NCBI GenBank assembly: GCA_030655315.1
Contig: JAURVT010000032.1
Coordinates: 1 to 64,000 of the forward strand
From: Nocardioidaceae bacterium
Lineage (GTDB): Bacteria > Actinomycetota > Actinomycetes > Propionibacteriales > Nocardioidaceae
DNA: 64,000 nucleotides
Direction: 5' to 3'
Shown here: positions 1 to 64,000 of the stretch, one piece after another
How positions within the stretch are numbered: the stretch's first letter is position 1
Layout: each line of letters starts with the position of its first letter
Notes under the pieces: generated by a model
Told to the model about the DNA's origin: nothing
The model's database searches: none
What the model saw: only the letters and a program-made list of their open reading frames with translations
Made by a program: the position numbers and the translations under genes

Positions 1-438
1 GACGCGGACGAGCGCGCCGAGGTCGCCCGCCGGCAGGACGAGGACCACGCCCGCGTGGTCGCCGGCCTCGCCGCGGCCGCCGTCGACGCGGCGCGCGCCG
101 CCGACGTCACCGTGCGGGCCGTCGAGGAGCGCGTGCTCGAGGTGGCGCTCGCCGTCGCGGAGGCCGTCGTGGGCGCCGAGCTGTCGTCGGTCGACCGTGC
201 CGCCGAGCTCGCCGTGCGTCGCGCTCTGTCCCTGGTGCCCCCCGGCGCCACCGTCCGCCTGCGCCTGCACCCCGGCGCCGCCGCCACCGTCGACGTCGAC
301 GCGCTCGCCGCCGAGGGGGTCCAGGTGGTCGCCGACCGCACGCTCGCCCCGGGCGACGCGATCGCCGAGGACGACGACCTCGTCGTCGACGCCACCGTCG
401 CGACCGCCCTGGCCCGCGTCCGCGAGGTGCTCGCATGA
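1..438 (+). CDS. fliH: FliH, flagellar export ATPase regulator (5' end outside window)
   Basis: The reading frame is open from the first base and ends in TGA, so only the C-terminal part of the protein is present. It shows the alanine/valine-rich helical region followed by the FliH/HrpE-type C-terminal domain (LRLHPG near the middle, then DLVVDATVATALARV). FliH normally binds the FliI ATPase and holds it at the export gate. Its stop codon overlaps the fliI start (ATGA), as expected for a translationally coupled fliH-fliI-fliJ run. The assignment rests on position plus the weak family signature; the missing N-terminus cannot be judged. Confidence 0.85.
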   Translation, partial: DADERAEVARRQDEDHARVVAGLAAAAVDAARAADVTVRAVEERVLEVALAVAEAVVGAELSSVDRAAELAVRRALSLVPPGATVRLRLHPGAAATVDVDALAAEGVQVVADRTLAPGDAIAEDDDLVVDATVATALARVREVLA

Positions 439-1745
439 GCCTGCTCACCCCCGACCGCCTCGCAGCCGCCGTCGCCGCGGCCGGCCCGCGCCGCCACGGC
501 CGCGTGCTCGAGCTGCGCGGCCTGCACGTCCTGCTGAGCGGCACCGACGCCGCCGTCGGCGACCTCGTCGAGATCGAGGCCCCCGGCCGCACCGTGCTCG
601 CCGAGGTGGCCGCGAGCACCCTCGACGGCCAGGTCGCGCTCCCCCTCGCCTCGCTCACCGGCGTGCGCGTCGGGGCCCGGGCCCGCTCCACCGGCGGCCC
701 GCTCACCATCCCCGTCGGCGAGGCCCTGCGCGGTCGCGTGCTGGACGGCCTCGGCCGCCCGGTCGACGGCGGCCCCTCGCTGACCCACCTGCCGCACGTC
801 TCGGTCGAGAACGACGCGCCGGCCGCGCTGAGCCGCCAGCGCGTCGACCGCCAGGTCGGCCTCGGCGTCCGCGCGCTCGACGCCCTCGTCCCGTGCGGAC
901 GCGGCCAGCGCATGGGCATCATGGCCGGCTCCGGCGTCGGCAAGTCCACGCTGCTCTCGATGGTCGCCCGCGGCTCGGAGGCGGCCATCTCGGTGATCGC
1001 CCTCGTCGGCGAGCGAGGCCGCGAGGTCCGTGAGTTCGTCGAGAACGACCTCGGGCCCGAGGGCCTGGCGCGCTCGGTCGTCGTGGTCGCGACGTCGGAC
1101 GCTCCTCCCGTCGAGCGCCTGCGGGCTGCGTTCACCGCCACCCGCATCGCCGAGCACTTCCGCGACCAGGGCGAGGACGTCGTCCTGATGATGGACAGCC
1201 TCACGCGGGTCGCGATGGCCCAGCGCGAGATCGGCCTCTCGGCCGGCGAGCCCCCCGCCACCCGCGGCTACCCGCCCAGCGTCTTCGCCCTGATGCCCCG
1301 CCTGCTCGAGCGTGCGGGCCCGGCCCCCGTCGGCAGCATCACCGGCCTGTACACCGTCCTCGTCGAGGGCGACGACATGCAGGACCCGATCGGCGACACC
1401 GCCCGGTCGATCCTCGACGGCCACGTCGTGCTCTCGCGGCGCCTCGCCACGTCGGGCCACTACCCCTCCATCGACGTGCTCGAGTCGGTCTCGCGCGTCG
1501 CGGGCACCGTCAGCACGCCCCAGCAGCGTGCCGACGCCACCGACCTGCGGGCCCTGCTCGCGGCGCACCGCGACGTGCGCGAGCTCGTCGAGATCGGTGC
1601 CTACGCCCCCGGCAGCGAGCCCACGGCCGACCGTGCGCTCGCCCTGATGCCCCTGATCGACCTGTTCCTGCGCCAGGGCCTGGACGAGCGTGACGACACC
1701 GCCACCACGTGGGACGCCCTGCACCAGCTGGTCGGTGCCGCGTGA
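435..1745 (+). CDS. fliI: FliI, flagellum-specific export ATPase
   Basis: This 436-residue protein is the F1-beta-like ATPase that powers or assists export of rod, hook and filament subunits at the cytoplasmic face of the flagellar export gate. The Walker A loop is at residues 164-171 (AGSGVGKS) and the Walker B strand ends at Asp254 (VVLMMD), followed by SLTRVAMAQREIG, which is typical of FliI/YscN. The N-terminal beta-barrel segment and GRVLDGLGRPVDGG are also present. Length matches the family. The start ATG overlaps the fliH stop, and the end overlaps the fliJ GTG. Confidence 0.97.
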   Translation: MSLLTPDRLAAAVAAAGPRRHGRVLELRGLHVLLSGTDAAVGDLVEIEAPGRTVLAEVAASTLDGQVALPLASLTGVRVGARARSTGGPLTIPVGEALRGRVLDGLGRPVDGGPSLTHLPHVSVENDAPAALSRQRVDRQVGLGVRALDALVPCGRGQRMGIMAGSGVGKSTLLSMVARGSEAAISVIALVGERGREVREFVENDLGPEGLARSVVVVATSDAPPVERLRAAFTATRIAEHFRDQGEDVVLMMDSLTRVAMAQREIGLSAGEPPATRGYPPSVFALMPRLLERAGPAPVGSITGLYTVLVEGDDMQDPIGDTARSILDGHVVLSRRLATSGHYPSIDVLESVSRVAGTVSTPQQRADATDLRALLAAHRDVRELVEIGAYAPGSEPTADRALALMPLIDLFLRQGLDERDDTATTWDALHQLVGAA

Positions 1746-2188
1746 CGCGCCCGCAGGAGGACGCCGGCCTCGGCGCCGTCGAGCGCGTGCGCGGGGTCCG
1801 CGAGCAGGACAGCCTGATCGGCCTGCAGCGCTCGATGTCCATCCGCGCCGAGCGGCTCGCCGCCGCCGAGCGCGCCCGGGCCCGCATGGTCGCGATGCCC
1901 GCGTTCCGCCAGGGCACCGGGGCCGAGCTGCTCGCGGCGCGCGCCGTCGGACGTCGCATGGCCGACGCGAGCCGCGAGGCCCAGGACGCGGCCGAGGCCG
2001 CCGACCGCCTCACCACCGAGGCCCGCGGCCGCTGGCAGGACGACCGCACGCGCCTGCGTGCCGTCGAGCACCTGCTCCAGCGCCGCGCCGACGTCCGCGC
2101 CGAGGAGCGCCGTCGCGCCGAGGAGCGCGACCTCGACGACGTCGCCGGCCAGGGCTGGCTGCGTCGCCGGCGGGAGGCCCGCCGATGA
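1742..2188 (+). CDS. fliJ: FliJ-like flagellar export chaperone
   Basis: A 148-residue, Arg/Glu/Ala-rich, almost entirely helical protein that fits the antiparallel coiled coil of FliJ, the stalk-like partner of FliI. The start is taken as the GTG at 1742, which overlaps the fliI TGA (GTGA); an earlier in-frame start would run back into fliI. FliJ sequences are poorly conserved, so the name depends on composition, size and the invariable place directly after fliI. The stop overlaps the ATG of the next gene. Confidence 0.85.
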   Translation: MTRPQEDAGLGAVERVRGVREQDSLIGLQRSMSIRAERLAAAERARARMVAMPAFRQGTGAELLAARAVGRRMADASREAQDAAEAADRLTTEARGRWQDDRTRLRAVEHLLQRRADVRAEERRRAEERDLDDVAGQGWLRRRREARR

Positions 2189-3177
2189 GCGTCGACGCGG
2201 TGGCCGGCCGCATCCAGGAGATCGAGAGCCAGATCCAGCTGCTCGCGCCGAAGCGCGTCGGCACCACGAGCACCACCAGCGGGGCGGACTTCGCCCGCGC
2301 CATGGCGGCCTCGGGCGCCGGCACCGCGGGCGGCACCGGTGCCGCGGGCACCGTCGGCGACGTCGCCGCCACCGGCGGCAGCGGATCGTCCTCGGGCGGC
2401 GAGGCCGTCGTCGACACCGCGCGCAAGTACCTCGGCATCGACTACGTCTGGGGCGGCACCGACCCGAAGAGGGGTCTGGACTGCTCCGGCCTGGTCCAGC
2501 TGGTCTACAAGCAGCACGGCATCGACCTGCCCCGCGTGTCGTACCAGCAGGCCAAGGCGGGTCGGCCAGTGTCGAGCATGGCCGAGGCGCGGCCGGGCGA
2601 CATCCTGGCCTTCAACAGCCCCGTCAACCACGTCGGCATCTACATCGGCGGCGGCAAGATGATCGAGGCGCCCCGTACCGGCCTGAAGGTCCGCGTGGCC
2701 GACGTCCCCGAGACACCCAGCGCCATCCGCCGGGTGCTCCCCGAGTCGGCCTCGGTGTCCTCCACCGCCGCGCGCGGCACGTCGGGCTCGCTCGCCGGCG
2801 TGCCCTACGCCAAGCTCTTCACCACCGCCGGCGCCAAGCACGGCGTCGACCCCACGCTGCTCGCGGCCGTCGCCAAGCAGGAGTCGGGCTACCGGCCCGA
2901 CGCCGTCAGCCCGGCCGGCGCGCGCGGCCTCATGCAGCTGATGCCCTCGACCGCCCGCGGCCTCGGCGTCGCGAACAGCATGGACCCGGCGCAGGCCGTC
3001 GACGGCGCCGCACGCCTGCTCAAGGACCTGCTCGGCGACTTCGGCCGGGTCGACCTCGCGCTCGCGGCCTACAACGCCGGCCCCGGCGCCGTGCGTCGCT
3101 ACGACGGCATCCCGCCGTACGCCGAGACCCAGAAGTACGTCCGGGCCGTCCTCGCCCACCAGGAGCGCCTGTCGTGA
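2185..3177 (+). CDS. Bifunctional peptidoglycan hydrolase of the flagellar cluster (NlpC/P60 + lytic transglycosylase)
   Basis: This 330-residue protein joins two cell-wall-cutting domains. Residues about 75-180 form an NlpC/P60 peptidase, with Cys100 in DCSGLVQLVY and His149 in NHVGIYIG as nucleophile and base. Residues about 205-325 form an SLT/lysozyme-like transglycosylase with the catalytic Glu233 in KQESGYRP, then GLMQLMPSTA and AYNAGPGAV. A Gly/Ala/Thr linker precedes the P60 domain. No clear signal peptide is visible, so export may occur through the flagellar type III route, as for FlgJ. Its position between fliJ and fliK suggests that it opens the wall for the rod; that role is inferred. 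Confidence 0.92.
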   Translation: MSVDAVAGRIQEIESQIQLLAPKRVGTTSTTSGADFARAMAASGAGTAGGTGAAGTVGDVAATGGSGSSSGGEAVVDTARKYLGIDYVWGGTDPKRGLDCSGLVQLVYKQHGIDLPRVSYQQAKAGRPVSSMAEARPGDILAFNSPVNHVGIYIGGGKMIEAPRTGLKVRVADVPETPSAIRRVLPESASVSSTAARGTSGSLAGVPYAKLFTTAGAKHGVDPTLLAAVAKQESGYRPDAVSPAGARGLMQLMPSTARGLGVANSMDPAQAVDGAARLLKDLLGDFGRVDLALAAYNAGPGAVRRYDGIPPYAETQKYVRAVLAHQERLS

Positions 3178-4448
3178 ACGTGACCACCGCACCCGTCGCC
3201 ACCGCGACCGGTCCGACGACCGGCACCTCCGGCGAGGCCCCGTCGTCCGCCTCCGGCTTCGCAGCGCTGCTGCTCGGCGAGCTCGCCGCCTCGGCCCCTC
3301 CCCCGGCCGCGCTGACGGCGCCCGCCGCCGCCACCCCGGTCCAGCCGGTCACCGCCGCCCCCGTCGGGGTCCCGGCTCCCGTCGTCGCCGAGGCGCCTCC
3401 GGTCGTCCCGGCCGAGGTCGAGGCCGCACCGGCGCCCGCCGAGGAGCCCGTGCTCGGCGCCGATGCCCTCCCGGCCGCGTCGCCGGACGGCGTCGTGAGC
3501 GCCGAGCCCGTCCGGGCCGACGACCTGCCCACCGACGACCTGCCGACCGACACCGCCACGACCGCCCTCCCCGCTGCCCCGCTCCCGACGGGCACCGTCC
3601 CCACCGGTGCCGTGCCGACCGGTGCCGAGCCGATCGTCTCTCCTGTCGTGGACGCCGACGCCTCGCAGCAGCCCGCGCCCGTCGTCGCGACCACCGACGC
3701 CTCGCCCCGCATCGACTCGACCCGGACCGACGTGTCCCGGACCGACGCCCCCGCGAGCGTCGACGCACCGGCCCCGGCATCCCCGTCGACACCCGGCGCG
3801 CCCACCGACGACGCCGCCCCGACCGCGGTGGCGGCGACCGGCTCGCCCACCCCGCCGTCCCCCGCCGCCGCGCCCACGGCGGTGGCCGCACCGGTCACCT
3901 CGGTGGCCCCCGCTGCACCGGCGGCTCCCGCCACCGTGGCGCTGCCGGTCCCCCGGGACCCGGTGACCGCGCAGGTGCTGCCGGTCGTCGCCCGCGCCGT
4001 GTCGCTGGGCGAGGGCGTGCAGCGGCTCGTGCTGCGTCTGCACCCCGCCGACCTCGGCGAGGTGCGGGTCACCGTCACGGTGCGCGACGGCTCGGTCGAC
4101 GTCACGCTCACCGCCGGCGCCCAGGCCCGCCAGCACCTCCACCACGGGTCCGGCGAGCTGCGCCAGATGCTCGAGCTGGTCGGCGCCACCGCGGGCCAGA
4201 TCGTCGTCCGCGACCCCGCCCCCGTCACGGCGCCCCCCGCGGCGCCCGTCGCGGACGCGTCAGCGGGCGCGGGCACCGCGAACCCCGACGGCTCCGGCCG
4301 CAGCGGCGGGTCCGGCTCCACCGGCGGCGACGCCCGCGGTGACCGCTGGCGTCCGCCCGACCTCCGCGACGGACCGGGGGCTCCCGAGCCCCCGGTGCCC
4401 CGCCGCCCGACCTCCCTGTCCGCCCGCTCCCTCGACCTGACCCTGTGA
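3174..4448 (+). CDS. fliK: FliK, flagellar hook-length control protein
   Basis: The 424-residue product starts at a GTG overlapping the preceding stop (GTGA). Residues 1 to about 260 are a long Pro/Ala/Val/Thr-rich, low-complexity stretch suited to the secreted ruler part. Residues about 265-345 hold the conserved FliK C-terminal domain (QRLVLRLHPADLGEVRV, then VRDGSVDVTL and the LRQMLELVGA region), which switches export specificity at FlhB. The tail is Gly/Arg-rich. It sits just before flgD, the common order in Gram-positive flagellar operons. Confidence 0.9.
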   Translation: MNVTTAPVATATGPTTGTSGEAPSSASGFAALLLGELAASAPPPAALTAPAAATPVQPVTAAPVGVPAPVVAEAPPVVPAEVEAAPAPAEEPVLGADALPAASPDGVVSAEPVRADDLPTDDLPTDTATTALPAAPLPTGTVPTGAVPTGAEPIVSPVVDADASQQPAPVVATTDASPRIDSTRTDVSRTDAPASVDAPAPASPSTPGAPTDDAAPTAVAATGSPTPPSPAAAPTAVAAPVTSVAPAAPAAPATVALPVPRDPVTAQVLPVVARAVSLGEGVQRLVLRLHPADLGEVRVTVTVRDGSVDVTLTAGAQARQHLHHGSGELRQMLELVGATAGQIVVRDPAPVTAPPAAPVADASAGAGTANPDGSGRSGGSGSTGGDARGDRWRPPDLRDGPGAPEPPVPRRPTSLSARSLDLTL

Positions 4449-4455
4449 GGCCCTG

Positions 4456-4983
4456 ATGCCGATCTCCGTCCCGCCCGTGACCGCACCGGCACCGCAGACG
4501 ACCGCCGCCGTGGGGACGATCGACCCGACCGCGGCCGCACCCGCGTCCGCCACGGCGGGCGCGTCGACCAACTCCATGGACAAGGACACGTTCATGAAGC
4601 TGCTCGTCGCGCAGCTGAAGTACCAGGACCCGATGAACCCGACCGACTCCGCCCAGTTCATGGCGCAGACGGCCCAGTTCAGCTCGCTCGAGAAGCTCGA
4701 GCAGGTCGCCGACCAGACCCAGCAGGCGCTCGCCGCCCAGCTGGCCTTCGGCGCGAGCAGCCTCGTCGGCCGCACCGTCGCCTACCCGCAGGAGGACGGC
4801 AGCACCGCCACCGGCGTCGTCGACAAGGTCAGCTTCACCTCCAACGGGCCGGTGCTCACCGTCGGCGGCAAGGAGGTCGCCATGAACGACGTCACCGCCG
4901 TCACGACCACGGGCGCCGCCGCCACCGAGACCCCCGCGGTCGAGACCGGCACCGACGCCGGTCCGACCACCAGCACCCCCTGA
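4456..4983 (+). CDS. flgD: FlgD, hook cap / hook assembly protein
   Basis: The 175-residue protein carries the diagnostic FlgD segment MDKDTFMKLLVAQLKYQDPM followed by NPTDSAQFMAQTAQFSSLEKL. The later part (GRTVAYPQEDG, then VDKVSFTSNGPVLTVGG) fits the short beta domain. FlgD caps the growing hook and is needed for polymerisation of the hook protein encoded next. The ATG lies seven bases after the fliK stop. It is shorter than enterobacterial FlgD because the C-terminal Ig-like domains are reduced, as is usual in Gram-positive bacteria. Confidence 0.95.
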   Translation: MPISVPPVTAPAPQTTAAVGTIDPTAAAPASATAGASTNSMDKDTFMKLLVAQLKYQDPMNPTDSAQFMAQTAQFSSLEKLEQVADQTQQALAAQLAFGASSLVGRTVAYPQEDGSTATGVVDKVSFTSNGPVLTVGGKEVAMNDVTAVTTTGAAATETPAVETGTDAGPTTSTP

Positions 4984-5058
4984 TCCACGCACCTCCCCGC
5001 TCTACCCGACCAGGCCAGCCCGCGACCGCGTCCCGGCCACCTCGAGAGGACCACCACC

Positions 5059-5910
5059 ATGCTTCGCTCGCTCTTCGCCGCGATCAGCGGCCTGCGCGTC
5101 AACCAGACCATGATCGACGTCACCGGCAACAACATCGCCAACGCCAACACCGCCGGCTACAAGTCGAGCCAGACGGTCTTCCAGGACACCCTCAGCCAGG
5201 CCATCTCGGGCGCGTCGGCACCCGGCGCCCAGGGCGCGGGCCGTGGCGGCACGAACCCGATCCAGGTCGGCCTCGGCGTGCAGCTCGCCTCGACCACCAC
5301 CAGCTTCACGCAGGGCTCGACCCAGCTCACCAACAACCCGACCGACATGATGATCAACGGCGACGGGTTCTTCGTCACCAAGTCGGGCAACGAGACGCTC
5401 TACACCCGCGCGGGTGCCTTCCGGTTCGACGCCGCCGGCAACCTCACCGCCCCCAACGGCAACATCGTGCAGGGCTACGTGCCCGGCCCCGGTGCCGAGG
5501 GCGAGGCCCCCGTCGACATCACCATCGCCGACATCGTCACCTCCGACGCCGACAACCCGATGACCTCCTACTCGGTCGGCCAGGACGGCGTCATCACCGG
5601 CAAGTTCTCCGACGGCACGCAGCGGCCGCTGGGCCAGGTGGCCGTGGCCAACTTCGCCAACCCCGCGGGCCTGGAGAAGGTGGGCGGCACCTCGTTCCGT
5701 CCGTCGACGAACTCGGGCGAGGCACAGGTCGGCTCCCCCGGGTCGGGCCGTCGCGGCACGCTCACGGCCGGCTCGCTGGAGATGTCGAACGTCGACCTCG
5801 CCCAGGAGTTCACCAACCTGATCATCGCCCAGCGCGGGTTCCAGGCGAACTCCCGCGTCATCACCACCTCGGACCAGGTGCTCGAGGAGCTCGTCAACAT
5901 CAAGCGCTGA
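5059..5910 (+). CDS. flgE: Flagellar hook protein FlgE (short, FlgG-like)
   Basis: The 283-residue product begins with the rod/hook signature GLRVNQTMIDVTGNNIANAN and TAGYKSSQ, and ends with the matching C-terminal helix (NLIIAQRGFQANSRVITTSDQ). These two termini form the coiled coil that polymerises in rods and hooks. The length is close to FlgG and to the short hook proteins of Gram-positive bacteria, so FlgG cannot be excluded by sequence alone. The position between flgD and flbD/swrD favours the hook subunit. A ribosome site (GAGAGGACC) lies before the ATG; the 75-base gap upstream shows no clear promoter. Confidence 0.88.
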   Translation: MLRSLFAAISGLRVNQTMIDVTGNNIANANTAGYKSSQTVFQDTLSQAISGASAPGAQGAGRGGTNPIQVGLGVQLASTTTSFTQGSTQLTNNPTDMMINGDGFFVTKSGNETLYTRAGAFRFDAAGNLTAPNGNIVQGYVPGPGAEGEAPVDITIADIVTSDADNPMTSYSVGQDGVITGKFSDGTQRPLGQVAVANFANPAGLEKVGGTSFRPSTNSGEAQVGSPGSGRRGTLTAGSLEMSNVDLAQEFTNLIIAQRGFQANSRVITTSDQVLEELVNIKR

Positions 5911-5950
5911 CCCAGCGGTCCGTCCGCCCCCGTGATCGGTGGCGAAGTCC

Positions 5951-5977
5951 TCAGGTCGGGGGCGGACGGGCCGATCA
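5951..5977 (+). promoter_or_regulatory. Sigma-28-like (FliA/WhiG/SigD class) promoter upstream of flbD-motAB
   Basis: TCAGGTCG at 5951-5958 and GCCGATCA at 5970-5977 are separated by exactly 11 bases. The second element matches the GCCGATAA -10 box of flagellar sigma factors, and the first corresponds to the TCAAG/TAAA-type -35. The same pair with the same spacing occurs before fliM and flhA. The flbD start is 55 bases downstream. Confidence 0.75.
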
Positions 5978-6031
5978 GACACCCGACAGGCCACGGACGG
6001 CCGGTCGGACAGGCACAAGGATGGTGCACCC

Positions 6032-6301
6032 ATGGTCACGCTCACCCGTCTCACCGGCGGACCCTTCGCGCTCAACGCGGACCTCATCGAACGGGTCGAC
6101 CAGACGCCCGACACGGTGATCACGCTGGTCGACGGCACCAAGTACCTGGTGCGCGAGAGCCTCGACGAGGTCGTCGCCGCCGTGCGTCACTTCCGCAGCA
6201 GCGTCCTCGCCGCCGCCGCCGACCTCGAGGTCGGACACCACCGGCCGGCCGCGGACGCGGCCCCGGCCAGCGTCCTGCAGTTCCCCCACGGGGAGCGCTG
6301 A
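6032..6301 (+). CDS. flbD: FlbD/SwrD family flagellar protein
   Basis: A protein of 89 residues beginning MVTLTRLTGGPFALNADLIE, with the family pattern (LTRLNG.. N.DLIE.. pDT.I.L.dG.kY.V.Es..EV). The conserved core covers residues 1-60; the remaining 30 residues are a variable tail. In Bacillus the homologue SwrD raises motor torque and lies beside the stator genes, and here it overlaps motA by one base (TGATG). The ATG at 6032 was chosen because the domain begins immediately there; upstream in-frame sequence is the promoter region. Confidence 0.9.
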   Translation: MVTLTRLTGGPFALNADLIERVDQTPDTVITLVDGTKYLVRESLDEVVAAVRHFRSSVLAAAADLEVGHHRPAADAAPASVLQFPHGER

Positions 6302-7068
6302 TGGATCCGGCAACCGCGATCGGCATCGGCGTCGGCCTGGTCGTCATCGTCGTCTCCAACATCATGGAGGGCGGCAACCCGGCGGCCCTGCTGCTGCCGG
6401 CCCCGATCATCCTGGTCTTCGGCGCCAGCATCCTGGCCTCGGTCGCCGGCGGCACGATGGCCGACGCCAAGGCCGCCGCCGTCTCGCTCAAGACCGCCTT
6501 CACGAGCAAGCCGCAGGCCTCCGGCGACCTGGTCCCCGTCCTCGTGACGCTGGCCGAGAAGGCCCGCCGCGAGGGCCTGCTGGCGCTCGAGTCGGCCTCG
6601 CGCGACATCGACGACCCGTTCCTCGAGCGCGGGATCAAGCTCACCGTCGACGGCACCGACCCCGAGGAGGCGCGCGAGATCCTCGAGTCCGAGATCTACG
6701 CCAAGCAGCGCGCCACCAAGCAGGAGGCCAAGTTCTTCAACGACCTCGGCGCCTACGCCCCGACGTTCGGCATCGTCGGCACCGTGATGGGTCTGGTGCA
6801 CGTGCTCGAGAGCCTGTCCAACCCCGACGAGCTCGGTCACCTCATCGCCGCCGCGTTCGTCGCGACGCTGTGGGGCGTCATGTCGGCCAACCTGCTCTTC
6901 CTGCCCATCGGCAACCGGATCAAGCGCCTCGGCGACCTCGAGGTCGCCCGGATGGAGCTCGTCGTCGAGGGCGTCATGGCCATTCAGGCCGGCGCGAACC
7001 CGCGGGTCGTCGCCCAGAAGCTCCGCTCGCTGCTGCCCGCGGCCGAGCGCGACGCCGAGGCGGCCTGA
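6301..7068 (+). CDS. motA: MotA, flagellar motor stator subunit A
   Basis: The 255-residue membrane protein shows the four hydrophobic segments of MotA/ExbB: two near the N-terminus (residues 5-55) and two in the C-terminal half (around APTFGIVGTVMGLVHVL and LIAAAFVATLWGVMSANLLF). The cytoplasmic loop between them is rich in Arg and Glu and would contact FliG. With MotB it forms the proton channel that turns the rotor. The ATG overlaps the flbD stop, and motB follows after three bases. Confidence 0.96.
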   Translation: MDPATAIGIGVGLVVIVVSNIMEGGNPAALLLPAPIILVFGASILASVAGGTMADAKAAAVSLKTAFTSKPQASGDLVPVLVTLAEKARREGLLALESASRDIDDPFLERGIKLTVDGTDPEEAREILESEIYAKQRATKQEAKFFNDLGAYAPTFGIVGTVMGLVHVLESLSNPDELGHLIAAAFVATLWGVMSANLLFLPIGNRIKRLGDLEVARMELVVEGVMAIQAGANPRVVAQKLRSLLPAAERDAEAA

Positions 7069-7071
7069 CCC

Positions 7072-7947
7072 ATGGCCCGCAAGCGTCGTCACGAGGAGGA
7101 GGAGCACGTCAACCACGAGCGGTGGTTGATCTCCTACGCCGACATGATCACCCTGCTCATGGTGCTGTTCGTCGTCATGTTCGCCATCAGCCAGGTCGAC
7201 CAGAAGAAGTTCGACGAGCTCAAGTCCGGCTCGTCCTCGGGGTTCGGCGAGACCAGCTCTCCGTTCCAGGGCTCCGACGCCGCCATGGCCGCCGACTCGG
7301 TGAAGATGGCCCCGGTCGCCCCCGTGCTCGCACCGGTCGGCGCCGAGGCGAAGGACGAGGACATCGAGGTGGACGAGGCCGAGCAGAAGCGGGCCGAGGC
7401 CCGACAGGCCGAGGCCGTCGCCGAGGTCCGCCGGCTCAGCACCGTCGAGCGACGGGTCCGCCAGGCCCTGCGCCGCCAGGGACTGGAGGAGGACGTCCGG
7501 ATCGCCATCGACGCCGACGGGCTCACCCTCAGTGTCGTGTCGCAGGAGGTCGTCTTCGCCGCCGACCGCGCCGAGCTCACGCGCCGCGGCGCGCGGGTCG
7601 TCGACGCCCTCGCACCCGCCCTCGCCGAGCTCCCCGACCAGATCGAGGTCGCCGGCCACACCAACCAGGTCGACGTGAAGCCCAAGTACTTCCCGACCGA
7701 CTGGGAGCTCTCGGCCGCCCGCGCGACCACGGTCCTGCGCCGCATGCAGGAGCGGGACGGCGTCCCCGGGGAGCGGCTCACGGCCGTCGCCCACGGCGCC
7801 GAGATGCCGCTCGTCGACCCCGACGAGCCCCAGGCGGCCCGCCTCAACAAGCGGGTCGACATCACGGTGCTGTCCTCGGCACCCCAGGAGACCCGCGCCC
7901 TGTTCAGCCAGGTGCTCGCCGCACAGAAGGAGAGGTCATCGCGATGA
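7072..7947 (+). CDS. motB: MotB, flagellar motor stator subunit B
   Basis: The 291-residue protein has a short charged N-terminus, one membrane helix with the proton-carrying Asp24 (SYADMITLLMVLFVVMF), a charged linker and a C-terminal OmpA-like peptidoglycan-binding domain (VAGHTNQVDVKP, then WELSAARATTVLRRM and LNKRVDI). It anchors the MotA/MotB stator to the cell wall. Its stop codon overlaps the fliL ATG. An Asp in a neutral channel context suggests proton rather than sodium coupling, which is an inference. Confidence 0.96.
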   Translation: MARKRRHEEEEHVNHERWLISYADMITLLMVLFVVMFAISQVDQKKFDELKSGSSSGFGETSSPFQGSDAAMAADSVKMAPVAPVLAPVGAEAKDEDIEVDEAEQKRAEARQAEAVAEVRRLSTVERRVRQALRRQGLEEDVRIAIDADGLTLSVVSQEVVFAADRAELTRRGARVVDALAPALAELPDQIEVAGHTNQVDVKPKYFPTDWELSAARATTVLRRMQERDGVPGERLTAVAHGAEMPLVDPDEPQAARLNKRVDITVLSSAPQETRALFSQVLAAQKERSSR

Positions 7948-8381
7948 GCGTGACGACGTTGCCCCCCTCGACCGACGAGGCCGAGGAGAAGCCGAAGAGC
8001 AAGAAGAAGCTCGTGATGGTGGTGGTCCTGCTGATGGTGGTCTCGGCGGCCGCCTGGTGGTTCCTGCTGAAGCCGGCCGGCGCCGCGCCCCCGCCCGAGC
8101 CCGGTGAGGTGGTCACGATGGAGCCGATCCAGATCAACCTCGCCGGGGGTCACTACCTCAAGATCGGCATCGCGATCCAGGCCACGGCAGACGCGCACGA
8201 GGCCCCGGACGGCAGCAAGGCGCTCGACGCCACGATCGAGCTGTTCAGCGGCAAGCCGGTCGAGGAGCTGGTGCAGCCGGTGCAGCGGCAGAAGCTCAAG
8301 GCCGAGCTGCTCAAGGAGCTCGAGGAGGGTTATCACCACGAGGTGATGGACGTCTACTTCACCGACTTCGTGACCCAGTAG
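7944..8381 (+). CDS. fliL: FliL, flagellar basal body-associated protein
   Basis: The 145-residue product has a basic cytoplasmic tail (KPKSKKK), one membrane helix at about residues 23-42, a Pro-rich joint and a periplasmic domain with MEPIQINLAGGHYLKIGIAIQ and the typical FliL ending (LLKELEEGYHH, VMDVYFTDFVTQ). FliL rings surround the stator and stabilise it. The ATG overlaps the motB stop; 88 bases then separate it from fliM, and that gap carries a promoter. Confidence 0.93.
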   Translation: MSVTTLPPSTDEAEEKPKSKKKLVMVVVLLMVVSAAAWWFLLKPAGAAPPPEPGEVVTMEPIQINLAGGHYLKIGIAIQATADAHEAPDGSKALDATIELFSGKPVEELVQPVQRQKLKAELLKELEEGYHHEVMDVYFTDFVTQ

Positions 8382-8435
8382 CCCCACCTCCCGGGTCGCC
8401 CACGGACCCCCGCGGGACGACTCGTCCGATTTCAC

Positions 8436-8462
8436 TCAGGTCGGTGCCCGCGGGGCCGATCA
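8436..8462 (+). promoter_or_regulatory. Sigma-28-like promoter directly in front of fliM
   Basis: TCAGGTCG at 8436-8443 and GCCGATCA at 8455-8462, again with an 11-base spacer. The -10 box ends only seven bases before the GTG of fliM, so transcription from it would begin at or next to the start codon and give a leaderless message. Confidence 0.75.
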
Positions 8463-8469
8463 GGGGGCC

Positions 8470-9417
8470 GTGACGCTCCCCTCCTCCACCTCGGCCCGCC
8501 GCTCCGGCCTGCTCGGACGTGGACGCTCCGCCGACGTCGTGGCCTACGACTTCAGCCGCCCGGTCAAGCTGTCGCGCGAGCACGCCCGCGTCATCGAGGG
8601 GTGCCTCGAGGCGTTCGCGCGCCAGGCCGCCGTCGTCCTGACGTCGTCGCTGCGCACCGTCTGCCACATGACGCTCCGCTCGCTCGAGCAGATGACGTAC
8701 GTCGAGTACGTCGACACCCTCGAGGAGCAGACCCACCTCAGCCTGCTGTCGCTCGAGCCGCTGGCCCAGCCGGGCATCTGGCAGCTGCCGGTCGAGGCGC
8801 TGATGACCTGGGTCGACCTGCAGCTCGGCGGACGCGGCCACGGCACGCAGCCCGAGCGCGCACTGACCGAGATCGAGTCCGCGGTCGTCTCGGGCCTGGT
8901 CGACACCCTGCTCTCGGAGCTGCGCTCGTCGCTCGACCCGGTCGTCACCACCGCACCCACCGTCGCGGGCGTCTCCTACCGCCCCCGCCTGGCCCACCTG
9001 CTCCCGAACGCGACCGTGCTCGTCGTCGCCTCGTTCGAGCTGCGCCTCGGCGAGCGCGACCTCACCACCACGATCGCGCTCCCCTTCGGCTCGCTCCTGC
9101 CCCACCTGTCGGCCCAGGGCCGCGCCGGCGCACTCTCCGAGCGCGAGCGGGCCGCCCGGGTCGAGGCCGCGCTGCGGCTCGCGACCGGCATGCAGGACGT
9201 GCCCCTCGACGTCGGCGTGCGCTGCCGTCCGACCACCGTCTCACCGCGCCAGCTGGCCGGCCTCCGGGTCGGCGACGTGGTGCGGCTCGACCACCCCGCC
9301 GACGCACCGCTCGACGTCGTCGGCGGCGACGTGCTCTTCGCCCACGGCACCCCCGGCACCCGCGGGCAGTCGCTCGCCTGCCTCGTCGTCGCCCCGCCCA
9401 CCCAGGAGAAGTCATGA
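8470..9417 (+). CDS. fliM: FliM, flagellar motor switch protein
   Basis: The 315-residue protein has the FliM middle domain beginning at YDFSRPVKLSREHARVIE, with the following LRTVCHMTL and VEYVDTLEE segments, and a C-terminal SpoA domain (VPLDVGVRCRPTTVSPRQLAGLRVGDVVRLDHP). It forms the C-ring with FliN and FliG. The N-terminus before the middle domain is only about 28 residues and lacks the EIDALL-type peptide with which FliM usually binds CheY-P. The GTG start follows the promoter so closely that a leaderless message is likely. The stop overlaps the fliN ATG. Confidence 0.93.
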   Translation: MTLPSSTSARRSGLLGRGRSADVVAYDFSRPVKLSREHARVIEGCLEAFARQAAVVLTSSLRTVCHMTLRSLEQMTYVEYVDTLEEQTHLSLLSLEPLAQPGIWQLPVEALMTWVDLQLGGRGHGTQPERALTEIESAVVSGLVDTLLSELRSSLDPVVTTAPTVAGVSYRPRLAHLLPNATVLVVASFELRLGERDLTTTIALPFGSLLPHLSAQGRAGALSERERAARVEAALRLATGMQDVPLDVGVRCRPTTVSPRQLAGLRVGDVVRLDHPADAPLDVVGGDVLFAHGTPGTRGQSLACLVVAPPTQEKS

Positions 9418-10127
9418 CGATCACCGCCGCACCCCCCACCAGCCCCGAGGCCGCGCTCGGCGCGGCCGACGCCGCGGCGGCCGTCCTGCCGTCGTCGGTG
9501 GTGCTCACCGCCGGCAGCCCGCAGCCGCTGGCCCTGCTCGCCGCGGGCTCCTACGCCGGTGCCGCCGTCGCGTCGCTCGACGGCTCGCAGTCCGCGCTCG
9601 TCGGCGTGCTCGTCCAGGCGTCGCTGGTCGACGCCCTGGCCGCCAGCCCGATGGGCGAGCTCGACCTCGCCGCCGCCGTGCAGCCCGCGCTCGACGCGGC
9701 CGCCGCCACGCTCGGCTGCACCGCCGGCGCCGCCCGCACCGGCTCCCCCGACGAGGTCGCCGCGGTCGCCGGCGCCGGCGCGCTGGGCGTGCCGCTGCTC
9801 AACGGCGGCAGCACCCACGCCGTCGTGGTCGTGTCGGCCCCGCCCGCCCCCGTCGTGGTGTCCGCGCCGCCCGAGGGACCCCGCCCGGGCATCGAGATGC
9901 TGCACGGCGTCGAGATGCAGGTGACGGTCGAGATCGGCCGCACCCGGATGACGGTGCGCGACCTGCTCGGCATCGCCCCCGGCGACGTCCTCGAGCTCGA
10001 CCGCGCCGCGGGGTCGCCCGCCGACCTGCTCGTCAACGGCCGGCTCGTCGCGCGCGGCGAGATCGTCGTCGTCGACGAGACGTTCGCCCTGCGCGTCACC
10101 GAGATCCTCCCCACGCCGGGCGCCTGA
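9414..10127 (+). CDS. fliN: FliN, flagellar motor switch protein with long N-terminal extension
   Basis: Residues about 155-235 form the SpoA domain of FliN (LHGVEMQVTVEIGRTRMTVRD, then GDVLELDRAAGSPADLLVNG and ARGEIVVVDETFALRVTEI). Enterobacterial FliN is about 137 residues; here 237 residues include an Ala-rich N-terminal domain of some 150 residues, comparable in layout to Bacillus FliY, whose extra domain is CheC-like. That domain could supply a chemotaxis contact missing from FliM, but I see no definite CheC motif. The ATG overlaps the fliM stop and the end overlaps the fliO ATG. Confidence 0.92.
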   Translation: MTITAAPPTSPEAALGAADAAAAVLPSSVVLTAGSPQPLALLAAGSYAGAAVASLDGSQSALVGVLVQASLVDALAASPMGELDLAAAVQPALDAAAATLGCTAGAARTGSPDEVAAVAGAGALGVPLLNGGSTHAVVVVSAPPAPVVVSAPPEGPRPGIEMLHGVEMQVTVEIGRTRMTVRDLLGIAPGDVLELDRAAGSPADLLVNGRLVARGEIVVVDETFALRVTEILPTPGA

Positions 10128-10567
10128 TGATCGACCTCGTCGTCCGTCTCGTCGTCTCGCTCGCGGTCGTCCTCGGGCTGCTGCTGGTGCTGTACCGCGT
10201 GAGCCAGCGCCGCCTCGGCGGCGGCACCACGCTGCTGAGCGTCGTGGGCCGCCAGGCCGTGGGCCGCAACTCCTCGGTCACCGTCGTCACCGTCGGCGGA
10301 CGGGTCCTGGTGCTCGGCGTCTCCGAGCAGCAGGTCAGCCTGCTCACCGAGCTCGACCCCGAGACCCTCGACACCACGGCGGGCGACCTCGTCGTCGACG
10401 TCGACCCGGTGGTCGTGCCCACGTCGCGGGCCGCGGCCTCGACGCGCGGCGCCCACGCGGCCCCGGCCCAGCGCGGGCAGCAGCTCGGCGCCATGGGCGG
10501 TTCGATCCTGTCGGCCCGCACCTGGCGCGACGCCTGGACCGCCACCCGCGGCAGCAGGACCGCATGA
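10127..10567 (+). CDS. fliO: FliO, flagellar export gate assembly protein
   Basis: A 146-residue protein with one N-terminal membrane helix (LVVRLVVSLAVVLGLLLVLY) followed by the small cytoplasmic FliO domain (RQAVGRNSSVTVVTVGGRVLVLGVSEQQVSLLTEL). FliO helps to assemble the FliP ring. The sequence family is weakly conserved, but its location between fliN and fliP is standard. Its ATG overlaps the fliN stop by one base, and its stop overlaps fliP. Confidence 0.9.
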   Translation: MIDLVVRLVVSLAVVLGLLLVLYRVSQRRLGGGTTLLSVVGRQAVGRNSSVTVVTVGGRVLVLGVSEQQVSLLTELDPETLDTTAGDLVVDVDPVVVPTSRAAASTRGAHAAPAQRGQQLGAMGGSILSARTWRDAWTATRGSRTA

Positions 10568-11433
10568 CCGCGACCGGCACCGCACGGGCCCTCGTCGTCG
10601 CGATCCTCGCCCCCCTCGCGCTGGCCCTCGCCGTCGTCGTGCTCGGGCCCTCCCCCGCCGACGCGGCCCCGACGACGCCCGTCGCCGCGCACGTCGTCAC
10701 CGAGGCGGACACGCCGGGCGTCGACGGACCGACCGGGACCCGCGGTCCCGCGGGGCCCACCACGATCCAGATCGACCCGGGCGACGCGCTCACCGAGAAG
10801 CCCAGCACCCCCGTCGTGCTGTTCCTCGGGATGGGCCTGCTGTCGCTCGCGCCGGCGATCCTGCTGACCTGCACCAGCTTCACCAAGATCCTCGTCGTGC
10901 TCGGCCTGACGCGCAACGCGCTCGGCCTGCAGCAGACCCCGCCCAACCAGGTGCTCGCGGGCCTCGCGCTGTTCCTCAGCCTGTTCATCATGGCGCCGGT
11001 GCTCACGCAGATGAACGCGGAGGGGCTGCAGCCGTTCCGCGACGGCGAGAAGTCCCAGACCGTCGCGTTCCAGGACGGCATCGCGCCGCTCAAGACCTTC
11101 ATGCTCCGCCAGACCGGCGACGACGAGCTGAAGATGCTCACCACGGTGGCGAAGAAGGAGATGCCGGCGACGCGGGCCGACGTCGGCATCACCACGCTGA
11201 TCCCGGCCTTCATCCTCAGCGAGCTCAAGCAGGCGTTCATCATCGGGTTCGTCATCTTCATCCCGTTCCTCGTGATCGACATCGTCGTCAGCGCGGCCCT
11301 GATGAGTCTCGGCATGATGATGATGCCGCCGGTGATGGTGTCGCTCCCGTTCAAGCTGCTCCTGTTCGTGCTCGTCGACGGCTGGGGCCTGGTGGTCAAG
11401 TCGCTCGTCGCGAGCTACTCCGGCGGGGGCTAG
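10564..11433 (+). CDS. fliP: FliP, flagellar export gate protein
   Basis: The 289-residue product has an N-terminal cleavable-type signal helix, an unusual Thr/Pro-rich segment up to about residue 75, then the FliP core (VVLFLGMGLLSLAPAILLTC, SFTKILVVLGLTRNALGLQQ, and near the end FIIGFVIFIPFLVIDIVVS and MMMPPVMVSLPFKLLLFVLVDGW). FliP with FliQ and FliR forms the helical export channel in the membrane. The ATG overlaps the fliO stop (ATGA). Confidence 0.97.
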   Translation: MTATGTARALVVAILAPLALALAVVVLGPSPADAAPTTPVAAHVVTEADTPGVDGPTGTRGPAGPTTIQIDPGDALTEKPSTPVVLFLGMGLLSLAPAILLTCTSFTKILVVLGLTRNALGLQQTPPNQVLAGLALFLSLFIMAPVLTQMNAEGLQPFRDGEKSQTVAFQDGIAPLKTFMLRQTGDDELKMLTTVAKKEMPATRADVGITTLIPAFILSELKQAFIIGFVIFIPFLVIDIVVSAALMSLGMMMMPPVMVSLPFKLLLFVLVDGWGLVVKSLVASYSGGG

Positions 11434-11435
11434 CC

Positions 11436-11705
11436 GTGACCGACACCGCCGTCATCGAGATCGCGATGATGAGCATGACCGTCGCGCTCAAGCTGTGCCT
11501 GCCCGTGCTGGTGCCGGCGCTGGTGATCGGCTTCGTCATCTCGCTCGTGCAGTCGATGACCCAGATCCAGGAGTTCACGCTCGCGTTCGTGCCCAAGCTG
11601 ATCGGCGTCGGCGTCAGCCTGCTGTTCTGCGGCAACTGGATGCTGCACACGCTCATCACGTTCACCCAGGAGCTCTTCGCCCGCATCCCCGGGATCCTGG
11701 GCTGA
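11436..11705 (+). CDS. fliQ: FliQ, flagellar export gate protein
   Basis: An 89-residue protein with two membrane helices, as in all FliQ proteins (LKLCLPVLVPALVIGFVISL, then QSMTQIQEFTLAFVPKL followed by the second helix). It begins with GTG two bases after the fliP stop and ends one base before fliR. FliP, FliQ and FliR form the core export channel. Confidence 0.96.
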   Translation: MTDTAVIEIAMMSMTVALKLCLPVLVPALVIGFVISLVQSMTQIQEFTLAFVPKLIGVGVSLLFCGNWMLHTLITFTQELFARIPGILG

Positions 11706-11706
11706 C

Positions 11707-12480
11707 GTGGAGCTGACCGTCGCGGGGGCCCCGCTCGTCTCCTACGTGCTGGCCTCGGTGCGCCTGCTCGCGTGGCTGATGATCGTGCCGCCGTACGCGT
11801 CCCGCTCGTTCCCGACGCAGGCCAAGGTGCTGCTCGCCCTGGCCCTCGCGTTCGCCGTGGTGCCCGCGTCCGCCCTCGCCGACGTGCCCACCGACGCGCT
11901 CGGACTGGCGGTGCAGGTCGCCCAGGAGGTGCTCGTCGGCGCCAGCCTCGGGTTCGTCACCTACCTGGTGTTCGCCGCGGTGCAGGCCGCCGGCGACCTG
12001 ATCGACGTGTTCGGCGGCTTCAGCCTCGCGTCGGCCTACGACCCGCTGTCGTTCCAGATGAACTCGGTGTTCGGCCGGTTCTACCAGATGCTCGCCACCG
12101 CGATCCTGTTCACCACCGGCCTCCACCTGTGGGTGATGGCCGGCCTCCTGACGACGTTCCAGCGGCTGCCGGTGGGCATGGGCATCGAGATCGGCGACCT
12201 GTCGCAGGTGATGCTCGCCGCGTTCGGCGTCTTCATCACCTGCGCCGTGCAGATCGCGCTGCCGCTGATGGGCGTGCTGTTCCTCGCCGACCTCGGGCTG
12301 GCGCTGCTCACCAAGGTCGCGCCGATGCTCAACGCCATCGGCATCATGTTCCCGGCCAAGATCGGCCTCACGCTGATCGTCGTCGGGATGTCCTTCACCG
12401 TCCTCCCCGAGGCCCTGATGAACCTCAAGGACATCGCGATCGAGGCCATGGGCGCCCTGACCCGGGGAGGTGGCGGGTGA
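11707..12480 (+). CDS. fliR: FliR, flagellar export gate protein
   Basis: The 257-residue hydrophobic protein has about six membrane segments and FliR landmarks such as SVRLLAWLMIVPPYASRSFP at the start, GLAVQVAQEVLVGASLGFVTYLVF in the middle and a PLMGVLFLADLGLALLTKVAP segment. It caps the FliP-FliQ channel. The start is a GTG one base after the fliQ stop; its own TGA overlaps the GTG of flhB. Confidence 0.95.
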   Translation: MELTVAGAPLVSYVLASVRLLAWLMIVPPYASRSFPTQAKVLLALALAFAVVPASALADVPTDALGLAVQVAQEVLVGASLGFVTYLVFAAVQAAGDLIDVFGGFSLASAYDPLSFQMNSVFGRFYQMLATAILFTTGLHLWVMAGLLTTFQRLPVGMGIEIGDLSQVMLAAFGVFITCAVQIALPLMGVLFLADLGLALLTKVAPMLNAIGIMFPAKIGLTLIVVGMSFTVLPEALMNLKDIAIEAMGALTRGGGG

Positions 12481-13613
12481 AGGAGGAGAAGACCGAGGCC
12501 CCCACCGACAAGAAGATCAAGGAGAGCCGCAAGGAGGGACAGGTCCCGCGGACCCCCGAGCTGGGCGGCTGGGCGTCGGTGCTCGTCGTCGCGTTCGTGC
12601 TGCACCTGCTCGTCGGCTGGGCCACCGAGCAGACCCGCGAGCTGATGATGCGCTCGACGTCGATCGCCTCCGACGCCGACGTGGGCGAGGCGCTGCAGCT
12701 GCTGCACGAGGGCGGGATCGTCATGCTCGTCGGGACGGTCGGGCTCGGCACCGCCGTGCTGCTGCTCGCCGTCGCCGCGGCCGCCGCCCAGGGCGGCATC
12801 CACCTGGCGACCAAGGCGTCCAAGCCCAAGTGGTCGCGACTCAGCCTGCTCCAGGGCGCCAAGCGGGTCTTCGGCCCGAACGCGCTGTGGGAGGGCACCA
12901 AGGTCCTGCTCAAGAGCGCGATCGTCGGCCTGCTCGTCTGGCGCTCGGTGCACGAGCTGATGCCGCTGGTCCGCGGCCTGGTGCCGCTGCAGACCGCGAT
13001 CGAGATCGTCGCGCACGAGGCCACCCGGCTGCTGCGCGACGTCGCGATCGCGGGACTGCTCGCGGGCGCCGTCGACTACGCCGTCCAGCGCCGCAAGATG
13101 GGCAAGCAGAACCGGATGACGCTCAAGGAGGTCAAGGACGAGCACAAGCAGTCCGAGGGCGACCCGATGGTCCGTCACGCGATGCGCCAGCGCGCCCAGT
13201 CCAACTCCCGCAACCGCCAGATGTCCGACCTCGTCGACGCCGACGTCGTCCTGATCAACCCCACCCACGTCGCCATCGCCCTGCGCTACGACAGCGACCG
13301 CGGCGCGCCGCGCGTCGTCGCCAAGGGTGCGGGCGTCGTCGCCACCCGCATCCGCGAGAAGGCCACCGACGCGGGCGTCGCCCTCGTCGAGGACGTCCCC
13401 CTCGCCCGGGCCCTCCACGCGGCCTGCGAGGTGGGTCACGAGATCCCGCCCGAGCTCTACGCCGCCGTGGCCCAGGTCCTCGCCTTCGTCGTCAACCGCC
13501 GCACCCGCGGCGCCTCCGGCGGCCGCCACCGCAGCCCCCGCCACGAGCTCGACCTCCCCGAGGTCCCCCGCGCCGGTCGACGTCGGCGGCCGGTGGTCGA
13601 GGCGGCCGCCTGA
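12477..13613 (+). CDS. flhB: FlhB, export specificity switch protein
   Basis: The 378-residue protein opens with the signature KTEAPTDKKIKESRKEGQVP, has four membrane helices and a cytoplasmic domain with the self-cleaving NPTH motif at residues 261-264 (LINPTHVAIALRYD). Cleavage there lets FliK switch export from hook to filament subunits. The GTG start overlaps the fliR stop. In many genomes flhA follows directly; here about 1 kb of repeats comes between them. Confidence 0.96.
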   Translation: MKEEKTEAPTDKKIKESRKEGQVPRTPELGGWASVLVVAFVLHLLVGWATEQTRELMMRSTSIASDADVGEALQLLHEGGIVMLVGTVGLGTAVLLLAVAAAAAQGGIHLATKASKPKWSRLSLLQGAKRVFGPNALWEGTKVLLKSAIVGLLVWRSVHELMPLVRGLVPLQTAIEIVAHEATRLLRDVAIAGLLAGAVDYAVQRRKMGKQNRMTLKEVKDEHKQSEGDPMVRHAMRQRAQSNSRNRQMSDLVDADVVLINPTHVAIALRYDSDRGAPRVVAKGAGVVATRIREKATDAGVALVEDVPLARALHAACEVGHEIPPELYAAVAQVLAFVVNRRTRGASGGRHRSPRHELDLPEVPRAGRRRRPVVEAAA

Positions 13614-13649
13614 ATCCGCACCTGGCCGGCACGGGGACCTCGGGTGCGG

Positions 13650-13874
13650 GTCTCGCAGAACGGGACGGGCCACCCACCCGGGACCCGCATCCGACCGGCT
13701 TCGGCCGCCCCCACGCGTCCTCGCTGCGCCTTTTCCCGACCCCGACGGCGGGTGAGGTCACGAGACGGACCCTCTGCGCTGCCGGGCTGGGGGAAGGGCG
13801 CAGCGAGGACGGCGGGGACGACCCGCGGCGGCCGGGTACGGGCCCGCGAAACGGTGCGTCTCGGTCTGCGAGAC
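13650..13874. mobile_element. MITE-like element, copy 1
   Basis: About 225 bases bounded by perfect 10-base inverted ends, GTCTCGCAGA at 13650-13659 and TCTGCGAGAC at 13865-13874. It has no coding capacity that looks real. Copy 2 has the same ends. The mobile nature is an inference from the ends and the duplication; no target-site duplication was established. Confidence 0.45.
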
Positions 13875-13906
13875 GAACGGGCGCCCCGAGTCACCTGCGC
13901 CCCACC

Positions 13907-13969
13907 GACCGTGGCAAACCTCGCAGACCACGGTGAATATCCCGTGTGAAGCGACCGTTTGCCACGGTC
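13907..13969. repeat. Long hairpin sequence, copy 1
   Basis: GACCGTGGCAAAC (13907-13919) and its exact inverse GTTTGCCACGGTC (13957-13969) enclose 37 bases. A second, competing dyad ACCGTGG/CCACGGT lies within the left half. It could act as a terminator for flhB transcripts. Confidence 0.6.
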
Positions 13970-13991
13970 AGCACCACCCGCCGACAGCGTC

Positions 13992-14213
13992 GTCTCGCAG
14001 AGTGGGACGCCCCACCCCGAGACCTGCACCCGACCGCCACGCGCCACCCCCACCCGTCCTCGCCGCGCACTTCCCCGACCTCGACGGCGGGTGAGGTCAC
14101 GAGACGGACCGTCTGCGCTGCCGGGCTGGTGGAAGGGCGCAGCGAGGACGGCGGGGGCGACCCGCGGCGGCCGGGTACGGGCCCGCGAAACGGTGCGTCT
14201 CGGTCTGCGAGAC
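13992..14213. mobile_element. MITE-like element, copy 2
   Basis: About 222 bases with the same 10-base inverted ends as copy 1 (GTCTCGCAGA at 13992-14001, TCTGCGAGAC at 14204-14213). Differences from copy 1 are concentrated in the first 80 bases. Confidence 0.45.
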
Positions 14214-14245
14214 GAATGGGCGCCCCGAGTCACGTGCGCCCCACC

Positions 14246-14308
14246 GACCGTGGCAAACCTCGCAGAACACGGTGAATATGCCGTGGGAAGCGACCGTTTG
14301 CCACGGTC
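14246..14308. repeat. Long hairpin sequence, copy 2
   Basis: The same 13-base arms as in copy 1 occur at 14246-14258 and 14296-14308, with a 37-base loop differing at only a few positions. Confidence 0.6.
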
Positions 14309-14577
14309 AGCACCACCCGCCGACAGCGTCGTCTCGCAGAGTGGGACGGGCCACCCACACCCACCCCGGGGCCCGCACCCGACCGCCATGCGCCACCCCC
14401 ACCCGTCCTCGCTGCGCTCTTCCCCGACCCCGACGGCGGGTGAGGTCGCAGAGTGGGACGGGCAGGCCCGAGGCCCGCACCCGACCGCCACGCGCCACCC
14501 CCACCCGTCCTCGCCGCGCACCGCCACCCGGACTAGGGGAGCCCCGCCCCAACTCGGTCGAAGTACGACCGAAAGCC

Positions 14578-14604
14578 TCAGGTCGTCCCGGACGGGGCCG
14601 ATCA
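14578..14604 (+). promoter_or_regulatory. Sigma-28-like promoter upstream of flhA
   Basis: TCAGGTCG at 14578-14585 and GCCGATCA at 14597-14604 with an 11-base spacer, the third copy of this promoter type in the cluster. It would give flhA a leader of about 60 bases containing GGAGG at 14660-14664. Confidence 0.75.
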
Positions 14605-14672
14605 GGGAGCTGCCAGGACGGCGACCCGCACCACGGACGGTGTGCAGATCGTCGATCCCGGAGGCACCACCC

Positions 14673-16715
14673 GTGCGCAACCAGCGTCTCGCCAAGCTCG
14701 GGGTGCCCCTCGGCGTCGTCGCCGTCGTCGTCATGCTGGTGGTGCCGCTGCCACCGATGGTCCTCGACCTGCTGATCGCGGCCAACATCATCGCGGGCGT
14801 CCTGATCCTCACGACCGCCATGGCGGTCCGCAAGCCGCTCGACTTCTCCTCCTTCCCCGCCGTCCTGCTGATCGCGACGCTGTTCCGGCTCGCGCTCAAC
14901 ATCAGCGCCACCCGGCTCGTGCTGCTCGACGGCTACGCCGGCAAGGTGATCGAGACCTTCGGGCACTTCGTCGTCGGCGGGTCGCTCGTCGTCGGCATCA
15001 TCGTCTTCGCGATCCTCGTGGTCATCCAGTTCGTCGTCATCACCAACGGTGCGGGGCGCGTGGCCGAGGTCGGCGCCCGGTTCAAGCTCGACGCCATGCC
15101 GGGCAAGCAGATGGCCATCGACGCCGACCTCAACTCGGGTCTGATCGACGAGGACGAGGCCCGTCGGCGCCGCGCCGAGGTGTCCGAGGAGGCCGACTTC
15201 TACGGCGCGATGGACGGTGCGTCCAAGTTCGTCAAGGGCGACGCGATCGCCGCCGTCATCATCACCCTGGTCAACCTCCTCGGTGGCTTCACCGTCGGCG
15301 TGCTGCAGAACGGCATGACGATGGGCGACGCCGTGCAGACCTACAGCCTGCTGACGGTCGGCGACGGCCTCGTCTCCCAGATCCCCGCGCTGCTGCTGTC
15401 GGTGGCGACCGGCCTGATCGTCACCCGCGCCGCGTCCCAGAACGACATGGGCAGCGACATCGTCGCCCAGCTGACGCGCGACAAGCAGCCGCTCCGGATC
15501 GCGGGGTTCGCGGCGATCGCGCTCTGCATCATCCCCGGCATGCCCAAGCTGCCGTTCCTCGTGGTCGCCGCGATCTTCCTGTTCCTCGGGTTCCGCCCCG
15601 ACCCCGCGCCGGTGCCCGCCGAGGGCCTGGCCGAGCTGGAGGCGGCGCCCAAGGAGCCCGACACCATCGAGGCGCTGCTGGAGGAGATCCAGGTCGACCC
15701 GCTGGAGCTCGAGCTCTCGGCCGACCTCGTCGACCTCGTCGACAGCTCCGTCGGCGGCGACCTGCTCTCGCGGGTGAAGTCGCTGCGCCGCAAGGTCGCC
15801 GAGGAGCTCGGCGTGGTCGTCCCGCCCGTGCGCACCCGCGACAACCTCGACCTCCCCCTGCGCACCTACGCCATCCGCCTGTTCGGCGTCGAGGTCGCCC
15901 GCGGCACCGCGCCCCCCGGGACGGTCCTCGCCATCGGCGACAACCTCACCTCCCTGCCCGGCGAGCGCACCCTCGAGCCCGTCTTCGGCCTCGACGCGGT
16001 GTGGATCCCCGCCGAGCTGCGCAGCCAGGCCGAGATCTCCGGGGCGACGGTGGTCGACCGCGCCTCGGTGGTCACCACGCACCTGGCCGACGTCGTCCGC
16101 CGCAACGCCGCCCGCCTGCTGGGTCGCGAGGAGACGCGGATGCTGTCGGAGTCGCTGCGCCGCACGCACCCGACCGTCGTCGAGGAGCTGACCCCGGCGC
16201 AGATGACGCTCGGCGAGGTCCAGCGCGTCCTGCAGCGGCTGCTGGCCGAGGGGGTCTCGATCCGCGACCTCGCCCGCATCTTCGAGTCGCTCTCGCTGCG
16301 CGCGGCGGTCAGCAAGGACGTCGACGGGCTGGTGCTCGCCGCGCGCGAGGCCCTCGGCCCGGCGCTCCTGCAGCCCTTCGCCGAGGGCGGCGTCGTCCAC
16401 GTGATCAGCTTCGACCCGGCCCTGGAGCAGCGGATGCTCGAGTCGTTCCGGATGGGCGAGGACGGCGGGGCGCTCGCGCTGGACCCCGACGTCGCGCAGC
16501 AGATGCTGATGCAGCTCGGGCAGCTCACCCACGAGTCCGAGCAGGCCGACCACAACCCCGTGCTCGCCTGCGCCCCGCAGCTGAGGGCCGCGGTGCAGCG
16601 GCTGGTCACCCAGGCCGGCGCCCCCGTGCCCGTCCTGTCGTACACCGAGCTCTCGACGGCGCAGCAGATCAGCTCGGTCGGCGTCCTGCACGGCGCCACC
16701 GCCGTCGGGGCCTGA
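14673..16715 (+). CDS. flhA: FlhA, flagellar export gate protein
   Basis: The 680-residue protein has about eight membrane helices in its first 330 residues, including the FHIPEP-family stretch DAMPGKQMAIDADLNSGLID and EDEARRRR. The large cytoplasmic domain that forms the nonameric ring for chaperone-substrate docking follows. The start is the GTG at 14673, eight bases after GGAGG; the in-frame extension upstream runs into repeats and is not credible. It is the last flagellar gene of this run and is transcribed from its own sigma-28-like promoter. Confidence 0.97.
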   Translation: MRNQRLAKLGVPLGVVAVVVMLVVPLPPMVLDLLIAANIIAGVLILTTAMAVRKPLDFSSFPAVLLIATLFRLALNISATRLVLLDGYAGKVIETFGHFVVGGSLVVGIIVFAILVVIQFVVITNGAGRVAEVGARFKLDAMPGKQMAIDADLNSGLIDEDEARRRRAEVSEEADFYGAMDGASKFVKGDAIAAVIITLVNLLGGFTVGVLQNGMTMGDAVQTYSLLTVGDGLVSQIPALLLSVATGLIVTRAASQNDMGSDIVAQLTRDKQPLRIAGFAAIALCIIPGMPKLPFLVVAAIFLFLGFRPDPAPVPAEGLAELEAAPKEPDTIEALLEEIQVDPLELELSADLVDLVDSSVGGDLLSRVKSLRRKVAEELGVVVPPVRTRDNLDLPLRTYAIRLFGVEVARGTAPPGTVLAIGDNLTSLPGERTLEPVFGLDAVWIPAELRSQAEISGATVVDRASVVTTHLADVVRRNAARLLGREETRMLSESLRRTHPTVVEELTPAQMTLGEVQRVLQRLLAEGVSIRDLARIFESLSLRAAVSKDVDGLVLAAREALGPALLQPFAEGGVVHVISFDPALEQRMLESFRMGEDGGALALDPDVAQQMLMQLGQLTHESEQADHNPVLACAPQLRAAVQRLVTQAGAPVPVLSYTELSTAQQISSVGVLHGATAVGA

Positions 16716-16722
16716 CACGCCC

Positions 16723-16728
16723 TAGGCT
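16723..16728 (+). promoter_or_regulatory. -10 box of a leaderless promoter (methyltransferase)
   Basis: TAGGCT is followed by six bases and then the ATG at 16735, placing the expected transcription start on the start codon. Confidence 0.55.
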
Positions 16729-16734
16729 CGGGCG

Positions 16735-17316
16735 ATGGACGCCGACGACTGGGACGCGCGGTACGCCGAGGCCCCCGACCTGTGGGGCTCCGGACCCAAC
16801 TCGCTCGTCACCGACCTCGTCGGCGGCCTCGCCCCGGGACGGGCCGTCGACCTCGCGTGCGGCGACGGCCGCCACACCGCCTGGCTCTCGTCGCTCGGGT
16901 GGCAGGTGGAGGGCGTGGACTTCTCCCCCGAGGCGGTCCGTCAGGCGTCCCGCCGACCCGGCACCGACCTCACGCGGGCCGCCTTCACCGTGGGCGACGC
17001 CACGACCTACTCACCCTCGCGCGGGCTCGACCTCGTGCTGGTCGCCTACCTGCACCTGCCCGACCTCGGCGCCCTGCTCGCCCGCGCCGCCGGCTGGCTC
17101 GCGCCGGGCGGACGGCTCGTCTACCTCGGCCACGCCCGCGAGAACCTCGCGCACGGGGTCGGCGGGCCGTCGGACGCGTCGGTGCTGCCGACCGTCGAGG
17201 CGCTGGCGTCGGGGCTGAGCAACGTCCGCGTGCTCGACCTGCGTCACGTCGAGCGCGAGACGCCACGGGGCACCGCCGTCGACGTGCTCGCCGTCGCGGA
17301 GCCGTGGCCCGTGTGA
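16735..17316 (+). CDS. Class I SAM-dependent methyltransferase
   Basis: The 193-residue product has the SAM-binding motif I AVDLACGDGRHTAWLS and the acidic motif II (VEGVDFSPEAVRQA), then a typical Rossmann-fold order with LDLVLVAYLHLPDL and LAPGGRLVYLG. The N-terminal W.....Y...PDLWGSGPN box resembles the TehB/thiopurine-type small-molecule methyltransferases. The substrate is unknown. It is leaderless by the TAGGCT box and separated from the flagellar genes by only 19 bases, yet appears to be an independent unit. Confidence 0.85.
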   Translation: MDADDWDARYAEAPDLWGSGPNSLVTDLVGGLAPGRAVDLACGDGRHTAWLSSLGWQVEGVDFSPEAVRQASRRPGTDLTRAAFTVGDATTYSPSRGLDLVLVAYLHLPDLGALLARAAGWLAPGGRLVYLGHARENLAHGVGGPSDASVLPTVEALASGLSNVRVLDLRHVERETPRGTAVDVLAVAEPWPV

Positions 17317-17317
17317 G

Positions 17318-17623
17318 CTAGCGGGGCGGGTCGCTGCGGGGCTCGGCCCCGTCGGCGGACGGGACGTCGGTGCCGCTGCCGTCGGTGCCGATCACGTCGT
17401 CGCCGGGTGCCGCCGGGTGGCGCCAGTCGTCCTGCTCCACGAAGTTGACCTTCTTGGTGCGACGCACGAAGCTCCACAGGATCAACGCCGTCGCGGCCGC
17501 CATGGCCAGGAAGACCGCGAAGCCCAGCCAGCCCGGCTTGACGTCGTCGGGGTCCAGCTGGGGGTCCGACGCGGTCAGCACCATCGTGCTCGTCAGGTCG
17601 GCCAGGGCGTGGAGCGTGCTCAC
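17318..17623 (-). CDS. Small membrane protein next to mca
   Basis: A 101-residue protein with one membrane helix (WLGFAVFLAMAAATALILWSF) followed by a basic stretch (RRTKKVNF) and an acidic, Gly/Asp-rich tail. A small membrane protein in the same place beside mca and greA is conserved in mycobacteria, so a conserved but unknown role is likely. The start is GTG with an overlapping TGGAGGA sequence. It lies 28 bases downstream of mca on the same strand and is probably co-transcribed with it. Confidence 0.8.
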   Translation of the reverse strand: MSTLHALADLTSTMVLTASDPQLDPDDVKPGWLGFAVFLAMAAATALILWSFVRRTKKVNFVEQDDWRHPAAPGDDVIGTDGSGTDVPSADGAEPRSDPPR

Positions 17624-17651
17624 TCCTCCAGCCTACGCGTGGGGCCCGGGG

Positions 17652-18524
17652 TCACCGCAGGCCGGCGAAGAGGTCGTCCTCGGGCAGCGTGGTCTGGACG
17701 GTCGACTCCACCAGCTCGAAGTCCTCGGTGGGCCAGACCGACGCCTGCAGGTCCATCGGCACCGCGAAGAACCAGCCGTCGGGGTCGATCTGCGTCGCGT
17801 GGGCCAGCAGGGCCTGGTCGCGCACGGGGAAGTACTCGGCGCACTCCACCCTGGTGGTGATGCGCTGGTCGTGCTCGGGGTCCTCCTTCCACTCCTTGAG
17901 CCGCTCGGTGAACGGCGACTCGAGGCCGCGGCGGAGCATCTCCTCGTGGATCGCCACCGAGCGCAGGCGGTTGAAGCCGTGTTGGTAGTACAGCTTCGAG
18001 GCCTGCCAGGGCTCCCCCTCCTCGGGGTACGCCTCGGGGTCGGCGGCGTCCTTGAACGCCTTGACCGAGATCTGGTGGCACATGATGTGGTCGGGGTGCG
18101 GGTAGCCGCCGTTCTCGTCGTACGTGGTGACGACGTGCGGACGGAACGAGCGGATCAGGCGGACCAGCGGACGCGTCGCGTCCTCCAGCGGCACCAGCCC
18201 GAAGCAGCCCTCGGGCAGCGGGGGCTTGGGGTCGCCGTCGGGCCAGCCGGAGTCGACGAAGCCGAGCCAGTCCTGCTCGATGCCGAGGATCTCGCGGGCC
18301 CGGGCCATCTCGTCGCGGCGGATCTCTCCGATCAGCTCGGGGTTGTCCTCGATGCCGGGGTGCTGGAAGCTCGGGTTCAGGATCGAGCCGCGCTCGCCGC
18401 CGGTGCACGTCGCGACGTGGACGTCGACGCCCTCGGCGACATACTTGGCGGTCGTGGCCGCCCCCTTGCTCGACTCGTCGTCGGGGTGGGCGTGCACGTG
18501 CATGAGACGCAGACGGTCGGCCAC
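17652..18524 (-). CDS. mca: Mycothiol S-conjugate amidase
   Basis: The 290-residue enzyme belongs to the PIG-L/LmbE deacetylase family. Zinc-binding residues are visible in [14 protein letters not shown] near the N-terminus and in [13 protein letters not shown]. Mca cleaves mycothiol conjugates of toxins and antibiotics so that the mercapturic acid can be exported, which shows that the organism makes mycothiol. The GTG at 18524 is preferred because GAGGAG stands four bases before it and the length equals mycobacterial Mca; longer in-frame starts would run into the divergent gene. Homologous MshB is less likely because of the mca-type neighbourhood. Confidence 0.92.
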
Positions 18525-18578
18525 GGGTCTCCTCGGGTGGGCGGCAGGACGCCGCCGGTACGCCGACGGGCGGTAGGA

Positions 18579-18584
18579 CACAAT
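18579..18584 (+). promoter_or_regulatory. -10 box of a leaderless promoter (DUF4307 gene)
   Basis: CACAAT followed by six bases and the ATG at 18591. It lies in the 66-base divergent space between mca and the DUF4307 gene. Confidence 0.5.
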
Positions 18585-18590
18585 GGTCCC

Positions 18591-18995
18591 ATGCCCGCCT
18601 CCACGCCCACGCCTGACCTCGTCGGCGAGCGCTACGGGCGACGCGGCGGCCACCAGCGGTTCTGGTACGTCTTCTCGGCCGTCGCCATCACCATCGGCGT
18701 GGCCTGGGCCTGGTACGCCTCGAGCGCCCAGGCCAACCCCGAGATCGCCGGGCAGGTCTACGGGTACGAGGTCACCTCCGACACCACCACGAACGTCGAG
18801 CTGCAGCTCCAGCGGCGCGACGGCGTCGCGGCGGTCTGCGAGGTCTACGCGATCGCGCAGGACCACTCGATCGTGGGCGAGCGCCGGCTCAACGTCCCGG
18901 CCGGCGACCCCGGCAGCCTCCGCGTGAGCGCCGAGATCCGCACCGAGCGACGTGCGGTGACGGGCACCCTGAGGTCCTGCGAACCCGCGTCCTGA
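18591..18995 (+). CDS. DUF4307 membrane-anchored protein
   Basis: The 134-residue product has a cytoplasmic N-terminus ([18 protein letters not shown]), one membrane helix at about residues 27-45 and an outer domain with [20 protein letters not shown] and [15 protein letters not shown]. This pattern is the actinobacterial DUF4307 family, regularly found divergent from mca. Two cysteines (in AVCEVYA and LRSCEP) may form a disulfide. Function unknown. Confidence 0.85.
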
Positions 18996-19082
18996 CCCCC
19001 GTCGTGCGCCCGATTTGCTAGTGTCTGGACCTCACCCCGGGCGACGTCCGGGGTGTCGTCGCATCACGAGGAGTTTCGTTCC

Positions 19083-19595
19083 ATGAGCACCAACGCGCAG
19101 GAGCAGGGCAACACCCTCTGGGTCACCCAGGAGGCGTTCGACAAGCTGCAGGCTGAGCTCGACCACCTCAAGGGTCCTGGTCGCGCGGAGATCACGGCCA
19201 AGATCAGCGACGCCCGCGACGAGGGCGACCTGAAGGAGAACGGCGGCTACCACGCCGCCCGCGAGGAGCAGGGCAAGACCGAGGCCCGCATCCGCCAGCT
19301 CGAGGACATGGTCCGCCGCGCCCAGGTGGGCGAGACCGCCGCCGACGACGGCGTCGTCGCCGCGGGCATGATCGTCACCGTGAAGTTCCCCGGTGACGAC
19401 ACCGAGACCTTCCTGCTCGGCTCGCGCGAGATGGCCTCCCTCGACGAGTCGGTCGAGATGGACGTCTACAGCCCCCAGTCCCCCCTCGGCGCTGCCATTG
19501 TCGGCAAGAAGCAGGGCGACACCGCCACCTACGCCGCCCCCAACGGCAAGGACCTCTCTGTCGAGGTCGTCAGCGCCAAGCCCTTCACCGGCTGA
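19083..19595 (+). CDS. greA: GreA, transcript cleavage elongation factor
   Basis: The 170-residue protein has the N-terminal coiled coil with GRAEITAKISDARDEGDLKE at its tip, whose acidic residues are inserted into the RNA polymerase secondary channel, and the C-terminal FKBP-like domain (SPQSPLGAAIVGKKQGDTA). It rescues backtracked polymerase by stimulating RNA cleavage. The ATG at 19083 follows GAGGAG by about ten bases; the upstream GTG/ATG in frame is inside the leader. The palindrome 39 bases after the stop probably ends its transcript. Confidence 0.96.
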   Translation: MSTNAQEQGNTLWVTQEAFDKLQAELDHLKGPGRAEITAKISDARDEGDLKENGGYHAAREEQGKTEARIRQLEDMVRRAQVGETAADDGVVAAGMIVTVKFPGDDTETFLLGSREMASLDESVEMDVYSPQSPLGAAIVGKKQGDTATYAAPNGKDLSVEVVSAKPFTG

Positions 19596-19622
19596 TCCCC
19601 CCTCCGCCCCTCCCCCGTCTCC

Positions 19623-19686
19623 CCCGTCCGCGATCTGATGCCCTGTGGTGCTCATCGCCACTGAATGAGCACCACAGCGCATCAGA
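19623..19686. repeat. Palindrome downstream of greA, left border of the DUF559 segment
   Basis: Arms TCTGATGCCCTGTGGTGCTCAT (19634-19655, written in two parts in the sequence) and its inverse at 19665-19686 match at 21 of 22 positions with a 9-base loop. It is preceded by CCCGTCCGCGA at 19623. The DUF559 stop codon lies inside the right arm. It can serve as a bidirectional terminator and is homologous to the palindrome at 20680-20754. Confidence 0.85.
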
Positions 19687-20620
19687 CCGGGTGGCTGAAC
19701 CACGACGTCCACATCGTGTTGCACGCGGGCGGCGGGCCTGCGTAACCCCTCGCGGCCAGGGCGGAGTGCACGCGTCGCACCACCCGATGGGTGTCGCGGA
19801 GGTCGTCGATCGTGACGACCACGAGCCGCCACCCTGCCGCTTCCAGACGCTCGCGTCGGCTCAGGTCGTGGGCCCGCTGCGCAGCGTCACGCTCGTGCTG
19901 CCACCCGTCGTACTCCACGAGCACCTTCCACCGCGCGAGCACGAGGTCGCCGCGGGCGAGGAACCGTCCGTCGTCGTCGCGGATGTCGACGTTGCAGGCG
20001 GGCTCGGGCAGCCGGGCGAAGACGATCATCAACCGGAGCAGCGTCTCCATCACCGACTCCGCTCCGTCACGCACCAGCGCGAAGACACGCCGCGCCCGGA
20101 CCACGCCGTCGAGGTGGCATGAAGCCAGGTACGCGGCCAGCTGCTCCCGCGTGGTCCATCCCGCGTGGATCAGCGCCTCCATCGCCTGGACCAGCTGGAC
20201 GGGATTGAGGAGCCGTGCGCTGTCGACGACCGTTCGATCGGGGCCAAGGACGACGATGCCCTGCACCGCGTGCGCGTGAAGCCGTCCGACCCGTCGGTGG
20301 AGGACGACCTCCCCGTGCCGGCTGACCGCCGACCCGTTGGTGCTGAAGTGCAGTGGCCACCGGCGCCCGAGGTCGATGCCGTACACCCGCAGGGCCGTGG
20401 TGTGGCTGACCGCGGTGTCGAGCGGCATCACGAGCAGGAAGGCCGCGATCCACGTCCGCAGGGTCAGCTCCAGGTCCGCGGCGACATAGACACCTCTGAG
20501 GAGGGTGCGGTACGCCGGCCCGCGCAGGCACTGCAGTCCCACACCGGCGTCGGAGGCCTGACGTCGGGTGAAGGGCCGTCCGGCGAGATGGGCAGGGACG
20601 AGCTCAGGTGGTCGGGCCAT
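19682..20620 (-). CDS. DUF559 / Vsr-like PD-(D/E)XK endonuclease-family protein with AbiEi-type N-terminus
   Basis: The 312-residue product has an N-terminal winged-helix-like stretch (FTRRQASDAGVG, then LRGVYVAAD) of the kind annotated as AbiEi antitoxin domain, and a C-terminal DUF559 domain with RGDLVLARWKVLVEYDGWQH followed by RERLEAAGWRLVVVT. The Asp, Glu and Gln/His-Asp positions fit the fold of very-short-patch-repair endonucleases. Proteins of this type are abundant in actinobacteria but their role is not known. No toxin partner lies beside it. It is enclosed by two homologous palindromes, which makes it look like an inserted cassette. The ATG at 20620 follows a CATGGT box by six bases. 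Confidence 0.8.
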   Translation of the reverse strand: MARPPELVPAHLAGRPFTRRQASDAGVGLQCLRGPAYRTLLRGVYVAADLELTLRTWIAAFLLVMPLDTAVSHTTALRVYGIDLGRRWPLHFSTNGSAVSRHGEVVLHRRVGRLHAHAVQGIVVLGPDRTVVDSARLLNPVQLVQAMEALIHAGWTTREQLAAYLASCHLDGVVRARRVFALVRDGAESVMETLLRLMIVFARLPEPACNVDIRDDDGRFLARGDLVLARWKVLVEYDGWQHERDAAQRAHDLSRRERLEAAGWRLVVVTIDDLRDTHRVVRRVHSALAARGYAGPPPACNTMWTSWFSHPV

Positions 20621-20626
20621 GCCGGC

Positions 20627-20632
20627 ACCATG
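20627..20632 (-). promoter_or_regulatory. -10 box of a leaderless promoter (DUF559 gene)
   Basis: Read on the - strand, CATGGT is followed by six bases and the ATG at 20620. Confidence 0.4.
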
Positions 20633-20679
20633 GGGCCGGCGCCGGCTCGCGGACCGTCGTCCACAGGCCGGACTTCTCC

Positions 20680-20754
20680 CCCGTCCGCGATCTGATGCCT
20701 TGTGTTGCGCACAACGGCCGGATGAGAACCACAAGTCATCAGATCGCGGACGGG
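20680..20754. repeat. Palindrome upstream of the DUF559 gene, right border of the segment
   Basis: CCCGTCCGCGATCTGATG at 20680-20697 is inverted exactly at 20737-20754; the inner parts (CCTTGTG / CACAAGT) are only partly paired. The same 18 bases occur in direct orientation at 19623-19640 in the left palindrome. It also lies beyond the 3' end of the threonine ammonia-lyase gene and may terminate it. Confidence 0.8.
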
Positions 20755-20777
20755 AGGGGTGGGGCGGGAGGGGTGGG

Positions 20778-22013
20778 TCAGGCGAGGCCGAGGGGGTAGC
20801 CGAGGGCGCGGAGGTGGGCCTGGACGGCCTCGCGGTGGGTCTCGCCGCGGGTCTCGACCTGCAGGGCGACCTCGACCTCGTCGACGTGGAGCGCGGCGGC
20901 GGTGCGCTCGTGGACGACGTCGAGGACGTTGACGTGCTGGCGCGCCAGCTCGTCGAGGAGCCGCACCAGCTCGCCGGGACGGTCGGGGATGCGGACCCGG
21001 AAGGACAGGTAGCGCCCGGCCGAGACCATGCCGTGCCGGATCACCTGCATCAGCAGGAGCGGGTCGATGTTGCCGCCCGACAGGATCGGGACGACGGTGC
21101 CGCGCTCGTCGGCGAACACCTCGGGGTGGGCGGCGAGGGCCGCGGCCGAGGCGGCCCCGGCGGGCTCCACCAGCATCTTGGCCCGCTCGAGCAGCAGGAG
21201 CAGGGCCTGGCTGAGGTCGTCCTCGGTGACGGTGAGCACCGCGTCGACGTGGTCGCGCACCGCCGCGAAGGGCACGTCCCCCGGACGGGCGACCGCGATG
21301 CCATCGGCCATCGTGCGCAGGGCGTCGATCGTCACCGGCCCGCCGGCCGACAGCGACGCCGGGTAGGCGGCCATCCGCTCGGACTGCACGCCCACCACCC
21401 GCACGTCCGGACGCACCGCGTGGACGGCGATCGCGACCCCGGCGGCGAGCCCGCCACCGCCCATCGAGACGACGACGGTCGAGACGTCCGGCACCTGCTC
21501 GAGCACCTCGAGCGCCACCGTGGACTGACCGGCGACGACGTCGGCGTGGTCGAACGGGTGGATCAGGACCGCGCCCGTGCGGGCCGCGTGCTCGGTGGCC
21601 GCGGCGATCGCCGACTCGACGCTCGGCCCGGCGAACCTCACGTCGGCGCCGTACGCGCGGGTCGCCTTCTCCTTGGGGATCGGCGCGCCCTCGGGCATGT
21701 AGACGGTGGCGGGCACGCCGAGCAGCGACGCCGACAGCGCGACGCCCTGCGCGTGGTTGCCCGCGCTGGCCGCGACCACCCCGCGCCGACGTTCAGCCTC
21801 GTCGAGCCGGGCGATGCGCACGTAGGCGCCGCGGATCTTGAACGACCCGGCGCGCTGGAGGTTCTCGCACTTGAGCACCACCGGCCCGCCGATCGTCCGG
21901 GACAGCCACCGCGAGTCCTGCACGGGCGTCGTCTCGGCCACGCCCTCGAGCAGCCGCCGCGCCGCGGCGAGGTCGGCGGGGACCTCAGGCACGTGCGGGT
22001 CCCGACTCGGCAT
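20778..22013 (-). CDS. ilvA: Threonine ammonia-lyase with C-terminal ACT domain
   Basis: The 411-residue PLP enzyme has the cofactor lysine Lys59 (GSFKIRGAY), the phosphate-binding SMGGGGLAAG loop and VVAASAGNHAQG. Residues about 330-411 form one ACT-like domain (VRIPDRPGELVRLLDELA), so it is a regulated enzyme producing 2-oxobutanoate and ammonia for isoleucine synthesis, or a catabolic variant. The ATG start overlaps the end of the upstream permease gene by 29 bases; a GTG at 21992 is an alternative. It terminates 23 bases before the DUF559-border palindrome. Confidence 0.92.
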   Translation of the reverse strand: MPSRDPHVPEVPADLAAARRLLEGVAETTPVQDSRWLSRTIGGPVVLKCENLQRAGSFKIRGAYVRIARLDEAERRRGVVAASAGNHAQGVALSASLLGVPATVYMPEGAPIPKEKATRAYGADVRFAGPSVESAIAAATEHAARTGAVLIHPFDHADVVAGQSTVALEVLEQVPDVSTVVVSMGGGGLAAGVAIAVHAVRPDVRVVGVQSERMAAYPASLSAGGPVTIDALRTMADGIAVARPGDVPFAAVRDHVDAVLTVTEDDLSQALLLLLERAKMLVEPAGAASAAALAAHPEVFADERGTVVPILSGGNIDPLLLMQVIRHGMVSAGRYLSFRVRIPDRPGELVRLLDELARQHVNVLDVVHERTAAALHVDEVEVALQVETRGETHREAVQAHLRALGYPLGLA

Positions 22014-23208
22014 GGGCGCGGGAGGCGAGGTGCTTCACCACCGCGTTGAGGCAGGCGGCGATGGGCACGGCGACCAGGGCGCCGACGATGCCCGACACCG
22101 CGATGCCCGCGGCGACGGCCAGGATGATGGCGAGCGGGTGGACGGCCACCAGCCGCCCCATCAGGAACGGCTGCAGCACGTGCGCCTCGATCTGCTGGAC
22201 GACGATCACCGACAGCAGCATGAGCAGCGCCGTGACCGGGCCCTGGTCGACCAGCGCGACGAGCACCGCGACCAGCCCCGACACGAACGCACCGACGATC
22301 GGGATGAAGGCGCCGATGAACACGAGCACCCCGATCGCGAACGCGAGCGGCACCCCGAGGATCCAGGCCATCACCGCGATCCCGACCGCGTCGGTCAGGG
22401 CGACGACGACGGTCGCGCGGGTGAACGCGGTCAGCGACACCCAGGCGACGCGACCCGATGAGTCGAGGTAGGTCCGGGCCTCGCGCGGCGCGAGGCCGAC
22501 CAGCCAGGTCCAGATCCGACCGCCCTCGTAGAGGAAGAAGTAGGTGCCGAACAGCACGATGAACACGCCCGCGCCGACGTGCGTCAGCGTGGCGCCGACC
22601 TCGGTGACGCGGGTGACGACCTGGCCGTCCTGGTTCTGCAGGCTCTGCACGACGCGGTCCCCGAAGCTCTGCAGCTGCGCGTCCGTCAGCCCCAGCGGGC
22701 CGTTGCGGGCCCAGTCCTGCACCTGGCCGATGCCGGTGACCACCGAGTCGCGCAGCTGACCGACCTGGGTGGAGACCTGGCGGCCGACGAGCGTCAGGGC
22801 CGCGACCACGACCGCGACGAAGCCCAGCACCACGACCAGGGCGGCGGCCACGCGCGGCACCCTGGCCCGCACGAGCAGGTCGACGAAGGGCACCAGCAAC
22901 GCGGTGACGAGCACGGCGATCGCGATCGGTACCGCGATCTCGGCGAAGTAGGACAGGATCCGGTAGACGACGTACCCGGCGACGCCGATGATGAGCAGCC
23001 GCCACGACCAGCCGGCGGCGAGCTCGAGCCCGTAGGGCACGTGCCGGGGCGTGACCGCTCCCCCGACCGACACCGCCGGGCTCTGGTCGGGCACCTCGTC
23101 GGCGACGACGCCCGACGCGTCGTCGAGCGCGTCGGCATCGACCGGGTCGGCGGCCTCCCGGCCCTCGGTGCGTCGTCCGTCGAGGAGCCGTCCCAGCGCG
23201 CCCAGCAC
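21985..23208 (-). CDS. AI-2E family (PerM-like) transporter
   Basis: This 407-residue membrane protein has about eight helices, a large loop after the third helix (QVSTQVGQLRDSV, then VQDWARNGPLGL) and the C-terminal conserved GIVGALVAVPIAACLNAVVKHL. Such proteins are annotated as AI-2 exporters, although many act as sodium-proton antiporters or have no known substrate. The GTG at 23208, five bases after the metB stop, was chosen; longer in-frame starts lie inside metB. The first 95 residues are an acidic cytoplasmic extension. Confidence 0.87.
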   Translation of the reverse strand: MLGALGRLLDGRRTEGREAADPVDADALDDASGVVADEVPDQSPAVSVGGAVTPRHVPYGLELAAGWSWRLLIIGVAGYVVYRILSYFAEIAVPIAIAVLVTALLVPFVDLLVRARVPRVAAALVVVLGFVAVVVAALTLVGRQVSTQVGQLRDSVVTGIGQVQDWARNGPLGLTDAQLQSFGDRVVQSLQNQDGQVVTRVTEVGATLTHVGAGVFIVLFGTYFFLYEGGRIWTWLVGLAPREARTYLDSSGRVAWVSLTAFTRATVVVALTDAVGIAVMAWILGVPLAFAIGVLVFIGAFIPIVGAFVSGLVAVLVALVDQGPVTALLMLLSVIVVQQIEAHVLQPFLMGRLVAVHPLAIILAVAAGIAVSGIVGALVAVPIAACLNAVVKHLASRAHAESGPARA

Positions 23209-23213
23209 GGGGC

Positions 23214-24380
23214 TCAGCCCTCGAGCGCCTGGTCGAGGTCGGCGAGGAGGTCGTCGATCGTCTCGATGCCGACGCTCACCCGGACGAGGTCGCCCGGGAC
23301 CTCCAGCGGCGAGCCCGCCGCGGACGCGTGCGTCATGCGGCCGGGGTGCTCGATCAGCGACTCGACGCCGCCGAGCGACTCGGCCAGCGTGAACAGCCGG
23401 CACCGGTCGACGACGTCGACGGCGGCCTGCTCACCGGCGGCCATCCGGAACGACACCATCCCGCCGAAGCGTCGCATCTGCTTGGCCGCGACGTCGTGGC
23501 CCGGGTGGTCGGGAAGACCCGGGTAGAGCACCGACGCCACCGCCGGGTGCGCGACGAGGTGCTCGACGACCCGCTCGGCGTTGTCGCTGTGGCGCTCCAT
23601 CCGCAGCGCCAGCGTCTTGAGGCCGCGCATCACGAGCCAGGCGTCGAACGGCCCGGCGACCGCACCCATCGCGTTCTGGTGGTAGGTCAGCTTCTCGGCG
23701 ACCTCGGTGTCGCGCGCCACGAGGGCACCGCCGACGACGTCGGAGTGGCCGCCCGCGTACTTGGTGGTGGAGTGCACGACGACGTCCGCGCCGAAGGCGA
23801 TCGGCTGCTGCAGGTACGGCGAGGCGAAGGTGTTGTCGACCACGAGGAGCGCGCCGGCCTCGTGCGCGACGCCCGCGAGGGCCTCGATGTCGGCGATGCC
23901 GAGCAGCGGGTTGGTGGGCGTCTCCACCCAGACCACGCTCGTGCTGCCCGGACGGATCGCGGCCCGCACGGCGTCCAGGTCGGCGATGGGCGCGGGCGTG
24001 TAGTCGAGCCCCCAGGGCTGGTGCACGCGGTCGAACAGCCGGAAGGTGCCGCCGTAGGCGTCGTTCGGGATGACGACGTGCTGGCCCGGCGCGGTGAGCG
24101 CCCGGAGCACGGTGTCCTCGGCGGCCAGGCCGCTGGCGAACGCGAGACCGCGGGCGCCGCCCTCGAGCGCCGCGAGGCACTCCTCCAGCGCGGTGCGCGT
24201 GGGGTTGGCGCTTCGGGAGTACTCGTACCCCTCGCGCAGGCCGCCGACGCCGTCCTGCTTGTAGGTGCTGGTGGCGTAGATGGGCGAGATCACGGCGCCG
24301 GTCCGCGGGTCGGGCTCCTGGCCCGCGTGGATCGCGAGCGTCTCGAAGCCGTGGTCGCGGGAAGGGGTCGAATCGGTCAC
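23214..24380 (-). CDS. metB: Cystathionine gamma-synthase (or gamma-lyase)
   Basis: The 388-residue PLP enzyme of the Cys/Met metabolism family has the cofactor lysine Lys207 in HSTTKYAGGHSD, the YSRSANPTR substrate loop and SLGGVESLIEHP. Gamma-synthase joins an activated homoserine with cysteine; gamma-lyase runs the reverse route, and sequence alone does not separate them fully. The mycobacterial neighbourhood (greA, mca, metB, cbs) supports metB. The GTG start lies six bases after a TAGTCT box. Confidence 0.9.
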   Translation of the reverse strand: MTDSTPSRDHGFETLAIHAGQEPDPRTGAVISPIYATSTYKQDGVGGLREGYEYSRSANPTRTALEECLAALEGGARGLAFASGLAAEDTVLRALTAPGQHVVIPNDAYGGTFRLFDRVHQPWGLDYTPAPIADLDAVRAAIRPGSTSVVWVETPTNPLLGIADIEALAGVAHEAGALLVVDNTFASPYLQQPIAFGADVVVHSTTKYAGGHSDVVGGALVARDTEVAEKLTYHQNAMGAVAGPFDAWLVMRGLKTLALRMERHSDNAERVVEHLVAHPAVASVLYPGLPDHPGHDVAAKQMRRFGGMVSFRMAAGEQAAVDVVDRCRLFTLAESLGGVESLIEHPGRMTHASAAGSPLEVPGDLVRVSVGIETIDDLLADLDQALEG

Positions 24381-24386
24381 CCGAAC

Positions 24387-24392
24387 AGACTA
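24387..24392 (-). promoter_or_regulatory. -10 box of a leaderless promoter (metB)
   Basis: TAGTCT on the - strand, six bases before the GTG at 24380. No methionine or cobalamin riboswitch is visible in the 89-base divergent space. Confidence 0.55.
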
Positions 24393-24469
24393 GGGCGTGC
24401 GCTCCGTCCCGCGGTGGTCAGTGGGCGGCCACCCGTGCTCGTCGGGGCCCGGTGGCAGGAACGACGACC

Positions 24470-25039
24470 ATGAGACCCGCCGTCGACCACGTGCACCGTC
24501 TCGTCCGCGACCAGCGGCCGATCGACGCGGTCGGACGCGAGCACCGCGACGCCGTGCTCGCCTGGCTCGCCTCCACCGACGACGTGTTCCGCCGGGTGCG
24601 GCCGGCGGTCCCCCCGCGCCACCTGGTGTCGTACGTGGTCGTCACCGACCCCGCCCGGAGCAGGTTCTGGCTGGTCGACCACCGCCTGGCCGGCCGTGCC
24701 CTCCCGCCGGGCGGGCACGTGGAGGTCGACGAGGACCCGCGCGCCGCCGCCGCCCGCGAGCTGCACGAGGAGCTGGGCCTCCACGCGGCCGTCGCTCCCT
24801 TCCCGGTGCTCACGACGCTGACCACCACCGTCGGGCCGGACCCCCACGAGGACGTCAGCCTCTGGTTCGTCGCCGAGGTGCCCGACGACGCGTCGCCCAC
24901 CGTCGACGCCACCGAGCACGACGGCGGGCGCTGGTGGTCCCGCGCCGAGGTCGCCGCCGCGCCGCCGGGCGCACTCGACCCCCACTTCACCCGGTTCGTC
25001 GCCGCCCTCGACCGCGCGGGCGACGGCGCCGACCGCTAG
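24470..25039 (+). CDS. Nudix hydrolase
   Basis: The 189-residue protein has a complete Nudix box at residues 82-104, GHVEVDE followed by DPRAAAARELHEELGL, matching Gx5Ex7REUxEExGU. The family hydrolyses nucleoside diphosphates linked to another moiety; the substrate here is unknown. The ATG at 24470 is chosen over a GTG at 24452 because the AGGA ribosome site lies between them. Its TAG stop forms part of the -10 box of the next gene. Confidence 0.88.
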   Translation: MRPAVDHVHRLVRDQRPIDAVGREHRDAVLAWLASTDDVFRRVRPAVPPRHLVSYVVVTDPARSRFWLVDHRLAGRALPPGGHVEVDEDPRAAAARELHEELGLHAAVAPFPVLTTLTTTVGPDPHEDVSLWFVAEVPDDASPTVDATEHDGGRWWSRAEVAAAPPGALDPHFTRFVAALDRAGDGADR

Positions 25040-25042
25040 CGT
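25037..25042 (+). promoter_or_regulatory. -10 box of a leaderless promoter (mug)
   Basis: TAGCGT overlaps the Nudix stop codon and stands six bases before the GTG at 25049. Confidence 0.5.
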
Positions 25043-25048
25043 CCCCGG

Positions 25049-25615
25049 GTGGGGTTCACGCAGGCCGAGCTGGAGCGCTACCGCGACGCGACCGTGCCCG
25101 ACCTCCTGGGGGACGACCTGCGCCTGCTGTTCGTCGGCATCAACCCCGGGCTCTGGACGGCGGCCACCGGCACGCACTTCGCCCGTCCGGGCAACCGGTT
25201 CTGGCCCGCGCTGCGCCTCGCGGGCGTGGTCACCGGCGACCTCGACCCCACCCGCACCCTCACGGTCGAGGAGACCGCGTCGATCACGGCGCTGGGTCTC
25301 GGCATCACCAACCTCGCCCCGCGCGCCACCGCGCGGGCCGACGAGCTCTCCGCCGAGGAGCTGCGCGAGGGGCGTGCGCGGCTGGAGCAGCTGGTGGCGA
25401 CCCGTCGCCCCGCCGTCGTCGCGGTGGCCGGGATCACCGCCTTCCGCACGGCGTTCGGACGGCCCCGTACCCGCGCCGGTCGCCAGCCCGACGACCTCCA
25501 CGGGGCGGCCCTGTGGGTGGTCCCCAACCCGAGCGGGCTGAACGCGCACGAGACGGTCTCGACCCTCGCCGCCGCGTACCGCGAGGTCGCCGTCGCGGCC
25601 GGGATCGTCGCCTGA
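25049..25615 (+). CDS. mug: G/U mismatch-specific (Mug-type) DNA glycosylase
   Basis: The 188-residue protein carries the family 2 uracil-DNA glycosylase motifs FVGINPGLWTA near the N-terminus (Asn in the active-site loop), GNRFWPAL, and WVVPNPSGLNAH near the C-terminus. It removes uracil or ethenocytosine from mismatches, a useful function in a high-GC genome prone to cytosine deamination. It starts with GTG ten bases after the Nudix stop, with the -10 box overlapping that stop codon. Confidence 0.9.
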   Translation: MGFTQAELERYRDATVPDLLGDDLRLLFVGINPGLWTAATGTHFARPGNRFWPALRLAGVVTGDLDPTRTLTVEETASITALGLGITNLAPRATARADELSAEELREGRARLEQLVATRRPAVVAVAGITAFRTAFGRPRTRAGRQPDDLHGAALWVVPNPSGLNAHETVSTLAAAYREVAVAAGIVA

Positions 25616-25676
25616 GCGGGAACGATTCGGGTGCCGCGGTGGTTGTGCACCGTGAGAGGCGAAGGAGGCCCCACTG

Positions 25677-26312
<636 letters not shown>

Positions 26313-26364
26313 CGACCCCGCGCGCCCACGGCCCGCGTCCCCCACCGGGGCGCGGGCCGTGCTC

Positions 26365-26370
26365 TATCCT
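26365..26370 (+). promoter_or_regulatory. -10 box of a leaderless promoter (GNAT gene)
   Basis: TATCCT followed by six bases and the GTG at 26377. Confidence 0.55.
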
Positions 26371-26376
26371 CCGGAC

Positions 26377-26865
26377 GTGCAGATCCGCGAGGCGACCGCC
26401 GACGACTGGGCCGAGATCCACCCCTTCTTCGCCTCGACGGTGGAGGCGGGCGAGACCTACGCCTACCCCGACGGGCTGACGTCCGTGGAGGCCCGTGCGC
26501 TGTGGATGCCCGGCGCCCCCGACCGCTGCGTCGTCGCGGTCGGCGACGACGGCACGGTTCTCGGAAGCGCCAAGTACGGCCCCAACCGGCCGGCGCGCGG
26601 CTCGCACGTGGGCACGGCGAGCTTCATGGTCTCGCCGGCCTCACGGGGACGCGGGGTCGGTCGCGCACTGGGCGAGCACGTCGTCGACGCGCTGCGCGCC
26701 GAGGGCTACGCGGCGATCCAGTTCAACGCGGTGGTCGAGACCAACACCGCGGCCGTCCGGCTGTGGCAGGCCCTCGGCTTCACCGTGATCGGCACCGTGC
26801 CGGAGGCGTTCGAGCACCGCACGCAGGGCCGCGTGGGCCTGCACGTGATGCACCGGGCGCTCTGA
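26377..26865 (+). CDS. GNAT family N-acetyltransferase
   Basis: A 162-residue protein that begins IREATADDWAEIHPFFASTV, has the acetyl-CoA pyrophosphate loop SRGRGVGRALGEHV, and continues with IQFNAVVETNTAAVRLWQAL and GFTVIGTVPEAF. This arrangement is close to phosphinothricin-type or RimI-like acetyltransferases. The substrate cannot be told. The GTG was taken because the domain starts right there and a -10 box sits six bases upstream. Confidence 0.85.
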   Translation: MQIREATADDWAEIHPFFASTVEAGETYAYPDGLTSVEARALWMPGAPDRCVVAVGDDGTVLGSAKYGPNRPARGSHVGTASFMVSPASRGRGVGRALGEHVVDALRAEGYAAIQFNAVVETNTAAVRLWQALGFTVIGTVPEAFEHRTQGRVGLHVMHRAL

Positions 26866-26880
26866 CGCCCGGGTCTCGGA

Positions 26881-27153
26881 TCAGGCGGTGGCGAACCGCT
26901 TGGCCGAGCGCTCCTTGGCCTTGGCGGCCTCGACCTCGCGGTCCTTGGGCGGAGCCGAGGTGACGAGGTCCTCCAGCAGGTGACGCGTCACGTGCGCGAT
27001 CTCCTGCACGGCCTGCTCGAACACCGCGGCGTTGGCCTGCGACGGCTTGGTCGTGCCCGCGACCTTGCGGACGTACTGCAACGCGGCGGCGTGCACCTCG
27101 TCCTCGGTGGCGGCGGGCTCGAAGTTGTGGAGGGTCCTGATGTTGCGGCACAT
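26881..27153 (-). CDS. DUF2277 family protein
   Basis: The 90-residue protein starts MCRNIRTLHNFEPAATEDEV, the hallmark of the small DUF2277 family, and is otherwise helical with a basic tail. Function unknown. The ATG lies six bases after a TAGCCT box, so it appears leaderless. It converges with the GNAT gene, leaving 15 bases between the stops. Confidence 0.88.
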   Translation of the reverse strand: MCRNIRTLHNFEPAATEDEVHAAALQYVRKVAGTTKPSQANAAVFEQAVQEIAHVTRHLLEDLVTSAPPKDREVEAAKAKERSAKRFATA

Positions 27154-27159
27154 GCGCTC

Positions 27160-27165
27160 AGGCTA
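27160..27165 (-). promoter_or_regulatory. -10 box of a leaderless promoter (DUF2277 gene)
   Basis: TAGCCT on the - strand, six bases before the ATG at 27153. Confidence 0.55.
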
Positions 27166-27304
27166 GGCCGCACCGGACCCCACCGGAACCCCTCTGAGCG
27201 GGCTGACGTGCCCGGCGCCCGGCTGGCAAGGCGCGTCGGCGAAGGCGAGCTGGTCGTGTTCGTCGAAGCCGGCTGCCACGCCGCCAGTCGGGATGCCGGG
27301 AGCG

Positions 27305-27622
27305 TCAGACCTGCATCTCCCCCATGCGGCTCCAGTCCTCGCCGTCGGTCTGGAAGTTGATGATGCGGGGGGTCTCGGCGAGGGCCGGGGGCAGGTCGAC
27401 GATGGCCTGCTTGAAGTGGTCGGAGGCGACGTGGGCCTCGGCGCCGTCGTCCTTGAAGGCCTCGAGCAGGACGAACTCGTTCGGGTCGTCGATGCTGCGC
27501 GACCAGTCGAACCACAGGTTGCCCTCCTCGGCGCGCGTGTTGCGCGTGAACGAGTCGACACGGTCGAGCCAGCCGTCGACGTGCTCGGGCTTGACCTTGA
27601 AGCGGACGGTGATGACGATCAT
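27305..27622 (-). CDS. Antibiotic biosynthesis monooxygenase (ABM)-domain quinol monooxygenase
   Basis: The 105-residue protein has the ferredoxin-like ABM pattern: MIVITVRFKVKPEHVDGWLD, then EEGNLWFDWSRS, FVLLEAFKDDGAEAHVAS and a closing HFKQAI. It resembles YgiN-type quinol monooxygenases that act on small aromatic or quinone compounds without cofactor. GAGGAG precedes the ATG. Confidence 0.87.
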   Translation of the reverse strand: MIVITVRFKVKPEHVDGWLDRVDSFTRNTRAEEGNLWFDWSRSIDDPNEFVLLEAFKDDGAEAHVASDHFKQAIVDLPPALAETPRIINFQTDGEDWSRMGEMQV

Positions 27623-27675
27623 CGGGCTCTCCTCGGGTGGGGGATCGGCGTGCGCCTCGACCCTAGGACGACCTG

Positions 27676-28602
27676 TCAGCAGCGGCCACCGCGGACGGCC
27701 ACGACGTCGTAGCGGGTGGTCGCGGTGGGCGGGGTGGTGAACCGCGCGTTGGGAAGCAGGAGCCGATCGCCGTCGCGGGCGACCGTGCTGGGGACGTCGA
27801 ACCGCGGGTCGGTGATCGCGCCGGTCCTGGTCCCGCTGGTGCCGCGGCGGTCGAGCTTCAGGACGGCGATGCTGTTGAGCCGGTTCTGGACGGCGTAGAG
27901 CGTCCGGCCCCGGAGCAGCAGCCCGTCGCCGTTGACCAGGCTGGTGCCGCCGAGGTCGACGGTCCTCGCCACGCCGGTCCGCGGGTCGACGCGGAACAGC
28001 AGGCCGGTGTTGGACTGGACGACGAGCAGCGCGCGGCCGTCGGGGGTGCGCTCGATGCCGTTGGCGTTGTTGCCCTCGCCGTAGACCAGGTCGCCGGTGA
28101 GCGGGATCCGGCGGACCGCCGCCTGCTTCGGCAGCGCGCCCCCGCGCCCGAGCGGCACCTGGTAGAGGACGGGGTTGCGCGAGTCGGTGAAGTACGCGGC
28201 GTCCTTGGTCAGCACGACGTCGTTGACGAAGCTCTCGCCCGTGGCGAAGGTGTAGGACGCGAGCGTGCGGCCGGTGCGGGTGTCGATCACGCGGGGGTCT
28301 CCCCCGGTGCCGCCGGCGACGAACAGGCGCCGCTTGCCGTCCACCTTCAGGCCGAGCGAGGGCGTCCCGGGGCCGGCGGCCAGCTGGCTCACGCGGCCCG
28401 ACCGGAGGTCGATCCTCACGATGCGTCCGTCGACGCGGGAGCCGAGGTAGGCGGTGCGCCCGGGCCCGGTGGCGATGCCCTCGGGCTGGAAGCCGTCGGG
28501 CAGCCGGTAGGTGTCGGGCGAGGCCGCGGCGGACGGCGAGGCGCCGACGAGGACGAGCAGGGCTGCCGTCAGCAGCAGCAGGGCAGGGCGTGCGAGGCGC
28601 AT
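27676..28602 (-). CDS. Secreted SMP-30/gluconolactonase-like beta-propeller protein
   Basis: The 308-residue product starts with a signal peptide (LARPALLLLTAALLVLVGASPSAAA). The rest is a six-bladed propeller of SMP-30/LRE type with repeats such as PEGIATGPGRTAYLG, GESFVNDVVLTKDAAYFTDS and GNNANGIERTPDGRALLVV. Metal-binding Asn/Asp residues of the family are plausible at VND and NNANG. Two similar proteins are often annotated as gluconolactonase without proof. A GGAG site lies five bases before the ATG. Confidence 0.8.
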   Translation of the reverse strand: MRLARPALLLLTAALLVLVGASPSAAASPDTYRLPDGFQPEGIATGPGRTAYLGSRVDGRIVRIDLRSGRVSQLAAGPGTPSLGLKVDGKRRLFVAGGTGGDPRVIDTRTGRTLASYTFATGESFVNDVVLTKDAAYFTDSRNPVLYQVPLGRGGALPKQAAVRRIPLTGDLVYGEGNNANGIERTPDGRALLVVQSNTGLLFRVDPRTGVARTVDLGGTSLVNGDGLLLRGRTLYAVQNRLNSIAVLKLDRRGTSGTRTGAITDPRFDVPSTVARDGDRLLLPNARFTTPPTATTRYDVVAVRGGRC

Positions 28603-28637
28603 GGGGACTCCGAGGTCGGGGGTCCGACCATCGTGCG

Positions 28638-29345
28638 TCAGGTCGCCGGCAGGTGCTCGCCGAGGAACGCCGCGGTGGTCTGCCAGGCGCGGGCCGACGC
28701 GTCGGCGTGGTGGAACGCCGGCATCGGGTTGTCGAACGCGTGGTCGGCGCCCTCGTAGGTCTCGAAGCGGGTGTGGGGGCCGTCGACGGCGGCCCGGATC
28801 TTCTCGACGGCCTCGGCCCCGAGGTAGGCGTCCGACGTGCCGACGTGGTGCAGGCTCGGCGCGGTCACCCGGTCGGCGAGGTGCAGCAGGTCGGGCAGCG
28901 CGGACCCGTAGTAGCTGACCAGGACGGCGGGGTCGCGCTCGGCTGACATCGCGAACGCGAGCCCTCCCCCGAAGCAGAAGCCGATCGCGCCGACGTCGCC
29001 CGTGACGGCCTCGTCGGACCGCAGGTGGTCGAACGCCGCGGCCGCGTCCTGGACGGCGGTGTCCCAGTCGAGCTGCTGCACCAGGCCCATGGCCTGCTGC
29101 AGCACGTCGTCGCGGGTCTCGTCGACGGTGGCGCGCTCCAGCCGCCAGTAGATCTCGGGGGCGAGCACGACGTAGCCGAGCGCGGCGAGGTCGGCGGCGC
29201 GCGAGCGGATGTAGTCCGAGACGCCGAAGATCTCCTGCAGCAGCACCAGGCCGGGCCCGGTGCCGCCGGGCGGCAGCCAGCGGTGCGCGGGCATCGGCCC
29301 GTCGTCGGTGTGGACCTCGACCTGAGTACCCGCGTCCGTGCTCAC
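28638..29345 (-). CDS. Dienelactone hydrolase family protein
   Basis: The 235-residue alpha/beta hydrolase has the cysteine nucleophile Cys124 in IGFCFGGGLAF, the glutamate in LLQEIFGVSDYIR and the histidine in GADHAFDNP, matching carboxymethylenebutenolidase and its relatives. Substrate unknown. The GTG start is six bases after TAGGCT and lies within the left arm of a perfect 11-base inverted repeat. Confidence 0.9.
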   Translation of the reverse strand: MSTDAGTQVEVHTDDGPMPAHRWLPPGGTGPGLVLLQEIFGVSDYIRSRAADLAALGYVVLAPEIYWRLERATVDETRDDVLQQAMGLVQQLDWDTAVQDAAAAFDHLRSDEAVTGDVGAIGFCFGGGLAFAMSAERDPAVLVSYYGSALPDLLHLADRVTAPSLHHVGTSDAYLGAEAVEKIRAAVDGPHTRFETYEGADHAFDNPMPAFHHADASARAWQTTAAFLGEHLPAT

Positions 29346-29372
29346 CTCCCCAGCCTAGGCCGGGGAGGTGAG
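29341..29372. terminator. Perfect 11-base inverted repeat between the GDPD and dienelactone hydrolase genes
   Basis: CTCACCTCCCC at 29341-29351 and GGGGAGGTGAG at 29362-29372 enclose 10 bases. It lies just after the GDPD stop and could end that transcript, but it also contains the start codon and -10 box of the next gene. Confidence 0.55.
29352..29357 (-). promoter_or_regulatory. -10 box of a leaderless promoter (dienelactone hydrolase)
   Basis: TAGGCT on the - strand, six bases before the GTG at 29345, located in the loop of the inverted repeat. Confidence 0.5.
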
Positions 29373-29388
29373 CACGGCCGGTGGTGCC

Positions 29389-30543
29389 TCAGGCGGCCTC
29401 GCGCAGCTCGAGGTAGGCCACCGCGGTGTCGGGCTGGTCGGCGAAGACCGCGTCGATGCCGGCGTCCAGGAAGGCGTCGTACTCGGCGAAGACGTCGCCC
29501 TTGGTGTTCGGGTCCGTGCCGTCGCGGAAGTCCGCGGGCAGGAACTGGTTCTCGTCGCGGAAGGTGTAGACCACCACGTCGAGCCCCACCCGGTGCGCGT
29601 CCCGGACGATCGACGTCGGCGCCTTCAGGAAGCCGGCGGCGTCGCGCGGGATGACCTGGTTCTTCTCCGGGCCGAGCCAGTCGGCGTACTTGGCCACCTG
29701 GCGCAGGCCGCTGGCGCTGGTGACGTCGGCCCAGGTGCGCGGGTCGCCCTGCGCGACGAGGTCGTACGGGGCCCCCGTGGCGGAGGTGAGCTGCACCAGC
29801 GGGACGGGCGTGCGGGTGTTCAGGTACTTGAGGTTGGTGGTCTCGAAGGACTGGATGACGACCTTGGAGCGCTTCTTGTCCAGGCCCGCCCGGTCGAGCA
29901 CGCGGAGCAGGGGCTTCTCCAGGCCGAGGCCGATGCCCTGGAAGTAGGTCGGGTGCTTGGTCTCCGGCGCGATGCCGACGTTCGTGCCGCGTCGACGATT
30001 CTCCTTCTTCACCAGCGCGATCACCTCCTCGATCGTCGGGATCTCGTAGTACCCGTCGTAGCGGGTGTTGGCCGGACGCGTCTGGGGCAGCCGCTCCTTG
30101 GCGCGCAGGGTCTTGAGCTCGCGGAGGGTGAAGTCCTCGGTGAACCAGCCGCTGATCTTCACGCCGTCGATCGTCTTGGTGGTCTTGCGGTCGGCGAACT
30201 CGGGGTGGTCCGCGACGTCGGTCGTGGTGCTGATCTCGTTCTCGTGTCGCGCGACGAGCCGGCCGTCCCTGGTGCTGACCAGGTCGGGCTCGACGTAGTC
30301 CGCGCCCATCTCCATGGCGAGCTTGTAGGACGCGAGCGTGTGCTCGGGGCGGTAGCCCGATGCCCCGCGGTGGCCGAAGACGAGGACGTCGTCCTGCGCG
30401 CTCCCGCGGTCGGACGAGGCGGAGACGCCGGTGTCGACGGCGCCCTGGGACGGGGCGCCGACGGTGCCGACGAGGAGCGCGGCCGCGGTGGCGGCGGCGA
30501 GCGCGGCGGGGGCGAGCGCGCGCAGGGGGGATCGGAAGGTCAT
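29389..30543 (-). CDS. glpQ: Secreted glycerophosphodiester phosphodiesterase
   Basis: The 384-residue protein has a signal peptide (residues 1 to about 35, LRALAPAALAAATAAALLVG) and the GDPD TIM barrel with FGHRGASGYRPEHTLASY (catalytic His and Arg), MGADYVEPDLVSTRDG and LVARHEN. It cleaves glycerophosphodiesters to glycerol 3-phosphate and alcohols, probably outside the membrane to recover phosphate and carbon. Size and the DFTLRELKTLRAKERLP insertion fit the GlpQ group. The ATG at 30543 gives a proper signal peptide; an in-frame GTG at 30582 is possible. Confidence 0.93.
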   Translation of the reverse strand: MTFRSPLRALAPAALAAATAAALLVGTVGAPSQGAVDTGVSASSDRGSAQDDVLVFGHRGASGYRPEHTLASYKLAMEMGADYVEPDLVSTRDGRLVARHENEISTTTDVADHPEFADRKTTKTIDGVKISGWFTEDFTLRELKTLRAKERLPQTRPANTRYDGYYEIPTIEEVIALVKKENRRRGTNVGIAPETKHPTYFQGIGLGLEKPLLRVLDRAGLDKKRSKVVIQSFETTNLKYLNTRTPVPLVQLTSATGAPYDLVAQGDPRTWADVTSASGLRQVAKYADWLGPEKNQVIPRDAAGFLKAPTSIVRDAHRVGLDVVVYTFRDENQFLPADFRDGTDPNTKGDVFAEYDAFLDAGIDAVFADQPDTAVAYLELREAA

Positions 30544-30628
30544 GGGCACCAGTCCAGGGACGGTCGGTGACCCGAGGGCCACGGCGTTGGGGGGTCGGGA
30601 TGAACCGTGACGGAACGGACGGGGTGCG

Positions 30629-31345
30629 TCAAGGGTGCGCGGGCTCGGGTCGGCGCGACGACCGGCGCGCCCAGGGCCAGGTGAGCAGCGCCCAGGCGGC
30701 GATCACCACGGCGATCTCGACGACGACGTAGCCGGGCCAGGGCCCCAGGAGGTCGAGCACCGAGCCGCGCGCGGGCTTGGCGTTGAGGTAGCCGTAGTTG
30801 GTGCCGACGACGAGGTTGAAGCAGAACGCCGCGACGGCCCACGTCAGCGTGATCGCCACGACCGAGCGCAGGTCGCGCCAGCGGGGAGCGATCCCCAGGC
30901 CGAGCGTGAGGTACACCGAGGCCCAGACGATCAGCAGGTGCATCGCCCAGAACATCAGGTAGCGGGCGCCGGGGAAGTCGGTGGCCAGGTCGGGCGTGAT
31001 CATCGCCTGCGTGACCAGCGTCAGGCCCCAGAGGTAGGTGAGCGTCACCGACCAGCGGCGGTGCGTCCAGAGCGCGTGCACCGCGAACACCCACGCGAGG
31101 TCGCAGAGCTGGAACGGCAGCGACGTGCCGAGGTCCCACTCCGCGGGCGTGAGCTGCAGCAGCTGGAGCGGGACGGTGAACACCGGGATCAGGACGGCGA
31201 ACACGCGGCTCAGCACGACCGCGGACGGTCGCCCGCGCTGCGCCCGGCCCACGAGCACCATGACGAGCCCACCGACGAGGAGCAGCGCGAGCGCCCCCAG
31301 GTGGGAGGGCCCGAAGGTGGTGAAGTCGCCGGCCGCGGTGGTCAT
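30629..31345 (-). CDS. TIGR02206-type integral membrane protein (YwaF-like)
   Basis: The 238-residue protein has about seven membrane helices and the family pattern FTTFGPSHLGALALLL at the start, LPFQLCDLAWVFAVHALW in the middle and FCFNLVVGTNYGYLNAKP near the end. The NYGYL.KP segment is the most characteristic. Function unknown. The gene lies 85 bases upstream of glpQ on the same strand. Confidence 0.85.
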   Translation of the reverse strand: MTTAAGDFTTFGPSHLGALALLLVGGLVMVLVGRAQRGRPSAVVLSRVFAVLIPVFTVPLQLLQLTPAEWDLGTSLPFQLCDLAWVFAVHALWTHRRWSVTLTYLWGLTLVTQAMITPDLATDFPGARYLMFWAMHLLIVWASVYLTLGLGIAPRWRDLRSVVAITLTWAVAAFCFNLVVGTNYGYLNAKPARGSVLDLLGPWPGYVVVEIAVVIAAWALLTWPWARRSSRRPEPAHP

Positions 31346-31383
31346 GTCACCCGGGTGGACGTGCGGCGCCGTCGCCTGGTTCC

Positions 31384-32103
31384 TCAGCCGACCAGTCGGG
31401 CGCGCAGCCGGTCGACCAGGCCCGCGTCGCCGCCGACGTCGGCCACCCAGGCCGTCACCCCGCCCGGCCAGGCGTCCCAGACGTCGAGCGCCGCCTCGAT
31501 CGCGTCGGTGGGCACCGCGAGGTGCACCGAGGACGCGGGGCGGGACGGGTCGATCCGGGGCGAGTGCTGCAGGCGCGCGAGCACCGCCGCCATCGCGTCG
31601 CCCGTGCGCAGGTAGTCCGCGACGACGTCCTCGCGCGAGACCCCCACGCAGCGCAGCGCCAGCGCGACCAGCACGCCGGTGCGGTCCTTGCCGGCCGCGC
31701 AGTGCACGAGCACGGCGCCGTCGGCGTCGGCCACCAGGGCCAGGGCGCGCACGACCTCCGGCCCGGCGAGCTCGAGCATGCCGAGGTACAGCTCGGCGAG
31801 CCCGCCCTCCCGCATCCGGCGCACCGTCTCGGGATCGCCGGACTGGACGCCGTCGGGACGCAGCGCCTCGAGCAGCGGCACGTGGTGCAGGTCGAGGCCG
31901 CTGTCGGCCAGCGGGTGGCCGGCACCGATCTCGGGTGCCGAGCGCAGGTCGACGACGCGCTCGGGTGGCCAGACGACACCGTCGGGCGCGCGGTCGTCCC
32001 CGTGGGGCAGGGCGCTGCGCAGCAGCACGCCGGAGTGGGTCCGGCCGCCGCCGGCGACCGGGATGCCGCCGACGTCGCGGAGGTTGGGCACGGTGGAGGT
32101 CAC
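31384..32103 (-). CDS. Protein-tyrosine / dual-specificity phosphatase
   Basis: The 239-residue enzyme has the PTP loop with Cys135 and Arg141 (VHCAAGKDRTGVLVAL) and the N-terminal NLRDVGG and VVDLRSAPEI boxes of the actinobacterial tyrosine phosphatase family that includes PtpB. The longer insertion of secreted PtpB is absent. GTG start, seven bases after a TAGTGT box, so probably leaderless. Confidence 0.9.
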   Translation of the reverse strand: MTSTVPNLRDVGGIPVAGGGRTHSGVLLRSALPHGDDRAPDGVVWPPERVVDLRSAPEIGAGHPLADSGLDLHHVPLLEALRPDGVQSGDPETVRRMREGGLAELYLGMLELAGPEVVRALALVADADGAVLVHCAAGKDRTGVLVALALRCVGVSREDVVADYLRTGDAMAAVLARLQHSPRIDPSRPASSVHLAVPTDAIEAALDVWDAWPGGVTAWVADVGGDAGLVDRLRARLVG

Positions 32104-32133
32104 GCCCCCGACACTATCGCCGGGGGCGGACGC

Positions 32134-33504
32134 TCAGTCGTCGGAGAGCTGGCCGAGCAGGTCGTGCCGGGTCAGGACGCCGGTGGGCATCCCGTCGACG
32201 TGGACGAGCAGCGCGTCGGCGTCGGTGAGGGCCGTGACCGCCGCGGACAGGGCCTCGCCCGAGCCGATGCTGGGCAGCGGCTCGGACATGTGCTGCTCGA
32301 CGCGGTCGTTGAGCTTGGCGGTCCCGGCGAACAGCCGCTCGAGGAGCAGGCGCTCGCTGACCGAGCCGGCCACCTCGGCGGCCATCACGGGCGGCTCGGC
32401 GCGCACGACGGGCATCTGGGAGACGCCGTACTCGTGCAGGATCGCGACCGCGTCGGCGATGGTCTCGTCGGGGTGCGTGTGGACGAGGTCCGGCAGCGAC
32501 CCGTCCTTGGTGGTGAGGAGGTCGCGGACGGTGCGTCCCTGCTCGGCGGGCAGGAAGCCGTAGCGGGCGAGCCAGCGGTCGTCGAAGACCTTGGTGAGGT
32601 AGCCGCGGCCGCCGTCGGGCAGCAGGACGACGATGACGGCCTCGGGGTCGTCGAGCTCGTGGGCGAGCTGCACCGCGGCCCAGGTGGCCATGCCGCACGA
32701 GCCGCCGACGAGCAGCGCCTCCTCGCGGGCGAGACGACGGGTCGTCCAGAAGGAGTCCTTGTCGCTGACCTCGATGATGCGGTCGCAGATGTCGGGGTCG
32801 TAGGTGGTGGGCCAGAAGTCCTCGCCCACGCCCTCGACGAGGTAGGGGCGCCCGGTGCCCCCGGAGTAGACCGAGCCGACCGGGTCGGCACCGATGACCT
32901 GCACCCGTCCGTCGCTGACCTCCTTGAGGTAGCGGCCGGTCCCGCTGATCGTGCCGCCGGTGCCCACGCCCGCGACGAAGTGCGTGATGCGGCCCTCGGT
33001 CTGACGCCAGAGCTCGGGGCCGGTGGTCTCGTAGTGCGACCGCGGGTTGTTGGCGTTGGCGTACTGGTTGGGCTTCCAGGCGCCCTCGATCTCCTGCACC
33101 AGGCGGTCGGAGACGTTGTAGTACGAGTCGGGGTGGTCCGGGGGCACCGCGGTGGGGCACACCACGACGCGCGCACCGAAGGCCTCGAGCACGTTGCGCT
33201 TGTCGACGCTCACCTTGTCGGGGCAGACGAACACGCACTGGTAGCCCTTGGCCTGCGCCACGATGGCCAGGCCGACCCCGGTGTTGCCGCTCGTGGGCTC
33301 GACGATGGTGCCGCCCGGGCGCAGGCTGCCGTCGGCCTCGGCCGCCTCGACCATGCGCAGCGCGATGCGGTCCTTCACGCTGCCGCCGGGGTTGAAGTAC
33401 TCCACCTTGGCCAGGACGGTGCCAGGGGCGCCGTCGATCACCTTGCCCAGCCTGAGAAGCGGGGTGTTGCCGACGAGGTCCATGAGCGAGTTCGCGTACT
33501 CCAC
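32134..33504 (-). CDS. cbs: Cystathionine beta-synthase
   Basis: The 456-residue PLP enzyme starts with LMDLVGNTPLLRLGKV, carries the cofactor lysine Lys44 in NPGGSVKDRIA and the EPTSGNTGVGLA loop, and has a C-terminal pair of CBS domains (from about residue 335). It condenses serine and homocysteine to cystathionine in reverse transsulfuration, complementing metB. The CBS pair may sense an adenosyl ligand, by analogy. The GTG at 33504 lies six bases after TACCCT and directly before the conserved N-terminus; the longer frame upstream is not supported. Confidence 0.94.
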   Translation of the reverse strand: MEYANSLMDLVGNTPLLRLGKVIDGAPGTVLAKVEYFNPGGSVKDRIALRMVEAAEADGSLRPGGTIVEPTSGNTGVGLAIVAQAKGYQCVFVCPDKVSVDKRNVLEAFGARVVVCPTAVPPDHPDSYYNVSDRLVQEIEGAWKPNQYANANNPRSHYETTGPELWRQTEGRITHFVAGVGTGGTISGTGRYLKEVSDGRVQVIGADPVGSVYSGGTGRPYLVEGVGEDFWPTTYDPDICDRIIEVSDKDSFWTTRRLAREEALLVGGSCGMATWAAVQLAHELDDPEAVIVVLLPDGGRGYLTKVFDDRWLARYGFLPAEQGRTVRDLLTTKDGSLPDLVHTHPDETIADAVAILHEYGVSQMPVVRAEPPVMAAEVAGSVSERLLLERLFAGTAKLNDRVEQHMSEPLPSIGSGEALSAAVTALTDADALLVHVDGMPTGVLTRHDLLGQLSDD

Positions 33505-33510
33505 CTCCCC

Positions 33511-33516
33511 AGGGTA
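33511..33516 (-). promoter_or_regulatory. -10 box of a leaderless promoter (cbs)
   Basis: TACCCT on the - strand, six bases before the GTG at 33504. Confidence 0.55.
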
Positions 33517-33568
33517 GGGGTGGCCCGCGCCACAGGGCTCGGGCGGGCGTCCGGGACGGGCGGCGGGG

Positions 33569-33574
33569 CAGGAT
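33569..33574 (+). promoter_or_regulatory. -10 box of a leaderless promoter (SGNH hydrolase)
   Basis: CAGGAT followed by six bases and the ATG at 33581; divergent from the cbs promoter. Confidence 0.45.
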
Positions 33575-33580
33575 GGGGAC

Positions 33581-34534
33581 ATGGCCAGTCCGCGCGCAGC
33601 ACGTCGCCTCGCCGCTGCCGCGCTCTACGGCGGCGGTGGGCTGGGGCTCGTCGGCGGCGGTCTCGTCGGCCTGCTCAAGGCCGAGGCGAAGCTGGCCCGG
33701 CACGCGATCGGCATGACGAGCGCGCGCCCGCCGTCACCCGACGGCACCTACGGCGCCGACCTGCCGGGCACCCCGATCCGGCTGCTCGTCATCGGCGACT
33801 CCGCGGCCGTCGGCTACGGGATGATCGAGGCCGGCGACACCCCGCCGGCCCTGATGGGCCACGGGCTGTCGGAGCTGGCGGGCCGTCCGGTCGAGGTGCG
33901 GAGCCGCGCGGTGGTGGGGGCGAGGTCGGCCGACCTCGACGGGCAGATCGACCGCGGGAGCGACCCCGTGCCCGACGTCGTGTCCATCGTGGTCGGCGCG
34001 AACGACGTGACGCACTCGGTCCCGCCCGCCCAGGCGGTGCGCTCGCTCGACGCCGCGGTGCGACGGCTGCGCGAGATGGGCTGCGAGGTCGTCGTGGGCA
34101 CCTGCCCCGACCTCGGCACCGTCCGTCCCCTCCCCCAGCCGCTGCGGCTCGTCGCCCAGACCTGGAGCCGCCGGCTCGCCGCGGCGCAGACCATCACCGT
34201 CGTCGAGGCGGGCGGACGGTCGGTGTCGCTGGCGGGCCTGCTCGGCCGCGACTTCCACTCCGCGCCCGAGGAGCTGTTCGGCGCCGACCGCTTCCACCCG
34301 TCGCTGGCGGGGTACGCCTCGATGGTGGCGGCGATGCTGCCGTCGGTGGCGGTGGCCGTCGACGCGTGGGACGAGGACGAGGAGACCGCCTCCTACCCCG
34401 CCGGCACCGTCCTGCCCGTCTCGTTCGCCGCCGCCCGCGCCGCGTCCGTCGGCGGCACCGAGGTGGCCCGTACCCACGTGGCCGGCGACGACCGCGGCCC
34501 GCGGGGCCGCTGGGCCGCCCTCCGCCGCCGCTGA
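33581..34534 (+). CDS. SGNH/GDSL hydrolase (lipase/esterase-like)
   Basis: The 317-residue protein has an N-terminal hydrophobic Gly-rich segment (ALYGGGGLGLVGGGLVGLL) that may be a membrane anchor, then the GDSL block with nucleophile Ser74 (VIGDSAAVGYGM), the GANDVTHSV block and the C-terminal catalytic pair in FHPSLAGYA. Such enzymes are esterases acting on lipids or acetylated sugars; the substrate is unknown. The acidic/Arg-rich tail of about 60 residues is not part of the domain. Confidence 0.87.
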   Translation: MASPRAARRLAAAALYGGGGLGLVGGGLVGLLKAEAKLARHAIGMTSARPPSPDGTYGADLPGTPIRLLVIGDSAAVGYGMIEAGDTPPALMGHGLSELAGRPVEVRSRAVVGARSADLDGQIDRGSDPVPDVVSIVVGANDVTHSVPPAQAVRSLDAAVRRLREMGCEVVVGTCPDLGTVRPLPQPLRLVAQTWSRRLAAAQTITVVEAGGRSVSLAGLLGRDFHSAPEELFGADRFHPSLAGYASMVAAMLPSVAVAVDAWDEDEETASYPAGTVLPVSFAAARAASVGGTEVARTHVAGDDRGPRGRWAALRRR

Positions 34535-34551
34535 CCCCTCCCTCCGCTCTC

Positions 34552-34612
34552 GTCGAGTTCCGGCTCAGTTACCCGTCAGACCTCGCGGTGGGTGACTGAG
34601 CCGGAACTCGAC
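34552..34612. terminator. Long palindrome between the SGNH gene and the Bax-inhibitor-1 gene
   Basis: Arms 34552-34574 and 34590-34612 pair at 22 of 23 positions around a 15-base loop; the arms begin GTCGAGTTCCGGCTCAG. Both neighbouring genes end towards it, so it can act as a bidirectional terminator. It lacks a U-tract. Confidence 0.7.
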
Positions 34613-34704
34613 GCAGGGCAGGGCAGGGCGCCGGACGCACGACGCCCCCGCGACCCTCCCTGGACGAGCGGAGGGCGGCGGGGGCGCCGGGACGGACCGG
34701 TGGG

Positions 34705-35565
34705 TCAGTCGCTGCTGCTGAAGATCGACACGAGGCGGAGGATCTCGATGTAGATCCAGACGATCGTGACGGTGAGGCCGAACGCCGAGCGCCAGGACTC
34801 GCTCTCGGGCAGGCCGTTGCGGATGCCGTGCTCGATCTCGTCGAAGTCGAGCATCAGGAACAGCGCGCCGAGGCCGACCATGAGCAGACCGAAGCCGATG
34901 GCCAGCGGGCCGTCGCCGCGGATGCCCAGCGGGGCGCCGAAGAGCGACATCACCAGGTTGACGAGCATCAGGCCGACGGCCGCGATGCCGGCGATCATGA
35001 CGCCACGCTTGAACTTGGTGGTGACCCGGACGAGGCCGGACTTGTAGACGCCGAGCGTCGAGGCCACGACGAGCACCGTCGCGAGGACGGCCTGCGGCAC
35101 GACACCGGCCGGCACCGCACCGAACTGGATCGGGATGACCAGCGACAGCGCACCGAGGGCGACGCCCTGGGCGGCCGCGTAGGCGATGACCAGGGGCGGG
35201 CTGACGGCCTTCTTGAAGATGTTGACCATGGCCAGCACGAAGCCGACGATCAGGCCGACGAAGCCGATGCCGGTCGCGCGGGACAGGTCGGCGTCGGTGG
35301 CGATCGGGCTCAGGTAGAACCAGGTGGCCGCACCGACCACGGCGACCGTGCCGAGGGTGATGGCGGACTTCTGGACGACCGTGTCGATCGTCATGGGCCC
35401 CTGCTGGACCGGGGTCGTCGGGGCACCGTGACCGTAGTCGTAGTCCGTGGGCGCACCGGCGCCGGTGGACCAGGTCGAGGGCGAGCTCTGGTAGCTGGGG
35501 GCGGGACCGGCGGACCGGCCGTTGAACCCCTCGCTGCGGGCGAACACGGGGTTGCTGCTGTGCAT
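34705..35565 (-). CDS. Bax inhibitor-1 / YccA family membrane protein
   Basis: The 286-residue product has a Ser/Pro/Gly-rich cytoplasmic N-terminus of about 60 residues, then seven membrane helices with IGFVGLIVGFVLAMVNIF, AAAQGVALGALSL and the C-terminal LDFDEIEHGIRNGLPESESW, typical of the DUF4870/BI-1 group called YccA/YbhL. It may be a pH-sensitive ion leak, by analogy. GGAGGA lies five bases before the ATG. Confidence 0.9.
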   Translation of the reverse strand: MHSSNPVFARSEGFNGRSAGPAPSYQSSPSTWSTGAGAPTDYDYGHGAPTTPVQQGPMTIDTVVQKSAITLGTVAVVGAATWFYLSPIATDADLSRATGIGFVGLIVGFVLAMVNIFKKAVSPPLVIAYAAAQGVALGALSLVIPIQFGAVPAGVVPQAVLATVLVVASTLGVYKSGLVRVTTKFKRGVMIAGIAAVGLMLVNLVMSLFGAPLGIRGDGPLAIGFGLLMVGLGALFLMLDFDEIEHGIRNGLPESESWRSAFGLTVTIVWIYIEILRLVSIFSSSD

Positions 35566-35682
35566 GGATTCCTCCGTCGGGCGGGACCACAGTGCCGGGT
35601 CTCGTCGCTGTCACCCTAACAACGTGTCGGGTGACCCGCGTGTTCCCGCGGACCGGCGTGGGGACGGGGTGGGGCCTCCCGG

Positions 35683-35688
35683 CATCAT
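35683..35688 (+). promoter_or_regulatory. -10 box of a leaderless promoter (trmB)
   Basis: CATCAT followed by six bases and the GTG at 35695. Confidence 0.45.
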
Positions 35689-35694
35689 GGTCCG

Positions 35695-36420
35695 GTGCAG
35701 CAGACCGACTCGGGCGACCGCTACCAGCGCAAGGTCGTCTCCTTCACCGCCCGCGGCAGCCGGCTCGACGCGCGTCGTCAGCGCATCTGGGACGAGCACG
35801 CCGACCGCTTCGTGCTCGACGTCCCCCGCGGCGAGGCCACCACGTCCGTCCACCCCGACTGGCGCCTGGACGTGCCCGCCGTCTTCGGCCGCGAGGCGCC
35901 GCTCGTCGTCGAGATCGGGTCGGGCAAGGGCGAGGCGATCATCCACGCCGCCGAGACCCACCCGGACGTCGACCACCTCGCCGTCGAGGTCTACCGCCCG
36001 GGCGTCGCGCAGACCGTCCTGCTGGCCACCCGCCGCGAGGTCACGAACGTCCGGATGATCCGCGCCGACGCCGAGGGCGTCCTCGCCCACGCGCTCGCTG
36101 CCGCGAGCGTCGACGAGCTGTGGACGTTCTTCCCCGACCCCTGGCACAAGAAGAAGCACCAGAAGCGTCGCCTGGTCGGCCCCCGCCTCGCCGCGTCGGC
36201 CGCCCGCGCCCTGCGTCCCGGTGGCCGCTGGCGCCTGGCCAGCGACTGGGCGCACTACTCGGCCCAGATGCGCCAGGTGCTCGACGCCGCCCCGGGCTTC
36301 AGCCGCGACTTCGACGGCGACTGGGCGCCCCGCTTCGACGGCCGCCCCGAGACCGGCTTCGAGGCCAAGGCCGCCCGCGCCGGACGCGAGGTCCGCGACC
36401 TCGTCTACGTCCGCACCTGA
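35695..36420 (+). CDS. trmB: tRNA (guanine-N7)-methyltransferase TrmB
   Basis: The 241-residue enzyme shows the SAM-binding VVEIGSGKGEAIIHAA and the family block FFPDPWHKKKHQKRRLV, with the later LRPGGRWRLASDWAHYS. It methylates G46 in the variable loop of tRNAs. The GTG start follows the CATCAT box by six bases. A tRNA gene lies six bases past its stop on the opposite strand. Confidence 0.95.
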   Translation: MQQTDSGDRYQRKVVSFTARGSRLDARRQRIWDEHADRFVLDVPRGEATTSVHPDWRLDVPAVFGREAPLVVEIGSGKGEAIIHAAETHPDVDHLAVEVYRPGVAQTVLLATRREVTNVRMIRADAEGVLAHALAAASVDELWTFFPDPWHKKKHQKRRLVGPRLAASAARALRPGGRWRLASDWAHYSAQMRQVLDAAPGFSRDFDGDWAPRFDGRPETGFEAKAARAGREVRDLVYVRT

Positions 36421-36426
36421 CACCGG

Positions 36427-36500
36427 TGCTCCCGGTGGGGTTCGAACCCACACTGGGACGGGTTTAAGCCGTCTGCCTCTGCCGGTTGGGCTACGGGAGC
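36427..36500 (-). tRNA. tRNA with anticodon UAA (leucine by codon), class I shape
   Basis: On the - strand, a 7-bp acceptor stem (GCTCCCG / CGGGAGC), D arm with GCC and GGC stems and a GG-containing loop, a 5-bp anticodon stem (GACGG/CCGTC) around CTTAAAC, a five-base variable region (CCAGT) and a T arm GTGGG-TTCGAAC-CCCAC are all present in 74 bases, with discriminator A. The anticodon is TAA, which reads UUA leucine codons. Leucine tRNAs normally have a long variable arm; this one does not. CCA is not encoded. Confidence 0.85.
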
Positions 36501-36509
36501 GTCCGGAGC

Positions 36510-36515
36510 ACCCTA
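36510..36515 (-). promoter_or_regulatory. Possible -10 box of the tRNA gene
   Basis: TAGGGT on the - strand, nine bases ahead of the mature 5' end. No good -35 element is visible. Confidence 0.35.
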
Positions 36516-36525
36516 CGGCGGGGAG

Positions 36526-37344
36526 TCAGCCGGCGACGCGCTCGCCGCGCACGCGGTAGGCGGCGACGCGGTGCCGGCGGAGGTTCTCGGCGCCCGCGGC
36601 GAGCGACAGCCTCCACACCCGCGCCTGCAGCTCGCCCACGGCCTCGACCACCTCGTCCCAGTGCTGGTCGAGGCCGCCGGAGCGGCGGGCGAGGGTGCGC
36701 AGGAGGTCGTCGCGGGCCGGCTCGACCGACACGACCTCGACGTCGTCCTTCTCCCAGGCCGCGAGCAGCGTGCTCAGCGGGTCGGGGTGGGTGACGTGGA
36801 GACGGACGGGTCGTGACCCCTCGGGGCCGTCGGCGGTCCGCTCCTCCTCGGGGACGGGCTCGCCCAGGACGGCGGCGGCGAGGTCGACCGGGAGGTCGCG
36901 GTCCATCTCGACGCCGACGGGCGCGTAGCCGCCCACCGCCTCGAGCGCGACGTCGGGCGGACGCGGCGCGGGGCCGACCGCGCCGAGCAGGACGGTGGTG
37001 CGCAGCACCTCGCGGCGTCCGACCTGGTCCAGCTCGCGGTCGGTGCCGACCGCGTCGGCGTAGTCGAACAGCAGGCTGGTGGCGCGGCCGAAGTCACCCT
37101 CCACGTCGATCTCGCCGCAGACGTAGGCACGGGCGACGCCGAGCGGACCGGGCGCCCACAGCAGGCGGCGCAGCGCCTTGCGCGAGCGGATGTGGACGAG
37201 CACGTCGTCGGTGCCGTGGTCGACGCGGGAGCCGTCCCAGGTCTGGACCGACAGCGCCGGGACGGTGCCGAAGAGCTGCTGCAGGAGCGCGTCGAGGCGC
37301 ACGGCAGCGCCGCGGGTGCTGCCGTCGGGGTCAGGCGTGGACAC
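36526..37344 (-). CDS. CFA-synthase-like protein without the methyltransferase core
   Basis: The 272-residue protein matches the N-terminal lipid-binding part of cyclopropane-fatty-acyl-phospholipid synthases (LSVQTWDGSRVDHGTDDVLVH, ALRRLLWAPGPLGVARAYVC, GEIDVEGD) over residues 25-130, and their extreme C-terminal helix region (LDQHWDEVVEAVGELQARVW) over residues 225-265. Between them the SAM-binding methyltransferase fold, including the ISHHYDVSN box, is missing and replaced by about 80 unrelated residues. It cannot be a normal methyltransferase. The GTG start overlaps the end of the preceding glycosylase gene by 14 bases. Confidence 0.7.
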   Translation of the reverse strand: MSTPDPDGSTRGAAVRLDALLQQLFGTVPALSVQTWDGSRVDHGTDDVLVHIRSRKALRRLLWAPGPLGVARAYVCGEIDVEGDFGRATSLLFDYADAVGTDRELDQVGRREVLRTTVLLGAVGPAPRPPDVALEAVGGYAPVGVEMDRDLPVDLAAAVLGEPVPEEERTADGPEGSRPVRLHVTHPDPLSTLLAAWEKDDVEVVSVEPARDDLLRTLARRSGGLDQHWDEVVEAVGELQARVWRLSLAAGAENLRRHRVAAYRVRGERVAG

Positions 37345-38166
37345 CGGCCACCGCCTTCGCGCTGGTCATCACGTCGTCGAGCATGTCCGGTGTCAACCTC
37401 CTCGTGAAGGTGTTCTGCTGACTGGGGTGGAAGCACCCCAGCAGGGTCACTTTACGCCCGTCGGGGGTGGTCAGGAGGGCGTTCGCCCCGTGCCCGAAGC
37501 GTGGCAGCGGGCGCGGGACGGTGCCGCCCGAGGTCGACCAGGCCCGCAACGTCCCCCCCATCCGTACGCCCCGAGGGCGACCACGACGCGCACGGACGGT
37601 GACACCAGGGCGAGCTCGGCATGAAGCCACGGTGCGCAGGCGTCGCGCTCCTCGACCGTCGGCTTGTTGTCCGGCGGCGCGCACCGGACCGCCGCGACCA
37701 TCCGCGCGCCCAGGAGCTCCTGGCCGTCGGCGGCATGGACGCTCGTGGGCGTGCGCGCGAGGCCGGCGCGGTGCATCGCCGCGAACAGCCAGTCGCCCGA
37801 GCGGTCGCCGGTGAAGACGCGGCCGGTGCGGTTGGCCCCGTGCGCGGCCGGGGCCAGGCCCACCACGAGCAGCCAGGGGTCGGCGGCGCCCCAGCCGGGG
37901 ACCGGACGCCCCCAGTAGGGCTCCTCGGCGTAGGCACGACGCTTCTCGCGGGCAACGTCCTCGCGCCAGCGCACGAGCCGCGGGCAGGCCGAGCAGACCG
38001 ACACCCGCGCACCGAGGTCGTCGAGGTCGCGCACCGACCGCGCCTGGCGGGCGACGCCGCCCGCCGACCGCGCCACGGGCGTCGACCGGTCCGCGAGGTC
38101 GCCCGGCCAGCCCTCCCCCGGCGGCACCGGCGAGGCGAGGCCCTCGGCGCCCGGGGGGACGGTCAT
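37331..38166 (-). pseudogene. Family 5 uracil-DNA glycosylase, frameshifted at a run of seven G
   Basis: From the ATG at 38166 the frame encodes a UdgB-type glycosylase (VSVCSACPRLVRWREDVA, then VVGLAPAAHGANRTGRVFTG and VRCAPPDNKPT) up to VVVALGAYGWG. There, at a run of seven C on the + strand (37553-37559), the frame is lost and a stop follows at 37471. The expected C-terminal half, including GCFHPSQQNTFTRRLTP, continues in another frame to 37331. One more G, or two fewer, restores the gene. The 3' end overlaps the next gene, as in an intact operon, so an assembly error or recent mutation is as likely as real decay. Confidence 0.85.
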
Positions 38167-39077
38167 GCGCAGGTCCAGGCGATCCCGTCGAGGATGTCGG
38201 ACTCGGACACGAGCAGGCGGCCGGAGGAGGCGGGCACCGCGTCGAGCAGGCCGCGGAGCACGAGGGCGCCGCCACCGATGACGTCGGCCCGTCCGGGGTG
38301 CAGCCAGGGCAGCTCGCGACGGCGCGCGACGCTGCTCGCGACGAGGTCGTCGCAGAGCGCGCGGACGTCGTCGAACGCGAGGCTCGCGTGGTGGATGCGG
38401 TCACGGTCGTAGCCCTCGAGCCCGAGGACGCCGGCGGCGACGGTGGTCACCGTGCCCGCCACGCCCACGACGGTGCGCACGGACGACAGGTCGATGCCGC
38501 TGGCCAGGAGCGCGTCCCGCACGTCGACGCGGCAGGCCTCGACCTGCGCGGGGGTGGGCGGGTCGTCGGCCAGGTGACGCTCGGTGAGGCGCACCGAGCC
38601 GACGTCGAGCGAGACCGCCTGATCGGCCGTGCCGTCGGTGCCGACGACGAGCTCGGTGGACCCGCCGCCGAGGTCGGCGACGAGCACGGGGCCCTCGACG
38701 CCGGGCAGGTCGCGCGAGGCGCCGAGGTAGGTCAGCGCCGCCTCCTCGTCGCCGCTGAGCACCTCGGGCTCGACGCCCAGGACGTCGCGGACACCGGCGG
38801 CGAAGTCGGCGGCGTTGGACGCGTCGCGGGTGGCCGAGGTGGCGCACAGGCGCACCCGCTCGGCGCCGAGGTCGGCGATCGTCCCCGCGTACTCCGCGCA
38901 GGCGTCGAGGGTGCGGCGCAGCGCCTCGGGATCCAGACGGCCGGTGCGGTCGACGCCCTGGCCGAGCCGCACGATCCGCATGTCGCGGACGAGGTCGTCC
39001 TTGTGGTCGCCGCGGACGTCGGCGACCAGCAGGCGGATCGAGTTGGTGCCGCAGTCGATCGCCGCGACGCGGGTCAC
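38163..39077 (-). CDS. ppx: Ppx/GppA family exopolyphosphatase
   Basis: The 304-residue protein begins VTRVAAIDCGTNSIRLLVAD (ASKHA phosphate-1 motif) and has VLVADLGGGSTELVVG (phosphate-2) and VVGVAGTVTTVAA. It hydrolyses polyphosphate or guanosine pentaphosphate; the short form is like mycobacterial Ppx2 encoded beside DUF501, divIC and eno. The GTG start overlaps the DUF501 stop (GTGA), and its own stop overlaps the glycosylase ATG. Confidence 0.93.
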   Translation of the reverse strand: MTRVAAIDCGTNSIRLLVADVRGDHKDDLVRDMRIVRLGQGVDRTGRLDPEALRRTLDACAEYAGTIADLGAERVRLCATSATRDASNAADFAAGVRDVLGVEPEVLSGDEEAALTYLGASRDLPGVEGPVLVADLGGGSTELVVGTDGTADQAVSLDVGSVRLTERHLADDPPTPAQVEACRVDVRDALLASGIDLSSVRTVVGVAGTVTTVAAGVLGLEGYDRDRIHHASLAFDDVRALCDDLVASSVARRRELPWLHPGRADVIGGGALVLRGLLDAVPASSGRLLVSESDILDGIAWTCA

Positions 39078-39577
39078 GGGGCCTCGTCGACGGGCGCGAC
39101 GCCGCAGGGGGTGCCCTCCCACCAGGCGCCGAGGAGGTCGAGGGTCTCGTCGCCGAGCGGGTTCACGCCGCGTCCCTTGGCGAGCGCGTGCCCCGCTAGC
39201 ACGTGCAGGCACTTGACCCGGGTGGGCATGCCACCGGCGGACACGTGGGCGATCTCGGGCACGTGGCCGATCGCCTCGCGCTCGGCGAGGTAGCTCTCGT
39301 GCGCGCGGCGGTAGTGCGCGGCGAGGTCGTCGTCGGCGCCGAGACGCTCGGTCATCTCGCGCATCAGGCCGGACGCCTCGAGGGTGCCGATCACGCCGGC
39401 GAGACGGTCGCACGTCACGTAGTAGAGCGTGGGGAACGGGGTGCCGTCGTCGAGCCGGGGCTCGGTCTCGACGACGTTGGGGTGGCCGCTGGGGCAGCGG
39501 GACGCCACGGCGCGCACGCCGCGCGGGGGACGTCCGAGCTGGGCCGCGACCGCCTGGAGGTCGGCGGGGTCAGTCAT
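39074..39577 (-). CDS. DUF501 family protein
   Basis: The 167-residue protein has the DUF501 landmarks VASRCPSGHPNVVETEPRLD, FPTLYYVTCDRL and SAGGMPTRVKCLHVLAGHAL. Conserved Cys and His residues suggest metal binding or catalysis, but no function is established. It is conserved between divIC/ftsB and ppx in actinobacteria. The ATG overlaps the end of the ftsB-like gene by eight bases. Confidence 0.93.
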   Translation of the reverse strand: MTDPADLQAVAAQLGRPPRGVRAVASRCPSGHPNVVETEPRLDDGTPFPTLYYVTCDRLAGVIGTLEASGLMREMTERLGADDDLAAHYRRAHESYLAEREAIGHVPEIAHVSAGGMPTRVKCLHVLAGHALAKGRGVNPLGDETLDLLGAWWEGTPCGVAPVDEAP

Positions 39578-40136
39578 CGGTGGGGGCGATCTCGTCCTGG
39601 TCGGGCTCGATGACGGCGTCGGGGTCCGAGCGCGTCGTGGTCTCCGGCTTCTCGCCGGCCTTCTCGACCGTGCCCCACAGCGAGGTGTACCAGTCGGGGC
39701 GGTCGGGCTCGCCGGTCGCGCGGACCGGCGGCTTGGTCTCGGTGCCCAGCACCTGGCCGTCGGCGCCGACGACGCGGTAGCCCACCTCGCCGGGCTTGAC
39801 CCAGCCGAAGCGCTCGCGGGCCAGCGTCTCGACGTAGTCGTCGTCGTCGAACCGGCGCTGGTCGCGCTGGAGCTCCTCGATCGAGCGCTGGGACGCGCTG
39901 ATTTCGGCGCGCGCCTCGCGCAGCTCGTCCTGCTGCTGCAGCCAGGCCCGCAGGCTCGACGCGTAGGAGATGACGAGCACGAGCATCACGAGGAGCATCA
40001 CCGCCGCGCGACCGGTGAAGCGCGAGCGTGGGCGCGTCACCGCCTCGCGGACGGACGGACGCGACCGCGCCGACCGGCCCGCGCCCGGCCGGGGGCCGGT
40101 GCGCGGGCGCGGGCGCTGGCGCGGGTCGCGTGCCAA
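39570..40136 (-). CDS. FtsB/DivIC-like septum formation protein
   Basis: The 188-residue protein has a basic Arg/Pro-rich cytoplasmic tail, one membrane helix (RAAVMLLVMLVLVISYASSL), a heptad-rich coiled coil (LQQQDELREARAEISASQ) and the YVETLARERFGWVKPGE box of the FtsB/DivIC family. It belongs to the division complex with FtsL and FtsQ. The start used is a TTG four bases after the enolase stop; a GTG within VREAVTRP is a shorter alternative. The acidic tail is variable. Confidence 0.88.
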   Translation of the reverse strand: MARDPRQRPRPRTGPRPGAGRSARSRPSVREAVTRPRSRFTGRAAVMLLVMLVLVISYASSLRAWLQQQDELREARAEISASQRSIEELQRDQRRFDDDDYVETLARERFGWVKPGEVGYRVVGADGQVLGTETKPPVRATGEPDRPDWYTSLWGTVEKAGEKPETTTRSDPDAVIEPDQDEIAPTDD

Positions 40137-40139
40137 GGC

Positions 40140-41459
<1,320 letters not shown>

Positions 41460-41544
41460 GACCCGGGCCGGGGCCCGGACGGGGTGCCGCGCCCGTCGTC
41501 TAATTGTGGTCAGGACGACGATATACCCGCGGGAGGGATGCACC

Positions 41545-42447
41545 TCACGCGAACGCGCGGGCGACCTCGCGCCGCAGCTCCTGCTCGGCGTCGACGCCGA
41601 GGGCTCGGGCCTCCTGCACGAGGAGCAGCAGGCGCGCTCCCACGTCCGCAGGGTCCGTCGGCGCGCCGAGGTCGATCGGCCCACCGCGCTGCTCGCGCTC
41701 GAGCACCTTGTCGGCGAGCGCGAGCGCCGGCAGCGACGCCGGGATGCCCTCGGCGGACGAGCGGCGGGGGCGCCCGGCCGCCTTGATGGCCTGCCAGTTG
41801 GCGTCCACCTCGTCCGCGTCGGCCACCTGCACGTCGCCGAACACGTGCGGGTTGCGCTCGACCAGCTTGGCGACGATCCCGTCGGCGACGTCGTCGACGG
41901 TCCAGGCGTCGTCCCCCGGGGCGTCCTCGGCGATCCGCGCGTGGAACACCACCTGCATCAGCAGGTCGCCGAGCTCCTCGCGCAGGTGGTCGCCGTCGCG
42001 CTCGTCCAGCGCCTCCAGCACCTCGTGGGTCTCCTCCAGCAGGTAGCGCACCAGCGAGTCGTGGGTCTGCTGCTGCGTCCAGGGACAGTGCCGGCGCAGC
42101 TGGTCCATCACCTCGACCAGGTCGAGCACCCGGGCCCCGGGGAGGTCCCACGACCCGTGGACGACCTCGACCTCGGTGTCGTCACCGCCCTCGACCAGGC
42201 CGGTGGCGAGACCGGCGGCCCAGTCGCTGCTGTCGTGCGGCGCGATCCAGGCCGTGACGCCCTCCCCCGCCGGCCTCGGGCCGCCGACGCCGACCGCGGT
42301 GCCCATCGCACGGACCGCCCGGACCGTGGGGTCGTCGAGATCGGGCGCGGTGACGTGGTCCGCATCTCGCAGCGCGTCCCACGCGTCGGCGGACAGCAGC
42401 CCCGGCGCGACGCGCGGGGACGTGACGACGATCTGCAGCAGGCTCAC
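41545..42447 (-). CDS. mazG: MazG-type nucleoside triphosphate pyrophosphohydrolase
   Basis: The 300-residue protein has an N-terminal domain of about 105 residues, then the MazG fold (LRRHCPWTQQQTHDSLVRYL, EETHEVLEALDERD, HLREELGDLLMQVVFHARIA) with the EExxE and ExxD metal ligands. It removes aberrant or oxidised nucleotides. The gene lies between mfd and eno, as in mycobacteria. The N-terminal addition is usual in actinobacteria. Confidence 0.93.
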   Translation of the reverse strand: MSLLQIVVTSPRVAPGLLSADAWDALRDADHVTAPDLDDPTVRAVRAMGTAVGVGGPRPAGEGVTAWIAPHDSSDWAAGLATGLVEGGDDTEVEVVHGSWDLPGARVLDLVEVMDQLRRHCPWTQQQTHDSLVRYLLEETHEVLEALDERDGDHLREELGDLLMQVVFHARIAEDAPGDDAWTVDDVADGIVAKLVERNPHVFGDVQVADADEVDANWQAIKAAGRPRRSSAEGIPASLPALALADKVLEREQRGGPIDLGAPTDPADVGARLLLLVQEARALGVDAEQELRREVARAFA

Positions 42448-42489
42448 GCCGCCCAGTCTGCCGGGGAGCGCCGCAGCGCCCGTCGTGGG

Positions 42490-43155
42490 TCAGCTGGTGC
42501 AGCTCTGGCCGGCCGGCAGCTCGGTCGCCGGGTCGCTGACGGCGACCGAGAGCGAGCCGGTGCGGCCGGTGGGCTGCAGGGTGGAGGTGTTGAGGCCGAG
42601 GCGAGGGTCGACGTCGACGTCGGCCTGCTCGAGCCCGGTCTGGAGCACCGGGCTGCCGGCCTGCAGGAGCTGCTGCTCGGCGCCGGCGATCTCCTCGGCC
42701 GTGGATCCGGCGTAGTCGAAGCCGATCTCCTTGGCGCCCAGCGCGGCGACGAGGGCCGACGTGCGGGCCTGCTCGTCGAGGAGGTCGCGGACGCGGGCGA
42801 AGCGGTCGGCGCCCAGCGCCTCGCGGGCGGCGGCGAGCTGGGCCGCGGGGACCTCGCTGCGGCTGCGCGGCACGGTGACGTCCTCGGCGCGCGCGGCACG
42901 CTCGGCGAGCTGCGCGACGATGAAGCTGCTGGCCACGGCACGACGCGCGTCGCCCGTGGCGGTGGCCGCCTGGTCCTGCGCACCCGCGCCGGCGATCACG
43001 CAGTAGTCGGCGCTGCGCGCGTCGAGGTCGCTCATCGAGAGGGTGTTGCCGTCGACGTCGACCGCGATGCCCGGCTTGACGCTGCCGCACCCGGCGAGCG
43101 CGAGCACGGCGAGGGCGGCGGCGGCGAGGCGCACGACGCGAGGGGGCGTGGTCAC
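42490..43155 (-). CDS. SurA-like lipoprotein
   Basis: The 221-residue product has a lipoprotein signal (LAAAALAVLALAGCGS, lipidated Cys near residue 23) followed by an N-terminal SurA/trigger-factor-like helical domain starting VDGNTLSMSDLDARS. The peptidyl-prolyl isomerase domain is missing. Proteins of this sort are conserved between mfd and mazG in actinobacteria. GGAGG stands five bases before the GTG. Confidence 0.8.
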   Translation of the reverse strand: MTTPPRVVRLAAAALAVLALAGCGSVKPGIAVDVDGNTLSMSDLDARSADYCVIAGAGAQDQAATATGDARRAVASSFIVAQLAERAARAEDVTVPRSRSEVPAAQLAAAREALGADRFARVRDLLDEQARTSALVAALGAKEIGFDYAGSTAEEIAGAEQQLLQAGSPVLQTGLEQADVDVDPRLGLNTSTLQPTGRTGSLSVAVSDPATELPAGQSCTS

Positions 43156-43215
43156 GGGGGTCCTCCGAGGGGCTTCACGGCAACGAGCGACTGCAGCCTA
43201 TCCGTGTCGTGCGTC

Positions 43216-46770
<3,555 letters not shown>

Positions 46771-46834
46771 TGCTCCCAGGGTACGTCCGTGCGTCGACAC
46801 CGCCGACGGCGCGGCGACCGGTGGACCCGAGGGG

Positions 46835-47938
46835 TCAGGACACGTCGGACGATCCGGGCAGGTTGCCCTCGGGGTTGGCAGCCAGCCACTCGGTGGCGCG
46901 ATCCTCGAGGACGGCACCCCACAGCCCCTTGCCCTGGTCCTCGTTCAGGTACACCACGCTCTGGGCGCCCTCCATGCCCGTGCCCTCGACGGGGACCGTC
47001 GCGAAGGTGACGTCGGAGGAGCGGAGGTTGCGCAGGGACAGTGCCAGGCCTCGCATGTCGCCGGTCGACCAGCCGGAGTCGACGCTCAGGTTGCTCGTGA
47101 TCGCGTCCAGGACGCCGTAGATCTTGCGCGGGCTCCGCAGCGTGCCGTCGGACAACGTCTCCTGCATCGCCGACCGCAGGAAGTTCTGCTGGCGCTTCAC
47201 CCGGTCGAAGTCGCCACCGGTGAGGCCGTACCGCTGGCGGACGTAGAGCAGGGCCTCCTCGCCGTCGAGCCTCCGGGTGCCGGCCTGCCACGTCTTGTCG
47301 CGGATGGTGTCCACGGTGGTCTCCGGGATGGTCACCTCGACCCCGCCGAGGGCGTCGGTGAGCGACCGGAAGCCGTCCCAGTCGATGATCGCCAGGTGGT
47401 CGATCCGCACGTTCGTCAGCTTCTCGACGGTCTCGACGGCCAACGAGGGACCCGCGAGCGAGAAGGCCGCATTGATCTTGTTCTTCCCGTAGCCCGGGAC
47501 GTCGACCCACGAGTCACGCGGGATGGAGATGATCGACGCGCTGCGACGGTCTGCAGCGACGTGCAGGACCATCAGGGTGTCGCTGCGCTGCAGACCGGGG
47601 GCCCAGCTGGACTCGGCATCGGCGGAGTCCTCGGCATCGGTATGGTCCGCGGCGTCGTCCCGCTTGTCGCTGCCCATGAGCAGGATGTTGACGGCTCGAC
47701 CCGCGGCGCCGTCGGCCCGGGACGGGCGGTCGGACAGGCCGGCGAAAGAGTCGGGGATGCGGGTGACCTGGCTCGACAGGCGCTGCTGCAGGTAGAAGCC
47801 GGCACCACCGATGATCAGCGCCAGCGCGACTACGCAGGCCAGCAGTCCCCACAGCACCGGGTGCCTGCGCCGGGCACGCGGCTGACTGCTCTCGGCGTGC
47901 TCGGTGGGGGCAGGGGTGTGCGACTCGTCGGCGTCCAT
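46835..47938 (-). CDS. LytR-CpsA-Psr (LCP) family cell-wall polymer ligase
   Basis: The 367-residue protein has a short cytoplasmic tail, one membrane helix (LWGLLACVVALALIIGGAGF) and the LCP domain with NILLMGSDKR, RSDTLMVLHVAADRRSAS, SIPRDSWVDVPGYGKNKIN and the C-terminal RRLDGEEALLYVRQRYGL. The conserved Arg and Asp residues that bind the polyprenyl pyrophosphate are visible. It would attach wall polymers, perhaps the polysaccharide made in region 4, to peptidoglycan. The ATG gives a normal N-terminus. Confidence 0.95.
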   Translation of the reverse strand: MDADESHTPAPTEHAESSQPRARRRHPVLWGLLACVVALALIIGGAGFYLQQRLSSQVTRIPDSFAGLSDRPSRADGAAGRAVNILLMGSDKRDDAADHTDAEDSADAESSWAPGLQRSDTLMVLHVAADRRSASIISIPRDSWVDVPGYGKNKINAAFSLAGPSLAVETVEKLTNVRIDHLAIIDWDGFRSLTDALGGVEVTIPETTVDTIRDKTWQAGTRRLDGEEALLYVRQRYGLTGGDFDRVKRQQNFLRSAMQETLSDGTLRSPRKIYGVLDAITSNLSVDSGWSTGDMRGLALSLRNLRSSDVTFATVPVEGTGMEGAQSVVYLNEDQGKGLWGAVLEDRATEWLAANPEGNLPGSSDVS

Positions 47939-48004
47939 GGTGGGACCAGGGTAGGCAGCGGCGTGCCCACCCCGGGGACGAACCACCGAAACCTCAGCGT
48001 GGTC

Positions 48005-48757
48005 TCAGCCGCCGAGGTGCGTGGCCACGAAGGCCGTGACCACGGCCGCGAGCTCGGGGCGGCACACGAGCACGTCGGGCAGCCAGGGGTCCTCGCGGTT
48101 GTAGACCAGGGCCGAGCCGTCGGCGCGGCTGGTGTGCAGGCCGCTCGCGCGGGCCACGACGACCGGCGCAGCGGAGTCCCACTCGTACTGGCCGCCCGCG
48201 TGCACGTAGACGTCGGTCAGGTCGCGCACCACCGACATCGCCTTGACGCCCGCCGAGCCCATGGGCACCAGCTCGGCGCCGAGCGCCTCGGCCAGGGCGG
48301 TGACGAACTCCGGGGCGCGGCTGCGGCTCACCGCGATCCGCGGGCGGCCGTCGCCCGGGGGCGGGAGGACGGTCGGGCTATCGGTGCCGAAGGTCTCGCC
48401 CAGCGCCGGCTGGGCCACCGCGCCGGCGACGAGGTCCCCGTCCTGCCACAGGGCGACGTGCACCGCCCAGTCGTCGCGGGGCGGCTCACTGAACTCCCGG
48501 GTGCCGTCGAGCGGGTCGACGATCCAGACCCGCCGGGCCGTGGACCGGTCGCCGACGTCGGACCCCTCCTCGCTGAGCACCGCGTCGTCCGGACGCAGCT
48601 CGCCCAGCATCCGCACCAGCAGGTCGTGGGCGGCGCGATCGCCGGCGTCCTTCAGCTCGCTGCCCTGCAGTCCCTGCTCGCGGACGGCGAGCAGCTCGTT
48701 CCCCGCGGCGTCGGCGAGGTGGCGGGCGAGGGCGTGGTCGTCGCTCAGGTCGGTCAC
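48005..48757 (-). CDS. cysQ: CysQ-like 3'(2'),5'-bisphosphate nucleotidase / inositol monophosphatase family
   Basis: The 250-residue enzyme has the metal-binding motifs LSEEG, WIVDPLDGTREF and GGQYEWDSAAPVVVA, the last being typical of CysQ. It probably hydrolyses PAP or PAPS, or a sugar phosphate. The GTG start lies six bases after a CACAAT box, so the gene appears leaderless. It is 34 bases downstream of the cytidylyltransferase on the same strand. Confidence 0.9.
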   Translation of the reverse strand: MTDLSDDHALARHLADAAGNELLAVREQGLQGSELKDAGDRAAHDLLVRMLGELRPDDAVLSEEGSDVGDRSTARRVWIVDPLDGTREFSEPPRDDWAVHVALWQDGDLVAGAVAQPALGETFGTDSPTVLPPPGDGRPRIAVSRSRAPEFVTALAEALGAELVPMGSAGVKAMSVVRDLTDVYVHAGGQYEWDSAAPVVVARASGLHTSRADGSALVYNREDPWLPDVLVCRPELAAVVTAFVATHLGG

Positions 48758-48763
48758 GCCGAC

Positions 48764-48769
48764 ATTGTG
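48764..48769 (-). promoter_or_regulatory. -10 box of a leaderless promoter (cysQ)
   Basis: CACAAT on the - strand, six bases before the GTG at 48757. Confidence 0.5.
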
Positions 48770-48791
48770 GTCCCCGCGGCGCGGGCGGTGC

Positions 48792-49247
48792 TCAGGAGGT
48801 GGCCGCACGCACGGACGCGTCAGTGTGCTCGGTCTCGGCCAGCACCGTGGAGAGCGCCCGGCGCAGCATCGAGCTCGACGTGTGCACCGTGTAGGGGAAG
48901 TACACGACCTCCACGCCGACGGCCGCGAAGTCGGCCTCGAGCTGGTCGCCCTTGGGGGTGCCGCGCCAGTCGTCGCCCTTGAAGATGCGGTGGAAGCCGA
49001 CCGATCGCCAGGTCTCGACCTTGTCGGGCACGACCTCTTCGTGCACCTCGTCGACGTAGGAGATGTGTCGCACGATCTCGGCACGCTCGGCCAGCGGGAC
49101 GAACGGCGTGCGGCCCGTCAGGGCCAGCATCTCGTCGGACACGACGCCTGCGACGAGGTGGTCGCAGTGGCTCTTGGCGTGCTTGAGGATGTTGAGGTGT
49201 CCGACGTGGAACAGGTCGTAGGCACCGGGTGCGTAGCCGATGATCAT
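48792..49247 (-). CDS. Glycerol-3-phosphate cytidylyltransferase-like nucleotidyltransferase
   Basis: The 151-residue protein has GAYDLFHVGHLNILKHAKSH with the HxGH pair (His14, His17), FVPLAERAEIVRHI and the C-terminal HTSSSMLRRAL, which correspond to the TagD/GCT fold. It would make a CDP-alcohol such as CDP-glycerol. The CDP-alcohol phosphatidyltransferase at 53789-54550 may use a related type of compound, although it is not adjacent. A TAGGAT box lies about 40 bases before the ATG. Confidence 0.82.
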   Translation of the reverse strand: MIIGYAPGAYDLFHVGHLNILKHAKSHCDHLVAGVVSDEMLALTGRTPFVPLAERAEIVRHISYVDEVHEEVVPDKVETWRSVGFHRIFKGDDWRGTPKGDQLEADFAAVGVEVVYFPYTVHTSSSMLRRALSTVLAETEHTDASVRAATS

Positions 49248-49438
49248 GCGTGGCCCCCCGGGCGACGATCGGTCGAATAGGGCCCCATCCTACGGAGCAC
49301 CCCGGCCCGCCGTCCCGGGTTCGTCCGCCGCAGACGTGCGTCGGCTCGCGAGCCCACCGGCCCGACTGGCGGGGGCGGCGTAGCCCATCTGAGTCATCTT
49401 CGGGCCAACGGCCCATCCAAACCGGACGCGTCTGCGAA
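49248..49438. other. Intergenic space before the beta-helix/PKD gene
   Basis: The 265 bases between the cytidylyltransferase and the PKD gene hold the promoter of the former (TAGGAT at 49287-49292, - strand) and, from 49439, the repeated TACCCA elements described separately. No open frame here looks coding. Confidence 0.6.
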
Positions 49439-49490
49439 CTACCCAGTCGCGACTACCCAATATGGGTGAGACTTACCCCATCTTAGGTAG
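49439..49490 (+). promoter_or_regulatory. Operator-like repeats upstream of the PKD/beta-helix gene
   Basis: CTACCCA occurs at 49439 and 49453, the second forming the dyad ACCCA-ATA-TGGGT (49455-49467). A further half dyad follows, TTACC (49473) with TAGGTA (49484-49489); the last may also be the -10 box. The start codon is 23 bases further on. Similar sequences precede the other beta-helix genes. Confidence 0.55.
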
Positions 49491-49512
49491 ATCCCCGACC
49501 GAGGCGGCCAGC

Positions 49513-52500
49513 ATGACTCACACGACGACATCCTCCCACGGCGCACACCGCGGCGTCGGAACCTCGCGACCCCTGCGACGGGTGGTCGGCGTCTTCACCA
49601 CCGCGGCCGTGGCCTTCGCGTCGATCCTGACCTTGGGATCGCTCGACGCCGCCTCGGCATCGGCGATCGTCGTCGCGCAGGACGACTTCACCGCTACCCG
49701 AGCCACGGGGTGGGCCGACGCCGCGGTGGGCGGCGCCTACGCGTACTCGACGACGCGCGGCGTCTCCGCCAGCCCGGCCGGCGGCACCATCAGCCTGAAC
49801 CGTGCCGGCGAGGACCGCGTCGTCTCGCTGCCGGCGGTCTCGGCCGCCGACGTCACCCTGTCGACGACCTCGCGCCTGTCCGTCCGCCCCACGGCCGGCT
49901 CGGGCGTCCGCTATGCGATCCGCGTCCGCCAGTCGGGCGCCCGCTCGTACGACGCGCTCGTGCGGGTGCTGCCCACCGGCGGCACACTGCTCTCCCTGGG
50001 CCGCGTGGACGCCAACGGCGTCCGTACCCGCCTCACCGCCGACACCACCCTGGCCTCGGTGTCGGGTCCCGGCGCCGTGCTCGATCTGACGCTGTCGGCG
50101 TCCGGCTCCGGCCCCGTGGCCCTCACGGCCGACGCCACGCTGACCGACGGGACCAGGAAGAGCACCAGGTCGCTGAGCGTCACCGACGCCTCCGCGCAGC
50201 GCCTGACCACGGCAGGCAACGTCGGTGTGTGGGCCTACCTCTCCACCGACACCCCGGCGGCCGCGGTCACCGTGACCTCCCTGAAGGCCACCGCGACGCC
50301 GGTGGTCATGCCCAACAAGGCCCCCACCGCTGCCTTCGGCACCACCACGTCGCGCAAGAGCCTCGAAGCCGCGTTCGACGCCACCGCCTCGAGCGACGCT
50401 GACGGATCGGTCGCCTCCTACGCCTGGAGCTTCGGCGACGGCAGCACGGCTACGGGCGCCTCGACCACGCGTCGCTACGCTCGGGCCGGCACCTACACCG
50501 CCACGCTGACCGTCACCGACGACCGCGGCGCGACCGCCAAGACCACCCGGTCGGTCACCGTGACCGCACCCAACGCGGCACCCGCCGCGACATTCACCGC
50601 CGCGCAGAGGGGCCTGGTGCTCACGGCCGACGCCAGGGGCTCGTCCGACACCGACGGAACCGTCCGCGGGTTCGCCTGGGACTTCGGCGACGGCACCACC
50701 GGCCAGGGCGCGCAGGCCACCCACGCCTACGCCGACGGCGGCTCGTTCGTCGTCACGTTGACCGTCACCGACGACGACGGCGCCACCGCGACCACCACCC
50801 GCACGGTCACCAGCGTCGCCCCCAACAAGGCGCCCACCGCGGCGTTCGCCGCGACGACCCAGCGCAAGGGCCTGCTGGCCACGTTCGACGCCTCGACCTC
50901 GACCGACGCCGACGGCTCCGTCAGGTCCTACCGCTGGGTCTTCGGGGACGGGACCTCGGCCACCGGCGTCACGGCCAGCCGCACCTACGCCCGCCCCGGC
51001 GCCTACGTCGCGACCCTCACCGTGACCGATGACAAGGGCGCCACCGGCACCACGAGCCGCACCGTCACGGTGGCCGGCCCGAACGTCACGCCGACCGCTG
51101 ACCTCGCCGTCGACCAGGACGACCTGGACGTCACGCTCGACGCGTCCGGATCACGCGACGCTGACGGCACCATCGACCGCGTCACCTGGGCCTTCGGCGA
51201 CGGGGCCACCGACACCGGCACCCGCACCGCCCACCACTACGCCAAGGGCGGGCGCTACGTCGTCACCGTCACCGTCACCGACGACGACGGCGCCGTCGCG
51301 ACCGCGAGCCGCCCGCTCGTCGTCACCGACCCGCCGCCGCCGAACCAGGGCCCGGTCGCGGCCTTCACCGCCTCCGAGCGCGACCTCTCGGCCTCGTTCG
51401 ACGCCTCGTCGTCGAGCGACGCGGACGGCACCGTCGACGGGTGGTCGTGGAGCTTCGGCGACGGCACCACCGGCTCCGGCCGCGCCGTCGACCACGTGTA
51501 CCGCGCGGCCGGCACCTACCAGGTCGAGCTCACCGTCACCGACGACGACGGCGCCGTCGACGTGGTCCGCCGCAGCGTGACGGTGGTCGCCCCGAACGCG
51601 GTCCCGATCGCCGCGTTCGTCTCGACCCAGGCGGGACTCACCTCCCGGTTCGACGGCGGCGTCTCGACCGACGTCGATGGCGAGCTCGCCGGCTTCGCCT
51701 GGGGCTTCGGCGACGGCACCACGGGCACCGGCGCCACCCCGAGCCACACCTACGGCACCGCCGGCTCCTACGACGTCACCCTCACGGTGACCGACGATCG
51801 CGGTGCCACCGACAACGTCACCCGCACGGTCACGGTCGCGGCCCCCGCACCGCCCGCTCCCCCGGCCGCACCGGCCGGCGGCAAGCCCAGCGCCGCCACC
51901 ACGGGAATCCCCGCTGGCATCAAGCTGGCCCGCCATGACGGTGACCTGGTGATCACCAAGCCCGGCACCGTCGTCGACGCCCTCGACGTCCACGGCTTCA
52001 TCAACGTCAAGGCGGCCAACGTCACGATCAAGCGGACTCGCGTCCGCGGCGGCGACGTCAGGACGAACACCGGCCTGATCACCAACTACGGCTACCCGGG
52101 CCTGGTGATCGAGGACAGCTACATCGAGCCGGACGTCGCGTCCGTCTACCAGGACGGCATCAAGGGCTGGGAGTACACCGCTCGCCGGGTCCACGTCGTG
52201 GGCGGCGTCGACTCGGCGAAGGTCCAGGGCGACAACGTGCGCATCGAGGACTCCCTGCTGGAGAACACGACGTACTTCGCCAGCGACCCTTACCAGGGCG
52301 GCGGCGCGACGCACAACGACAACGTGCAGATCCAGAAGGGTCGCAACATCGTCATCCGGGGGAACACCATCCGCGGCTCGCAGAACTTCGCCATCCTCGG
52401 TGCCGCCTCCATCGGCGACACGCCCAACCTGGTGGTGGCCGGCAACTGGGTCGACGACGGCCACTGCACGGTCAAGCTCGAGCAGTTCAAGTCCTACGAC

Positions 52501-52653
52501 TTGACCGCCACCGTCACGAACAACAGGTTCGGGCCGAACCGCAAGGTCAAGAGCTGCGTCCTGCTCGCCACGCCGACCACGAACATGACGGCGAGCGGCA
52601 ACGTGTGGGAGTCCAACGGCGCGGACGTGCCGATCCTGCGCAAGGCGAACTGA
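49513..52653 (+). CDS. Large secreted protein: concanavalin-like domain, six PKD repeats, right-handed beta-helix
   Basis: The 1046-residue protein has a signal peptide (residues 1 to about 50), a beta-sandwich-like N-terminal domain (about 51-265, from DDFTATRATGW), six PKD domains of about 85 residues (268-776, each with a version of WSFGDGST and LTVTDD), and a C-terminal beta-helix domain (about 797-1046). That domain has DGIKG, QGGGATHNDNVQIQKGRNI, SQNFAILGAAS and two conserved cysteines in GHCTVKL and VKSCVL. It is presumably exported and attached to surface polysaccharide. No anchoring signal or known lyase residues were recognised. The ATG at 49513 was chosen for the signal peptide. 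Confidence 0.88.
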   Translation: MTHTTTSSHGAHRGVGTSRPLRRVVGVFTTAAVAFASILTLGSLDAASASAIVVAQDDFTATRATGWADAAVGGAYAYSTTRGVSASPAGGTISLNRAGEDRVVSLPAVSAADVTLSTTSRLSVRPTAGSGVRYAIRVRQSGARSYDALVRVLPTGGTLLSLGRVDANGVRTRLTADTTLASVSGPGAVLDLTLSASGSGPVALTADATLTDGTRKSTRSLSVTDASAQRLTTAGNVGVWAYLSTDTPAAAVTVTSLKATATPVVMPNKAPTAAFGTTTSRKSLEAAFDATASSDADGSVASYAWSFGDGSTATGASTTRRYARAGTYTATLTVTDDRGATAKTTRSVTVTAPNAAPAATFTAAQRGLVLTADARGSSDTDGTVRGFAWDFGDGTTGQGAQATHAYADGGSFVVTLTVTDDDGATATTTRTVTSVAPNKAPTAAFAATTQRKGLLATFDASTSTDADGSVRSYRWVFGDGTSATGVTASRTYARPGAYVATLTVTDDKGATGTTSRTVTVAGPNVTPTADLAVDQDDLDVTLDASGSRDADGTIDRVTWAFGDGATDTGTRTAHHYAKGGRYVVTVTVTDDDGAVATASRPLVVTDPPPPNQGPVAAFTASERDLSASFDASSSSDADGTVDGWSWSFGDGTTGSGRAVDHVYRAAGTYQVELTVTDDDGAVDVVRRSVTVVAPNAVPIAAFVSTQAGLTSRFDGGVSTDVDGELAGFAWGFGDGTTGTGATPSHTYGTAGSYDVTLTVTDDRGATDNVTRTVTVAAPAPPAPPAAPAGGKPSAATTGIPAGIKLARHDGDLVITKPGTVVDALDVHGFINVKAANVTIKRTRVRGGDVRTNTGLITNYGYPGLVIEDSYIEPDVASVYQDGIKGWEYTARRVHVVGGVDSAKVQGDNVRIEDSLLENTTYFASDPYQGGGATHNDNVQIQKGRNIVIRGNTIRGSQNFAILGAASIGDTPNLVVAGNWVDDGHCTVKLEQFKSYDLTATVTNNRFGPNRKVKSCVLLATPTTNMTASGNVWESNGADVPILRKAN

Positions 52654-52671
52654 CCGCCGGCACCGGCTTCA

Positions 52672-52705
52672 ACGGCGGGGCCGCCCCTCGGGGCGGCCCC
52701 GCCGT
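52672..52705 (+). terminator. Strong hairpin terminator after the PKD gene
   Basis: A perfect 16-base inverted repeat (ACGGCGGGGCCGCCCC and its inverse) with a minimal loop begins 19 bases after the stop codon. There is no U-tract. Confidence 0.75.
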
Positions 52706-52779
52706 CGTACGTCATGGACCGGGAGCCGCCGGGGACGAACACGACAAACGGTTCCGATTCAGCGGTGGGCGCACGCAAG

Positions 52780-52833
52780 TACCCAACGTTAGGTAGTCTA
52801 CCTATTACGTAGTAGGCCATTTTGAGTACCCAC
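52780..52833 (+). promoter_or_regulatory. Operator-like repeats upstream of the second beta-helix gene
   Basis: TACCCAACGTTAGGTAG (52780-52796) is followed by TCTACCTATTACGTAGTAGG and by GTACCCAC at 52826. The dyads TACC..GGTA match in order and type those before the PKD gene. The surrounding sequence is much richer in A and T than the genes. Confidence 0.55.
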
Positions 52834-52844
52834 TGGAGCCCGTC

Positions 52845-53786
52845 GTGACCCCCAGCACCCGCACCCCCCTCGCCCGCCTCGTCACCTGCACGACGCGCGG
52901 CCTGGCCCTCGTCGTCCCGGCCGTGCTGGCGGTCGGGTTGCTCGCCGTCGGGTCCGGGACGTCCGGCACCACCGACGACCTCGTCCCGGCCGCGGCCGCG
53001 CTGTCCGGTGCCGGCCGCCCTGCGGCGTACAACACGGGGGTGCCGAAGAACCTCAAGCTCAGGGTGCACCGCGGCAACCTCACCATCACCAGGGCCGGCA
53101 CGAAGATCGACGCGATGGACATCCGTGGCTTCGTCTCCATCAAGGCCCCCAACGTCACCATCACCCGCTCGATCGTGCGCGGCGGCACCCCTCCTCGCGA
53201 CAACGTCGGCCTCATCACCAACTACGGCTACCGCAACCTCGTCGTCAGGGCCACCACCCTCAAGGCGACCAAGCAGACGGTGTGGGTCGACGGCATCAAG
53301 GGCTCGAACTTCACCCTCGACAAGGTGCACGTGAGCGGCAACGTCGACTCGGTCAAGATCCAGGGCGACAACGTGAAGATCACCCGCTCCCTCCTCGAGG
53401 ACACCGTCTACTGGAAGAGCGACCCGTTCCAGGGCGGCGGGCCCACCCACAACGACAACATCCAGATCCAGAAGGGCCGCAACATCACGATCGCGCGCAA
53501 CACGATCCGCGGCGCCCAGAACTTCGCGATCCTCGGCGCCGCCTCGATCGGCAACACCCCGAACCTCAAGGTCTTGGACAACTGGGTCGACGGCGGGCAC
53601 TGCACGGTGAAGCTCGAGACCCGCAAGTCCTACGCCCTGCGCGCGACGGTGACCGGCAACGTGTTCGGTCCCAATCGCAAGGTCCAGAGCTGCCCGATGG
53701 TCGCCACGAGCACCGCCACGGTCTCCGCTGCGAACAACCTGCTGGACAGCGGCGACCCCGTCCGCGTGCAGCGCTGGGACGGCTGA
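52845..53786 (+). CDS. Secreted right-handed beta-helix protein
   Basis: The 313-residue protein consists of a signal peptide (TTRGLALVVPAVLAVGLLAVG) and only the beta-helix domain (about residues 65-313), closely similar to the C-terminal domain of the preceding gene product: VDGIKGSNFTLDKVHVSG, QGGGPTHNDNIQIQKGRNI, AQNFAILGAASIG, DGGHCTVKLE, FGPNRKVQSCP. Parallel beta-helices are typical of polysaccharide lyases, epimerases and phage tail spikes, so binding or modification of a sugar polymer is plausible. GGAG lies eight bases before the GTG. Confidence 0.85.
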   Translation: MTPSTRTPLARLVTCTTRGLALVVPAVLAVGLLAVGSGTSGTTDDLVPAAAALSGAGRPAAYNTGVPKNLKLRVHRGNLTITRAGTKIDAMDIRGFVSIKAPNVTITRSIVRGGTPPRDNVGLITNYGYRNLVVRATTLKATKQTVWVDGIKGSNFTLDKVHVSGNVDSVKIQGDNVKITRSLLEDTVYWKSDPFQGGGPTHNDNIQIQKGRNITIARNTIRGAQNFAILGAASIGNTPNLKVLDNWVDGGHCTVKLETRKSYALRATVTGNVFGPNRKVQSCPMVATSTATVSAANNLLDSGDPVRVQRWDG

Positions 53787-53788
53787 GC

Positions 53789-54550
53789 TCAGGCGACTGC
53801 GTCCAGCTGCTGCAGCTCCCGCCACCAGGAGAGCAGCGCGGCGGCCAGTGCCCCGGCCTGGGCGACGAACAGCACCACGTACAGCACGAGGAATCCGGTG
53901 GACCAGGCCACCAGCACGAACGACAGGCACACCGTGCCGTAGTCGATCGGCAGCAGCAGGAACCTGCGGAGCGGGTGCTCCGGTCCGACCTCCGTGCTCG
54001 CCGCTCGACCCGCCGCCGCGCTCTTCGCGCGCAGGCTCGGCAGCAGCAGCATGCCGAAGAAGGTCACCACCGCCGCGGCCTGGAAGGCGAGCGGGACGAG
54101 GAGCAGCGCGTCCGAGTCCGACACGGGGAACCGGTACCAGGAGACGAGCACGGCGGAGTGCAGGGTCACCGTCTTGGTCGCGTCGACCATGTGGTCGAGC
54201 CACTCGCCGCTCAACGAGCCCCCGCCCCGCAGTCGGGACAGCTGGCCGTCCACGGAGTCCATCACGTAGCCCGCCGCGAGCAGGAGGGGCACGGCCACGG
54301 CCAACCACGGCGCCGGGCGGCACGAGGCGAGCAGGACGATCGCGGTGCCGGTCAGGGTGGCACTGACGACCGTCGCCTGGTTGGGGGTGGCGCCCAGGGG
54401 GTGCATCAGCGCGGTCACCTGGCGACCCAGCGGCCGGTTCACGTGCCGGGAGTACGCGGGCGTCCCGCGCGACGGCTTCTGGGCGGCGCGGAGCTGCTCC
54501 AGCGCCTCCCTCCGTGCCGCCGGGAACCCCGCGCTCCCGGTCGGCCTCAC
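53789..54550 (-). CDS. CDP-alcohol phosphatidyltransferase
   Basis: The 253-residue membrane enzyme has about six helices and the complete active-site motif: Asp98, Asp101-Gly102, Ser105-Arg106, Asp119 and Asp123 (MDSVDGQLSRL, then GEWLDHMVD). Ser replaces the usual Ala in DGxxAR. The family transfers a phosphoalcohol from a CDP-alcohol to a lipid or polyprenyl-linked acceptor. In this locus it may start or decorate the surface polymer. The GTG overlaps the dehydrogenase stop (GTGA). The beta-helix gene ends two bases away on the other strand. Confidence 0.9.
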   Translation of the reverse strand: MRPTGSAGFPAARREALEQLRAAQKPSRGTPAYSRHVNRPLGRQVTALMHPLGATPNQATVVSATLTGTAIVLLASCRPAPWLAVAVPLLLAAGYVMDSVDGQLSRLRGGGSLSGEWLDHMVDATKTVTLHSAVLVSWYRFPVSDSDALLLVPLAFQAAAVVTFFGMLLLPSLRAKSAAAGRAASTEVGPEHPLRRFLLLPIDYGTVCLSFVLVAWSTGFLVLYVVLFVAQAGALAAALLSWWRELQQLDAVA

Positions 54551-55812
54551 AGCCGGTGGTCCGTGTCGGTGGCTCCGCGGGTGTCCAGCAGCCGGGTCGC
54601 GCGGGCCACGATCATGTCGAGGTCGTAGGCGGCGTGTTGCTGGAGCAGGATGGACAGGTCGTGCGTCTCGACGGCCTGGAGCACGTCGTCCACCCGTCGG
54701 ACCCCGTCGACGGACCAGGTGCCGACGAACGGGTCGTGGTAGCTCACCTCGGCGCCGAGGGCGAGAAGCCGCTTGGCCAGCGGCACGGCGGGCGACTCGC
54801 GCGGATCGGCGATGTCGGGCTTGTAGGTGACCCCGAGGAGCACGACCGTCGAGCCGCGCACCGCGAGGCTGTCGTCGTTCAGCAGGTTCTGGGCGCGTTG
54901 GGCCACGTAGTGGGGCATGGACGCGTTGATCTCCTGCGCCAGCTCGACGAAGCGGAAGGGGTGGCCGAGCCGCTGCCGGACGCGGTGCGACAGGTAGTTG
55001 GGGTCGATCGGGATGCAGTGGCCGCCGACGCCCGGACCGGGGTAGAACGCCTGAAAGCCGAAGGGCTTGGTGGCCGCGAGGTCGATGACGTTCCACAGGT
55101 CGATGTCGAGGTCGTGGCAGAACTGGGCCATCTCGTTGACCATCGCGATGTTCACGTGCCGGTAGGTGTTCTCCAGCAGCTTGGCCATCTCGGCCTCACG
55201 CAGGCCCCGCGCGGGCACCACGGTGTCGATGAAGCGCTCGTACAGGGCGCGAGCGGTGTCGGTGCACCGCTCGGTGAGGCCGCCCACGACCTTGGGCGTG
55301 TTCGCCACGCCGTAGCGCTGGTTGCCAGGGTCGATGCGCTCGGGGCTGAAGGCCAGCGCGAAGTCCGTGCCGGCCCGCAGGCCCGAGTGCTCCTCGAGGA
55401 TCGGGAGCAGGAACTCCTCGGTCGTGCCCGGGTACGTGGTCGACTCCAGGACGACCAGCGTCCCCGGCGTCAGGTGCTCGCCGATGGAGGTCCCGGCCGA
55501 CCGCACCGCCGACAGGTCGGGTCCGCCATCCTCCGACAGCGGCGTCGGGACGCAGATCACCACTGCCCCCGCGTGGGCCACGACGGACGGGTCGGTGCCC
55601 GCGAGGAATCCTCCGGACGCCATCGCGGTGAGGTCGTCACCGTCCAGGTCGTCCACGTGGGACTCGCCCCGGTTGATGCCGTCGACCACGCGGGAGGAGG
55701 CGTCGAGGCCGCGCACGCGCAGGCCTCGGCGGACGGCCTCCTGCGCGAGCGGGAGGCCGACGTAGCCGAGTCCGACGACGACCAGGTCGACGCGATCGGG
55801 TGAGGTGTCCAC
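54547..55812 (-). CDS. UDP-N-acetyl-D-mannosamine / UDP-sugar 6-dehydrogenase
   Basis: The 421-residue protein has the NAD-binding GLGYVGLPLAQEA at residue 14, the ESTTYPGTTEE loop, the catalytic Cys266 in GPGVGGHCIPIDP and the C-terminal LLGVTYKPDIADPRESPA. It oxidises the C6 of a UDP-HexNAc or UDP-sugar to a uronic acid; WecC/WbpA-like enzymes are closest by motif. It makes an acidic sugar for the surface polysaccharide. The GTG at 55812 begins right before the dinucleotide fold. Upstream, AAGGAT is a weak ribosome site. Confidence 0.93.
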   Translation of the reverse strand: MDTSPDRVDLVVVGLGYVGLPLAQEAVRRGLRVRGLDASSRVVDGINRGESHVDDLDGDDLTAMASGGFLAGTDPSVVAHAGAVVICVPTPLSEDGGPDLSAVRSAGTSIGEHLTPGTLVVLESTTYPGTTEEFLLPILEEHSGLRAGTDFALAFSPERIDPGNQRYGVANTPKVVGGLTERCTDTARALYERFIDTVVPARGLREAEMAKLLENTYRHVNIAMVNEMAQFCHDLDIDLWNVIDLAATKPFGFQAFYPGPGVGGHCIPIDPNYLSHRVRQRLGHPFRFVELAQEINASMPHYVAQRAQNLLNDDSLAVRGSTVVLLGVTYKPDIADPRESPAVPLAKRLLALGAEVSYHDPFVGTWSVDGVRRVDDVLQAVETHDLSILLQQHAAYDLDMIVARATRLLDTRGATDTDHRL

Positions 55813-55879
55813 AGGTGCACATCCTTGTCGCAGTTGCGAGGGGGCCGACCGGGACGGCGGCCGGACCGGGTGGAGCGGG

Positions 55880-56746
55880 TCAGTCCAGCTGCCAGTACTG
55901 GCTGACGAGGTCGCGGGTCGCGACGATGTTGCGACGGCTCGAGGCACCGAACACGATGGACTCGACGTTGGGCTGCTCGCAGACCCAGCCGATCGCCTCG
56001 TCGGCCGGGATCGCGCCCGAGGCGAAGACCGACATGGCGATCGCGCGCCACTGGCGGTCGCGGAGCAAGGACTGGTAGGCCTGCACGCCCCCCGACATCC
56101 GGAAGCCGACCTTGTTGAGGTTCGTGCACACCACCGGGTTCTCGATGCCGACCGACTCGAGGGTGTCGAGCAGCATCGGAGCGTTCATCGTGATGAATCC
56201 CGGCTCGGCGCCATAGCGGCCCCGGACGTGCTCGGCGAAGATGCGGAACGCGTCGTCGAAGCCGAGTCCGAGCAGCAGGTCGACGACCACGTTCTGAAGG
56301 AAGACCACGGGGGTGCGCAGCCCCTCGAACATCTTCATCTCGGCGTCGATGAGCAGCGTGGTGACGCCCTCGATGTCCTTGCGGGCGAGCGCGGAGCCGC
56401 CGCGCCGGGCCGCGTCGAGGAAGCCGCCGTCGGGCAGGAACTTGCGGATCGCGCCGAGCGGACCCTCGTCGGTCATGGCGTTGGCGTACTTGTGTGCGTA
56501 CGGCATGCAGGGCAAGAACGTCATGTCGGCGTAGCGCTCGGGCTGGGCCCGGACATGGTCGGCGACCAGCTCGATCCGCTCGTGGGTCGTGCACATGAAC
56601 GTCGTGACGCGCTCGTCGTAGGCGTCGTCGAGGACGTCCTGGACCACCGAGATGTCCTGGAACCGCATCGCCTGCGCGCGCGCCTTCTCCTCGGACATGT
56701 GATTGATCCCGAAGAACTGGTTGTCACCCAGCATCAGACGGTCCAC
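55880..56746 (-). CDS. TIM-barrel (aldo/keto reductase-like) protein of polysaccharide loci, function unknown
   Basis: The 288-residue protein starts VDRLMLGDNQFFGINHMSEE and contains TTFMCTTHERIELVADHV, FLPCMPYAHKYANAM, KDIEGVTTLLIDAEMKMF and SIVFGASSRRNIV. I recall the same type of protein beside Gfo/Idh oxidoreductases and UDP-sugar dehydrogenases in other surface-sugar loci, mostly without an assigned role. The phosphate-binding-like GASSR loop near the end resembles aldo-keto reductases, but a clear catalytic Tyr/Lys set is not evident. It lies 67 bases upstream of the dehydrogenase and 58 bases downstream of the oxidoreductase gene. Confidence 0.75.
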   Translation of the reverse strand: MDRLMLGDNQFFGINHMSEEKARAQAMRFQDISVVQDVLDDAYDERVTTFMCTTHERIELVADHVRAQPERYADMTFLPCMPYAHKYANAMTDEGPLGAIRKFLPDGGFLDAARRGGSALARKDIEGVTTLLIDAEMKMFEGLRTPVVFLQNVVVDLLLGLGFDDAFRIFAEHVRGRYGAEPGFITMNAPMLLDTLESVGIENPVVCTNLNKVGFRMSGGVQAYQSLLRDRQWRAIAMSVFASGAIPADEAIGWVCEQPNVESIVFGASSRRNIVATRDLVSQYWQLD

Positions 56747-56804
56747 GGCTGCACCTCTCCTCTCGACGATCCGGCCCTGCTCTGCCCGCTGCTCCGCCGC
56801 GCCC

Positions 56805-57893
56805 TCACCGGCGCCTCCGCCAGAAGCGGCGCCGGCGCCGCGTGACGGGTGCCGCCGGACGAGTCGACGTCCGGGACGGGTCGCGGGCGTCGAGCAGCAT
56901 CTGGGCCATGGTGCGGTCGGTGACGGCCGCCTCGTCGAAGGCGTTGACGTCGTCGAGGTCGCCCCGCGCGATGCGCCCGACGAAGCGGTCCAGCTGGGCG
57001 CTGTACTCCTCGCCGCGCAGGTAGAACCACACCGGCTCGGTGAGGTCGGTCGTGTACCGCACGTTCCAGCCCGCCTCGTAGCCGTCGGGGACGGCTGCGC
57101 CCTCGCGCAGGTAGGTCTGGCACTCCTGGCGGTCGGCGAAGATCCGGCCCTGGGTGCCCCAGACGGTGATCTTGGTCGACATCTTGCGCTGCGACTCATC
57201 ACTCCAGTTGACCGACAGCTGGGCGGTCGCGTCGGACTCGAACATCATCGTGCTGAGCACGGTGTCGTCGATGTCGGCGGAGAACACGCTGTTCAAGACG
57301 GTGCCTCGCACGTCCACGGGCTCGCCCAGGTACCAGTTGACGAGGTTGAGGGGGTGCGCCGCGTAGTCGTACAGGCTGCCGCCGCCCTCGGAGCGCCGCG
57401 AGCGCCAGGTGCCGCCCTGCTCCTTGAGCACGACCGGGCCGTAGGCCTCGGCGAGGACGTGCGTCACCCGCCCGATCGCGCCGGCGTCGAGGAGACGCTT
57501 GACCTCGGCGAACGCGCCGACGAACCGGTAGTGGTACCCGACCTGCGTGACGAGACCGCGCTCGCGCGCCAGCTCGCTGAGCGCCAGCGAGTCGGCCGGG
57601 TCGAGGCAGAACGGCTTCTCGCAGAACACGTGGAGGCCGCGCTCGAGCGCGGTGCGCACCATCGGCGCGTGCAGCCGCGACGGCGTCGAGATCACGAGGG
57701 CGTCCAGCTCCGTGGCAGCCAGCATCTCCTCGAGGTCGCCGTATGTGGGCACCCCGGTGTACTTGCCGAGCACGCCCAGCATGTAGCCCGAAGAGTCGCA
57801 CACGCCGACCACCTCGACGTCCGGGTGGGCCCGGAGCATGGACAGATGGGACAGGCCCATCTTGCCCAGCCCCACGACTCCGATGCGGGTCAC
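56805..57893 (-). CDS. Gfo/Idh/MocA family oxidoreductase
   Basis: The 362-residue protein has the NAD(P)-binding GVVGLGKMGLSHLSML, the VFCEKPFCLDP motif with the family lysine, and GGGSLYDYAAHPLNLVNWYL with the catalytic-type Asp/His. It oxidises or reduces a sugar or UDP-sugar, for example in making 3-amino or 3-keto sugars. The Arg-rich C-terminus (residues 345-362) is unusual. The GTG overlaps the stop of the glycosyltransferase upstream (GTGA), indicating a coupled operon. Confidence 0.92.
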   Translation of the reverse strand: MTRIGVVGLGKMGLSHLSMLRAHPDVEVVGVCDSSGYMLGVLGKYTGVPTYGDLEEMLAATELDALVISTPSRLHAPMVRTALERGLHVFCEKPFCLDPADSLALSELARERGLVTQVGYHYRFVGAFAEVKRLLDAGAIGRVTHVLAEAYGPVVLKEQGGTWRSRRSEGGGSLYDYAAHPLNLVNWYLGEPVDVRGTVLNSVFSADIDDTVLSTMMFESDATAQLSVNWSDESQRKMSTKITVWGTQGRIFADRQECQTYLREGAAVPDGYEAGWNVRYTTDLTEPVWFYLRGEEYSAQLDRFVGRIARGDLDDVNAFDEAAVTDRTMAQMLLDARDPSRTSTRPAAPVTRRRRRFWRRRR

Positions 57894-59038
57894 GCTCTCT
57901 CCGTCCTGTTGGTGCGCCGACGTCGGCGCGCGTTCTTCTGCACGAGCTCGAGGAGCAGCTCCTCGTACTCGCCCGCGACCTGCTCCCAGGTGAACTCGCT
58001 GCGGTGCCGCTCTCGGGCCGCGGCCGACAGCCTCGCCGCGACGCCCGGTGACTCCAGGAGCTCGTCGACCCGACGGCCCGCCTCACGGGCGTCGCGGAAG
58101 TACAGGGCCGCGTCCTGCGCGACCCAGCGGTTGTAGGGGTTGTCGTGGGCGATCACGGGGTTGCCCGCCGCGAGCGCCTCGACGAGCGAGGGATTGGTTC
58201 CCCCGACGGTGTGCCCGTGCAGGTAGCCCAGCGAGTGCAGGCGCAGCGCGTCCAACCGCGGCCGGTCGTAGACGCCACCGACGAACTGCACCTCGTCGCT
58301 CGCGGCCGCGAACACCTCCCGGTGGTACTCGTCGGCGCCTGGGTCGTACCCGCCCACGACCACCAGCCGGCGCCCCCGCAGGCGCTCGGAGAAACCCCGC
58401 ACGATCTCGAGGATCGAGTTCTCCGGGATCGGGCGCGCAACGAGCGTCAGGTAACCGCCCGGCGTCAGCCCGTAGGGCTCCAGCGCCTCGGTCCCGGCCT
58501 CGTGGACGGCATCGGCGCCGTAGGTGATCATCGTGATCTTGCGGGCCGGAGCCCTTCGACGCAAGTAGGTCTCGATCTCGGGGTGGTCGGCGATCAGGCG
58601 GTCGCCCACCACGCAGCCGATGCGCTCGTTGGCGTACAGGATCCCCTGCTTGACCGGGCCCCACCGGGCGCGCGACCACTCGATGCCGTCCATGTTGATC
58701 GCGTTGGGGATCCTCAGGGCCCGCTGCGCGGTGTTGAGCACGGCCGTGTTGTACCCGAAGGTGAGGCAGACGTCGCGGAAGCGCGACGCGTGCGCCACCG
58801 AGCGGAGGTCGAACTCCGACGTGCCGAGCCAGCCGTCGCGCGCGATCGGGATGTTGACCCGCTCGATGCCCTCCCACCGGTCCTCGGACCGCGGCTGGTC
58901 GCCAGGCACCTGGCAGTAGACGACGACGCGCCAGCCCCGACCGACGAGGAACCGGGCAACGGCCTCGGCCGCGGTCTCGAACCCGCCGTACGCGGCGGGC
59001 ACGCCGTGGGTCCCCAGGATCCGGACGGTGCGGCTCAT
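57890..59038 (-). CDS. GT4 glycosyltransferase with DUF1972 N-terminus (rhamnosyltransferase-like)
   Basis: The 382-residue enzyme starts RILGTHGVPAAYGGFETAAE, the DUF1972 signature, and has INMDGIEWSRARW, TLVARPIPENSILEIVRGF and GHTVGGTNPSLVEALAAGNP with the EX7E-type donor-binding glutamates. Related proteins transfer rhamnose or another sugar onto lipid-linked intermediates in O-antigen and capsule synthesis. The ATG overlaps the stop of the next upstream gene by four bases. Confidence 0.92.
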   Translation of the reverse strand: MSRTVRILGTHGVPAAYGGFETAAEAVARFLVGRGWRVVVYCQVPGDQPRSEDRWEGIERVNIPIARDGWLGTSEFDLRSVAHASRFRDVCLTFGYNTAVLNTAQRALRIPNAINMDGIEWSRARWGPVKQGILYANERIGCVVGDRLIADHPEIETYLRRRAPARKITMITYGADAVHEAGTEALEPYGLTPGGYLTLVARPIPENSILEIVRGFSERLRGRRLVVVGGYDPGADEYHREVFAAASDEVQFVGGVYDRPRLDALRLHSLGYLHGHTVGGTNPSLVEALAAGNPVIAHDNPYNRWVAQDAALYFRDAREAGRRVDELLESPGVAARLSAAARERHRSEFTWEQVAGEYEELLLELVQKNARRRRRTNRTERA

Positions 59039-60198
59039 CGCGACCCGGCGGGCGGGTCGAGCTCGTCGGCGACCTTGCGCAGCTCGACCGCGTAGCGCTC
59101 CAGGGAAAACCGGTCGACGGCCTCCGCGCGGGCCTGTGCTGCGAGGTCCTCGGCGAGCCGCGGGTCGTCCATCAGTCGCGCGATAGCGGCCGTCATGCCG
59201 TCCACGTCCTCGGCCTCGACGAGCAGCCCGGTGCGCCCGTCGGCGATGGACTCGAGGTGCCCCTGCGCGGCGGTGGCCACGACGGGACGCAGGGCGAGCT
59301 GCGCCTCGACGACGGCATTGCCGAACGGCTCGCGCAGGGACGGGGCGACGACCGCGTCCGAACTCTCGAGCGCGCTCCAGATAGGAGAGGTGTAGCCCCC
59401 GAATGTCACTGCCCCGCGCAGGTCGGGGCGCGCCGCCCGCTCCTTCAGCTCCTCCAAGTACCACTCGTAGCCGTCGAACACCGACCCGTGGAGGTCGACG
59501 ACGACGTCGCGACCCTGCTCGCGCAGACGGGCCGTGGCCTCGAGTGCGAGGTGCGGGGCCTTGCGCGGCGACAGGCGGGCGACGACCGCGAGACGGAACG
59601 GCGAGCCCCGTCGGGCCGGGACGGGCGGCTCGGGCGGCTGCGGCACGCCGTTGTAGACGAGCCGAGCGCGCGTGTGCAGTCGCGGGTGTGCCGCGAGCAT
59701 GGCGTCGAGGACCGAGCGGCTGATGACGACCACCGCGTCGGCGAGCAGCAGCGGCGCGAGCAGCGCCTGGCGCACGACCTTGCGATCGGTCGTCTCGGCC
59801 TCGTGGAGGTGGCACAGCACGGGCGTACGGGCCACGCGCGCCGCCAGGATCCACCACGGCAGCGTGATCGTGTTGACGTAGACCAGGTCCGGACGCATGC
59901 GGCGCGTGACCAGCGCCATCCTCGGCACGGCCAGGAGCGCCTGCAGCAGCATCGCCGCGAACGCCAGCGGCGACTGGTTGGCTCGGCGCAAGACCGGGAA
60001 CGAGACGAACCGGACCTCGGCCCCGCGGTCACGCAGCCGGGGGACGAGCCGGCCGTCGGCCGGCATCATCACGACGACGTGCCACCCGCCGTCGACCAGG
60101 GCGGACACGCTCTCCAACATCTGGAGGTCCGAGCCGTAGACGTCGGCGGAGGGGTTGGCGATCAGGACCGTCCTCGAAGCCCGCGCGGCCCTCGACAT
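59035..60198 (-). CDS. GT4 family glycosyltransferase
   Basis: The 387-residue protein has the GT-B layout: the N-terminal acceptor domain with NPSADVYGSDLQMLESVSAL, and the C-terminal domain with LAVVARLSPRKAPHLALEA and VVAPSLREPFGNAVVEAQLA (the E(F/Y)GxxxxEA donor site). It is the first gene of a - strand operon of six genes running to 53789. The ATG at 60198 has AGGGGGAG close upstream; a TACGAT box lies at 60252-60257. Confidence 0.92.
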   Translation of the reverse strand: MSRAARASRTVLIANPSADVYGSDLQMLESVSALVDGGWHVVVMMPADGRLVPRLRDRGAEVRFVSFPVLRRANQSPLAFAAMLLQALLAVPRMALVTRRMRPDLVYVNTITLPWWILAARVARTPVLCHLHEAETTDRKVVRQALLAPLLLADAVVVISRSVLDAMLAAHPRLHTRARLVYNGVPQPPEPPVPARRGSPFRLAVVARLSPRKAPHLALEATARLREQGRDVVVDLHGSVFDGYEWYLEELKERAARPDLRGAVTFGGYTSPIWSALESSDAVVAPSLREPFGNAVVEAQLALRPVVATAAQGHLESIADGRTGLLVEAEDVDGMTAAIARLMDDPRLAEDLAAQARAEAVDRFSLERYAVELRKVADELDPPAGSR

Positions 60199-60251
60199 AC
60201 AGCTCCCCCTGGTCGTCGTCGACGCACCCGTGCCCGGCGTCGGCACTGGTC

Positions 60252-60257
60252 ATCGTA
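60252..60257 (-). promoter_or_regulatory. -10-like box of the glycosyltransferase operon
   Basis: TACGAT on the - strand, about 54 bases before the ATG at 60198. No clear -35. Confidence 0.35.
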
Positions 60258-60270
60258 GTGCCACGAGCAC

Positions 60271-60309
60271 GACGACGAGGCCGCTTCTCCCGAGCGCGGC
60301 CCCGTCGTC
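60271..60309 (-). terminator. Hairpin terminator after the third beta-helix gene
   Basis: GACGACGAGGCCGC (60271-60284) pairs with GCGGCCCCGTCGTC (60296-60309) except at one position, loop 11 bases. It lies 23 bases beyond the beta-helix stop codon in the direction of transcription. Confidence 0.65.
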
Positions 60310-60332
60310 GTCCTTCAGCGGTGCGTCCTCGC

Positions 60333-62138
60333 TCAGGAGGGGGTGCGAGTCAGCGGCACAGCCGACCCGTCCTTGCTCCGCGTGTTGCCGCTCACTGATG
60401 CCTTGACCGCCGGGGTGGCAACCAGCGGGCAGCTCTGCACCTTGCGGTTGGGACCGAAGGAGTTACCCGTCACGGACGCGCTGAGGGAGTGACCCGACAG
60501 CGTCTGGAGCTTGACCGTGCAGTGGCCGCCGTCGAGGTAGTTGTCGGCGATCGTCAGGTCGGGGACGTTGCCCTTGGACGCGGCACCGAGGATCGCGAAG
60601 TTCTGCGCGCCACGGATCGTGTTTCCGAGGATCTGGATGTTCCGGCCCTGCTGGATCTGGATGTTGTCGTTGTGCGTGGGCCCGCCACCTTGGTACGGGT
60701 CCTTCGCGAACCACTGCGTGTTCTCGAGCAGCGAGTCCTCGATCCGGACGTTGTCACCCTGGATCTTCACCGAGTCGACGTTGCCGACCACGTGCACTCG
60801 TCGTGCGGTGAAGTCCGAGCCCTTGATGCCGTCGATGCCCACCGACGGCCTCTGCGCCTTGAGCAGCACGTCCTGGATGACCAGCCCGTCGAAGCCGTAG
60901 TTGGTCACCAGCCCGACGTTGTCCGTCGCGGTGCCGCCCCGCACGATCGAGTTCTTGATCGTCACGTTGGGTGCGCGCACGGTGACGAAGCCGTAGATGT
61001 CGAGGCCGTCCAGGACGGTGCCGGCCTGGGTGACCGTGATGTCGCCGTCGTGACGCCGGAGCGACGTGCCGTTCGGGACGCCGGTCGTCTGGTCCGTCGG
61101 GTAGACGGAGGCACCCTGGGCCTCGGCGACCTTGAACGTGCGCTTGACCGGTGACGCGTCGGCGCCCGAGGAGGAGACGGCGCTGACCGTGAAGACGTGC
61201 GTGCCTGGGCGCAGGCCCTCGTAGCGCTGGGGGGCGGTGCACGCGCGCGGCGCGCCACCGTCCATGGAGCACCGGAAGGTCGAGCCGGCCGTGGTGGCGG
61301 TGAAGCTGAACGAGACAGTCGGGGTCTGCGTGGCCCCCTCGGCCGGACCGGCCGTCAGCCGCGTGTCGGGAACCGGGACGGGCGCCGGGGTCGGCGTCGG
61401 GGTGGGCGTCGGCGTCGGGGTGGGCGTCGGCGTCGGGGTGGGCGTCGGCGTGGGCGTGGGGGGCGGCGTGCTCGGGTCCGGCAGCTCGGACACCCCGCGA
61501 GGCGTGTAGGGCACCTGGACCGGCCCACTGGCCGAAGAGGAGAGGTAGGCCCAGGCGTCGACGCCGCCCTCGCCGGTGATTGCCTCAGCGGAACGGTCGA
61601 CGTACTCCTGCTGCCAGCCCGGCTTGGTGGTGCCCTCGCGCCAGGCCCGCACCTGGAGCTTGGGGTCGTCGTCACCGGTGACCCGGCTCTCCAGGCGCAG
61701 GATGTCGCCCGTGGCGACCGCGCCTCCGGTCGGCACGCTGAGCAGGAGGGTGTCCCGCCCGCCACGCTGACGGCTGAACCCGACGAACAACCGGCCCCCG
61801 GGTGCGACCCGGGCCCGGGCGCGATAGGCCGTGGCCCCGTCGCTTCGCAGCTTGGTGCCGAACCAGACACCGTCGCCGCTGACCGCGGGGACCGTGAAGG
61901 ACATCGCAGCGTCGGTGTCGCCCAGATCGCCCTTCTGCACCACGGCGGTGGCGGTGGTCCCCGGAGTCAGGGAGAAGGACGGGCCGCCGGTGCCGGCGGT
62001 CGCCGACGACAGGGCACCGGCGCCGAGCGCCAGCGTGCCGAAAAGGGCGAGAAGTCGGGTGCGGTGACCGGAGCGGGGACGACGCACGCCGCCCGCTCGA
62101 TGGGACTGGGCGACGCTCTGCTGGGGGTCGTGCTGCAT
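60333..62138 (-). CDS. Secreted beta-helix protein with Pro-Thr linker
   Basis: The 601-residue protein has a signal peptide (RLLALFGTLALGAGALSSA), a beta-sandwich-like domain (about 51-215, similar in outline to the one in the PKD protein, with WAYLSSSASGP), a Thr-Pro repeat linker (about 222-252), an HYR/Ig-like domain (about 255-335, FRCSMDGGAPRACTAPQRYE) and the common beta-helix domain (about 345-601). The last contains VGIDGIKGSDFTARRVHV, QGGGPTHNDNIQIQQGRNI, AQNFAILGAAS and the GHCTVKL and VQSCP cysteines. GAGGAAG precedes the ATG. It is the third copy of this domain in 13 kb. Confidence 0.87.
   Translation of the reverse strand: MQHDPQQSVAQSHRAGGVRRPRSGHRTRLLALFGTLALGAGALSSATAGTGGPSFSLTPGTTATAVVQKGDLGDTDAAMSFTVPAVSGDGVWFGTKLRSDGATAYRARARVAPGGRLFVGFSRQRGGRDTLLLSVPTGGAVATGDILRLESRVTGDDDPKLQVRAWREGTTKPGWQQEYVDRSAEAITGEGGVDAWAYLSSSASGPVQVPYTPRGVSELPDPSTPPPTPTPTPTPTPTPTPTPTPTPTPTPAPVPVPDTRLTAGPAEGATQTPTVSFSFTATTAGSTFRCSMDGGAPRACTAPQRYEGLRPGTHVFTVSAVSSSGADASPVKRTFKVAEAQGASVYPTDQTTGVPNGTSLRRHDGDITVTQAGTVLDGLDIYGFVTVRAPNVTIKNSIVRGGTATDNVGLVTNYGFDGLVIQDVLLKAQRPSVGIDGIKGSDFTARRVHVVGNVDSVKIQGDNVRIEDSLLENTQWFAKDPYQGGGPTHNDNIQIQQGRNIQILGNTIRGAQNFAILGAASKGNVPDLTIADNYLDGGHCTVKLQTLSGHSLSASVTGNSFGPNRKVQSCPLVATPAVKASVSGNTRSKDGSAVPLTRTPS
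61387..61469. repeat. Tandem 18-base repeat coding for the Thr-Pro linker
   Basis: The unit GTCGGCGTCGGGGTGGGC recurs about four times with slight variation. It encodes alternating Pro and Thr on the - strand. Repeat number is likely to vary between strains. Confidence 0.8.
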
Positions 62139-62449
62139 ACCGTGTCTTCCTCGAGTGGGGTGAGCTCACGACACCGTCCACGTGGCCGGCACCGCTCCCC
62201 CCGAGGAACTTCGACGAACCATACCGGCGCATCTCCACCACGCCAGCAGCGGTCACACGGCTCACACCAGGACTACCCAGTATGAGGGAGACTTCGCTCG
62301 TCAGGCTGTCTGAGACCGCCTCTTTGGGTGATTAGTCCTCGGCGACAGGGGCCGTCAACTCGCCGAAGCGGAGTACGAGAGCCGTGCTCGACGGCTACGC
62401 TGGCGGGGTCGCGCCGCCAGTCCTCACCCGCTCGGAGAGCCCAACCCCC
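62139..62449. promoter_or_regulatory. Divergent control region with operator-like sequence
   Basis: The 311 bases between the third beta-helix gene and the TTA-containing gene hold no gene. GACTACCCAGTATGAGGGAG at 62271-62290, continuing ACTT, matches the element at 49451-49474 in 21 of 24 positions, and TTTGGGTGATTAG follows at about 62323. A TATGGT box on the - strand near 62220 could serve the beta-helix gene. Confidence 0.5.
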
Positions 62450-63112
62450 ATGAACCCAGACGACCCGACCGAGGGCCACCGCCCCTGGTGGCGCCGTCCT
62501 GCGTTACTGGGCGGGGTGGCCGTCGTCGTGGTCGCCATCGCCGTCTGGGCCGCGGTCGTGTCCGGCTCCGACGACGACGGGGCGTCGCCCACCGCGTCTG
62601 CGACGCCCCCGAGCACCGTGACGCCGTCGACGATGGCGCCCGAGACATCGTTGGCCCCGGCTCCGACCGAGGCTCCGGCCCCGACCGAGACCGTCCCGAC
62701 GCCCACGGAGCAGCCGTCGGTCACGGCCGACCTCGACCAGGCCGGCGACCTCGGCAACGGAGTTCAGGTGAGCGTCACGCGCACCCAGGCCGTCGAGGGC
62801 GTCGCGCGCGGCGTCGGAGAGGTCAGTGGTCCCGCGCTGCGCGTGACGATCGAGGTGCAGAACGATTCGAAAGACACCGTCGAGCTCCGCGAGGCCCTGG
62901 CCACGGTGAGCTACGGCGACGACCAGACGCCGGCCGCCGACCTCAGCGGGCCAGGCGCCCGGGCGATGCCCACCTCGGTCACCGCGGGCGAGTCGGCGAG
63001 CGGACGGTACGTGTTCAGCGTCCCCACCGACGAACGCGACGACGTGCAGGTCCGCTTCACCTACACCACCGACGCACCGGCCGTCATCTTCTCGGGCCCG
63101 GCGAGGGGATGA
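62450..63112 (+). CDS. Membrane-anchored DUF4352-like protein with a TTA codon
   Basis: The 220-residue product has a short cytoplasmic part (GHRPWWRRP), one membrane helix (LLGGVAVVVVAIAVWAAVVSG), a Thr/Pro/Ala-rich stalk (residues about 45-90) and an immunoglobulin-like outer domain with GVQVSVTRTQAVEG and LRVTIEVQNDSKDTVELREA, as in DUF4352 proteins. Codon 19 (62504-62506) is TTA, very rare in this DNA. The ATG at 62450 lies four codons ahead of the conserved charged stretch. The next gene follows after four bases, so the two are co-transcribed. Confidence 0.75.
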   Translation: MNPDDPTEGHRPWWRRPALLGGVAVVVVAIAVWAAVVSGSDDDGASPTASATPPSTVTPSTMAPETSLAPAPTEAPAPTETVPTPTEQPSVTADLDQAGDLGNGVQVSVTRTQAVEGVARGVGEVSGPALRVTIEVQNDSKDTVELREALATVSYGDDQTPAADLSGPGARAMPTSVTAGESASGRYVFSVPTDERDDVQVRFTYTTDAPAVIFSGPARG

Positions 63113-63116
63113 CCTG

Positions 63117-64000
63117 ATGGGACCGACCGACGGACCACGACCGCGACGGGCACCTGCGGCGACGCACGCGGGCTCCAGCCTCACCGACCTGCGCGACCAC
63201 CTGTCCGCGGTGGGCCGCTTCTGGCGCTCGGCCTCGGCCTGCGTGGTCGTGTGCGTAGCCCTCGCCCTGGTCCTGACCTGGCGTGCCGAGCCCCAGTACC
63301 AGACCTCCACCACCTTCTTCGCCTCCTCCGCCACCCAAGGGGACAGCTCGGCACTCCAGGCCGACGAGTTCGCCCAACGACGCGTCAACTCCTACGTGGG
63401 CGTCGTCCGCAGCGAGCGCATGGCCCGCGAGGTCATCGCCGACACAGGCCTCGAGCTCAGCCCGGCCACGGTCATCAGCAAGATCCAGGCCTCCGTCGAT
63501 CCCGACACCGTCCTGCTGAACGTGCAGGTCATCGACAGCTCTCGCGAGCGCTCGCTCGCGATCGCACGAGCCATCACCGCGAACCTGGGCCGGACGATCG
63601 CCGACCTCGACAGCGGTCAAGACAGTGCCACCGTGCAGCTGCAGGACATCTCCGGGCCCACGGTGGCTGCCGAACCAGTGTCGCCGCGGCCCGTCCTCAA
63701 CCTGGCCGTCGGCCTCCTCCTGGGACTGGTGCTGGCCATCGGGCAGGCCATCGTCCGCCAGCAGCTCGACACCACCCTGCGCACGCGCGAGGAACTCGTC
63801 GCCGCGACCCGGCACCCCGTGCTGGGCCTCGTGAATCGCGATCCCGGGTTTCGCCGCACCCCCGTCCTCGTCTCGGGCTCTGCGCACTCACGGCGCGCCG
63901 AGAGCTTCCGCCAGCTCCGCACCGGCCTGCGCTTCATCGACGCCGCCGAGAAGCTCGAGGTGCTGGTCGTCACCTCGTCGGTCGAGAGCGAGGGCAAGAC
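63117..64000 (+). CDS. Wzz/CpsD-type polysaccharide chain-length regulator and tyrosine kinase (3' end outside window)
   Basis: The frame is open from the ATG at 63117 to the end of the window (294 complete codons). It shows the Wzz pattern: a cytoplasmic N-terminus, a first membrane helix (ASACVVVCVALALVLTW), an outer helical domain, and a second helix (LNLAVGLLLGLVLAIGQAIV) preceded by a Pro-rich PRP segment. A cytoplasmic BY-kinase domain then begins (AESFRQLRTGLRFI, LVVTSSVESEGKT, the last entering the Walker A motif). Such proteins control polymer length and export. Confidence 0.9.
   Translation, partial: MGPTDGPRPRRAPAATHAGSSLTDLRDHLSAVGRFWRSASACVVVCVALALVLTWRAEPQYQTSTTFFASSATQGDSSALQADEFAQRRVNSYVGVVRSERMAREVIADTGLELSPATVISKIQASVDPDTVLLNVQVIDSSRERSLAIARAITANLGRTIADLDSGQDSATVQLQDISGPTVAAEPVSPRPVLNLAVGLLLGLVLAIGQAIVRQQLDTTLRTREELVAATRHPVLGLVNRDPGFRRTPVLVSGSAHSRRAESFRQLRTGLRFIDAAEKLEVLVVTSSVESEGK

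Follow-up and report, generated by a model that had tools for sequence, protein, structure and literature searches.

The window analysed here is the whole 64,000-nucleotide stretch at the start of contig JAURVT010000032.1 from a Nocardioidaceae bacterium. It contains part of an exopolysaccharide (EPS) locus and three genes for putative secreted proteins, here called proteins 1, 2 and 3. The features are as follows:

46835–47986, minus strand: LytR-CpsA-Psr protein (PF03816)
48792–49247, minus strand: cytidylyltransferase-like enzyme (PF01467)
49513–52653, plus strand: protein 1 (1046 aa), with a signal peptide (read by eye), a lectin-like domain, six PKD repeats and a C-terminal beta-helix
49633–50322, plus strand: predicted ConA/legume-lectin-like N-terminal domain of protein 1
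50314–51837, plus strand: six PKD repeats of protein 1 (PF18911, 6 stretches)
51862–52650, plus strand: beta-helix domain of protein 1
52845–53786, plus strand: protein 2 (313 aa), a bare beta-helix behind a signal peptide or membrane anchor (read by eye)
52992–53783, plus strand: beta-helix domain of protein 2 (predicted structure, pLDDT 90.6)
53448–53450, plus strand: codon of His202 (in THNDN) of protein 2, invariant in 102/102 aligned domains
53789–54640, minus strand: CDP-alcohol phosphatidyltransferase-like enzyme of the EPS locus (PF01066, CDP-OH_P_transf)
54547–55803, minus strand: UDP-glucose/GDP-mannose dehydrogenase (UDPG_MGDP_dh; PF03721, PF00984, PF03720)
55880–56758, minus strand: protein without a Pfam match, within the EPS gene run
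56805–57893, minus strand: Gfo/Idh/MocA oxidoreductase
57890–59062, minus strand: GT4 glycosyltransferase (DUF1972 type)
59035–60246, minus strand: GT4 glycosyltransferase, directly after the protein 3 gene on the same strand
60333–62138, minus strand: protein 3 (601 aa), with a signal peptide (read by eye), a lectin-like domain, a Thr-Pro linker, an Ig-like region and a C-terminal beta-helix
60336–61127, minus strand: beta-helix domain of protein 3
61357–61463, minus strand: Thr-Pro linker of protein 3 (from the translation)
61464–62021, minus strand: predicted lectin-like domain of protein 3
63210–64000, plus strand: start of a Wzz-like chain-length protein (GNVR E 2.9e-4, below cut-off; first 263 aa scanned)

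Pfam recovers the neighbours named in the preliminary description, namely UDPG_MGDP_dh, CDP-OH_P_transf, two GT4 enzymes and Gfo/Idh. Proteins of the LytR-CpsA-Psr family attach polymers to peptidoglycan. The window ends before the EPS locus does: the locus reaches to about position 79 kb on the contig and includes the genome's only Bac_transf-type priming transferase (contig position 77635) and its best Wzx match (contig position 69135). The beta-helix genes are encoded in or beside this locus, as is the case for EPS-cluster depolymerases of the WceF/RbmB kind.

Proteins 1, 2 and 3 all end in one shared domain, about 260 residues long (58–62% identity). A whole-genome search found exactly three full copies of this domain, all at the EPS locus. 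Proteins 1 and 3 matched protein 2 at 59–62% identity with E-values of 2.8e-99 and 1.1e-95, and the sole additional match in the genome had an E-value of 0.18, so the likeness is far beyond chance. In the checked reading frames, the strings DGIKG, THNDN, NFAILGAAS, GHCTVKL and FGPNRKV occur in the same order in all three proteins, as first reported. The two cysteines described as invariant are indeed present in all three, but they are not constant in the family and are ruled out as its mark: both aligned columns are Cys in just 10 of 102 domains. To say that the proteins vary only in the parts before the domain was an overstatement, as the domains themselves differ at about 40% of positions. 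The six PKD repeats of protein 1 were found again with Pfam, while for the Ig-like domain of protein 3 Pfam gave nothing, even at E up to 1. A second domain, overlooked at first, is common to the N-termini of proteins 1 and 3, and is predicted to adopt a lectin-like fold (Z 17.8 in the fold comparison). All three proteins are putatively exported.

The right-handed beta-helix proposed earlier for the shared domain is a predicted fold, returned by AlphaFold2 for protein 2 (pLDDT 90.6). Its closest structures are the Dettilon tailspike (Z 22.7), alginate lyase 6kfn (22.5), AlgE4 (21.6) and RbmB (20.1), and pectate lyases and polygalacturonases are also among the nearest folds. Non-enzymes lie similarly close, including NosD (Z 20.7), Vag8 (20.7), pertactin (20.0) and the PfbA adhesin (19.8). 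The best Foldseek match was 2pyg (E 6.3e-4, TMq 0.52). In agreement with the preliminary description, no named family matched at its cut-off in Pfam, NCBIfam or PDB sequence searches. The window proteins score 22.4, 13.7 and 13.9 bits against Pfam Beta_helix (PF13229), under its gathering cut-off of 25.9 bits, and 22 of 59 family members match it at E up to 0.001. NosD (TIGR04247) reaches 19.4 bits at best, against a cut-off of 300 bits. A single window protein found no solved relative among PDB sequences; query A1 gave two weak matches, and query A3 found AlgE4 and AlgE6 at E 0.001–0.002. WceF and RbmB were not among the 7 PDB sequences matched at E up to 10, RbmB being recovered only by fold. 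The profile does not fall into a characterised lyase or epimerase family; AlgE4 is its best solved relative (E 0.001), and in that match the AlgE catalytic motif lies in a different coil. As to a phage origin, a tblastn search of 50,697 phage records with one query gave nothing at E 0.01, and one pattern gave no confirmed match in viral contigs; distant relatives lie beyond the reach of both searches.

Within the order, 55 of 293 genomes carry the domain; for the phylum the count is 7 of 396, and rhizobia have it too. Loci were read in 56 of the 61 genomes with matches (G117, G121, G193, G265 and G563 were dropped) and in Actinotalea. The 64 loci count four near-duplicate genomes, which were left out of the within-locus likeness and the cross-genome correlation described below. 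Two to four domain copies occur in 29 of the 64 loci. At least three kinds of EPS marker were found in 49/64 loci versus 1/40 control regions, a count that is biased because the markers were derived from the target loci themselves. A Pfam tally of neighbours is free of this bias (a near-duplicate pair, G213 and G258, is in both arms). Here, 132 target neighbours yielded GT4 PF13692 14 times, GT2 PF00535 10 times and Wzy_C 8 times, and 132 control neighbours yielded PF00535 twice among the 25 of 179 families listed. Both comparisons bear out the proposed link to polysaccharide genes. The homologues are not randomly scattered, yet 10 of the 64 loci have fewer than two EPS marker kinds. Nonomuraea, Pararhizobium and Sinorhizobium have similar beta-helix pairs beside EPS genes; no EPS genes adjoin the copies on a Streptomycetaceae plasmid, or those on a Microvirga plasmid at the single place read out of three. 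Genes for UDP-sugar dehydrogenases occur in just 20/64 loci, which means that a uronic-acid substrate is not general. The similar sets at EPS loci elsewhere suggest that the proteins probably handle the cell's own polysaccharide.

It is very unlikely that the proteins are instead enzymes against foreign polysaccharide, from plants or competitors, which merely adjoin EPS genes. Secreted glycoside hydrolases often have carriers of the PKD, CBM60 or lectin-like kind, which would suit such a role, as would the pectate lyases and polygalacturonases among the nearest folds and an MFS transporter that recurs in 20/64 loci. However, the linkage to EPS genes spans several genera and two phyla. Besides the MFS transporter, there is no uptake or sugar-utilisation family among the 20 of 34 recurrent neighbour families that the library annotated.

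The beta-helix comes last in 102/102 frames, followed by 1–51 residues, mostly fewer than 10. Genes in relatives were called with a simple codon-position script, with N-terminal lengths counted from the preceding stop codon. Across related loci the front ends comprise DUF4082, CWB2, SLH, CBM60, F5/8C, PKD, Ig and probable lipoprotein anchors. In line with the earlier idea of a set on different carriers, the modules before the C-terminal domain are interchangeable across loci. The beta-helix domains behave differently. For 45 of 65 genes, the nearest relative of the domain was a domain of the same locus (at most 6 in shuffles; the domain tree is a quick tree), whereas for front ends a same-locus nearest relative was rare. 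The comparison at DNA level covered pairs from one locus whose domains are 80% or more identical. In five loci, the near-identical DNA lies for the most part within the beta-helix domain, including cassettes that are 98.4% identical over 749 nt, 99.4% over 771 nt and 97.3% over 824 nt inside otherwise different genes. The domain alone has apparently been copied between neighbours in some loci.

Such cassettes could in principle serve to vary the cell surface by recombination, especially as beta-helix genes lie on opposite strands in L013, L014, L076, L078 and L092. We regard this as very unlikely, near-identity of 97.3–99.4% inside different genes notwithstanding: copying makes copies alike, not different, the 20 of 34 recurrent neighbour families with an annotation include no recombinase, and the window copies are just about 60% alike.

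Taken together, we propose, with a probability of roughly 0.55, that the three proteins form the extracellular half of the cell's own EPS system, in which beta-helices on exchangeable carriers act on the cell's own polymer. Polymer binding, catalysis and a spacing role of the front ends are what we infer for them. Each protein would export a C-terminal beta-helix that recognises the polymer made by the genes between and beside them. The beta-helix would most likely modify this polymer, with lyase, epimerase or hydrolase chemistry via the invariant His202. The front end would position the beta-helix. In the short protein 2 it would stay near the cell, and in proteins 1 and 3, which also have a lectin-like domain, it would form the tip of a long PKD or Thr-Pro spacer. 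In related loci, the front ends differ, and beta-helices of the same locus tend to remain alike.

The conservation of the domain bears on whether it is an enzyme. His202 is kept in all aligned domains and in 7/7 plasmid-borne relatives, and it is the only invariant polar residue in the domain. Well-studied lyases keep several polar residues invariant. The proteins may be non-catalytic matrix components, in which the beta-helix is an EPS-binding tether and the front ends hold the polymer to the wall or join matrix chains. We consider this possible, if on balance doubtful. The terminal position of the domain in every frame, the CWB2, SLH, CBM60, F5/8C and PKD carriers, and the adhesins and other non-enzymes among the close folds all favour it. 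In addition, WceF, an EPS-cluster enzyme, also aggregates its polymer (PMC7949094). On the other hand, many of the nearest folds are enzymes, and the invariant His adjoins mostly-Asp and mostly-His positions, an arrangement that resembles an active site.

A tether would also fit the relation to PEP-CTERM-type genes. TIGR03099, a PEP-CTERM-type decarboxylase, scores over cut-off in 25 genomes of the order, and the domain is present in 25/25. Of the 56 locus-read genomes, 54 (all but G236 and G311) were searched for exosortase and, in a first round, for TIGR03099: TIGR03099 is over cut-off in 25 of these 54 domain-bearing genomes, 24 of which have it on the contig that carries the domain, and exosortase in 1/54, as if the domain had replaced the exosortase tag. 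Against this, TIGR03099 is over cut-off without the domain in G460 of the phylum sample, so the rule that it never occurs without the domain is broken. A further 22 phylum genomes have TIGR03099 below cut-off; none is domain-bearing, and in the two that were read the domain is absent. The window's genome itself has no TIGR03099 over cut-off and no exosortase match at E 0.001. The likeness to PEP-CTERM/exosortase A EPS systems thus lies in TIGR03099, the difference in the near absence of exosortase alongside the domain. The mostly fewer than 10 residues after the domain are too few for a sorting tag. An unlikely extension of this is that the beta-helix, instead of or besides being an enzyme, is a folded, locus-specific address tag by which a set of otherwise unrelated surface proteins docks on the cell's own EPS. 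Cassette copying would keep it alike within a locus, and it would replace exosortase and the PEP-CTERM tag in loci sharing PEP-CTERM-type genes.

If each domain were matched to one polymer, its type might track the polymerase. Across genomes, beta-helix identity correlates with that of the same-locus Wzy polymerase at a Spearman coefficient of 0.07 (153/999 permutations as high), which does not support such tracking and speaks against a simple match of domain to one polymer. Nor does it track same-locus Wzz, decarboxylase, GNAT or deacetylase. The correlation is weak for GT2 (0.24; 14/999 permutations) and reaches 0.34 for UDP-sugar dehydrogenase (1/999).

In our view, little is known about what bacteria that lack an outer membrane do with their own polysaccharide once it is outside the cell. 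Here, one profile marks a set of putatively exported EPS-locus proteins, in both Actinomycetota and rhizobia, whose carriers are exchangeable and whose domains are alike locally. The family provides about 100 proteins as assay candidates, of which the beta-helix pair on Sinorhizobium meliloti pSymB would be a workable model, and it points to EPS loci with PEP-CTERM-type genes but without exosortase.

A literature search, thin on subscription journals, found no paper on this beta-helix set, but several systems share parts of the arrangement. In Burkholderia cenocepacia, the parallel beta-helix protein Bcam1339 is listed in an EPS cluster and given as TIGR03805 (PMC3584217); in the NCBIfam search, the window proteins did not match TIGR03805. 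RbmB, the Vibrio cholerae VPS lyase, acts on the cell's own matrix polysaccharide (PMC11637428). It has the beta-helix fold (Z 20.1 to the predicted window domain); it did not appear among the PDB sequence matches, and the text available to us mentions no carrier modules. WceF, the stewartan hydrolase of Pantoea stewartii, is likewise a right-handed beta-helix encoded inside an EPS cluster and acts on the cell's own EPS (PMC7949094). It is a tailspike-like trimer and, as far as the available text goes, one protein rather than several with exchangeable carriers at the N-terminus.

The mannuronan C-5 epimerases AlgE1-7 of Azotobacter vinelandii, six of the seven clustered in the genome, form a set too: they are secreted beta-helix enzymes that differ in their accessory modules (PMC4444821). 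They share with the window domain the right-handed parallel beta-helix, predicted in our case. In AlgE the accessory modules stand behind the beta-helix, in the window family in front. R-modules (RTX type, behind the A-module) occur in none of the 102 frames, where the domain is C-terminal; among rhizobial copies, 3 of 5 read by eye have RTX-like repeats behind the beta-helix. The DPHD catalytic motif of AlgE is not in the window proteins, which read THND. DPH occurs in 4/102 domains, in 3 at the invariant His. An equivalence of His202 with the AlgE/AlgG DPH histidine is not supported by the profile alignment, which puts the AlgE DPH in another coil. It is a lead only, because some rhizobial copies read DPHYDG. 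Such a set had been proposed as a new type of surface system. This goes somewhat too far, since EPS-cluster beta-helix enzymes such as WceF and RbmB and modular sets such as AlgE1-7 are already known.

Our analysis shows that the three beta-helix proteins of the window belong to a recurrent, modular family of exported proteins, which is linked to exopolysaccharide (EPS) genes and in which domains from the same locus often resemble each other. As proposed in the preliminary description, these are three secreted proteins with a common domain, each reading frame ending in about 260 shared residues:

49513-52653, + strand: protein 1, 1046 residues; lectin-like domain, then six PKD repeats, then beta-helix
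52845-53786, + strand: protein 2, 313 residues; beta-helix alone
60333-62138, - strand: protein 3, 601 residues; lectin-like domain, then linker, then beta-helix

The whole genome (4.18 Mb, 57 contigs) contains exactly these three copies of the domain (E about 1e-95 or better). When the domain was compared with Pfam, NCBIfam and PDB sequences, no family reached its cut-off, and the earlier statement that it has no named family holds at this level. The fronts had been described as six PKD repeats, nothing and a Thr-Pro linker plus Ig-like domain; the lectin-like domain of proteins 1 and 3 had been overlooked. Their N-terminal parts match one another at 33% over 129 residues (E 9e-10) and also match the C-terminal end of a 1635-residue beta-propeller-like/laminin-G/PKD protein encoded further along the contig. 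The genome has four copies of this domain at E up to 0.001, of which three lie at the EPS locus. Its model (pLDDT 77.8) matched concanavalin-like lectin folds: the phage J-1 Dit CBM2 module (Z 17.8), ERGIC-53 (17.6) and legume lectins (16-17). Past the window, C55:70311-77011 (C55 being the window's contig; L159:6311-13011 in the region read) encodes two exported proteins with alike N-terminal beta-propeller-like parts, the longer of which adds two laminin-G domains, four PKD repeats and the lectin-like domain.

The window ends within the EPS locus. Beyond it lie Wzz-like and Wzy-like proteins, each below its own Pfam cut-off, a methyltransferase, a GT2 enzyme, Wzx (C55:69135-70010, the best match of the genome), two beta-propeller-like proteins, a low-molecular-weight phosphatase and a priming sugar transferase (C55:77635-78198, the one Bac_transf match in the genome). 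Within the gene run, 55880-56758 (-) encodes a protein without a Pfam match. Adjoining protein 1, 46835-49247 (-) carries LytR-CpsA-Psr, inositol-monophosphatase-like and cytidylyltransferase-like genes, hinting at a polymer that is wall-attached and perhaps contains phosphate. A flank of pth, rplY and prs, identified by eye, is common to this locus and an Actinotalea locus (L012), which therefore probably occupy one shared chromosomal site.

A single-protein query found the domain in 2 of 57 other genomes of a first sample. With an 11-sequence profile it was found in 55 of 293 genomes of the order Propionibacteriales (12 of 38 genera) and in 7 of 396 of the phylum Actinomycetota, the window's genome counted in both. 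The 64 loci read, from 57 genomes, contain 102 reading frames with the beta-helix. Two to four copies occur in 29 of these loci, in one of which a contig end truncates a copy. Recording the neighbours, as had been suggested, revealed three or more kinds of EPS gene at 49 of the 64 loci and at 1 of 40 regions of these genomes that served as controls (32 lying 300 kb away and 8, on short contigs, nearer), by marker profiles that derive from the target loci and hence favour them. Ten target loci had fewer than two marker kinds. As the markers favour the targets, a second test used Pfam: the 132 proteins encoded by the six genes closest to each of 22 target loci were set against as many from 22 control loci, both chosen in list order. 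Targets yielded PF13692 (14), PF00534 (12), PF00535 (10), PF04932 (8), UDP-sugar dehydrogenase (4), polysaccharide deacetylase (4) and pyruvyl transferase (3). Among the best 25 of 179 control families were PF00535 (2) and the low-molecular-weight phosphatase (3), a family also present at the window's EPS locus.

Outside the phylum, plasmid records of Sinorhizobium meliloti (pSymB) and Pararhizobium qamdonense each contain two adjacent copies, next to Wzz, CpsD-like kinase and sugar transferase genes; the arrangement is repeated, with one copy or more, in a second Pararhizobium. In Nonomuraea two copies flank a run of EPS genes. As exceptions to the pattern, the Microvirga copy read and the single copy on a Streptomycetaceae plasmid lie among other genes, with no EPS family found. 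No phage or viral relative was found. Another protein, about 390-410 residues long and matching no Pfam family (L117:16259-17422, L180:3229-4464 in the loci read) occurs in 9 of the 64 actinobacterial loci, and its family recurs at a Pararhizobium EPS locus with wecB/wecC/TagA-type genes (profile E 6e-155).

The beta-helix is C-terminal in all 102 frames, followed by 1-51 residues, mostly fewer than 10. Among the 100 N-terminal parts scanned with Pfam (E up to 0.001) we found DUF4082 (36), CWB2 (2), CBM60 (2) and PKD, F5/8C, DUF4214, SLH and Big_3_5 (one each); a rough pattern search gave eight lipobox-like sites, some doubtful. These carriers differ even between neighbours: 37 of 48 within-locus pairs, one with a cut partner, lack BLAST similarity, and lengths differ by at least 100 residues in 19 of 28 loci. 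The five rhizobial copies inspected by eye show the reversed order, with RTX-like repeats behind the beta-helix in three, a low-complexity tail in one and a near-terminal position in one. Pararhizobium sp. A13 encodes a large DUF4082-annotated protein (L182:1-2752) at an EPS locus that also encodes a beta-helix/calcium-binding protein; a connection of DUF4082 with such loci may thus extend beyond Actinomycetota.

Of 65 genes from 28 multi-copy loci, 45 have their nearest beta-helix within their own locus (1000 label shuffles: mean 1.0, maximum 6), although the shuffle is not a strict null because neighbours' shared ancestry adds to this likeness. Among the 34 of these genes with any N-terminal relative, the nearest was in the same locus for 6 N-terminal parts and for 26 beta-helices. 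When within-locus pairs with at least 80% domain identity were compared as DNA, the copy was largely limited to the domain in five loci:

L060: 98.4% over 749 nt
L072: 99.4% over 771 nt
L098: 97.3% over 824 nt
L012: one pair 94.9% over 750 nt; another pair reaches about 110 nt upstream
L076: 93.4% over 744 nt; genes on opposite strands

The copy in L113 extends upstream by another 550 nt or so, and divergence is greater in L070 and L077. This pattern may reflect copying of the domain alone. Identity among the three copies in the window is about 60%, and thus no recent copying is seen there. Single frames at L069:9907-11334, L072:10537-12033 and L098:8571-10112 have a partial second beta-helix match ahead of the full one, which may be left over from a duplication of the domain. 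Within-locus likeness suggests specificity for the polymer; comparison of the beta-helix with the polymerase of the locus gave no support for this.

AlphaFold2 (11-row alignment) predicted a right-handed beta-helix (pLDDT 90.6), in agreement with the preliminary description, with tailspike, lyase and epimerase folds among the nearest. Foldseek placed AlgE4 first among solved folds (E 6.3e-4). A second aligner gave the Dettilon tailspike (Z 22.7, rmsd 3.5, 233 aligned), the family PL31 alginate lyase 6kfn (22.5, 2.5, 213), AlgE4 (21.6, 2.9, 215) and RbmB (20.1, 3.1, 217). Non-enzymes are also among the near folds, including NosD (20.7), Vag8 (20.7), pertactin (20.0) and the PfbA adhesin (19.8); these values for a predicted model lie close together, and a common fold proves no function. 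Only Gly65 and His202 (protein 2 numbering) are unvarying where present, with His202 found in all 102 frames and retained in seven plasmid-borne relatives from four records. Asp occupies position 204 in about two thirds, and His occupies position 185 in 83% (weighted), protein 2 having Glu there. The putative site reads DPHYDG in some relatives, which resembles the DPHD motif of AlgG and AlgE, whose His is proposed to take the proton (PMC4444821). In a profile alignment the AlgE motif falls in a different coil from the His202 site, so this likeness is only a lead. Overall, we slightly favour (probability about 0.55) a putative role of the beta-helix proteins in modifying or handling the cell's own EPS; a purely tethering role seems less likely.

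Of the 293 genomes of the order, 25 have a match over cut-off to the PEP-CTERM-type decarboxylase TIGR03099, and every one of them belongs to the 55 that carry the beta-helix (Fisher p 3e-21, uncorrected for relatedness). Both lie on one contig in 24 of 25, a median of 3 kb apart and 22 within 15 kb (distances taken by hand). No TIGR03099 match in the window's genome exceeds the cut-off. In the phylum sample a single genome, G460, exceeds it yet shows no beta-helix match, either in the profile search or within the 40 kb inspected; a further 22 genomes match more weakly, and none of these has the domain in the profile search. This exosortase A-associated decarboxylase sits at the actinobacterial EPS loci of the 25 genomes (e.g. 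G074:C15:548051-549244, G037:C1:3756991-3758184, as genome, contig and position), some also with ligase-like and carrier-protein genes. An exosortase over cut-off was found in 1 of 54 beta-helix genomes and in none of the other 53.

Taken together, the family extends a known kind of protein, represented by WceF, RbmB and the AlgE set. New with respect to these are its exchangeable carriers, the DNA copies whose limits lie close to those of the domain, and the association with PEP-type loci that are free of exosortase.
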